A stretch of 64,000 bases of DNA, taken from contig JASANC010003080.1 of the NCBI GenBank assembly GCA_030248135.1, positions 51,933 to 115,932 on the forward strand. The letters are read 5' to 3'. Below the pieces are notes generated by a model. That model was not told the DNA's origin and did no database searches. It worked only from the letters and a program-made list of their open reading frames with translations. This DNA is from Theristus sp. LFF4_11. Lineage: Eukaryota; Nematoda; Chromadorea; Monhysterida; Xyalidae. Every line of letters starts with the position of its first letter. Within the stretch, counting starts at the first letter, position 1. Shown one piece after another: positions 1-64,000 of the stretch. A program made the translations under genes and the position numbers.

Positions 1-90
1 AGTAAGTTACAGTAAATGCAAAAGAAATGACTGAGATAAATTAGCAAAAAAGACAACTGAGCACAGGGTGAAATGGCGTGAAATGGTTCT

Positions 91-250
91 ACGGAATGGC
101 CTAGTGAACATGACAGCGTTTTCAGGGTGCAAGGAGCGCGCGAAATTTGAATGAAATGAAAAAGACGTTCAGAAACCCAATTATATGTCAAATTTGACGC
201 ATTGTTTTAAACTAACTGATTCCTCGTGCCATTCTGTTCATTCTTTCGCC
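91..250. mobile_element. MITE family A, 3'-truncated copy overlapping the DDX24 end
   Basis: The sequence matches the first part of the family-A MITE found at 18841-19112, 36522-36793 and 43189-44704. Shared landmarks are a tacgg.atgg.c start, a caaggagcgcgcgaa block, and a gttcagaaacc block followed by aatttgacgc. The 3' end is lost near 250. The DDX24 stop codon at 212-214 lies inside it. Confidence 0.8.
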
Positions 251-3200
251 CTTACTTTGGAAGAAAGTTGATTCAACAACACCACAAACCATTGAGCCGG
301 TGGGATACTTTGTGTCGTTCGACTGCGTTGGTAGCGGCACACGGAGCAATGCATTCAGGCGATTTTGCAGCGATTTGATGTGTCTACGGTCCTCGTGGAT
401 GGCGTCGTCGTCGTCGCTGAAGAAAAAAGAAACTAGCCAACTGAAGTAACATGCGCTCATTTGTGAAACTGCCGAAACGCAACTAGCTGAGTAGCTTGGG
501 CGTGCGCTTGAAAGCGTTGAAAAGATCTGATCACCGCATATAGGCGACATACAAACCAAATTTTTTTTGTTACTTCAAAACAGACGTCCGTTTTCACTCG
601 TATGTGCACCATTAAAGGCGTCATATCCAAGCGTACGGCCATCGGACTAGCACTCTCACCACGCAAACTACTAACCAGTTTTCAGGTGCATTCATGAAAC
701 AGTATTTAGTGAGCGCGTAGCTATGTTTTAACACTGAAATTGTCACTAAATATTGTTTCGCGAACGCCGCTTCAGTCGCCTCACCTTCGTGCGCCCGCCT
801 CCAACTCGATGTCCGCCTGCTGCGCAGCGCGTCGCATCCAATGATCGTGCGCTGTCCGCTTTCGAACGCGATGCTGCCATGCGCACAGTTCCGTCGCCGC
901 TCGAACGCGCTCACGAACCGCCCGCATGATGCGGGCGCCTTTCGAAGGCATCGGCAGCAGTGAGAGATCGCTGCCTGAAATGGGTTGTGCTTGTGCAAAA
1001 CTGTTGAGCTCAATAACTAAAGGCAGTCAATCAGCTGATTGGTTGGGCTAGCAATCACGTGATGCATGCCGTCTGGTGCAGGCATATTGCTGCGGGGCGG
1101 GGGTGGAGTCTCAGCGCTGCACAGAACGCATGCATCGCGTGACCACCAGCCAATCAATCAGCTGATTGATCGCCTATTATATTAAGAGGATCAAATGTAG
1201 ACCAAATTGAAGTGTGACGTGACTGAATCAACGCACTTCGATTCAAGTTGTGACAGATGCGTTTGTAGAACGACGCGTCCTGCGGGTCAACGAGCATCAC
1301 GCTGATTCCGGTCTGCGCGGCGCGCGCCGTTCGACCGCTGCGGTGAACGTAAACCTGAATGCGAAAAAAAGTTTAAAAAAAACAAAAAAAAAACAAAAAA
1401 CAGGTTTCTTATTTTCTGGAAAAATTTGATTTTTCCTGCTGCATCTCCTTTTTTGAAATAGAACCAGAAAAAAGTCACGCGCCAAACGTTCCGACTCTTC
1501 AGCACCATTCATGGAGTACGAAGCGCCAGCGTCACTTCACGCGGCACGACGCTTTGCTCCACTCGCATTCATGAAGTAAACTACAGCGTAGCGCCATCTT
1601 TTGAAGCACGCGCGCATTCACGCACGCATTCACGCTGTAGCGCTAGCAGCGCGGTTTCCGCATGAATGATGAAGTGAAGCGCCCGTTCATGAATGGGGCT
1701 TTCATAGATAGGCATTTGTCAGGTCGGAGTCAGACAATATTGGATTCCTGAGAACCGGCGAGGAAAGCTAGGCATCAAAAAAGCAACAAAGAATTCAAAA
1801 ACGTAAAAAATTCACCTCGGCCGTTTTCGGCACTTGATAGTGGACGACATGCCGGATTCGGCGAATGTCCAGGCCGCGCGCCGCCACATCGGTCGCAAGG
1901 AGAATGGAGCGTTCCTGGGCTGCAAAGTTTGGAGAGCGAAAATACGGAAAAAAGAAACAGCGACCATAAAACCAACCAAGTTGCAGAATGGCTGCCGACG
2001 CTGCCTTTGCCCAAGGGCGTTGGGTAAGGATAAAAAGTGGACAACAAACAAACAACAACAACAACCAAGTTGCAGGATGGGGCTCTCCGCATTTCGCCCA
2101 AAAACCAACAACCAAAGACAACAAAAAAACAACAACCGCAGACAGCAAAACTACCAGCGCACCAACCAGCAAAGCGCTCCAAGTTCTTCAGTCGCTGCTT
2201 CTGGTGCATGCGCGCGTGCAACACCAACGGCGCTGTGGGGAGCAGCAGAGCGAGTAAACTGTGCAACCGGCGGGTGCAGTCGATCGAGTTGGTGAACACC
2301 AACGTGCGTCCGGGATACTGGTGCACGAAGTAACAGAGTGCGGCGTCCTATAACGTTTTTTTCTAAGGAGTAAGGACGGAGCATTTTTTGGCATATTTTC
2401 ATTGTGTGACCTTACACGCAGTCACAAACAAACACACTGGCACATATCACACTGACGAATGCGTGCCAGTGCAATACCACCGCATGTGTGCCTGTGCGTT
2501 GGTTTGTGAACACCAACGTGCGTCCGGGGTACTGGTGCACGAAGTAGCAGAGTGCGGCGTCCTATAATGTTTTTTTTCTGGGGATGGCGCATTTTCTCGA
2601 ATGTTTTTCAGTGTGCAATGTTGCACGCAGTCATTAACAACAAACACACTGGCAAACATCACGCTGAAGAACGCGCGACAGTACAAGACCGCACATGTGC
2701 CAGTGCGTTTGTTCGCGTCGAGACCGACCGCGCAATTACCGTATTCCATTGTGCCATAGTTTTTTGACAACTAACAAGCGACCAATCAACACAGCCGAAT
2801 TCAAAAGCACAACCAATCACCATCCAACGAGCATCAACCTTGTCCAACAATGAGTCGCAGTTGATTCGTGCCTCGACCACACTCTCCGCCGTTCCATACT
2901 TTCGACTCAAGTCGATCACTTTGTGTTTGTGCGCTCGAACGCCGATCAAGCTTAGTAACTCCTCTAAAACAGAAAAAACTTGCAAATAACGGCCAGCGTG
3001 CTGATTGGCTGCTACCGGTTTGGCCAATTAGCGCGTCGAAAGTTGACTGTAACCACTCAGATAACCAAACAGTCAGCCCAATTAAAAAAGTACTCAGTCA
3101 ACGAACTTTTGGAATGACCAGAAGCAAAAAATGAAAAAAAGCAAAAAGATCCAAGACCCACCCACAGCAAACTCACCCAGTTTCTGTTCACTAGTTCGAT

Positions 3201-6200
3201 CTCGAAGCGGTTTGTGGTTGACCGAGCGACGGGGTGCCGGGTGCACGTAGGTCAGGGTGGCCGAGAAGACGAACGTCTGCTGTGGTGGTGTTGTGTTTGT
3301 TGGCCGTGTTGTTGTTGTGCTTGATATGTTTGTTGGCCGTGTTGTTGTTGTGCTTGATGTGTTTGTTGGCCTTGTTGTTGTTGTGCTTGATGTGTTTGTT
3401 GGCCTTGTTGTTGTTGTGCTTGATATGTTTGTTGGCCTTGTTGTTGTTGTGCTTGACGTGTTTGGTTGGCTTGTTGTTGTTGTGCTTGATGTGTTTGTTG
3501 GCCGTGTTGTTGTTGTGCTTGACGTGTTTGGTTGGCTTGTTGTTGTTGTGCTTGATGTGTTTGCTGACATTGCTGGTGCTGTATTTTTAGGCACTGTTGT
3601 TGTGTTTTGTCGCGACGTTGTTGATATTGCGCTGGTTTTGTCGACCGACGCTACCGTTTCTGTTACTGTGGCTGCATCCGTTGTTGTTGTGCTGCTTGCC
3701 ATCGTCTCCTCTGCACGAACACCACTGTTGTCTGATTGCGCGCTGTTTTCGCGCACCTTCCGCAGAATCATGGACAGTTCTTCGAAGTGACCCTGTTCGG
3801 CCATTCGATCCGCTTCGTCGACCACAAGGAAACGCACGGTTTTGGACATTTGCGAGAGGTAAGTGCCTGGCTCAGCCTGGAATATTGCAAAAATATGGGT
3901 AAAATTTTTTGGGGCAAAACGTTCTGCTTGGCTAGTGGTGTCCCAAAGCCAGCTGGCAGAAAAAGAGCGACTCAACAGACTAAAAGTGCACTGTTTCTCG
4001 AAAATTGTGGATTGACTTCAGTCAGAAATGATGAACCGATCGGTTGATTCAGGCACTTTGATTGGTTGGTTGCTGATCAGACTTGGAGCAACAACGCACG
4101 AAAAAAATCAAGGAGCGTTGGATGATAAACGCAAAAGTCATGAGAAATTAAAGTAGCAAATAAAAAATTGAAAAAGTAAATGAAAATATTTTTTTACTTT
4201 TACCCACCTGCTGCATGAGACACCACAAGCGGCCGGGCGTGGCGACCAGAATCTCTGGCTGATGTTTCATCAGACGTTCTTGTTTCTGAACGGACAGTCC
4301 ACCGACGATCACGGCTGTCTGCAACGGCTTTTCATATTACCGTTTTTTTGTGCTTCTGTTTTGCTCACAGATTTGATATCACGTGATGCATCTAACCTGC
4401 CTAGGGTTGGTAAAAAACCGGTTTTTTATATTGCCAGGGGAAAAACCGGTTTCTTTTCCGTTTTAAAACAATAAAAAACCGAATGCTTCCCAGCTCCTAA
4501 ACTTTCCAGAACTTGGCATCTTGAACTCAAATTAGGAAATACATCAAAATTAGTGATTTTGAGCAGCATAAAATGCTGTTTTCGGGCATACAATCGACCC
4601 AATTTGTTATTTTTGCCACCCAATGCTACCCAATTTTTAGTTTCAAATCAAATCAATTTCGCTTTTATTGGTTTCCAGGGCAGCACGTTCAATAAATTGA
4701 AAACAAAGACTGGGCAGTGACCGTGTAGGTGTGGGAAGCGGGGAGCGACGGTTGCAAGGAGACCGGATAGCTGACCCCGATTAGGGGGCGAGATTTGCAG
4801 AACTGCAAAGTGAAACCGGTAGCGGATTGCATTCGAAAAATAACATTTCATCAGTTACCCTTTGCAAACCGACAACATCGTCAGTCAGTCTGCACATGCA
4901 CTTAGTTTAGCAGTCACCTTGTCTTCATCGTATTTATCTTGACCCTTGCCACAAAAGCTTCTGCAAAATGATGCTTCACCATTTCAGTTCGACACAGTTC
5001 ACTGCACCGTTTTTTCAAAAATATAATTTTGCATTTTATCAATCAAACGAAGAATTGTGATTTTTGAACACGAAGTTTAAAAATTTTTAAGGTAAAAAAC
5101 CGGTTCTTTATTTTTTCAAGAAAAAAACTGAAAAAAAAGGTTTTAAAACGGAAAAGAAACCGTTTTTTTTTCCTGTGCCAACCCTAAACCTGCCTGACTA
5201 AAAAACTCAAAAAACAACAAAACCGAACCTTAAAACTCGTGTAAGTCAGCAGTTTCTGAATGTGACTGCGGACTTGTAGCGCGAGCTCCCGGGTGGGCGT
5301 CAAGACCAGCGCTACAGGCCCATTGAAACAGCGTTTCGCAATATTTGAACACTCTTCTTCTGCGGTTTTCAGTCGCAGCAGACCAGCAATGATTGGAATC
5401 GCATAGGCCAGCGTTTTGCCACTGCCCTGAAAGCAACACCGAAAAACGTAAGAAATACGAAACGTTCGCTGTTCGCGGTTTCGCCTGGTTGGGGTTGTTG
5501 GGATTTTAGGCGATGTTTTATACCAGGGCTAACCCTGAAAAGCGTACAGAACGCCATTGAGTAGGGCGCCCATCGAGTTTTCTCTGTCGTTAAGTGCCTA
5601 TACACCCCTCGGCGGAGTTCGATCCCCCGAACGCACAGACACAAGAGTCTAAACGCGCTATCACCAGGCCACGAGCGGTGACAAAGACAGACGCATATAA
5701 CCCCCATAAACGCAATGGCCCCTTTAGCTGATTGAGCAAACAAATATTTGTGGTTGTAGGATTGTTCTGTGCATTTCGGCCTGGCCAGCATCATATGCAG
5801 AAGAGGAATGACCTCATCATTGATGTACCCCTCTTGAATCACTTGTGTCGTGAAACTTGAGTTTTACAAACACACACACACAAACCGTCTCCGCCGCCCC
5901 GACGATGTCCAATCGATCCCTGATCGCAAACGGCAATGTCTGACGTTGAATCTCGGTCGGTTGGTGAAAGCACAGATCGCGTAACGCCCTGAGCACCGAA
6001 TCCGGTACGGCGAGTGAGACCCATTCGTTATGGGCGAAGCAGGTGGCAGTGGTGGTGGAATCGGTGGGGGATTTTAGATTTGCACTTGATTGGGTATCTA
6101 TGATAAAAAACCAACGAGTTCCACACAATATGTGAGCAAAAGACATTTTTTTTCAAAGTTGTGGCGTTACGGAGTACGGTATCTACCGTATTCGGTCTCG

Positions 6201-6803
6201 ACACGATCCTGTTTCTCACCTTTGTGATTGTAAACGATAATTATTAGTGGAAAAGAAAATTCGTGAAAATCGGAATCGGACCTTTCCTTGCAATAATCTT
6301 CAGAGAAAATCAAGAACGTCTTCAGCAAAATCGTGTCAAGACCAATTAGGATGGCTACCGTAATCCTTTGGCAATCACTTGACGATACCTGAATCAGTCA
6401 GCATTTCCATTGACTCCACGTCATTGTCAACTTCATTTCGCTGTTTGGATTCCACTTCTTCCTCCACTGATACATTACTGTTACACTTCTCCGGAACCAT
6501 TTCAATTCCACTCTTCATTTTCGCTGCTTTCTTCTTTTTCAGTTTCTTCGAAGTGGCCTTTTCAGTTTTCGACACGTTTAGTGCCGTTTCGTCGTCAGAA
6601 GCCACGGTGATTTTTTTCGGCTTCTTATTTACAAACAGCTCGTTTGCATCATAGTCGTTCAATTCTTCGAATGTTTCCAGGAATAAGAACTCTTTTTCAG
6701 CAGTCAAGTTGTCCGGAATTTCGACCGTTTTCCAGTTTTTCGGTGGTGTCGTCGTCTCGACGGTTTTGTTGTCAGACTTTTGAAATTTCCGTTTTCGCCC
6801 CAT
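212..6803 (-). CDS. DDX24: DDX24/Mak5-type DEAD-box RNA helicase (multi-exon)
   Basis: This is an ATP-dependent RNA helicase of the DDX24/Mak5 family, nucleolar proteins of 60S ribosome biogenesis. Exons read on the minus strand: 6803-6389, 6097-5886, 5426-5229, 4318-4208, 3876-3177, 2963-2839, 2347-2167, 1919-1816, 1354-about 1240, a tentative exon near 665-575, and 416-212. Phases close from the first exon to 1816. The N-terminus is Lys/Glu rich. Motif I (AAET/GSGKT) is split by an intron. [34 protein letters not shown] and HRSGRTAR follow in order. The stretch [14 protein letters not shown] and the [14 protein letters not shown] block match DDX24 rather than other DEAD-box proteins. The terminal exon ([18 protein letters not shown] then TKYPTGS) matches the DDX24 C-terminus. 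Exons 10 and 11 are not resolved. A threonine-rich insert lies between motifs II and III, and the last codons lie in a MITE. Confidence 0.92.
688..770. mobile_element. Hairpin element family C in DDX24
   Basis: An inverted repeat of about 80 bp has arms of the form gcattcatgaagcagtattt-agtgacgcgtagctgtgtt and its complement. Other copies lie at 14770-14851, 17252-17327, 27799-27874 and 32046-32127, all intronic or next to genes. Confidence 0.7.
1021..1185. mobile_element. Palindromic MITE family P copy in a DDX24 intron
   Basis: The near-palindrome has arms containing aatcagctgattggttgg and its complement, with catgcat-rich inner arms and a G-rich centre. The same arms recur at about 10811-10984, 19525-19690, 31684-31804, 34012-34168, 35545-35698 and 42439-42601. 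Confidence 0.75.
2430..2671 (-). pseudogene. Duplicated head of DDX24 exon 7 (pseudo-exon)
   Basis: About 60 nt ending at 2571 repeat the start of the DDX24 exon at 2347, including its acceptor and the codons for [19 protein letters not shown], with a few substitutions. The flanking sequence containing cacactggca is duplicated as well. The copy loses similarity after about 20 codons, so if spliced in it would not give a normal helicase. Confidence 0.7.
3277..3756 (-). repeat. Coding minisatellite, Thr-rich insert in DDX24, possible exitron
   Basis: Tandem units of about 30-33 bp, rich in TTG/GTT on the plus strand, encode repeated [15 protein letters not shown] blocks on the minus strand. 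They sit between the DEAD motif and the SAT motif, where other DDX24 proteins have only about ten residues. The stretch has no stop. It is flanked by a possible donor (AAG/GTGCGC at 3757/3756) and acceptor (CAG/ACG at 3277/3276). The enclosed 480 nt is a multiple of three, so the message can be read with or without it. Confidence 0.75.
4393..5196. mobile_element. Inverted-repeat element in the DDX24 intron between motif Ia and motif Ib exons
   Basis: The left end near 4403 reads agggttggtaaaaaaccgg. The right end near 5190 reads as its complement, ending in gtgccaaccct. Poly-A/T-rich arms containing ccggtttttta lie inside both ends. About 800 bp separate them. No transposase is visible. Confidence 0.6.
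5500..5705 (-). mobile_element. tRNA-derived SINE (family S), minus strand
   Basis: Read on the minus strand it has a tRNA-like head with an A-box (tggcctggtgatag) and a B-box region (gggatcgaactcc). The tail contains gcgttctgtacgc, gttagccctgg and aacatcgcctaaaat. The plus-strand copy at 17670-17865 matches along its length. Confidence 0.75.
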
Positions 6804-7317
6804 GTTGATAATCCTGAAAAGTCATCGTTTAAAAAAGCCATTTGCAATTAAAAACAATTTTTTTCTGAAATTCTTTTTACATTGCGATTGCGATGGATAA
6901 TTCAGCAGGTTCATATGCAGAGTGGTAAAACCTTTTTTCGGTCAAAAGCATCGTTTATCCAAACATTCCAATGACGATCATTTCCATTATCTTTCATTTC
7001 CAAGCAAAAAAAAAACACGCACTCAAACACAAAACTGAAAAGACTAGAATATCACATCACAGCCAGGTGGTATGAAACAATCAAGGACGATAGACTGAAA
7101 CTGGCAGAAGAATAAAAACGAATAAAAAGTTTGCATAAAACAAGTGCCAATGGTACGCATTATACGAAATAAAGCCCGAACTGAGCAAAATCACAGAAAA
7201 AAAGTATTTGTATGTAAAACTGCAGACAAACGTACAAAAGGGTTACAAAATATAAAAAATCACTCCACCAATCAATCCATCCATCATCCATCATCAACCA
7301 ATCCATCCATCCATCAA
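6804..7317. other. Intergenic, DDX24 to PAXX-like gene
   Basis: This is the 5' flank of DDX24 and the 3' flank of the upstream gene. It is A/T rich, with poly-A runs near 7010 and an AATC/ATCC-type simple repeat at about 7255-7320. I see no further gene. Confidence 0.6.
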
Positions 7318-9231
7318 TCAATCATCGTCATCCTCATAATTGCCCACGCCAATCGGCTTCCTCCGTTTCAGCATGTGCGGATTCATGACGGATCGATGCC
7401 CCGCCTGGGCACGTCGCGCGCGCACAGCCGCCTGCATTGCGGAGCTCTGCAACAAAAAAAAGCTTTTCACTCCCAAAATTACATAAAGTTAGCTAGTTGA
7501 AACCTGTCACTTTCATTCGGAGACGCCACAGTATGTGAAACTTTGCATTCGAAAAGAAACTAGTTTCAATCTTGCATGTGTTTATTCAAAATAGCTGAAG
7601 TGACCCGGTACTGTGTCGTGTACTCGGATCACATTATTACCAATTTTGAATTCCCGCGTCATCAATGAAACTGTTTACCTGGCTATGCGCGCATTGAGTC
7701 TCGGAACCAAAACAAAAGAGAATACAAGGAAACACCATGACTTCCGACCAACCTGTGCGCCGGAGTTCACGCCAATTCTAGCCTGCGCCGTGCCACTGTT
7801 CGACGCCTGTTTGACCTTTTCAGCATCCAGCTCCTATGTGTTTTTTCCAAAACATTGGTCTTTTTTCAAAAACATGCGACAGTGAATGAAACGAGAAGCA
7901 ATGCAAATCATCTACGCATCTAACCAATCAGTGAAGTAATCCACAAGCAATGAAGAAACGGTTTCGAAAACGGAAATCACCAAGTTTTCAAAATAAAATA
8001 AAAAGTCTGCCAACTAGATGCGGTGCCCCTCACGTGGGTGAGGGCATCCGCTCACGGTATAGTGGTGAGAGCTGTCCGTTCCCCGGGAGAACCCACCGGT
8101 GTTCGGGTACTTTCGGGTTTCCGAAATCGGCGCGGTGGGAGAGGGGGGGGGGGGTGTTTCAAACAAAAACATTTGTAAACCAACCATCCACAATGTTCTG
8201 GTGCACTCGGCGAGGTCAAACATCAGGGTTTGCATTTTCAATCGGATGCCAGTTGTGAGTAGCTCCAGTTTGATTGAGTTTACACCAAGTGTGCTGCCGC
8301 GTTGTGGTGAGTAGGACAGTTGAAGAGGGGTGTTTTGAGATGGCAGTGTTTTGACTTCAAACTCACCGCGCCCGTTGAATGACTCACTAAAAAATTAAAA
8401 AAAAACACTACCGTCGTGTTACGACGCAAGGTACAAAGTACTGGAGGGCTTTACTCAGGCGAGTCTGGCGTGCTGGAACCCGATACTTTCTGCAACTCAA
8501 AATAATAACAAAAACTGTCTTCTTTCCAGTTTTTTTTCAAAAACTGCAATTACAGTTTGGTTCGATCCATTCAATATTGTTTGCAACACGTCTTTAAACA
8601 CCATTCAAATCCCTGCTCCACTAAAGAATGAGCAAAGTTGCGGATGAAAAAAGGCAATATAAAACAACTCACCATACCCGCTGCACCCACTCCTTCGTTT
8701 CGTCACCAATACTCAGCAATTGTCGTACCTCAGTAAATTTGCAGCGTTTTGAGTAGATTCGATCGTAGCCATCAGTGAACGTGAATTCAAGCTCATCTTT
8801 TGGCATAACACCCTGCGAAAGAAATGTGAAACATACAGAACTACCGTATTTTTTTAGAACGAACACTTTTCTTTTAAGCTGCCTACCTATTGTTTTTAGA
8901 TTTGCCACTTATCACAAGCTGAATCCAGCCAATCAGCTAGCACATGAAAAAACAACACATAGATTCTAATGAAAATCGCGCAATCAATTCTTGCTTGCTC
9001 GCTTACATTCGCAAATTCACTTGAAAAAAGTTGATAAAAAATCAGATGCAGACAGGGTGGACAACGTAGATGGAAACAATAACTGTGCTCAATCTTGAAT
9101 AAGCAACCAATCAGAAAGCTGTTAAAAAAACCAGTTCAACTTACACTGTGGATGATGCACAAAAGCCATGGGCGATTTTCAAACAGAATCCGGCAGGATC
9201 GAAGATTCAGGTCATTGAGGTTGCAAGACAT
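7318..9231 (-). CDS. PAXX: Probable PAXX-like (XRCC4-superfamily) NHEJ factor, 191 aa
   Basis: Six exons on the minus strand close in phase: 9231-9145, 8812-8678, 8489-8455, 8293-8185, 7833-7753 and 7446-7318 (stop TGA). The predicted 191 residues are about the size of human PAXX (204 aa). The N-terminal half reads like an XRCC4-type head: strand-rich LEFTFTDGYDRIYSKRCKF, then a helix VRQLLSIGDETKEWVQ, then IKLELLTTGIRLKMQTLMFDL. The C-terminus, with SVMNPHMLKRRKPIGVGNYEDDDD split by its NP..LKRRKP core, resembles the conserved Ku-binding tail of PAXX (NPG-KSKKP-GVDFD). PAXX is a nuclear scaffold that binds Ku and supports end ligation. The identification rests on this tail and the strand pattern as I remember them; it was not searched. 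Confidence 0.62.
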
Positions 9232-10222
9232 TTTTTCGGGAAACTTGTTTTATTTCCGGAAAATGTTTAGGTCACATACTGTAAAACAGTTATGGCATTT
9301 GAATCCGGTATTCTGATTGGCTGCATGGTCAAGCCAATCAGCAAAACAACTTCACAACAACCAATCAGCTGCTTGCCTATCATTTACAGTTTCACTCCAC
9401 GCTCAAATGCCAAGCCTGCAAGTCAAACGTTTCCACACAATTGTTGCAGTAACTGGGAAATTAGCACACCAGCAGTGGGAAACCATGTTTTGAAACATAA
9501 CGAATGGAAAAGCTTCCCACAAAGAAAGACGATAACTTTTTTATTGGGCGCACGCACACGATTAAAACACAATGAAGCAAGGGAAAGAAACGACTGGAAT
9601 TATACAACATAGCAAAGTCACCAATCACCACCAAAGAAACAAAAAAACAAATTTCTGGAATAATCAAAGAGCAAAATATCAATGCAATTGTAAAAAACAT
9701 GTGAATGGCGTCTGGGACACATCTGATATGACACAGTTTGCAAACGTTTGACAATTTTTCAATAATTCAGAATTTTCCGGGGCATTATTTGTTTGACAGT
9801 GCAACACAATTTCGATCAAACTTGGCTTCAGGGGTAACATACAAAATGCCACAAAAGAAACGCTACAATTGCGATAAATAAAAAACGAATAACGTGACAA
9901 GTCCAGTAAACCCGTGTTCCAGCGAAAAATAGTTTCGACTATTCAAATGCTATTCGATTAACTGCTAAACCTGTCATGGGGAAAATGAATTAATAATACC
10001 TAAAATAATCCACAAAGAACATTTTTTCCACAAAAAAACTCTTTGTGTTCCTCAGTCAAAAAGAAAACATTTATTGGCTGCATCACGCACGCAGGCATTT
10101 AGCCAGACAAATCATCACATAACAGTCACATCCACATGAATAAACCTAATTTCCTATAAACCAAAAAGAAAGCAAAACCGGGCCAATACTCAATCAACTC
10201 AATCATTCAATCAACCAATCCA
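9232..10222. other. Intergenic, PAXX-like gene to DGAT1
   Basis: A/T-rich spacer with several CCAATCAG/CTGATTGG motifs at 9100-9370 and an AATC simple repeat at 10190-10225. A minus-strand AATAAA near 10068 could be the DGAT1 poly(A) signal. I see no coding exon. Confidence 0.55.
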
Positions 10223-13200
10223 TCAAACTCCAGATGTCACCTGATGGTTCATCACATACCAATCGTGAAAGTACATCAGTATACAGAGCGGCTGTCCCAG
10301 GATTAGCGACAACCAAACGACGATGTTGCCCGGTTTACCGCCTGCTAAGACGGACTTTGTGAGCCAGCTTAGTGGGATCTGCGCCAGCATGCCACCGAAT
10401 GCCCACAGTCGAAACATGACCAGGGGGATGCTGATTAGGTACTCGTGTAGGAGGGCGGAGACGACGAACACTGTGGTGGCGGCCGCGAACGACGAGAAAC
10501 CGACCCTGGGCAAAAAAGTGATTTTTGGGTAAAAATTTTGGGCAAAATGGGCAAATGTTTTGGGTAAAAATTTGGGCAAAAAATTAGCTCCGGTGCCAGA
10601 CCAGATCGCCATCTTTGGTGTATGAGAGTGCAATTTTGTCGACATCAATTGTTTGCCACATGATATATTTCCGTCGTTTCTGAGTTGATTGATTCTCAAG
10701 CCACATCATGGTGTTAGTTAGGTTATGAGCAGCCCGGTATACACAGAAAGCCAGGCCAAATGTCGTCGCGAACCTTGCTTCCGTTGACCTAGGTCATGTG
10801 GCCGATTACCTACAGTCGAACTCTAATTTACAGGGGATCAGCTGACACGTTGGTGATTACGGTATGCATGCTTTCTGTGCAAACCAAACTCCGCCCCACA
10901 GCAATACCTGCACAGAAAACATGCATGCACGTAACCGACCACCAACCAATCAGCTGATTCCCTATAACTTAGAGTTCGACTGCATCATCAATCCTACCTG
11001 ATCATCGGCTTGTAGATGTGCCTGGCCGCCCAGCGGTGCACGGGGATATTCCAGTTGGCCCAAAAATACTGCAGTGTTTCGCTGTTCCACCAGTCTCTGA
11101 AAAAAAACCAAATTTCTCGATTTTTACAATAATAACGGCCAGTCGTGAGAACTCTGTCACACAAATACTGTCAAATTATTCGGTAAATCCGTCAGGCGTT
11201 TCGCCAATTATTCGTTGTACGCCGACACCGTTTGGACTCGTCAGCAACGATCGGTGTCACAGACACTTGAAAATGGACACTTTGGAGTACACATGTGATA
11301 AACGTAACAAGAAACCAAAAAACTACAAAAAACCGTCACCTATAAAACTCGCGATCCGCGAACGTCAGCAACTCCGCCTGCAGGTTCAGTATCGAATGGA
11401 ACAGACAATAGAAGCCCAACAGCCAGACGGCGTGATTCGGCACGGCCAGTTTTAGGAGACGCTCCATCATGCGGCCGAACTCCATGTTCACTAGCGGTTC
11501 GATTGAGTTACGAACGATCGGCTCGATCCATTGCTGGCCTGCAGTGGATTCGGGCTGTTTTCACTCGGGTTTGACGTTAAAAATGTGCAAGTTGTTGATT
11601 GATTGATTTTCGAAATTGACAAAGATTTACCGAAAACCATGCATGAATTAACGAAGCGGGTGGGACTTCGGCTAGGTCGTTAATTCACCGAAACACTAAT
11701 CGAGTCTTTTCACCCCGACAGCAAGACCAAGACACCAGAGCATGATACCTTCCGGTGTTCAAAACCGGTGATGAGAAGCTAACAAAATGAAATTTGAAAA
11801 CAAAAATAAAAAGACCACGCAGCCCAACCAGCAGCGGCCATCAGAAAGACGAGTCCAATGGTTTCGAGCGATCGTTTGCCGACAAACCACCATCGAACGC
11901 ACGGACTCCGCGGGAAGTTCAGCTCGTAGCACAGTGTGGGCGCGAACATGAAGTAGTACAAGTTGCCGAGCGTCAGATTGTCCGGGTAATGTAGCTGTGA
12001 CAAAAAGTGGCTATTTTTTCTTTCTTTAACACCAATGCGCCCGCATAATACAACGTGTGTACATGTATACATGTGTTTATACAACGGCTATGCACCTTGT
12101 TCAAATGCAAACACAGTGACTCGATTTGATTACCTGAATTGCCTTCCGTACCAAACTGATTTCGAGAATTTTTTCTCTCGGAAATTTCAAAGAAAGTCTC
12201 TCTGTATTGGTTAATAAAAGAAAGCGTATTTACATGCAACTAATTGCTGCACAAAAAACAGCTTTCCAAAAACAAAACAAAAAAAAACCCAGAAAATCCA
12301 CCAAAAAAACCAGCAAAAAAACCGACCACCGGCTCTGCCAGCTGGAATGGCCGCTTTCGCTTCTGCTGACTCGCATGATGATTGTGCTTCTTCGAGTGCC
12401 TTTGACGGGCCTCACTTCTCCGGTCCGCATTCGACGACGTCTCATTGTCATCGTGACTCCAGGCCGCCAGAACACCGTTCTGCTGATGTGCGTTGCTCGA
12501 TCGTATCGCCTTTCGACACCAGTAGTTCACATGAGCGTAGGAGATGAATTTCAGTGCGACGCACACGTAGGCCATCATTGTGCCCACTGTTGGGATCTGT
12601 GAGAATTTGGGGAATCGGGGTGAAAGAAAATTTGTGGGTTTACTATAACTGTAGAATTCAGTCGAACATTTAGACGAAAACGTTTACTTGCGCCTAAATA
12701 GGTGTTAGAGACACGGAAACTTTTTGATGACACCATTAATCGGACACAGAAATCAAGTCATATGCTGTAAAAATACGAGCTTTTCATGCGCAGCAAGCCA
12801 GATTTTCAGATTCACTAATCGCGTTACGTGCGTGAAGAGATGAATCAATACTGAATTTCAAGCGCCTTCCGCATAAAGCAAATGACGTCATGTCATTTCC
12901 GACACGTTTCAATAAACGCACAATATTATTTGATGCATCGTGTTTCTACTTTCTGCACGATAAAATACTCATCTCATCTTTTCTCCTAGCTCTTTCGAGT
13001 AACGAGGTAAACAACAAGACGATCGAACAACCAAACGCCTACAGGGTGCGGCCGCCGTAGCACGATGACGATTGGTGGCAGCGACAACACCGCAGTCACG
13101 ATGCCACCCTGTAGCAAGGCACCGGTGCGCTCGGAGATGTGGCTGGAATCTGAAAAAAAATTCGATTTTCCATCTCTAGACGCATTTAGTGGCAAGCGCT

Positions 13201-13891
13201 GGCTAAAAAAAACATCGCCTAAATTCGTGTTTCTTCGTTCGTTGCTGTGCTAAGAGCAACAAAGTTGCAATGAACGGTACATTTTGCAGTTGTTATTCTG
13301 GCGTGCTACAATTCCAATTATATCACATCAGACTAAAACAGTAACACCGACACGCTGTCAACTGTCAGCTCCAAATGACACCCCACAAACACACAACCGT
13401 GTCCCACAACCAATCAGTAGCCACTCAACCAAGTTGTAGGATGGTTCTCTGCATTTCGGCCTGGCCAATGTCATATACAGAAGAAGGGTGGCCTCATAAG
13501 TAATGTGCACCCATGTCACAAAAAAAAACAAAAAAACCCAACACCAAAAAAACCGAATCCAAAAAAACCCACGAATCACTCTCTGCAGTCCGAGCGTCGC
13601 CACGACGAACACATTCACCGCCAACAACAGCAGCAGATTCGGATTCTCGTGCGGTTCGTTGAAGAACACGCCATGCCATTGGTTCGGCTGTATGAGTATG
13701 CCGTATTTGATGATGTTCTCCAACGCTACCCTGGCGTTGCTCAACACCAACAGGAGCACTGCTAGATTCAGGAATCCCCGGTAGTTCGTGTAGCCCGAAG
13801 AGGTGCTGAACAGCGAGTCCTGCGACACGTGTACCGGGCGGTCCGGGGGACTGTAGTCGGGGGACGAGCTGTAATTGAGTTCTTTGTTCAT
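10223..13891 (-). CDS. DGAT1: Diacylglycerol O-acyltransferase 1 (MBOAT family)
   Basis: An ER membrane enzyme that transfers fatty acyl-CoA to diacylglycerol to make triacylglycerol. Seven exons on the minus strand close in phase: 13891-13569, 13142-13043, 12596-12330, 11994-11829, 11538-11340, 11096-10998 and 10505-10223. They give about 478 aa against 488 in human DGAT1. Family landmarks in order: [39 protein letters not shown] then [31 protein letters not shown], the FYRDWWN motif split by an intron, NWNIPVHRW, and the catalytic-histidine segment [13 protein letters not shown] followed by [16 protein letters not shown]. The cytosolic loop in exon 3 is longer and His/Asn/Arg rich. The first ATG is in exon 13891. 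An upstream exon at 14274-14461 could replace it by splicing into 13877. Confidence 0.97.
10811..10984. mobile_element. Palindromic MITE family P, full-length, in a DGAT1 intron
   Basis: The ends are tacagtcgaactctaa and its complement (gagttcgactgca). Inner arms contain gatcagctga...ggtgattacg and its complement. The centre has an accaaactccgccc box. The copy lies between the DGAT1 exons at 10505 and 11096. Confidence 0.8.
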
Positions 13892-14273
13892 TTGGGTTAT
13901 TGTCTTTTCATTTGGTCCTGCGACTCGATGTGCGCATGGATTTGTGAACAGTGTCCACGCGGGAATTCAAAGTTGTTGAAGTGTGAAGAGTGAACCGAGT
14001 CCCTGAGGCTCAAATGGCTGCAGGGGCATGAAACTGGTTTTCATTCAACGTCCGCATTCCGCAAACGCACGGATTCGCAGAATCAAAAGAAAAGAGAATA
14101 CGTGGTCATCAAAATGGATATCAAAAATAAAAAATATCAAACGAACTGTCTTCAAAATATGAAACAAAAATTTCGAAAATCAAAAAAAAAACACCAAACG
14201 AACTCACACATACTTCGAAAAACAAAACAATATTTCAAAAACCAAAAAAATCAACGAATATCAACGAACTCAC

Positions 14274-14461
14274 TCCGTCTGTTGCTGTTGACTGCTCGGT
14301 TCATTATTTGCGCTGTTATTACTATTCTGAGCAGACGACAGTGAATTGTGTCGTGGCTGCTGGTTTCGTCGTTTACGATGGCGCACTGAGACGTCCGCAA
14401 TGGTGGGTGAAGTGGAGCCGGGCGACGGCGACGTTGTGGTGCTCGGGGATGCCGGATGCAT
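14274..14461 (-). CDS. Possible alternative first exon of DGAT1
   Basis: An ATG at 14461 opens 62 codons rich in Ser/Thr/Pro/Asn/Gln with an HRKRRN basic patch, ending in a good donor (GGA/GTGAGT). The phase (2) matches an acceptor at ATTACAG/CTCG inside the exon at 13891, giving ...[19 protein letters not shown]1 N-termini are typically Ser/Arg rich and poorly conserved, so this is plausible. The acceptor has a weak polypyrimidine tract. Confidence 0.35.
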
Positions 14462-15462
14462 CCTGTTGGAAATAATGATGTCAGTTCGGAATCGATTGGA
14501 TTGGTGAAACCGGCTGATTGGAAGTGATTGGTTGTTGTGGAACAACCTGGAAACAATTGTTTTGATGGGATTTTGGTCCACCAAGGGGGTATAGGTCGTC
14601 CAGTTCGTGCCCGTCTGGTGAATTTTTTCGGAAAATTTTTCCGATGCCGCCTCTGTGGTGAACCGCGGCGCACATGCCGCCATGCGGTGCACCACTGCCG
14701 CAAATCTCTGTGTGTATCCCATTGCGGTAAGTGGACTGCGGTTCACCACACCGTCGCGCGGCTAAATGGCGCATTCATGAAGCAGTATTTAGTGACGAGT
14801 AATTGTGTTAAACCAGTCACGCGGCTACTAAATACTGCTTTATGAATGCCCGTTGAGATCGGTGGGGTACACCGAGATGACGCCTTACGCGGGTACCCTC
14901 CTGGTTTGAAGACCGGACACTTTCAATCTAATATTGCACCTTCGTAACAAACCACAGGCCGCTGAAATGCACCGGAAAAGTATTCCAGCAATCTTTAGTT
15001 TTTCGTACCGTTACATAAAAAAACCAGTTTGCCTAAAAAATAATTTTTTTTCACTGCCATTTTCAACTAATCGCAGTTGGTTGACACAACCAAACACTCA
15101 CTTGGAAAACTGACCACTGAGCCACGGTGATTTCCATTTCTTTATTTCACGTTGCATAAGTCAGATCACGCGCAAAAACAAAACCAACAGAACAAAACTG
15201 ACAAAAAAAGAAAACACAATTCATACCGCAGAAAAACGATCACAATAGAAAAAAACGCAATGTACATTTTCATTTCACTGAAGCAACAAGAAACAAACAA
15301 CTAACGAACCAACACTAAAAACAACCAACAACAGTATGGACTTGACTATTCGCGCGGAAGTCTACAAAAAGGCCCGAATTTATACAACCGTAAAAACCGA
15401 CAACAAAAATTTGCAAACCCGACATTTCACACGTAAGAGGACGAACAACAAAAGTTTTTTTT
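14462..15462. other. Intergenic, DGAT1 to RPB2
   Basis: It holds a family-C hairpin (14770-14851) and an A-rich tract. A minus-strand AATAAA near 15139 probably ends the RPB2 transcript. No further exon is visible. Confidence 0.55.
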
Positions 15463-30711
<15,249 letters not shown>

Positions 30712-31048
30712 TTTTTTTATTTCACTTCCCCAGGCTTTTATTTGATTGAATGCTTCTTGTCTGATTTGGTGTCTTTTATTTCTATTTTCTATTCTTTGTA
30801 TTCTTTTCTGAAAAAATGGCAATATTAGCACGGGGAAATGAAACAGCATGCAGCAATAAAAATCTTTGCAATTCGCCTTTCTCGGAGTTCAGCTCGGCAC
30901 CCCAAAACAAAAAAAACGTCACTTTAAAGAAAAACAAGTGAAAATTCAAAAGGAATAGTTCTTTCTTGCTTGGCTTTGCTTTGATTCTTTGACTCTCTCA
31001 GAGAGTCTTTCTCAATGATTTTTCAAAGTTCGAATCTCGAAAATAACC
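30712..31048. promoter_or_regulatory. Shared bidirectional promoter, RPB2 and SAYSD1
   Basis: The start codons of RPB2 (minus, 30711) and SAYSD1 (plus, 31049) lie back to back with 337 bp between them. That interval must hold both 5' UTRs and promoters unless untranslated exons lie further away. No clear TATA box or initiator stands out. A short palindrome, actctctcagagagt, lies near 30990-31005. Confidence 0.6.
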
Positions 31049-32536
31049 ATGGCTGAATCGGTGCGTGCCAGACTGCTCAATTTTCGTCAACAGCAGCAGC
31101 AAAGCATGAAGCCGCAAGACAACGACAATGAAAATGAAATCGAACACCACAATCACGCCAGCAGTTGCAGTAATTCTCCATTGGTGAGTTATTCGTTTTC
31201 AAAAGTGTTTTTTTTTTGTTTTTTGCAAATCAAATTTGGCAGTTTCGATTGGTGTTTTTGTTTGTTCGTGAATTCGACATTTGACAAAACGAATTTTTTT
31301 TCGGACCACAATTTCATGTGCGGTTGGTTGGCTGCAGATTGAGGGCACTGGCAATCGCAAAACTACAGTTTCAAGATCAGTTTGTTGCATTTTCAGCTTT
31401 CCAGTGACGAGAAAAGGTCAGAGATCGAAGCGCACTCCGACAATGTGCAAGGTTCACGCTCAAATCACCACCATCCGCCGTCTTCTTGGTGCCGTCGATG
31501 GTGCGGTGCCGTGAGCGAGTTCTTCGATCCATTCTCAAATTGGTTCGTGTTCGTGTGGTCGTGTGAGATATCAAGATTCGTTTTGTAGTCGTGTTTTTGG
31601 TCAGTCTAAAGACCAGATTACGTGGGCCAGTGTCATATAACAATGATTTAAGAAACAATTCTGATGCATTTCTGCATTTTATACAGTCGAACTTTAAATT
31701 ATAGGGAATCATCTGATTGGTTGGTGGTCACGGGCATCCAGAAAGCATGCATCACGTGACCACCAGCCAATCAGCTGTTTCCCTATAACTTTGAGTTCGA
31801 CTGCACGGAGAAACTCAACTCAACCAATCAAGCACATGCCAGGTGCTCCAGCCATCCGCACGTCTGCACGTCGCTGACGCTCACATTCTGGCTTGTCGCG
31901 TTTGTGCTCGCGTATCAACTGGACTTTGTCGCCGTCGTCGTTCTCTTGTTCGTCTTGTTCGCGTTGTTCAAGTGGGGCTTTCGAACGAAACCGCGAGCGC
32001 ACGGTGAACCGTCCGCTTATTCGGTGCGGGTTTAGTTTGTTGGAATTCATGAAGCAATATTTGGTGACCGTGTGGCTATGTTTCAACACAGCTATGCGTC
32101 ACTAAGTACTGCTTCATGAATGCGCTTTAATTTTCTCAATCTTTCAATCTATTCATCGCGAACACAACGCGCTTAAAGGCAATAAGTCGAAAGTGATCAT
32201 ACCTGTTTTTTAATCGTGAGCGTTTTTTGCTGTTTTTGTTTGGAAAAGAAACAAATGCGGAATGCCACTTCATCTGGACGATTTTCAAGGTCTGCGCAAA
32301 CCGCACACTTTTCTCTCGATCTTATGATTCACTCATATTCAACTTAACTCTTACTTTACTTGAACTGGCTGAACGCAACGCAACAACAACCGAATGAAAC
32401 CGAATAGTTTGCAGTTCTGCAGGTTTTCAATGAGAACTGCGAGCGTATCACGGGCACGTTCACGGCTGAACAGTTTGAACAGAATTTGCGAAGAGGCGGC
32501 GGGTTGGCGGGTGGTGTTGGGTTGATGACGTTGTGA
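31049..32536 (+). CDS. SAYSD1: SAYSvFN domain protein, SAYSD1 homolog (4 exons, 191 aa)
   Basis: Exons 31049-31183, 31397-31542, 31843-32023 and 32423-32536 close in phase and give 191 aa (human SAYSD1 183 aa). The protein opens with a short helix, MAESVRARLLNFR, as in the family, followed by a polar, Gln/Asn-rich linker. A hydrophobic hairpin follows (LTLTFWLVAFVLAYQLDFVAVV split across two segments, then LLFVLFALFKWGF), next the SAYSVFN motif, divided by an intron as SAYS/VFN, and a tail with ITGTFTAEQFEQNLR. In mammals SAYSD1 is an ER membrane protein that binds UFM1 and ribosomes in translocation-coupled quality control. An AATAAA at 32759 is a plausible poly(A) signal. Confidence 0.87.
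31684..31804. mobile_element. Palindromic MITE family P in a SAYSD1 intron
   Basis: Ends are tacagtcgaactttaaatta and its complement, gtt.cgactgca. Inner arms include atctgattggttggtggtcac. It lies between the second and third SAYSD1 exons. Confidence 0.8.
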
Positions 32537-34666
32537 TGATTGGTTGATTTGATTATTAATTTCTGTTGATTGGTTGGCTGCTCCTTGACTGGTTGTTCGG
32601 TTGTGTTGTTTTTTCGCTGGTTTTGTGATTCGAAATTTTTTACTGAAATTCATGCCTTTTCAATACTAGTTTTGGGTGCCTTATTTCAATTGCGTTTGTT
32701 TGTCACAAAAATCATTCGTTTCGCATGATTCACAGTGTACATTTTGTTGGAGAAAGGCAATAAAACAGATCTGTGTGGCACGTTTTTGTTGAGTTGACTC
32801 TGGCTTGTGTTTTCCATTTTGTTGACGCTGATTGGGTTTCACTGCGCTGACATTCTGCTTGTTTGTAATCAGTTGAATTCAGTAACAGCGGTAAAATCAG
32901 AAGGAAGAGATGAAGCATGTGGCGCTGCAGTGCAACAGCGACATGAAATTTCTCTGTCGCGTCTGTAGCGCAGGTGTAGGGCTTTCGCCTGCTGTTCTGT
33001 AGGTGGAAAGTTCGAACCTCGCTGCGGACAAGACACACCATGATGAAACTAAAGTGACCTAACAAGATCTAATGGTCTACTCCCTCCAGAGCCGAGGGTA
33101 AATTGGGCTCGGGGCAGTATTGCCCGTTTCCGCCGGAGTTTGGTACCTTAGGGTTTCCGGAACCGGCGCGCAAACAAATAAAATAAAGAAAACGCACACT
33201 GCTCTAATGGTGCGACATCTCGACCCAATGGCGGGAATTCGCACTATCACAACAACACGGCGACAGGCTTGAACGGGTTGTCTGTGTGTTTGGAGCAAAT
33301 GTCTACGCGGGTGTTCATGGAACCCGGTACCCGTGTGGGGTGAGCTGCAAATAATGCAATTAACAAAGGGATATCGAACCACTGCTGTGGTGTGCGCGTG
33401 AAAAACCGCTGAAACCACACGGGTATCATGGAGGTTGTTCATGTGTACGTTTAGTTTTTGTATAATGGGCTTCTATCGGTAATAAAAACGGGGTTCAAGC
33501 TTCAAGCTTAGAAGATCTGTTGAGTTTTTGTTGATAACAAGCTTCATTTCGCTTAATCACCTTGGAAACCCAAAGCAAGCGTTTCCGTAGAAACTGGCTC
33601 TTACCGGGTTGTCATGACCACGGGAAGTTTTCCAAGGAGAACTGCGGGTTACATGTGCTCTGTTACACGTTCTTTTTAGCGTTAAAAATTGTCGGGCGTC
33701 CAATTTCAAAAATATTAAGAAACTGACGAAGAAAAATGCGTTTTGACAAAACTCAAAAACGACAGACAAGCTCAAATGATTGCATTTTGCATTCATTTGC
33801 AAAATCTGTGTGCTGGACTTTTTTCTTTGCTGAACAATTGTTATTTCTGCTTTCTTGTATTCTTCTGACTATTTACTTTTTGTCATCGCCTTGCTTGACG
33901 ACACCCACAATGCCGTATTTTTGCAAAAATAATTACATGTACCTTTGATTCCTTGACGTCAGTCAAACATGGTGTGTGTGTGTGCAACCACAGATGACTT
34001 TGACAGATGCAGTCTAGCTCTATTACATTTCCAACTAGCTAGCTGATTGATTGGTGGTCACGTGACGCATGGATTCTATGCAAACCAAACTCCGCCTCCA
34101 CAGCAGTACATGAGTGCAGAATGCTTGCATCAACCAATAAGCTAGTTGGATATGTTATAGAGTTGTACCACAGACAGAGTACATTTAAATTTTTTTCAGC
34201 GCTTCACATTTCTTTATGTTCATTTTATTTACAGAACGTTTCCAGCCGATTTTGAAATCCCTATAATTATTATCTTTTCGTGCGAAGGAGGCGGAGTAAT
34301 GTTGAATGATGTGTGGAAAAGCCGCACAGCTGAAAAGTTGTTTCACGCCCAAACGTAATTCGAATATAAGATAAAATAAATTTATTTAGTGAGAGAAAAA
34401 TCTGACTGGTTTTTTCTTAATTTCTTGCACAAATCTGCCGTCAGAATACGTTAAGTTTCGTTGATTTCAAATTGCCGCGCAGCCATGAAACATTTTCTCT
34501 ATCTGTGCGTGCAAACGCATATTGGGTCACGGTTAATAAGAAAGATAATACCAAACTCCGACATGTTTTGCGGAACAGATGGCTTCACCAACTCCTGAGT
34601 CATTCGCGAACTGACACCGAACTCGATCAAAAAACCTGTTTCTTCACCAGCATTACATTTCCACCG
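32537..34666. other. Intergenic, SAYSD1 to ABCA
   Basis: No convincing coding exon. It contains a tRNA-like SINE (about 32945-33175) and a family-P MITE (about 34012-34168). The region before 34667 may carry untranslated ABCA exons; an acceptor-like cttcaccag lies 17 bp upstream of the start codon. Confidence 0.55.
32945..33175 (+). mobile_element. tRNA-derived SINE (second family)
   Basis: The head contains an A-box-like tgtagcgcaggtgtagggc and a B-box-like aaagttcgaacctcg. The 3' part, ccgccggagtttggtacctta then ggtttccggaaccggcgcg and an A-rich end, recurs at about 20795-20860 and partly near 8100. Confidence 0.6.
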
Positions 34667-37600
34667 ATGACCAGCAAACTCTCACCGCTGCTCTGGAAGA
34701 ACTTCGTCTGGTGTCGGCGGCATCCGTTTCGCACGGCGCTGTTCTACGGTGAACCGCTGTTGTTCTGTTCGTTCATCGCGTTGATCTTGAAGGACGGTGT
34801 ACCACGAAACGCGGACTGCGCTCTCCAGCCGGCCGTGTTGCCGATCAGTCATCCCGCATTGTTCGTGACGTCGTTGGTGTGCAACGATGATGACGCTTGC
34901 GTCGGTCACCGCGACACGCCGCCACCGACGGAGTACGTCAGTCGGTGGAATGGGGCACGAGCAACGTCGGCACCGGTGAATGCGAATGAGACCGAATCGT
35001 TCTTGTGTCCGGGTGAGCGGTTTTTTTTGTTTTTTTTGTATGTGCCATCCATCTGGCTGATATGTACAACTACAGTCGAACTCAATAAAATGTGGAATCA
35101 GCTAATTGTTCGTCGGAGGAGAGGCTGCTCACACTCCGCACCCTTCTTTTTTCGTGGATCTGGATTTTATTGAAACGTGTTTTTTTTTGAATGAGTGTGA
35201 ATTTCCAGCACCCTTTTCATGCTAAAAATAAACTCAAAGGGTTGGAGAACTGCGAAATTTAGATTTTTTTATTTAACAGCTCAAAATGCATTTTTTATTG
35301 ACGACGACGACGTCGTCGTCGCTTAATTTTTGCGTTTGAACTTAAACACAAAAGCCTGAAAGGAGTGCGCTGTGCATGGTTTGCTGCGTGCACCAAGTAA
35401 ATGAACACAGCAGCTTACCAAAAACAACTTGAAAACAGTACCGAAGGCGAAAGCAAATTTTCGAGGGGGGGGGGGTGCGGAGTGTGAGCAGCCTCTCCTC
35501 CGCCGACCAATCAGCTGATTCCACATTTTAGTGAGTTGGACTGTAGCTGATTGGTTGGTTGCACTTTGCACACACGTGCATGCATGCTGTGCAGGCATTG
35601 CTGTGGAGGCGGAGTCTACCTGCACAGAACGCATGCATCAACTAAACGTGTGTGCAACCAACCAATCAGCTAGTTGTAAATCAGCCAGATTGACTGTGTG
35701 TTTATTTCAACTCGCCACTTTAGCCGTTGAATGTGGAGGTCGCGAAAGACGAACCAAACATATGGCGTTGCACAAAACATATTTTGTCCACAAACAAATA
35801 GACGAAAAGTCAAGTGATTGAGACTTTCCCGACCACCGTGACTGTGTGCACTTTGGTTATGAAAAATCAAATGTTACACAGTTTAGTTATGCAAACTTCT
35901 TGACTGACTGAGGACAAAGCGGCGTTCAATTATTGTCATTCAAAAGCAACATCGTGTTTTTTTTCATTCATCAGGATTAACGAAAGAAGCCGGCACGCGT
36001 CAGCTGCTTCTGGCTGTGCGATCCGCTTGTTTCGAAAGAAACGAGGATGTTCGCTACCGTACTGTACCAGCGATCGACTTCGTGTTTCGCGGTCAGATAC
36101 TGTACTACCCGAAAACTGCGGTCACCGACCGCGTCATGGAGAGAACCGTCCGAGTGTTGGATCGCATAAATACGCTGAAAGTTTGTGAAGTCAAACTTGT
36201 TACACAGTGGTTTTGATCAACAGGATTCCTAATGTAAGCGAAGAAGTCAGTCAACATTTGCTGATGAACGAACAACCAAACAAACAGGAGTTCGGACTTT
36301 TTTAGCTGGGGTTAAATGCCAGTATGCGAACAGAACACTGGATTGGACGTTTCTGTTATGGCAATCTGGTGGAGCTTTTCTGTTACTGACAGTCTATGCA
36401 GTCTTAGTTGGGTTGGGATTTGATCCCCCTCCCCCCGTGGAAAAGAATCTGACGTGCTAATGCACGTCACACGACCCAAGGCAGAACAAAATGCCGATAT
36501 TCACTTGTTTTTTTACGAACATACGGTATGGTCGGTTAAACATGACAGCTTTTTTCAGGGTGCAAGGAGCGCGCGAATTTTGAATGAAAGAAAAAAGACG
36601 TTCAGAAACTGAATTGTGTGACAAATTTGACGCGTTTTTTTAAACTAATGGATTATCCCCGCGCTATTCTGTTCAATCTTTATCCCTTGATCACGTGATT
36701 GGGAATTATGTTGGCTTTTTTGAAAAAAGACAACTCCTAGTCTGCGGCTGATCCCGCCTTGAGGGACTGCCTCATTTATTCGGCCATACTGTACAAACCA
36801 TTTTCTTGGCACACTGCAATAAACGATTTCAGTTCGGGCAGCTGCTGTTGAATTCGACCGGCCGACTAGAGCGGAGTCTCGCCGAGCTGGCAATCGCGGC
36901 CAGGTGCTACCAATCGCTGGCCGATCGTGTGATCGGCTTCGACAACGAAACGTCCGCACTTGAGCACGGACGCTCGCTGAACAAAAGCGTCGACATCGTC
37001 TGGGGCATGGTACAGTTCGATTACGACAGCGACATCCACGTCGACACCGTGCTGGCCTACAAACTCGTCATCCCCTACCTGATGCGTCGACGCACCTCGA
37101 CGGTGTACCTGCAGAGTTTGATCGAGTTCGCGATCGTTCGGGACGTTTCAACAACCGGATTGGCCAATTCTGAAACTCCGGACCGAAACTTCATTCTGAA
37201 TCGCCTGCCGCGTCGCTGCCGCAAGGACTCGAACGTCTACAACCAGTTCGGCGGCATCATGTACTCCGTGTTCTCGCTAGGCCTGATCGCCGTCGTCTAC
37301 ACCGTCTCGGGTGAAATGTGCCACGAAAAGGCGACCGGACTCCTCGAGTTCCTACTGATCGCCGACGTGCCGCGTTGGATCGTCCGTCTCAGTTGGTACT
37401 GTTTCGCGGCATTCTTCATCGTCACCGTCACCATCACCGCCGACCTCGTGCTCGTGCACAGCTACAGTGATCTGATCGAGCACAGCGACACGACGCTGCT
37501 CCACTCGCTCGCGTTCGCCTATTCGCTCGCGCTCGTCAGTCTGTGCTTCTTCGTGTCGAGCGTGACGCCGGACGCACAGCGGGCGTCCGTCACGATGCTC

Positions 37601-40600
37601 GGCCTCCTGATGCTCGCGTATCTGCTGACCGGCTGGGGCAACATCGTGCCGGATGTCGGCTACGACGGCGGGCGTCTGTTGTTCGTGCGGGCGTTGTGCG
37701 CGGCGCATCCGACCGTGTGCATGATCGTCTGCTGCGCGTACGTGATGGAGTGGGAGGTACAGGAGCGAACGTTGGGATGGTCGAACTACGGACAATCGCC
37801 GGTCGACGGCGACAAACTCGGCGGAATCGGCGAATTGACCGGCTATTTCTACGGGCACATCGTCGGCTACATGCTGCTGAGTTGGTACTGCGACAATGTG
37901 ATGCCGAGCAAATATGGATTCCGACAGCCGTTCTACTTCTTCGTGCAACCGTCATACTGGAGGAGTCGTTCCATCGCTGCTGAAAACGACGATGCGAACA
38001 ATAACAACGTGGCTCCACCGGGTAGAAACGTCGCCGACATCGAGGTCAACCAAGAAGACACGAAGAAACCGATCGGCATCGTGTGTCGCGGACTGACGAA
38101 ACGATACAACCGCGGCAACAAAGCGGCGGTCGACGGTTTGACCGTAAACTTTTACGCGAACGAAATCACGGCGTTCCTCGGGCACAACGGGGCGGGCAAG
38201 TCGACGACGATCAACATGTTGACGGGCATGCTGTCGCCGACGGCCGGTGTCACGATGTTTTGATTATACCGCGTTTCTGAGGTCCCCGCGCGGGGAGGTA
38301 ACCCTACCGCCTAGTACCCGCACGTTGTTTCAACTATAGATTGCCCAGTCCACGAATGGGGAGTTAACCCTATCGCCCAGTACCCGCACGGGGGGGGGCT
38401 AACCAGAGATTGTTGAATTGCCCGCAGCTGTTCTTCCCGTTAATATAATTGGTTAACTTCCCATGCGGCGACTAGTCCAAATAAGATCAAATAATCCTTA
38501 TGCGGGGAAACAGAAACGGCGGGCAAACACAAAAAATCGTGACATCGGCTCCGCATGGATCAACGGGCGCGACATTCGCTCGGAGATGCGCGTCATCCGC
38601 CGCTCGCTGGGCTTCTGCCCGCAGTACGACATCGTATACGACGAGTTGACGGTCGCCGAGCACATGGTATTCTACGGTCGACTGCACGGTCTGTCGACCG
38701 TGGAAATCGCGGAACAGTCGAGGTCACTCCTGAAACGAATGTCGATGGACGGCGCCGTCGAGAAGACCGCATCGCAGCTATCCGGCGGCATGCGTCGCAA
38801 ACTGTCGATTGCGGTCGCGTTTCTCGCGCGACCGACGACCGCGATTCTCGACGAACCGACCTCGGCGATCGACCCGTTCTCGCGACGCGCCATCTGGGAT
38901 CTGATCCTACAGTACAAACGCCAGTGTACGGTACTGATCTCGACGCACTACATGCAGGAGGCCGACGTGCTGGGCGACCGTATCGCCATCGTAAACGACG
39001 GTCTGTTGAAGTGTTTCGGTCGACCGATGTATCTCAAGTTGAAGTACGGCGATGGGTCGTTCGTGAAGTTCGCGCATCGTGAGGCGATCGACAAAGCTGC
39101 TGTGACGAACGAACTGCAACAGGTGCTGCCGATCAGTCTCGTCTCGTCGAGTAAGACCGAATCAACCGTCTCAGTGCCGCTCGAGTACACGAAAACCGAG
39201 AAAATGATACAACTGTTCGAAACGATCGAACAACACCAGGACGAATGGAACGTGGACTCGTTCGGATTGTCTGAATCAACAATGGAGCAGGTGTTCTTTC
39301 GGGTAGCCGCTGAGAAACAGCAAGTAATAGACGTGAATAATAGTGAAAAGCAAGCGGATAAATCAGAGAAACACGACGAAAACGGCACCACCACACCGCC
39401 GGCGGAAATCGGCTACGAGAAATGCGACGGCTTGACGTTCTACCTGCTGCAGTTCTATGCTATCCTCGTCAAGCGGGTCTATTTGAGTGTTCGAAGCGTG
39501 AAAACGGTCGTGTTTCAGCTCGTTATGCCCATTCTATTTATACTCACGTTGATTTGGCTGAACGAGCTGGTCGCCACGATACTTCCGGACACCGGCAAAC
39601 TGGCACATCGCTTGTGCTCCGACAACGAACTGAGCCCGAGGCTGGTTGTCATTGACGATACAGGGCCGTCGTCGACCCGTTTGCCATTGGAATTCACAAC
39701 GATGAAACGACGCTCGCCAATCACTAACGCAGCAAGAATGAACAGCCTGCCGAATAGTGTGCTGCGCTTCGGACTTGGACCGAAATGCACCGGCAGCAGT
39801 AGTTCACGGGACGAAAACGAAAACAATAATGAGACGACCTTGGCAGTCTGGGCGACTGTGGCGCAATCGAACGACACCTCGCACGCGTGCGATTGCCAAT
39901 CGTGTGCGGACTCGGCGAAAGGCGGACCGACCGTCGCACGACTGAAACTGAACACTGGCGAGGAAGCGCTGAATTTGTTCGGTCGAAACGTCACCGATTA
40001 CCTGCTGAAGTCGAACGAACGATACTTTGTTGGAGGACTGTCGACGTCTGAGACCAAGTATCTGGACGAGACGACGCTACTGCGGCTGTTCGAGTCAATA
40101 GTCAGTGAAGCCGAGAGATTACGCAATAGCAACAACAATCAAGCGACCGCAAATATCGCTCAACTGGCCGCAGAATACGGAATGCAACTCAACCCGAATC
40201 GAATGAAAAGACAAGCGCTTCGGCCAGCGTCAGCAGTAGTATCACGATTGAATACGACATCGGCTGCCCCCGCAACGAATGCATTCTCAATAGAAAATGC
40301 TGACGTGACGCTGGTCATATCGCGACTGTTGGCCAGCGGCATGTCACTTGAACAACTGCTGACTCAGTTGCCGATGATTCCACGCGAACTCGCCGACTAC
40401 TTGCGTCTGTTCCATCGTGCGCCCGAACTGTCCTACACGATCTGGGCCGGCATCAGCACCGTCCAGGAGCGCCGGCGCACGTTCTACGAGCGCCAGACAG
40501 AGGACATTCGCGTCACATTCGTGAACGCCATCTTCAACAGTCTACTTCGCGCGGAAGTGGTGATCGCGAATCGCTCGACGCGCGATCCGTCCGACTACGC

Positions 40601-43600
40601 GATACGAGTAACGACGGAAGAGATGATGCTAGATGAGAGCGTCAACTTTCAGCAGCTGATCTCCGGTCTGACGCTGGCGTTGTTCAGCAGTTTCGCGCTT
40701 GTAATGCCGACATTTAGCGTTCTATCGGTCATGGTCGCCGAACGGGCGACCGGCAACAAACGTCTGCAACTGGTGGTCGGCTTGAGCGGCGGCGTCTACT
40801 GGGCGGCGAACTTCCTCTGGGACGTGCTGCTGTTCGGTGCCACTGTGCTCGCATTGATCGCCATCATGCTCCTACAACCAGAGATCTTCAAGCTCGACAT
40901 GGGCTCGTATTTCGTCCTGTCGATGGTGTTCGGCGTCTCGATGATACTGTTCAGCTACGTCGTCAGTTTCATCTTTCGAACGTCCCGCTTTGCGATTCTC
41001 CTGATTGGCATGTGCACGTACGTGCTGGCGTTTGCGTCCCTAATCATCTACGTGTTCCGCGACGAGTCCTGGTATGCGACGGTGAACAACGCCTCGCAGT
41101 TGTTGCCGCCATTTTTCCTCAGTTCCACCGTTGCCGTGTTGTCCGTTTACGAACTACTGCCATTCGACGGCCTAGACCACCCGCTCAGTTGGTCGATGCT
41201 CGGACCGTCGATCGCGCGATGTGGCGTGTTCGCGTTGTGCATGTTGATGCTGTTGGTCGTGCTCGAATACGGTCTTGTCGACTACTTGAAGCATCAGGTC
41301 GAGATTCGTCTGAGCCGCCGCTACAGTGGTCAACTGAAACCGTCGCCGGACTCGATTGACTCGGACGTGCGAAATGAGGCGACCACGGTGATGGAATCGC
41401 TGCGCAGCCCACAGAAGCCGTTCATATTGACCGTGGCGAACATGGGCAAATTCTACCGTAGTTCAAAGCGACACGCCGTCAAGGGCGTGACGTTCGGCGT
41501 GCGACGCGCGGAGTGCTTCGGGTTGCTCGGGGTGAATGGCGCCGGCAAGACGACGCTGTTCCAGGGGCCAGTTTTGTAGAAAAAGCGTTGTGGGTCCAGT
41601 AGTGCTATACCAGTGGAGCCCCCCTGAAGTGGTACACCAGGGGAGCCCCCTGAAGTGGTACACCAGTGGAGCCCCCTGAATGAAGTCATGAAACATGTAC
41701 AGTATCCGTTTTTTTCTTGCTTGCAATATGAGAAAACGGAAATGTGTTGTCCGCGCTGAAATGACATTACTCAGAATTGGCTTAGGCTTAGGGTTCAAAT
41801 GACAATTTATTCCGGCACTCACTGATGTGTAGCACTATTGGACTGCAACGCGCTTACAAAACTGGCCCCAGATGCTCTGTAGCTTCGCGACACCGACCTT
41901 CGGACGAGCCTCGATCGCGGGTCACGAGCTCTTCGGCGGGCGGCGGGCGGCGGTCGCGCGGCACATGTCCTACTGCCCACAGAGGGACGTCCTGTTCGAG
42001 ACGTTGACCGTTCGCGAGCATTTGCGGCACTACGCTCGATTGCGCGGCATCATCGGCAACGACCAGGGAACAGTTTTGTGAAAGCTTTTGTGGTCCAATG
42101 GTAGTGCCGCTGCACCACTGAATACGTTGACTAACGTTACTCACGGTTTCAACTCACGTTTTTTACAACAACGTTTGAGTTTTAATTACTCTTGTGAACT
42201 GCGATGTTTTGCAGGGTTTCATGCTGCTCAGTGGTGTAGCGCCCCATTTGAACTACGCACGGACAGTAAAAATTTTCGAAGTGGTGTCCTGTGTCCGTAA
42301 GCGACATAAAAAACCGACGATGGTTTTGCTTGTATACTCGTTGCTGATGAGGTGCATTTAATTTTGGAACACCGCGCGGGACAGAAAACCCGGCCGTGGC
42401 ATGGCACCGGACGCCACTGCGGACATTTTTCTAGCGTGTACAGTCGAACTCCAAATTATAGGGAATCGGCTGATTGGTTGGTAATTACGGTATGCATGCA
42501 GGCATTGCTGTGTGGGCGGAGTTTGGTTTACACACACCGTAATCACATACCGTAATCACCAACGAATCACCTGATTCCCTACAATTTAGAGTTCGACTGT
42601 AAGCCTTTCACAAAACCGTCCCCACCCCAGACCGCCGTCGTGCAGTCGATCATCGCCGAAGTCGGCCTATCCGCGTACGCTGACCGCGCGGCACGAGCGC
42701 TCTCCGGCGGCAACCGGCGCAAACTGAACTTTGCGATCGCGATGTTGGACTATCCGGATGTGATTCTGCTGGATGAGATGACGACTGGAATGGATCCGAA
42801 AGCGCGACGAGGCGCCTGGAATTGCCTGCGCAAGGCGCTGACGATGGGCTGCTCTGTGGTGATCACGTCGCAAAGCATGGAGGAGTGCGAACAGTTGTGC
42901 AGTCGACTGGTGATCATGGTGAATGGGACGCTCAAGTGCATCGGCGGCGTGCAGTATTTGAAGGTGTTGATGCTGTTTGGTTGTGGGAGTTTGGGTGAAT
43001 TGATTTTAAAGATTGGAGTTTGCTCAAACACACAACCGTCAGGACTGCGCAGCGCAACCTAGTTGGCGGGCGGGCGTTTATAAGCCTGATGTATAGTACG
43101 ATGTTGTTATTTCGGCGATCTACAGCCATCACTGCGCTTTGGCTTAAATTTGCGAATAATCGGACTCATCAGAAAAAAAAATCAGAAGTACGGTATGGCC
43201 GATTAAACATGGCAGCTTTTTTCAGGGTTCAAGGAGCGCGCGAATTTTGAGTGAAAGAAAAAAGATGTTCAGAAACCAAACTGCGTGCCTAATTTGACAC
43301 GTTTCTGAAAACCAATGGATTAACCGCGCTATTCTTTGCATTCTTTCTCCCTTGCACACATGATTGGGAAGTATTGTGGATCCCTCCTTGGCTGCCCACT
43401 CTTCAAGTGGTCCTGATTTCTAGTATTATCGGCACTTGACCTTAGAGCAGACACTCCAAGGGGGTGCCTCACGCCAGATGCAGTGCGGCTTAGGCCACTC
43501 ACTGATCGCGGCGTCGCCTCACTAGCACTGGTCACAACGTGAGGACTTTTGGTACTTCTACTTCTAGACTTCTGACCTTCCTGGCATTTCAACATGGACT

Positions 43601-45122
43601 TCTTGTTAGCATTACTCACAGAACTGGTTGTTAGAATCGCAGTGTTAGAGTCACACATGCGTTATGGCCTCTCACTACTCGCTTTCTCCCTCTAGTCTTA
43701 CTGAAATAATAATAAAAGAAACAATAAACAAATAAACTATTGCAGGTTACTTACGGTTCGAAGATTTAAGCGAGGCCGGCAATGTTTACACCTGTCGCTG
43801 TTGGCGCAGGCAGTGAGTTGTCGCCCAGGTAGCCCAGGCGCCTCTACGTCAGGCGCAGTCCTGGACGGATCGTGTAGTCGCCTTTGATGTGGGACGACCA
43901 CACGGTACCTTTGCTCCTAATCATAAGACGAGGGGGGTGCCTCACGCCAGATGCAGTGCGGCTTAGGCCACTCACTGATCGCGGCGTCGCCTCACTAGCA
44001 CTGGTCACAACGTGAGGACTTTTGGTACTTCTACTTCTAGACTTCTGACCTTCCTGGCATTTCAACATGGACTTCTTGTTAGCATTACTCACAGAACTGG
44101 TTGTTAGAATCGCAGTGTTAGAGTCACACATGCGTTATGGCCTCTCACTACTCGCTTTCTCCCTCTAGTCTTACTGAAATAATAATAAAAGAAACAATAA
44201 ACAAATAAACTATTGCAGGTTACTTACGGTTCGAAGATTTAAGCGAGGCCGGCAATGTTTACACCTGTCGCTATTGGCGCAGGCAGTGAGTTGTCGCCCA
44301 GGTAGCCCAGGCGCCTCTACGTCAGGCGCAGTCCTGGACGGATCGTGTAGTCGCCTTTGATGTGGGACGACCACACGGTACCTTTGCTCCTAATCATAAG
44401 ACGAGTCCAATCGGTGTTGGTTTCTTCGTTTATTGTGATGTCGGATGCAGAAATACAAAGAACTGTTGCAAGGACACAAGGTTAAATGCACAAAAAGATG
44501 GTAAACCAATAATAAAAGAGATGTTTAACTATTACAATGATGGTGTGTGACAAAATAAATAAAATAGTTTAGCATTCCAGTTGAGGAAAGAAGTCGGTGC
44601 CAGGTGTGGACCTGACAGTATGTTGGCATTTTTGAAAAAGACAGCTCCTAGTCTGCGACTGATCCCACCTTGATGGACTGCCTCATTTATTCGGCCATAC
44701 TGTATGTGTGAACTGTTGCTCTGAACAGCTGAAGCCTTGTTTCACACTGACTAGGAACACATGTTAACAAATTACACCACTTTCTCAAAACACCATTCCA
44801 GGACAAATACGGCAACAACTACAACATCAAGTGCAAGCTGCACGTCTCCGCCGCCGATTCGGGCGACGGCGACAATCTCGCGTTGCGCTCAAAGATGACG
44901 GACATTTGGGGCGCTGATTGCTCGGTCACGGAATCGCACGTCGGCTACCTTGAGGTCTGTGTGGCCGCCCGTGACATTCGTCTGTCAGCGTTGTTTCGAG
45001 CGATGCATCAGTTGAAGCGCGAGTTTGCGATCGACGAGTTTTCGGTGTCGCAGACAAGTCTGGAGCAGGTGTTCGTTAGCATGGTCAAGGACGAACAGTG
45101 GGAGGATCAACCGGCCTCGTAG
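34667..45122 (+). CDS. ABCA-type full ABC transporter
   Basis: Exons: 34667-35012, 35975-36180, 36833-38246, 38548-41564, 41872-42066, 42631-42963 and 44802-45122. They give about 1943 aa, normal for ABCA proteins, which move lipids across the plasma or endosomal membrane (C. elegans CED-7 belongs here). The N-terminus LLWKNFVWCRRHPF is typical. TMD1, NBD1 (GHNGAGKSTTINMLTG, LSGGMRRKLS, ILDEPTSAIDP), a large loop and TMD2, then NBD2 (GVNGAGKTTLF, LSGGNRRKLN, LLDEMTTGMDP) and a tail with QTSLEQVFV follow in order. NBD2 has Met where DEPT is usual (LLDEMTTG). Both NBDs are interrupted by inserts with non-GT-AG boundaries (38247-38547, 41565-41871, 42067-42630). Removing them restores the family spacing exactly. 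The gene is intact only if these are spliced. Confidence 0.9.
35071..35545. mobile_element. MITE family B (475 bp) in an ABCA intron
   Basis: Ends tacagtcgaactcaataaaa and its complement. It carries the gacgacgacgacgtcgtcgt palindrome and gcgctgtgcatggtttgc, as in the copy at 23635-24428, but lacks part of the right arm. A family-P MITE (35545-35698) abuts it. Confidence 0.82.
36522..36793. mobile_element. MITE family A immediately before an ABCA splice acceptor
   Basis: Full-length copy, tacggtatggtcggtt to attcggccatactgta. It ends 39 bp before the exon at 36833, so it sits where the branch point would be expected. Confidence 0.82.
38247..38547 (+). mobile_element. Inverted-repeat insert 1 in ABCA NBD1 (non-canonical intron candidate)
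   Basis: Needed join: PTAG-SAWINGRDI. The left edge reads cggtgtcacgatgttttg and the right edge caaaaaatcgtgacatcgg, which are near-complements. The possible boundaries are GT-CG, TG-GG, GG-TC or CG-AT; none ends in AG. Stop codons follow at once if it is not removed (ATG TTT TGA). Inside are two related segments, one containing ctagtacccgcacg and the other cagtacccgcacg. Confidence 0.75.
41565..41871 (+). mobile_element. Inverted-repeat insert 2 in ABCA NBD2 (non-canonical intron candidate)
   Basis: Needed join: TTLFQ-MLCSF. The left edge is ggggccagttttgta and the right edge is tacaaaactggcccc followed by AG. Best boundary is CAG/GG...CAG/ATG, which is GG-AG. CAG flanks both sides. The next bases (aaaaagcgttgtgggtccagt) match insert 3. 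An internal about 30-bp repeat containing tggtacaccag is present. Confidence 0.8.
42067..42630 (+). mobile_element. Inverted-repeat insert 3 in ABCA NBD2 (non-canonical intron candidate)
   Basis: Needed join: IIGNDQ-TAVVQ, which keeps the spacing of the human ABCA segment. The left edge is ggaacagttttgtgaaagc and the right edge cctttcacaaaaccgtcccc, then ACCCCAG. Best boundary is CAG/GG...CAG/ACC, again GG-AG. It is homologous to insert 2 at its left end (gttttgtgaaagcttttgtgg, split by one or two gaps). A family-P MITE (42439-42601) is nested inside. Confidence 0.78.
42439..42601. mobile_element. Palindromic MITE family P nested in insert 3
   Basis: Ends tacagtcgaactccaaatta and its complement. 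The inner arms include gctgattggttggtaatt. Confidence 0.82.
43189..44704. mobile_element. MITE family A interrupted by a nested TG..CA element
   Basis: The left part runs from tacggtatggccgatta to gattgggaa and the right part from tgttggcatttttgaa to ggccatactgta. Joined, they match the copy at 36522. The 1243-bp insertion between them is described separately. It is in the last ABCA intron. Confidence 0.85.
43375..44617. mobile_element. Nested LTR-like (TG..CA) element with 4-bp target duplication
   Basis: It begins TGTGGATCC and ends CCTGACA, and GTAT flanks it on both sides (43371-43374 and 44618-44621). Most of it is two adjoining copies of a segment of about 474 bp (about 43459-43932 and 43933-44405) that differ by very few bases. 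Each copy carries the start of the same minus-strand reading frame (MCDSNTAILTTSSVSN...). I see no reverse transcriptase or integrase, so it is non-autonomous, for example a solo or internally duplicated LTR. Confidence 0.65.
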
Positions 45123-46278
45123 GACTGATGGAAGACCAACAAAACTGAGAAAATTATTGTGGAAAAAAAAGAAAAAAGTGATGTGGACAACGGGTTGTGT
45201 ACAAATAAGAAGTACATGATGGGTGTTTTTGCGGATGTTTTTAGTCGCGCAATACAAATTAGTCACATCATGCTATAGTTTTTTAAGCGTTTTAGGATTT
45301 TATTTATTTTTTGTTTGTTTTTCTTTTTCTTTGTTTTTTGTTTCTTACATTACGCTATCTGTCTATCACTGTATTTATTTGCAATGCTCAGAATTTCGAC
45401 ATCTAGGAAGGCATCAAAAAATAGCAAACGTTGATTTAGATTGTTGATATAAAGTTGATGATGGATGATTTTGATTCATTTGATGATTGATTTATGTTTT
45501 ATGATTTACGATATGTCACTATTGCCTGGTATGCTTTCCGCTGTTGCTCTTTTTTCCTTCAGATTTACGATTTTTCGTTTGTCTGTTTCACTTCCCAAGT
45601 TCCCAAAGTGTATGTATGGACTTTTCTGTTGATAATTTGTGCTGGTGTTCAAATGAAGTTCTACGGTTATAGTCTGTCATAAAAAAACACATATATCATG
45701 GGTTTGAAGAAAACGTTGCCAAAAATGTATGAAAGCATCTTGAGCAAGCTTGTTTCGATAATACAAAATCCAAGATGTTACGTGCGTGCAAACGTGCAAA
45801 AGGAGCCGAAAGCAAGCTGGAACTTTTACAGAAACCCTATCAGTGTCAGTCTGTGTCAAAGTTTCAAATTATGAATGCATAGGGATACACGTCGGCATTT
45901 AACCGAGAAAAGTGAACAGACGTGAATAAATGCAATCATTGAGGCACAAAATGAACATTTCTCGCTGGGGCTTGATTAAAAATTAATTTGGTGTAACGAA
46001 ACTCTGTGGGTAAATGGGTCAGTTCAGGGCAGTGTACATACACGAAACAAATTTATGTGAAGTCATGCATTTTTGATAAAGGCCAGACAATGCGATATTA
46101 CATGGTGGTGCCCGTCATTTGAACCGCTGAGCGAAATTCGAAAAGATGAAACAATAGTATGATCACCGTTTGAAAACCGGTTTAGTTTGGGTTGACTTTA
46201 TCATACTTTTCAAAACAAAATGCCAGATAGAATTCGATAAACTGTACCAAACTGCAAAAATACGCGATTTTTTGGAAA
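45123..46278. other. Intergenic, ABCA to the Kunitz/EGF gene
   Basis: A/T-rich, with GATT/TTGAT tracts near 45470. It contains the ABCA 3' UTR and the promoter of the next gene. No coding exon stands out. Confidence 0.55.
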
Positions 46279-49200
46279 ATGAGAAACTTTTTTATGAATG
46301 GTTGTTACTTGGTTGAGTTTTTCTTGTTGGTGATTGGTGCAATCGGACAAATCGAGGCCAAACACTTTGTGTCGAGCAAAAATCGTGAGCGTTTGTTTGA
46401 TATGTCTTTGTATTTTTAATGACTTTGGTCTTCCGACGAATAATTTTTCAGACAACTGCTTTTGAACGCCAAAACCGGTATATGGAAATTTCCAATTTCA
46501 GTCACACTTGATTGGCTCATTGTTTGTGAACATATAAATCAAACTCAGCTCATATTTCGTTTTTTTTGGTTGTATTTGTGTTTTCAGACAAAAACATGTC
46601 TTTTCATTTGGTCAATCTTTCACAATAATTCACAAACAAAAAAAACTAAAAAAACCGCTCAGCCGCACAATGCAACCAAGAGCCGGATGCGGGCCCGTGC
46701 GTCAGCAAACCGGTCAGACGATGGCATTGGAAGTCGGAGACTGGGAGATGCGCCAGATTCACGTATGGAGGCTGCATGGGAAACACAAATCGGTTGGTTT
46801 TTCGTGATCAGTCACCAAAAAAATCTCTGATGGAAAACTCCACAGACTTTCATGGGCTCATGAAGCTCATGGAAACAAACAGTTTCACCGTTCTAGTGAG
46901 TGATTTCACGAATTTGCAGCGAAAAAAACGGAGCTACTATAAATTCGCTGCTAAACGGTAACCAAAACTTCACGTGTTTTTCAAGCAGCCATTTTGGCAG
47001 CCCTCTGCTTCTTCAATGCAACGCAACGTGCAATTTTTACGTTGTTTTACCTGCCCTCTGGTTTCCTTTCTACGTCCACAAAGTCTTTCTACAATGTAAA
47101 AGCTCAATTTCGCCTGCGATTGCAGCTTTCTCACTCGCTACGACTGCAAGCGGGCGTGTCGTAAATCGCCCGGTCGAAACGGGGGCCGACCACGGCGCAA
47201 CAATGAACAACCAGGTTAGTTTGGGGCCGAAAGCCCGTGGCCGAAAAAACTAAAGGCGCTCCTTGTATTCTCTATCATAACTAGCCAATTGACCCGTGCC
47301 TACGGCACGGTTAGCTGATATCTGATAAATACAATTATTATTTTTGAGTGGATTTTGCCCGATTTTGGCTTTATGAACCGTGCTAAAAAATGCATTGCAT
47401 TTTGATTGTGAGCTGCTTTAGTCGTTACCGTTCAAATTATCAAAAACAATATTCTGATCGCGAACACTATCTTTACTGCATTCTGTTTTAAAATTAAAAA
47501 CAATCTTTTTTAATCACTGATGGTCAATTGCTGTTCCCGTTAAAAACGATTTTAAAGTTAATTGAATTGAACAGACAAAAAGCAACGCTTAATTAAAATC
47601 GTTTTTGAATGTAATTTGTAATTGCAATTTTGAACTTTTGTTTTTGAAACTGACACATTTCTAATTAATAATTAAACCCGCGTGTTGAAAACAAATTTGA
47701 AGTGCGAAGTTTCGCAATTAATTTTTTAGTTGACTTGTTTAGATAAATCTTTTCTGTTTTTGAAAAAGTTCTCAAGCAAAAACTTTTCAACCAAAAGATA
47801 CTGAAAAATAACGTTTTGAAATGAAAGTGCAATGTGCACTTGCAATGTCGATGTCCTTTTTGCAACCCGTTTTGAAAACAATTGCAACTATTTTTCATAG
47901 TTGGTTTTCTTTCATTTTTCGCTTTCGGTCATCAAGTTGTAAACAGCAACAATTACCATTGTTTGTCAATCGCATGTTAAAGCGCTGTCGCAGATGACCA
48001 AAGAGTATCATGATGACTTCGTAGTGAACAGTGACGTTTTTGAGAAAATAATTGGCATTGATAATAGGTTTAAAAATTGAGATGCATTTTTTTAAATAGC
48101 AAAAATGAGCGGCAATTCAAAAAGCAAAAAAGTGCCACACACAGACACCACTATTATCTTAGTATTATGATGACTAGCCAATTGACCCGTGCCTACGGCA
48201 CGGTTAGCTGATATCTGATAAATACAATTATTATTTTTGAGTGGATTTTGCCCGATTTTGGCTTTATGAACCGTGCTAAAAAATGCATTGCATTTTGATT
48301 GTGAGCTGCTTTAGTCGTTACCGTTCAAATTATCAAAAATAATATTCTGATCGCGAACACTATCTTTACTGCATTCTGTTTTAAAATTAAAAACAATCTT
48401 TTTTAATCACTGATGGTCAATTGCTGTTCCCGTTAAAAACGATTTTAAAGTTAATTGAATTGAACAGACAAAAAGCAACGCTTTATTAAAATCGTTTTTG
48501 AATGTAATTTGTAATTGCAATTTTGAACTTTTGTTTTTGAAACTGACACATTTCTAATTAATAATTAAACCCGCGTGTTGAAAACAAATTTGAAGTGCGA
48601 AGTTTATAATTTTGCTGTAATGTTTTTACCCGTTCACCCTGCTCTAAGCTAATCCTTATCACGCACTTCATTAACAACCCCCCGTGTATTTGATTTCGCA
48701 ATTAATTTTTTAGTTGACTTGTTTAGATAAATCTTTTCTGTTTTTGAAAAAGTTCTCAAGCAAAAACTTTTCAACCAAAAGATACTGAAAAATAACGTTT
48801 TGAAATGAAAGTGCAATGTGCACTTGCAATGTCGATGTCCTTTTTGCAACCCGATTTTTGAAAACAATAATTGCAACCATTCTTCACAGTTGGTTTTCTT
48901 GCATTTTACGCTTTCGGTCATCAACTTGTGAACAGCAACAATTGCCATCAATTGTCAATCGCATGTTAAGGCGCTGTCGCGAATGACCAAAGAGTATCAT
49001 GATGACTTCGTAGTGAACAGTGACGTTTTTGAGAAAATAACTGGCATTGATAATAGGTTAAAAATTGAGATGCCGTTTTTTAAATAGCAAAAATGAGCGG
49101 CAGTTCAAAAAGCAAAAAAGTGCCACACACAGACACCACTATTATCTTAGTATTATGATGACTAGCCTATTGACCCGAGCATATGTGGCTTAATCAATGC

Positions 49201-52200
49201 CAAGCCTTTTTGGTGAAGTGGCATTGACTTAAAAAGAAAAAACAGTAACGTTTACTGATTAATAACCCTGAAGAAAATTTACCTTGTGCTGCCGTGAAGT
49301 CGTCTACAATACAATATTTTTTAATGTATTTAAATAAATAAAAAATGCGAAGTTTATGATTTTGCTATTTTTACCCGTTCACCCTAACCTAAGTCAAGCC
49401 TTTTTGTATGTGAAGTAAGATTGAATAAAAAACATAAAAATTAACGTTTTTTTCAATTACCCGATTTAAAAAGCTAATGCTTCTTTTACCCGTTTACCTA
49501 AGCCAAGCCTTTTTTGCAAAGTGAAAATGCGAAGTTAATGATTTTGCTATTTTTACCCGTTCACCCTAACCTAAGTCAAGCCTTTTTGTAAGTTAAGTAA
49601 GATTGAATGAAAAATATAAAAATTAACGTTTTTTTTATTAAAAAATACCCGTTTTAAAATGCTAATGCTTCTTTTACCCGGTTACCCTAACATAAGCCAA
49701 GCCTTTTTTCTAAAGTGAAAATGAATAGAAGAAACAAAAAAAGTGACGTTTATAATTTCGTTTTGCAGTCATTGCTTCTTTTTACCCGTTTACCCCAACA
49801 TGACCCAAACATTTTGCAAAGTGAAAATGAATGGTAGATACCATTTCGACCCAATTAAAAAACTAACTTTTTTCAGAGATGGTTTTGTTACATCTTTCGC
49901 AGTCGCTCGTCAAGTTTTGAGCAGCAACAATTGCCAGTTGCCCATCGTGCGTTACGTTGAAATTATTGCTCATAACCATGGAGTATCAATTTGAAAATGA
50001 AACATGGAGTATCAATTTCAATGAAATTTACTTGTTTTGAATCCAAAGTGCAACTTGCAATGCCAATGTCGATGTGCGTTTTGCAACCCGATTTTTAAAA
50101 ACAAAAAAGTTCAAACTTTTTTCAATGACGGTTTTGTTACATCTTTCCCAGTCGATCATCAAGTTTTGATCAGCCACGCTTCCATTTGCCTATGCTGCGC
50201 TGAACGTCTCTGTGTTGACCAAAGAGTATCATGATGACTCCAGCATCAAGAGCGACGCTTTGAGAAAACAATCTCAACTGGCATTATTAAAAAAATAGGT
50301 TAAGGAAATTGAGATGGAGTTTTCTTAAATAGCAAAAATGGGCGCCAATTCAAAAGTGTGACGGACAGACAAATTGTAAATTTAGTAGTAACTAGCCAAT
50401 TGACCCGAGCGTATGTGGCTTAATCAATGCCAAGCCTTTTTGGTGAAGTGGCATTGACTTAGAAAGAAAAAACAGTAACGTTTACTGAATAATAACCCTG
50501 AAGAAAATTTACCTTGTGCTGCAGTGAAGTCGCCTACAATACAATATTTTTTAATGTTATTCAAATAAATAAAAATGCGAAGTTTATGATTTTGCTATTT
50601 TTACCCGTTTACCCTAACCGAAGGCACCCCTTTTTGTAAGTGAAGTAAAAATGAAAAAAATATAAAAACTAACGTTTTTTTCATTTACCCGTTTTAAAAA
50701 GCTAATGCTTTTTTACCCGTTTACCTAAGCCAAGCCTTTTTTGTAAAGTGAAAATGCGAAGTTTATGATTTTTCTATTTTTTACCCGTTCACCCTAACCT
50801 AAGTTAAGCCTTTTTGTATGTGAAGTAAGATTGAATAAAAACATAAAAATTAACGTTTTTTTTCAATTACCCGTCTTAAAAAGCTAATGCTTCTTTTACC
50901 CGTTACCTAAGCCAAGCCTTTTTGCAAAGTGAAAATGCGAAGGTTATGATTTTGCTAGTTTTACCCGTTCACCCTAACCTAAGTCAAGCCTTTTTGTAAG
51001 TTAAGTAAGATTGAAAAAAATATATAAATTAACGTTTTTTCCGGTTTTTTCATTAAAAAATACCCGTTTTAAAAACATATGCTTCTTTTACCCGGTTACC
51101 CTAACATAAGTCAAGCCTTTTTTCTAAAGTGAAAAATGAATAGAAGAAACAAAAAAGTGACTTTTATAATTTCGTTTTAAAGTCATTGTTTCTTTTACCC
51201 GTTTACCCCAACATGACCCAAACATTTTGCAAAGTGAAAATGAATGGTAAATACCATTTCGACCCAATTAAAAAACTAACTTTTTTCAGAGACGGTTTTG
51301 TCACATCTTTCGCAGTCGCTCGTCAAGTTTTGAGCAGCAACAATTGCCAGTTGCCCATCGTGCGTTACGTTGAAATTAAATATTGTTGAAGTTGAATACG
51401 TTGTTTTGAATCAAAAGTGCAACTTGCAATTGCAATGCCGATGTCGATGCGCGTTTTGCAACCCGATTTTTAAAAACAAAAAAAGTTCAAACTTTTTTCA
51501 CAGACGGTTTTGTTACATTTTTCCCAGTCGATCATCAAGTTTTGATCAGCCACGCTTCCATTTGCCTATGCTGCGCTGAACTGTCTCTGTTGACCAAAGA
51601 GTATCATGATGACTTCAGCTATATGATGAGAGACGTTTTGAAAAAAAACAATCTCAACTGGCATTAATAAAAATAGGTTAAGGAAATTGAGATGAAGTTT
51701 TCTTAAATAGCAAAAATGAGCGCCAATTCAAATTTCATGAAAATGACAGGGACAGACAAATTGCATTTTTAGTATAATAGATAGATGATTACTCGCATTA
51801 CTCGATTAGTCGCAGACTAGGAGTTGCCTTTTTTGTCAAGAATGCCAATATCAATCGTGACAAAAAACGAACAGAATAGCGCGAATAAATTAATCAAGTT
51901 GAAAAGACAATTAATTTGATACACAATTGGCTTTCTGAACTGCTTTTTCTTTTATTCATAATTCGCGCGCTCCTTGGATCCTAAAAAGATGTCATGTTTA
52001 CTCGGCTATTTCGTTCATTTTGGCAGGGGGTGCCAAGTCGTGAAGCGGGGTGGGGGTGCCTACGAGGGATCCCAGGTTTTGGGGGTAGATCGGGTGTCAC
52101 GGGAACCCCCCCCCCCCCCAACTACCAGGCGCAACTTTGTGCTAGCTGACCAGAAAGGCCCAAAAACGATACCACTGCGATATGGCCAGAATGAGAAAAA

Positions 52201-55200
52201 ATGTGTTAAAAATGTTGCTCACACATTCCGGCTTTCAGTATGGCAGAATAAATAAAGCAGTTCCTGTATTCTCCATCACGGCGGAATTGGTCGCAGATTT
52301 GAAAAACCGATTAATTTGATGCACAATTGGCTTTTAGAAACTATTTATTCTTTTATTCAAATTCTGCGCGCTCCTTACATCTTGAAAAAATGTCATGTTT
52401 ACTCGGCTATTCCGTTCATTTATGAAGTCAGGAGTAGGTCAGGGGAACGCAGCTTGCTGACAAGCACGAAGTTTGACCGAAAACAATAAAAAAATACAAA
52501 GTTTTCTAGCAACGATGGAATCCGTTCCCCTAAGGACCCCGCCCTCCTAAGCGGGAGCGATACCGCTGCGCTATGGCTGCAACGAGAAAAAACACGTAAA
52601 AAAAGTTGCTCGCACATTCGGTCTTTTATGCGGATTTAGAAACATTACTTGTATGAAAAAGTGCCGTTATAGAAATGTGCGTGAAACACGGGCAAAACGG
52701 CTATGGCCTAAACCAGTGTGTTTCAGAAATCGATAAGTTAACTTGGCATACATTAAACGTGAGGAGGGGTGGGTAGAGAAAAAAATTCCAGAATGCATGT
52801 TTTCTACAGAAAAATGACTGGCGAAAGTGGGAAACTGAAACGAAAACCAAAAACAACTGAGCAAAAAACAAACAAACCACACCACAACCACTGCACTGAG
52901 ATCGTTTAATCAAGATATCATTAAACAATTTCGTTGGTTTTTAGGTTGTACGACTGAACTGAATGCGTTTACAGACGCAGAAACAAAACCAATTTCATTC
53001 ATTATGTGGCAATTCAAATTAGCCCAAGAAGGGTTGGGGAAAATCCGGGTTTTTCATTAAAAAAATTTAAATTTTTTCTGCAAGTCAGGTTTGTTCGAAG
53101 CGTCTCGTCGAGCTGAGTTCAGCTAATATATTTTCAAAAACCGATCCGTTTAACTATCAGAGCGCAAATCGTGTTTTAAAATTTTTTTGTCCATTTCATA
53201 CAGTCTATCTCGCTAATTTATGCAACTAGCTGATTGGATGGTCATTGCAATTCTCAGCGCTGATTGGTTAGTCATGAGCAATCTCAGCGCTGATTGGTCA
53301 GTCATGAGCAATCTCAGCGGTGATTGGTTGGTCATGAGCAAATCTCAGCGCTTATTGGTTGGTCATGGTTGGAAAAACACGTATTCATCAGTAAAACTGG
53401 ACAATTTTTGACGTGTAATTTAACAATGAGTTGTTCTTAGTAGTTTCTCTTTAAAAAAACTAAAATTTTCTGGGTTCCAAAATCCCTGCTGACTGTGGTG
53501 GCAAAGTCCGCATCCTCTCTTTGCCCCCGCCCCCTATCTCTCCCAAGACACTTAGTTTCAGCCAGCTTTGCTATCTGGCACATGGAAAGGGCCCGCTCTT
53601 CAAAAACACCTACCGTATTACCCCCATTAAACCCCCCCCACCATTAATCCCCCCCCCCCACCAATAAACCCCCACCCCCCCGACCAGTTTCCGAATAATC
53701 CCCCCCACAAATAATCCCCCATGGGGGATTATTGGAGACCTGTTTGAAACACATACCCAGCGAATTCAGTGGCTGGTTGCAGTGAAAATGATGAAATTGT
53801 GCTACCAAAGGCCCCAAATGGGTGAGTTAATAGTAATTTCATCACAAAAGGCTGTTATAAAAGGAAATTTCTATGTAGAGTAGAAGTTTCTGCGACTTTC
53901 TTGCCTGACATGCAATGTATTTTTGCCATTTTTCAACAAACCCCCACCCCTAGAATTTTTTTGTAAATAAACCCTCCCCCCCCACCAATAATCCCCCCCA
54001 CCAATAAACCCCCACCCCTAAAAGTCGCTGACGTATTAATCCCCCATGGGGGTTTATTGGGGGTAATACGGTATGTCTGAATTTTGGAAACGAAGAGAAA
54101 AACACGCACCAGAAATGGTACCACATTTTTAGGTAGGCTGTACCTACGGAGTGGGGGAGGGATAAGTTGAACCCCCTCCTCCGGTTGATTGCTGGGGATG
54201 TACCGGAACCCATGCCCCTTATTGCAAGTTTGCAATGAAAACGCTAAAATTTCAAAAAATCGCTAAAATAGTTGTTTGTAAATACAAATAACCTCATATT
54301 TTTCCCAAATTATGCAAATGGAAAGCGAAAAAACATCCTTTTTAACAAAAATTTGTGATTTGTAAACAAAAAATGGTGTTTGAACAACAAATTGTGATTA
54401 CCGTAAAGTCTTGCATATAAGGTTGCTCCCACTTATAAGACCCCACCCAAAAGTGGGCGGAGTGTCACACGGCGGGAAACTCAAAAATTCAAAATTTTGA
54501 CTTGGTCGAAATTCCACCTTGTTTATACGGCCGAACTTCGCAATCTTCGCTTTGTAAGACCTCCTCCCACTTGTAAGGTCTTTGTCACACAAAATTCCAT
54601 TTTTTCCACGAATTTTTGATTTACAAATTTATATAAGGAGACCTTATGTGCAAGACTTTACGGTATTTGGACATTTTGGCAGGGGGGTGCCAAGTCGTGA
54701 AGCGGGGTGGGGGTGCCTACGAGGGATCCGAGGTTTTGGGGGTAGATCGGGTGTCACGGGAACCCTCCCCAACTACCAGGCGCAACTTTGTGCTAGCTGA
54801 CCAGAATGGCCCAAAAACGATACCACTGCGATATGGCCAGAATGAGAAAAAATGTGTTAAAAATGTTGCTCACACATTCCGGCTTTCAGTATGGCAGAAT
54901 AAATAAAGCAGTTCCTGTATTCTCCATCACGGCGGAATTGGTCGCAGATTTGAAAAACCGATTAATTTGATGCACAATTGGCTTTTAGAAACTATTTTTT
55001 CTTTCATTCAAATTCCACGCGCTCCTTACATCTTGAAAAAATGCCATGTTTACTCGGCTATTCCGTTCATTTATGAAGTCAGGAATAGGTCAGGGGAACG
55101 CAGCTTGCTGACAAGCACGAAGTTTGACCGAAAACAATTAAAAAAAATTAAAAGTTTTCTTGCAACGATGGGATCCGTTCCCCTAAGGACCCCGCCCTCC

Positions 55201-58200
55201 TAAGCGGGAGCGATACCGCTGCGCTATGGCTGAAACGAGAAAAAACGCGTTAAAAAAGTTGCTCGCACATTCGGTCTTTTATACGGATTTAGAAACATTA
55301 CTTGTATGAAAAAGTGCCGTTATAGAAATGTGCGTGAAACACGGGCAAAACGGCTGTGGCCTATACCAGTGTGTTTCAGAAATCGATAAGTTAACTTGGC
55401 ATACATTAAACGTGAGGAGGGGTGGGTAGAGAAAAAAATTCCAGAATGCATGTTTTCTACAGAAAAATGACTGGCGAAAGTGGGAAAGTGAAGCGAAGAA
55501 CCAAAAACAACTGAGCAAAAAACAAACAAACCACACCACAACCACTGCACTGAGATCGTTTAATCAAGATATCATTAAACAATTTCGTTGGTTTTTAGGT
55601 TGTACGACTGAACTGAATGCGTTTACAGACGCAGAAACAAAACCAATTTCATTCATTATGTGGCAATTCAAATTACCGTAGTCCAAGAAGGGTTGGGGAA
55701 AATCCGGGTTTTTCATTAAAAAATTTAAATTTTTTCTGCAAGTCAGGTTTGTTCGAAGCGTCTCGTCGAGCTGAGTTCAGCTAATATATTTTCAAAAACC
55801 GATCCGTAAAACTATCAGAGCGCAAATCGTGTTTTAAAAAATTTTTGTCCATTTCATACCTTTTATTTCATACATTTCATTTAAAAAAATTTCATAGCAT
55901 ATCTCGCTAATTTATGCAACTAGCTGATTGGATGGTCATTGCAATTCTCAGCGCTGATTGGTTAGTCATGAGCAATCTCAGCGCTGATTGGTTAGTCATG
56001 AGCAATCTCAGCGCTGATTGGTTAGTCATGAGCAATCTCAGCGCTGATTGGTTGGTCATGAGCAAATCTCAGCGCTTATTGGTTGGTAATGGTTGGAAAA
56101 ATACGTATTCATCAGTAAAACTGGACAATTTTTGACGTGTAATTTAACAATGAGTTGTTCTTAGTACCGTATTACCCCCAATAAACCCCCATGAGGGATT
56201 AATACGTCAGCGACTTTTAGGGGTGGGGGTTTATTGGTGGGGGGGGGGGATTATTGGTGGGGGGGGGTTTATTATACAAAAATTTCTAGGGGTGGGGTTT
56301 TGTTGAAAAATGGCAAAAATACCTTGCATGACGACAGGCAAGAAAGTTGCAGAAACTTCTACTTTTCACAGAGATTTCCTTTTGTAACAGCCTTTTGTAA
56401 TGAAATTACCATTAACTCATCCATTTGGGGCCTTTGGTAGCACAATTTCACCAATGTCACTGCATTCAGCCACTGAATTAGCTGGGTATGTGTTTCAAAC
56501 AGGTTTCCAATTAACCCCCATGGGGGATTATTTGTGGCGGGGGGATTATTTGGAAACTGGTCGGGGGGTGGGGGTTTATTGGTGGGGGGGGGGGGATTAA
56601 TGGTGGGGGGGTTTAATGGGGGTAATACGGTAGTTTCTCTTTAAAAAAACCAAAATTTTCTGGGTTCCAAAATCCCTGCTGACTGAAGTGGCAAAGTCCG
56701 CATCCTCTCTTTGCCCCCCGCCCCCCATCTCTCCCAAGACACTTAGTTTCAGCCAGCTTTGCTATCTGGCACATGGAAAGGGCCCGCTCTTCAAAAACAC
56801 CTATGTCTGAATTTTGGAAACGAAGAGAAAAAACACGCACCAGAAATGGTACCACATTTTTAGGTAGGCTGTACCTACGGAGTGGGGGAGGGATAAGTTG
56901 AACCCCCTCCCCCGGTTGATTGCTGGGGGATGTACCGGAACCCATGCCCCTTATTGCAAGTTTGCAATGAAAACGCTAAAATTTCAAAAAAATCGCTAAA
57001 ATAGTTGTTTGTAAATACAAATAACCTCATATTTTTCCCAAATTATGCAAATGGAAAGCGAAAAAACATCCTTTTTAACAAAAATTTGTGATTTTTAAAC
57101 AAAAAATGGTGTTTGAACAACAAATTGTGATTACCGTAAAGTCTTGCATATAAGGTTGCTCCCACTTATAAGACCCCACCCAAAAGTGGGCGGAGTGTCA
57201 CACGGCGGGAAACTCAAAAATTCAAAATTTTGACTTGGTCGAAATTCCACCTTGTTTATACGGCCGAACTTCGCAATCTTCGCTTTGTAAGACCTCCTCC
57301 CACTTGTAAGGTCTTTGTCACACAAGATTCCATTTTTTCCAGGGATTTTTGATTTACAAATTTATATAAGGAGACCGTATGTGCAAGACTTTACGGTATT
57401 TGGACATTTTGGCAGGGGGTGCCAAGTCGTGAAGCGGGGTGGGGGTGTATTGTATATATACCGTATTTGTTCTTTCATTCAAATTCCGCGCGCTCCTTAC
57501 ATCTTGAAAAAATGCCATGTTTACTCGGCTATTCCGTTCATTTATGAAGTCAGGAATAGGTCAGGAGAACGCAGCTTGCTGACAAGCACGAAGGTTGCCG
57601 AAAACAATAAAAAAAATTAAAAGTTGTCTTGCAACGATGGGATCCGTTCCCCTAAGGACCCCGCCCTCCTAAGCGGGAGCGATACCGCTGCGCTATGGCT
57701 GCAACGAGAAAAAACGCGTTAAAAAAGTTGCTGGCACATTCGGTTTTTTATGCGGATTTAGAAACATTACTTCTACGAAAAAGTGCCATTATAGAAATGT
57801 GCGTGAAACACGGGCAAAACGGCTGTGGCGCTATACCAGTGTGTTTCAGAAATCGATAAGTTAACTTGGCATACATTAAACGTGAGGAGGGGTGGGTAGA
57901 GAAAAAATTCCAGAATGCATGTTTTCTACAGAAAAATGACTGGCCAAAGTGGGGAACTGAAACGAAAACCAAAAACAACTGAGCAAAAAAAACAACCAAA
58001 CAAACACAACCAGCTGAGCTGAAAAAAATTTCCCGGTGAAATTGAAAAATTGAAAAAAGCGACTTGTGCTGTTACTGCCGCATGCAAAAAGCTTTTTTTT
58101 AAATTTATAATCAGAAAAAAACATGTTTCAGCGTACTGCCGTCTGTTCCCATCGCCTGGTCACTGTAAACGCGACTTGATCACGGAGCATTCTCGATGGT

Positions 58201-61200
58201 TCTACTATTATAACGCCGAAAAGGACTCGTGCCAGTTGTTTTGGTTGGTGTGGGGAGTTGTGTTTTTGTGGTTAGAAAATCAAAACAAACAGCTTCACTC
58301 AACAAAAAGTAATGAATGACTAAAGGTTCATTTCGGATTATAGAAAAGCAACCACTGTCGTAGTAAGTATAGATAAGTCGAAATTAAGCATAAAAGAGGG
58401 CCCTGCAGAGGTACAGTACACCCCAGGTTTGGAATCAGTACATCCCATATCAGTTTCCTGCTTTTGTGGGCTTTTATTTCAGATTTTTTTTCAGCATAAC
58501 TGGCCATATTTGGGTTTTTTTCAGGTTCTGGGGCTGCGGCGGCAATCGAAACAAGTTCAAAACGAAAAACGGTTGTGAGCGCCATTGTCTACTGGAGAAC
58601 ACCGTGAACTCGCTCGTACGATACGTCGATCATGGAGGTTTGGTTTGGTTTGTATAGTTTGTTTAGGACAACCTGTCAGACGTGAAATATGACGTCATCC
58701 ACTGGTCAAGAAAGTTTCTCCGCAACTGTGACTCTGAACTTTTGATTGTGTATTTTGGGACAAGAAAGTGGTCTCGAGATCGGGTCTGATTCTACTGAAC
58801 ACAGGAGTGATGACGTCAAATCTGTATTTGAAATTTTTTAAACTTGTTTTTTTTTCAGAGTGCGCGTTTTGCGACCCGCGATCATCGGAGTGCGAGTGGT
58901 ATAGCGATGGGACGCATGATTGCGTTTGCAAGGCCGGATTTCAGTTGAACACACGAAACGACTGCGTTGGTAAGCGGCGTTTTTTCGTATTTTGAGCTAA
59001 TTAGCTTGATTTGAATTGTTTTCCATTGATTCGAGTGTATGCTATGTGGAGCCGGTATGTGTTTACGAAACGGCACGTCAGGTCCCGTCTTATTGCATAC
59101 CACCGTCCATGCAAACCACCATACGTCAGTATGAACTGGCTTACCGTCAGAACTAGCTTTTCAAATTTTTTGAGTTTTTTTCAGACATTGACGAATGCGA
59201 AGCGGACAACGGCGGATGCGCTGCGGACGCTTGGTGCGAAAACCGAATTGGCTCGCATCAGTGCTGGTGCAATCGGGGCTACACGGGCGACGGCTACCAG
59301 TGCACCCCGATGACCCATGGACAGCTGAAAATGTCCGGTCGGTTTGTTTACAGTGTCTTCAGGAGAAAACTGTCTGATCACGCCAGAAAAAATGTCCGCC
59401 TGGGTGTCCCGCGTGGTGTCCCGGAAATAAAACTGGTGTCCCATTGCACTCGTTTTGGACTATTTTTATATTCGGTAAACGGACACGGACTCTAAGGCGG
59501 ACACCTTTTCGGACACTTTTTTCTGTGACAGTGACATAACGTCATCATTGATATCGACTGTCAGAATGTTAACCAGATTTTTTTTCAGCCCGATTGACGT
59601 ACGACTGTTCGAGCTGTGACGAAAACGCGAAATGTGTCGACAATTTGTGCGAATGTCGCGAGGGTTACGCTGGGGATGGCCATTACTGCCAGGGTTGGTT
59701 TCGGCATTTTTTAGGTTGTCAGAATGGTATCCGCGCTAAAGAAAGGAGTCCGAAAGTGTGTCCGCTGTCCTGTCCTCCTAAGTGTCCTGCATGCCGGAAT
59801 CCGTGTCCGGGAAATAAAAGTGGCCTAACTCCGAGTATGGTGTTGCTACTTTCATCTCCGAGAGCCCACGCGGGAATCCCAGTCAGACAGGACTCCGGAC
59901 CGGACAAGACACCGGACCGGACACCGCGGCTCGGACACTTTTTTTATCAACCGCATAATTGCAGACATCGACGAATGCCTGCTGCCCGTGAGTCCGTGCA
60001 GCCGAAACGCGCAATGCGAGAACACGGTCGGGTCGTTTCGATGCGAATGCGACCTTGGATTCGCCGGAAACGGATTCATTTGCACGAACGCAACAGGTTT
60101 GGTTTGATTGGATTGGATATAGTGTCTGGTGTTACAAAATATGTGAGAATAGAAATTGGTGATTGATAGGCCTGGAGTATACAATTTTGACTGACACATC
60201 TGCTAAAAAATGTGTCCGAACAGGAATCCAGTGCCCTGTCCGCCTGGGTGTCCCGCGGGGTGTCCATTATCTCGGGCGATAAAGATTGTCCAAAACGTCA
60301 AGTGTGGTGTTGCCACTTTTGCTTTCGGGACACCAGTCGGGTAGGACACCGGGACCGGACACCTCTTCGGACACCTTTTTAGGGTGTGAACGTTTGAAAC
60401 TCATTCAGACGCCTGTCTTGAGCCGTTCGACCGCAACTACACTCGTTCGTGTCTGTTCGGAGAATGGCAACCGCGGTTCTTCTTCAACGCGAACACGAAG
60501 GCCTGCGAGCAGTTTTGGTTGGTTTCAGTCTTTGATTTTCTTGCAACTGCTTGATTTTTCATTATTATTTGTTTTTTTTAAACTGTCAAATTCATCTTCC
60601 AAATTTTTAAAACGAACCAAACTTAAAAAAATTATTATTGATAGGTACGACGGTTGTGCCGGGACGAGTCGAAACTTTTTTGCTGATTTGTCGAGCTGCG
60701 AGTCAATGTGTGCCGCGCATCTTGCGCTGCCAACCGCTGCTCCGTTTGAAATTGCTCGTTAGTGAAATCATAGCTACTCGCTGATTGGTCCATCCGGCTC
60801 GATGCAGCCAATCACGGCATGTCTAAAAATACATTATTTTAACAATTTTCACAGTCAGACTGCAAAAGTTGATTGTCAACTGAACTAACTGTTTCTGTTG
60901 AGATATGTTTTCTCATCAGTTTGTGTAGCCACCAGGTATACACACAACAGCACCGGTTATTCAAAAATTGTTTGAGTTTCTATCTTTGTGTAAAAAAACA
61001 AGTAAACTTTATTGCTTGCTTTTTCCAGCGGCCTGTCTGGACCCGTTCGACACATCGTTCAGTGAGCAGTGCTACAATGGTGATTGGCAACTGCGCACGT
61101 TTTACAATGTGACCAGCAAGATTTGCGAGATTTTTTGGTGAGAAACAGTTTTTTGTTTGCGTCTTTGAAAACCGTGCACTTTCAATGCAGTGTTGTTAAA

Positions 61201-64000
61201 AAAAACACACTCGAGGTGACGAAGACAAAACGTGTACATCCGAACAGGTGTCCCGTCTCCGGTTATTCAGTGTGTCCAGTTCGCCTGGGTGTCCTGTTCA
61301 GCGAGGGTCATCCGGACATCAAAGTAACAACTGACAACACCACACACTCCGCGTTTTTAGCGGTTTTTTTCGCAGACACGGACACCGCGCAGAACAACCA
61401 GGTGGACACGGACACCGGACACCTTTTCGCACACCTTTTCGGACACTTTTTTAATCGTGTCCGACACTGTCTCTGCGTCTATTCTCCGTCCGTCCAGGTA
61501 CGACCGCTGCGACGGCCACGGCAACAACATCTTCCGCGACCTCCAGACCTGCCGCTGGATGTGCGAGGGTGCAGCGGAGGTGCCAGAGCCGAGGTCAGAG
61601 TTGATGTTGACGAGCACGACCAAGACAAAGACAACAATAGAAACACAGGAAACGAGAACAACAACACCAAGAGCGGAAAGTACAACAACAACAACAACGG
61701 CAACACGGGAAAGAACAGAAACAACAAGTCGACGAATTCCGGAGTATAAGCGATCTGAAACAGACGCCACAACGACTGAAACATCGCTGGTAAACAAAGA
61801 ACACCACGGTCTCGACTTATACGATCCGCAGCAACAGCAGCATCCGTTCATCCGCGGCGACCATGAGCTCACTCTAACCGATGCTTCGATTCTCGGCAGC
61901 AGTGGCACGATTGACCTAGAGCACCACGGAATTGAGACTGATAATAGACCTGAAATAGGACATAGAGATTATGAAACTATCTATACCACGACGCCGCCAA
62001 TTCAAGACACTGAAATGCCATCACATCATCGTCATGGTGGCGAGCTATTGGTGACATCGACGCCAAACACGCCATTTGACCACGACCAGTCCTTGGATAG
62101 TGAGCTCGACATTGATGATGTTCACGATCATGCGTGTGAGTTTCTGTTTGTCCTTATCGTTTCAGAAAGACCGGAGGCACAAAAGTTTCACGCCCCAAAA
62201 AAAAACCCAAAACCGAACCAAACCCGTAAAACATAAGCACACGGCGACGTGTCTACCGTAACCTAAATTTGAATTCCGTGATACATTTTCCTGTCCCCGT
62301 GTGCAAACGCATTTAGTCCCGTAACCAAAATTGAAGATAATACTCGAAGGCAGCAAAACAAGATTGCATTTTTGGTAAAAGGTTTTTGGAAATGGTTTTC
62401 AGTGCATCACAAAAACCGATTCCACAATTGCAGTGTCCGCGTGCTTCGAGCCGTTCGACATGGCCTACGCCGACCAGTGCGGCACGAACTGGATCGCCCG
62501 CTATTATTACGACCAGCCGACTGGAAACTGTCTGCAGTTCTGGTACGACGGTTGCGAGGGCACCGGTCGAAACTTCTTCACTACCCGTGCTAATTGCATT
62601 GAATTGTGCATTAACCGGCCCACTCCTGCACCACCAGTAACGGGTTTCGCCAATGATGACGGATTATTGACCACCACGAATGCAATGGCGTGGCAGACAA
62701 CAACAATGCACGCAATTCTGACAACTGAGGAGCAAACAACAACGACAGGATTGGCGAGTTTGCAGCCGCCAGACAGTTTCACACCACCTACTGCTTTTGT
62801 GGACTCAATGGTGCCGGAAAATGATGAATTGTACACGTCGACGACAACCATAACGACTTCCACAACGGAACCGTCTGAAAACGATGATCCAAGTTTGTGC
62901 TGTGTAAAGTTTCATTAAGACTCCAGTCGACGACATCTGACGCTTACTTAACAAATTACTTAACGCTCACTTACTTGTACAATCTTGTACAAATTACTGA
63001 ACAATTTTGTTCAGCTACCACTGGCAGCTGGACAAAATATCCACATTTTTTCACGCAGCACATTTTTAGCAGTTTTGTTCAGTAGACCTTCCGCACTAAC
63101 AATGACTGCCCGATGTTCTCGGTACAGTTTCTGTGTTAGCCCTAGCTAAAAAACATCGCCCAAATCACTGTATTCGTTCCTAATCGTAAAATTTATTTCA
63201 CATAAAACAACTTTTTTTGCCACTTCATAGACCGTTGCCTGGACGAATTCGATCCGCTGCTGTTGGAGCAGTGCGATGAAGCGCGGTGGCTCGATCGATA
63301 CATGTACAACGCCACGGTCGCTCGGTGCGAGCTGTTCTGGTGGGATGGGTGTCATGCGTCGCGGACTCGCAACTTTTTTACCGATATTGACCGATGCAAG
63401 GAACTTTGCCAGCGGAATGTCGCCGTTCAGCTCGCCTACGCTTTAGGTATATCCGGTTGATTTGCTAAAATTGTATAGAGTGGGTGTACGGTATCCACCG
63501 TGCTAAGTCTCGACACGATTTTGCTCTTCAGCCTTGTGATCGGTCAAGGATCAAGTACAAACCGAAGATGAAACCCTTGTTCAAAAAGCATGTTGTCACT
63601 GCAGGCAAACGCATCAAATGGCCGCCAACTAGTAACAGTGCACAACGCAAACAGCAACCACAATCAACAATCGCTCAAACGAGAGCAGAAACAAACAACA
63701 CCAACAGCCAGAACTCACGTCTAAACCCGGAATCACACGTTCCAACTGTCGACCACAACCGAGGAAACGACGTACACGACCACTCGACCATCGATCACAA
63801 TCATCCTGAGCATACGACTTCATCAACCACTCCATTGACATCAAGCAAGGTGACAAATGTCAAAGATGGACAAGAGAATGCAGGTGTTCATTCTGCCCAG
63901 AATGGCACTCAATTAACAAAGTCAGTCTCGACGGTTGAAGTCAATAATGGCTCGCCAATCAACCAAATCCGATCACCATCAATCTCATCATCGTCTGCAT
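46279..64000 (+). CDS. Secreted Kunitz/EGF mosaic protein, MEC-9-like (3' end outside window)
   Basis: Exons: 46279-46384, 46663-46792, 47126-47214, 58132-58243, 58525-58637, 58859-58969, 59185-59337, 59589-59693, 59965-60096, 60409-60517, 60645-60757, 61029-61137, 61498-62135, 62434-62892, 63231-63446 and 63605 onward. Exon 1 encodes a signal peptide ([17 protein letters not shown]). Domain order: Kunitz (GPCVSKPV...[13 protein letters not shown]), Kunitz, EGF, Ca-binding EGF ([12 protein letters not shown]), EGF, Ca-binding EGF ([12 protein letters not shown]), then four Kunitz domains of the FEPFD/YDGC type with Thr/Ser/His-rich linkers after the second and third of these. The final exon is a Ser/Thr/Asn-rich linker. 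Phases close throughout. C. elegans MEC-9, a matrix protein for touch sensation, has a similar architecture. Orthology is an inference. The join across 47215-58131 rests on matching phase only. Confidence 0.86.
47281..51780. repeat. Four tandem copies of a 0.9-1.4-kb repeat
   Basis: Units start with actagccaattgacccg at about 47281, 48174, 49161 and 50391. Units 1 and 2 are nearly identical, except for about 90 extra bp in unit 2 (about 48606-48697). Units 3 and 4 are diverged and share inner blocks with acccgttcaccctaaccta and caagccttttt. All end in sequence related to tattatcttagtattatgatg. They lie inside the large intron of the Kunitz/EGF gene. Confidence 0.85.
53219..53370. repeat. 30-bp minisatellite in unit 1 of the duplication
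   Basis: About five units of gctgattggttagtcatgag followed by caatctcagc. The corresponding array in unit 2 is at 55913-56095 and has about one more unit. Confidence 0.85.
53613..54071 (+). mobile_element. G/C-rich MITE (family G) in unit 1
   Basis: Terminal inverted repeats start ccgtattacccccattaaac and end ggggtttattgggggtaatacgg, flanked by TA on both sides (53611-53612 and 54072-54073). The body has many runs of C (on this strand) and ccccatggggg palindromes. The same place in unit 2 (56802-56803) is empty. Confidence 0.9.
54399..54665. mobile_element. MITE family T (taccgtaaagtcttg ends), unit 1/2 junction
   Basis: Inverted ends taccgtaaagtcttgcatat and its complement at 54640-54665, with TA at both edges. 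A second copy at 57132-57398 occupies the equivalent place in the next unit, so this insertion predates the duplication. Confidence 0.85.
55913..56095. repeat. 30-bp minisatellite in unit 2 of the duplication
   Basis: About six units of the same sequence as at 53219. The middle units are almost identical to each other, pointing to a recent expansion. Confidence 0.85.
56167..56630 (-). mobile_element. G/C-rich MITE (family G) in unit 2, opposite orientation
   Basis: Same element as at 53613 but inverted (G runs on the plus strand), flanked by TA (56165-56166 and 56631-56632). The same place in unit 1 (53441-53442) is empty. Confidence 0.9.
57132..57398. mobile_element. MITE family T, second copy
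   Basis: Nearly identical to 54399-54665 and in the equivalent position. Confidence 0.85.
59320..61465. repeat. Four related about 200-bp 'GGACAC' elements in consecutive introns
   Basis: Segments at about 59320-59522, 59735-59945, 60205-60385 and 61230-61455 share cgcctgggtgtcccg, ggtgtcc, a cgg.aaataaa block and a right end ggacacctttt followed by cggacactttttt. Each lies in a different intron of the Kunitz/EGF gene. Confidence 0.75.
63075..63165 (+). mobile_element. Tail fragment of a family-S SINE
   Basis: Contains ttctcggtacagtttctgtg, gttagccctagctaaaa and acatcgcccaaat, matching the 3' part of the copy at 17670. It is in an intron of the Kunitz/EGF gene. Confidence 0.6.

Follow-up and report, generated by a model that had tools for sequence, protein, structure and literature searches.

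An ABCA-type transporter gene in the 64,000 nucleotides from Theristus sp. LFF4_11 analysed here (the window) has an otherwise open reading frame but carries three inserts, which break into both of its ATPase domains. Exact removal of the inserts restores the expected protein though the normal splice signals are absent at the exact junctions, and it is therefore rather probable that they leave at the RNA level as end-pairing, introner-like introns with termini other than GT-AG. The interruption of open exons in the nucleotide-binding domains (NBD), claimed in a preliminary description of this DNA, is borne out by the reading frame and by spliced alignment to Plectus proteins. The best named relatives of the gene are proteins of Plectus sambesii, and its middle exon matches ABCA1/A4/A7/A3 structures in phmmer searches. 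Start and stop codons were read by eye.

34667..45122, forward strand: ABCA-type transporter gene, seven exons if inserts 1-3 count as introns
35013..35974, forward strand: ordinary intron 1, GT-AG (donor position scored, acceptor by eye)
36181..36832, forward strand: ordinary intron 2, GT-AG (donor position scored, acceptor by eye)
38245..38548, forward strand: insert 1 including both CGG flanks; exact junction GT-CG at 38247-38547 or a shift of it
38243..38262, forward strand: left inverted repeat arm of insert 1, partner 38530-38549, 18/20 pairs
38530..38549, forward strand: right inverted repeat arm of insert 1
41562..41564, forward strand: left CAG of the insert 2 target duplication (CCAG is the same on both sides)
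41565..41871, forward strand: insert 2, after Walker A of NBD2, a copy of the F1 element described below plus the right CAG in the GG-AG reading
41872..42066, forward strand: exon between inserts 2 and 3, 195 nt
42067..42630, forward strand: insert 3, an F1 copy plus the right CAG in the GG-AG reading, junction set by hand
42439..42601, forward strand: another MITE nested in insert 3, with arms of 56 nt at 89%
42964..44801, forward strand: ordinary last intron, GT-AG (donor position scored, acceptor by eye)

All three inserts have terminal inverted repeats, as first described, measuring 20 nt at 90% in insert 1, 15 nt at 100% in insert 2 and 19 nt at 89% in insert 3. Direct repeats stand on both flanks, CCAG at inserts 2 and 3 and CGG at insert 1. 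The CAG flanks of the earlier account are thus found at inserts 2 and 3, where they represent one form of a 3-bp duplication that leans to CNG, but insert 1 has CGG. Spliced alignment of the gene with two ABCA proteins of Plectus, run with no preference for splice sites, places introns at inserts 1 and 2. The equivalent junctions are CG-AT, GG-TC, GT-CG and TG-GG for insert 1 and CC-CC, CA-CC, AG-CC, GG-CA and GG-AG for insert 2. Insert 3 slid into a poorly conserved stretch in this alignment (AT-AA); with its CCAG duplication collapsed (GG-AG), the distance from RGI to VGL, counted by hand, equals that in Plectus. No permitted shift yields GT-AG at the exact junctions of inserts 1-3, and the termini are GT-CG at best for insert 1 and GG-AG for inserts 2 and 3, in agreement with the preliminary description. 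In the nearest paralogue (C1502) the aligned exons are continuous across all three insert sites.

Inserts 2 and 3 belong to F1, a MITE family of about 220 bp whose ends are inverted repeats and whose 3-bp target duplications lean to CNG, which confirms the suggestion that they are copies of one mobile family. The genome search for similar ends that had been proposed gave 119 occurrences (59+60) with at most 3 mismatches over 33 nt, against 0+0 for the reversed control. Two F1 copies lie in a SEC14-like gene. Identity to the F1 consensus is 87.5% and 87.1% for the arms of insert 2 and 88.6% for the left arm of insert 3, while the right end of insert 3 agrees at only 14/18 bases (78%). The first 35 bp or so, said to be common to inserts 2 and 3, are shared with mismatches only, and the two inserts, compared directly over their full length, gave no match. 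Inserts 2 and 3 thus have many genomic copies, as introners do, but insert 1 does not: a DNA search of the genome for its relatives returned one match, which was insert 1 itself, and its end pattern occurs 183 times against 114 in the control, which is not far above. Membership of insert 1 in F1 was rejected because only 15 bases align, and the same search and count do not support membership in another abundant family. The proposed transposon origin therefore holds for inserts 2 and 3, insert 1 having no relative in the search.

F1 is an old and probably inactive family, judging from the divergence of its copies. In an alignment of 31 rows, in which L024 and L042 overlap, 28 rows differ by 9-21% from the consensus and the others by 29% (L053), 30% (insert 2) and 36% (insert 3), although such values overstate the age of F1 if sublineages existed. 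Pairs at unrelated loci reach at most 88.3% identity over 150 nt when 25 pairs with similar flanks are left out, except for L024/L027, which lie in a duplicated segment. The flank columns of 63 ends have C 44 in the first position, A 22, T 19, C 17 and G 5 in the second and G 34 in the third, a leaning to CNG that is not strict and whose register is blurred by small indels. This 3-bp duplication gives F1 a possible likeness to the mainly animal NuwaI group of PHIS (PIF/Harbinger-like) elements, which has a CWG duplication in the available text of its description (PMC4482050); unlike NuwaI, F1 also has CGG or CCG flanks.

Many F1 copies are located away from coding exons, and four (L070, L021, L025 and L039) sit, as judged by eye, in apparent ordinary GT-AG introns. 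In an initial Pfam search, none of 20 open reading frames flanking F1 copies gave a match at the cut-off. Conserved coding exons are thus not the usual site of F1. F1 as an element restricted to introns was also rejected, since copies occur outside recognisable coding sequence. A comparison of arms, made to look for selection on end pairing in exonic copies, showed no clear difference, and because the copies had been chosen by their ends it speaks neither for nor against such selection. Where copies are clustered, they stand 195, 163 and 178 nt apart; these values are too few for a test but recall the nucleosome-sized exons of introners.

The SEC14-like gene (L057) repeats the pattern of the transporter. 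One F1 copy lies inside its CRAL-TRIO domain and a second starts 163 nt further on. Exact removal of both gives 40.3 bits, the best of seven products, compared with 34.2 and 28.7 for GT-AG alternatives (one hand-picked in-frame product per junction), 33.9 and 32.2 with one codon less, and 34.0 and 32.2 with two codons more. SEC14-like protein 4 aligns to the product without gaps at both junctions; a search of a large protein database with this product gave 170 candidates, none at E<=0.001. The 3' ends of both copies are non-AG at the exact junctions. Altogether, the exonic sample supported by the family consists of four F1 copies at exact junctions in two conserved genes. Two further loci possibly have exonic F1 copies and are not counted. 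One (L052) has a weak DCX match (E 0.0029), and its joined DCX-like product scores 16.7 bits against 18.1 for the right exon alone, which is no gain; the other (L055) was noticed from codon bias only.

The first description had offered a dead gene as the alternative if the inserts are not spliced. Dead genes or recent insertion alleles without splicing would explain the in-frame stops within the inserts, where the listed reading frames end, and any fresh insertion also shows exact in-frame restoration. However, identity between F1 copies from unrelated loci does not exceed 88% over 150 bases, with no near-identical pair among the copies compared, and the transporter has no stop in 1758 codons (the first two exons not counted), which together make a dead gene unlikely. 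In 300 runs of simulated neutral substitution the frame stayed free of stops in 2.7% of runs at 2% and in none at 5%. A diverged second MITE is nested in insert 3, its best match outside itself reaching 78.5% over 177 columns among the sequences compared. The left and right duplications in the SEC14-like gene, a second gene with the same pattern, differ by one base (TGG/CGG and CTG/CCG, by eye), as in old insertions. The state of the ATPase domains has points on both sides. The window gene misses 5/62 conserved columns in NBD1 and 8/68 in NBD2, more than the homologue means of 1.3 (119 homologues) and 1.6 (120 homologues), but comparable to the paralogue (10 and 7) and to Plectus P0003 (6 and 7). 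Given this excess over the mean and a Gln at the switch histidine position of NBD2, constraint on this gene may have loosened.

A normal spliceosome using cryptic GT-AG sites is also improbable. The preliminary description was right that no shift gives GT-AG at the exact junctions, but it overlooked readings that keep the frame by adding 12, 2 and 2 codons at inserts 1, 2 and 3. At inserts 2 and 3 they start at the GT within the F1 end, where GTTTT follows CCA or ACA, and stop at the AG of the right CAG; at insert 1 the reading runs from GTCACG to AACAG.

38249-38513, forward strand: GT-AG reading of insert 1, adds 12 codons and costs 10.2 bits
41571..41871, forward strand: GT-AG reading of insert 2, adds Gly-Pro and costs 9.0 bits (ABC_tran)
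42073..42630, forward strand: GT-AG reading of insert 3, adds Gly-Thr and costs 1.5 bits

Such frame-keeping sites exist at all three inserts of the transporter, introners that add codons are described for Aureococcus in the available text of a published survey (PMC9860276), and the AG of insert 3 scores above 91.5% of random AGs. The ABC_tran profile nevertheless favours exact removal in NBD1 (111.0 against 100.8 bits) and in NBD2 at insert 2 (101.5 against 92.5 bits). At insert 3 the readings are almost equally good (101.5 against 100.0 bits), which does not discriminate. The claim that the flanks rejoin to family sequence is thus supported by the fit at inserts 1 and 2 and by the Plectus length at insert 3. 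No insertion at the insert 2 site was found in the 27 relatives listed, 26 of which cover it. None of the 40 ordinary donors in the profile scores as low as the donors at 41571, 42073 and 38249 (rank 0/40), which exceed only 17-32% of random GTs; the GT at 38247 ranks 6/40, but the exact junction that it begins ends in CG, not AG. In the SEC14-like gene no GT of the element ends pairs in frame with a near AG, as judged by eye, and the tested products lose 6.1 and 11.6 bits.

Nothing points to a generally permissive spliceosome, as 21 of the 24 introns with the best support in ABCA paralogues (at least 60 nt, strong support on both sides) are GT-AG and the other 3 have GT-AG 3-4 bases away, by hand. 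This census used 11/16 stretches, leaving out two from the copy C2356 and three weak ones. A looser filter gave 73 introns (46 GT-AG, 2 GC-AG and 25 other), many of the others in weakly aligned parts. The spliced leader SL1 gave no match at up to 1 mismatch.

Somatic excision of the elements from DNA, like that of ciliate internal eliminated sequences (IES), appears very unlikely. The short duplication, inverted ends and exact restoration are IES-like, and IESs derived from MITEs are known in Blepharisma according to the accessible part of one report (PMC9942856), but the assembly contains the loci with their inserts, and a search for an empty copy of the ABCA or SEC14-like locus found none. 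We know of no precise DNA excision of this kind in animals. Least credible is an assembly error or chimeric join at the insert points: the assembly has 3744 contigs and apparent haplotypic duplicates (C2356/C3310), but the family of inserts 2 and 3 is spread through the genome, its ends and duplications match, and the SEC14-like locus repeats the pattern.

Removal as unusual introns would proceed as follows. Some F1 copies landed, on this reading, in coding exons, and the pre-mRNA would lose the element and one copy of the duplication precisely, which would give back the codons of the empty site. The two ends can pair over 15-20 nt, and this would draw the junctions to each other. The insertion itself would have fixed the intron termini, namely GG-AG for inserts 2 and 3, non-AG 3' ends in the SEC14-like gene, and GT-CG (or an equivalent shifted junction) for insert 1. 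Both the removal at the RNA level and the help from end pairing are deduced from the DNA. A separate hairpin-guided route, in which paired transposon ends act independently of the usual splice-site recognition and exactly whatever the termini, in an animal that otherwise uses GT-AG, is a tentative idea with a minor chance of being right.

Comparison with known systems relies on the available portions of the papers cited. The inserts resemble in form the introner elements of the dinoflagellate Amoebophrya, where introns have inverted repeats of 8-20 nt, border repeats of 3-5 nt and varied non-GT-AG termini; more than 60% of its introns are non-canonical with RNA-seq support, and only part of its introners can be assigned to MITE families (PMC7789003). 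The inserts here, with arms of 15-20 nt and direct repeats of 3-4 nt, agree with this, but the best supported ordinary introns in the present case are GT-AG or close to it, and splicing is deduced from the DNA. The larvacean Fritillaria is likewise an animal, and in its introns a triplet that often precedes the 5' end recurs in the final three intron bases (PMC13326754). Its triplet is YAY, its main termini are AG/AC and AG/AT, 5% of its introns are canonical, and U2AF is duplicated in F. borealis (PMC13326754). Theristus instead has CAG and CGG triplets at the inserts, CNG and GG-NG in F1 and a canonical majority, and neither AG-AC nor AG-AT is among the listed shifts.

Nonconventional introns of Euglena gracilis resemble the inserts in non-GT-AG termini, end pairing and ambiguous borders, and in the possible pairing of a CCAG close to the 5' end with a CTGG close to the 3' end (PMC11170887). 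In Euglena, CCAGG occupies +3 to +7 and CCTG occupies -9 to -6 (PMC11170887). When the F1 consensus is read as GG-AG, its CCAG falls at +4 to +7 and its CTGG at -10 to -7, offset by one and lacking the last G, and insert 1 has neither motif. Introners in general are likewise repeated, many have terminal inverted repeats and target site duplications, and they make introns by insertion into exons, but the rare 5' sites named in the accessible text are GC (0-50%) and GA (0-40% per family), and GG or non-AG are not named there (PMC9860276). U2-type introns are resembled only in the GT-AG readings with added codons. A paper on nematode intron gain and loss mentions introner elements as sources of introns elsewhere and cites the Fritillaria work in its available text (PMC9169325); in the open literature, at the level of search listings, we found no report of such introns in nematodes.

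End-pairing or transposon-like introns without GT-AG are documented, in the material available to us, in dinoflagellates, euglenids and larvacean tunicates. If the reading proposed here is true, Theristus would allow a test of whether a hairpin of transposon origin can take the place of splice-site recognition in an animal whose other sampled introns are GT-AG, and would let one ask how insertions into exons escape selection.

The ABCA transporter gene of the window, in a source genome of 159 Mb, has its best named relatives in Plectus sambesii proteins, and on this basis the animal is referred to as nematode-like. It contains three ordinary introns, all GT-AG as read from the sequence with donors placed by computation, and both of its ATPase domains (NBD1 and NBD2) are interrupted by three further inserts (insert 1, 38247-38547; insert 2, 41565-41871; insert 3, 42067-42630). 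A second gene, L057, is considered with it:

34667-45122 of the window, plus strand: ABCA transporter gene
G000:C98:4335-7367, minus strand: L057, SEC14-like gene carrying a pair of F1 elements within the CRAL-TRIO domain

The preliminary description had proposed that the three inserts are inverted-repeat introns without GT-AG ends. Spliced alignment without splice-site preference placed inserts 1 and 2 at the same junctions, and no GT-AG was found among the equivalent junction shifts of these two. For insert 3 the free alignment drifted into a variable stretch; with the CCAG duplication collapsed by hand, the Plectus length was obtained with GG-AG termini. The spliced leader SL1 was searched for in the genome and gave no match. 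NBD2 has Gln at the position of the switch (H-loop) histidine (42871-42873). The last ABCA intron holds two 300-nt stretches within 43460-44232, 100% identical with starts 473 bases apart, a recent tandem duplication. The same ABCA gene is found on contigs C2356 and C3310 of G000 with slightly different introns, and these copies are probably two haplotypes.

When each insert is removed exactly, together with one copy of the flanking duplication, the ABC_tran score is 111.0 bits for NBD1 and 101.5 for NBD2. In-frame GT-AG readings are available at all three inserts, each with added codons. The one at insert 1 brings in 12 and scores 100.8 bits; at insert 2 the Walker A motif would be followed by an extra Gly-Pro, which lowers the score to 92.5 bits, and at insert 3 Gly-Thr would be gained, at 100.0 bits, no real difference from the exact reading. 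The aligned exons of the nearest paralogue, on contig C1502, are continuous across all three sites. On these alignments and scores, exact removal is the best-fitting reading. A census of introns in ABCA paralogues (11 of 16 stretches) gave, with a loose filter, 46 GT-AG, 2 GC-AG and 25 other among 73 introns; of the 24 that are strongly supported at either end, 21 were GT-AG, and the other three have GT-AG 3-4 bases off when placed by hand. Ranked by a profile built on 40 ordinary introns, the GT donors at 41571, 42073 and 38249 fall below all 40, and the acceptor AGs of inserts 3 and 2 rank 1 of 40 and 0 of 40. A fourth GT, at 38247, reaches rank 6 of 40, and its partner at the exact junction is CG.

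Inserts 2 and 3 are copies of one element family, the MITE family F1 (220-bp consensus, ends GGGCCAGTTTTATAAAAGC); a direct comparison of the two gave no match. Insert 2 is 83% identical to the consensus over 183 bases with many indels; its two arms reach 87-89%, as does the left arm of insert 3, whose right end agrees at 14 of 18 bases. The F1 end pattern has 119 matches in the genome versus 0 for the reversed control (at most 3 mismatches over 33 bases). The triplet beside 63 strong ends has C in 44, then A in 22, T in 19, C in 17 and G in 5, then G in 34. It thus tends toward CNG, similar to the CWG target given for NuwaI transposons (PMC4482050). Transposon origin does not extend equally to insert 1, which has 20-nt inverted ends and CGG at both flanks; a genome-wide search found no relatives of it, so its transposon origin is putative. 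Another MITE is nested within insert 3; this second family, with ends TACAGTCGAACTC, has several copies in the window (42439-42601, the nested one, 10811-10985 and 31681-31806). The window also has long direct repeats of 78-99% identity, spaced by about 2.5-2.7 kb with inverted repeats in between (51938-57909), and 33-nt units in tandem (3256-3618).

L057 was retrieved solely for its F1 end. One F1 copy lies upstream of the middle exon and the second begins 163 nt further; the flanks encode a SEC14-like protein, of which the middle exon by itself scores 23.2 bits against CRAL_TRIO and the joined piece 38.5. The exact product of a shorter piece scores 40.3 bits, compared with 34.2 and 28.7 for in-frame GT-AG products (one hand-picked per junction), 33.9 and 32.2 with one codon fewer, and 34.0 and 32.2 with two codons more. 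SEC14-like protein 4 aligns with the exact product without gaps across both junctions. The flanking triplets, by eye, are TGG/CGG and CTG/CCG, so the 3' ends of the exact reading are not AG.

Elsewhere, none of 20 ORFs flanking F1 reached the family cut-off in Pfam and two had weak matches; eight further ORFs gave CRAL_TRIO (L057) and Piwi (L025). A weak DCX match at L052 did not gain in score when the product was joined. By eye, the F1 copy lies inside an apparent ordinary GT-AG intron at L025, L021 and L039, and also at L070, an ABCA paralogue. The coding score of the flank exceeded the 95th background percentile at 10 of 72 F1 ends (3.6 expected); these include the ABCA gene and the two L057 ends. 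On the minus strand of L055, an F1 copy flanked left and right by CTG lies in an open, codon-biased frame lacking a Pfam match, a possible third exonic case. F1 copies also seem to be clustered, with 178 nt between them in L029 (L029/L038) and a back-to-back arrangement in L042; in the two exonic pairs the copies are spaced by 163 and 195 nt.

Distances to the F1 consensus are 9-21% for 28 of 31 aligned rows (the L024 and L042 rows overlap), 29% for L053, and 30% and 36% for inserts 2 and 3, values partly due to indel-rich alignment. Among 59 pieces, with 25 pairs with similar flanks set aside, the highest pair identity was 88.3% over 150 bases, except for the duplicated segment L024/L027, and the median was 73.8%, even though the copies had been chosen for their well-preserved ends. 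Judged by divergence, the inserts are old. The preliminary description considered the gene dead if the inserts are not spliced; the gene is open, with no stops in 1758 codons (first two exons excluded), and of 300 simulated neutral runs 2.7% stayed stop-free at 2% substitution and none at 5%. The number of strongly conserved columns missed is 5 of 62 and 8 of 68 for this gene, 10 and 7 for its paralogue, 6 and 7 for Plectus P0003, and on average 1.3 and 1.6 for 119 and 120 homologues; conservation is thus about like that of the paralogue and P0003 and worse than in the average homologue.

The anatomy of the inserts is consistent with that of Amoebophrya introner elements, which have inverted repeats of 8-20 nt and direct repeats of 3-5 nt (PMC7789003). 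The repeated triplet is reminiscent of Fritillaria, but triplet identity and intron termini differ (PMC13326754), and the possible CCAG-CTGG pairing is reminiscent of Euglena with a one-base offset (PMC11170887). The inserts are most likely introns with pairing ends and non-GT-AG termini that would be taken out at the RNA level.
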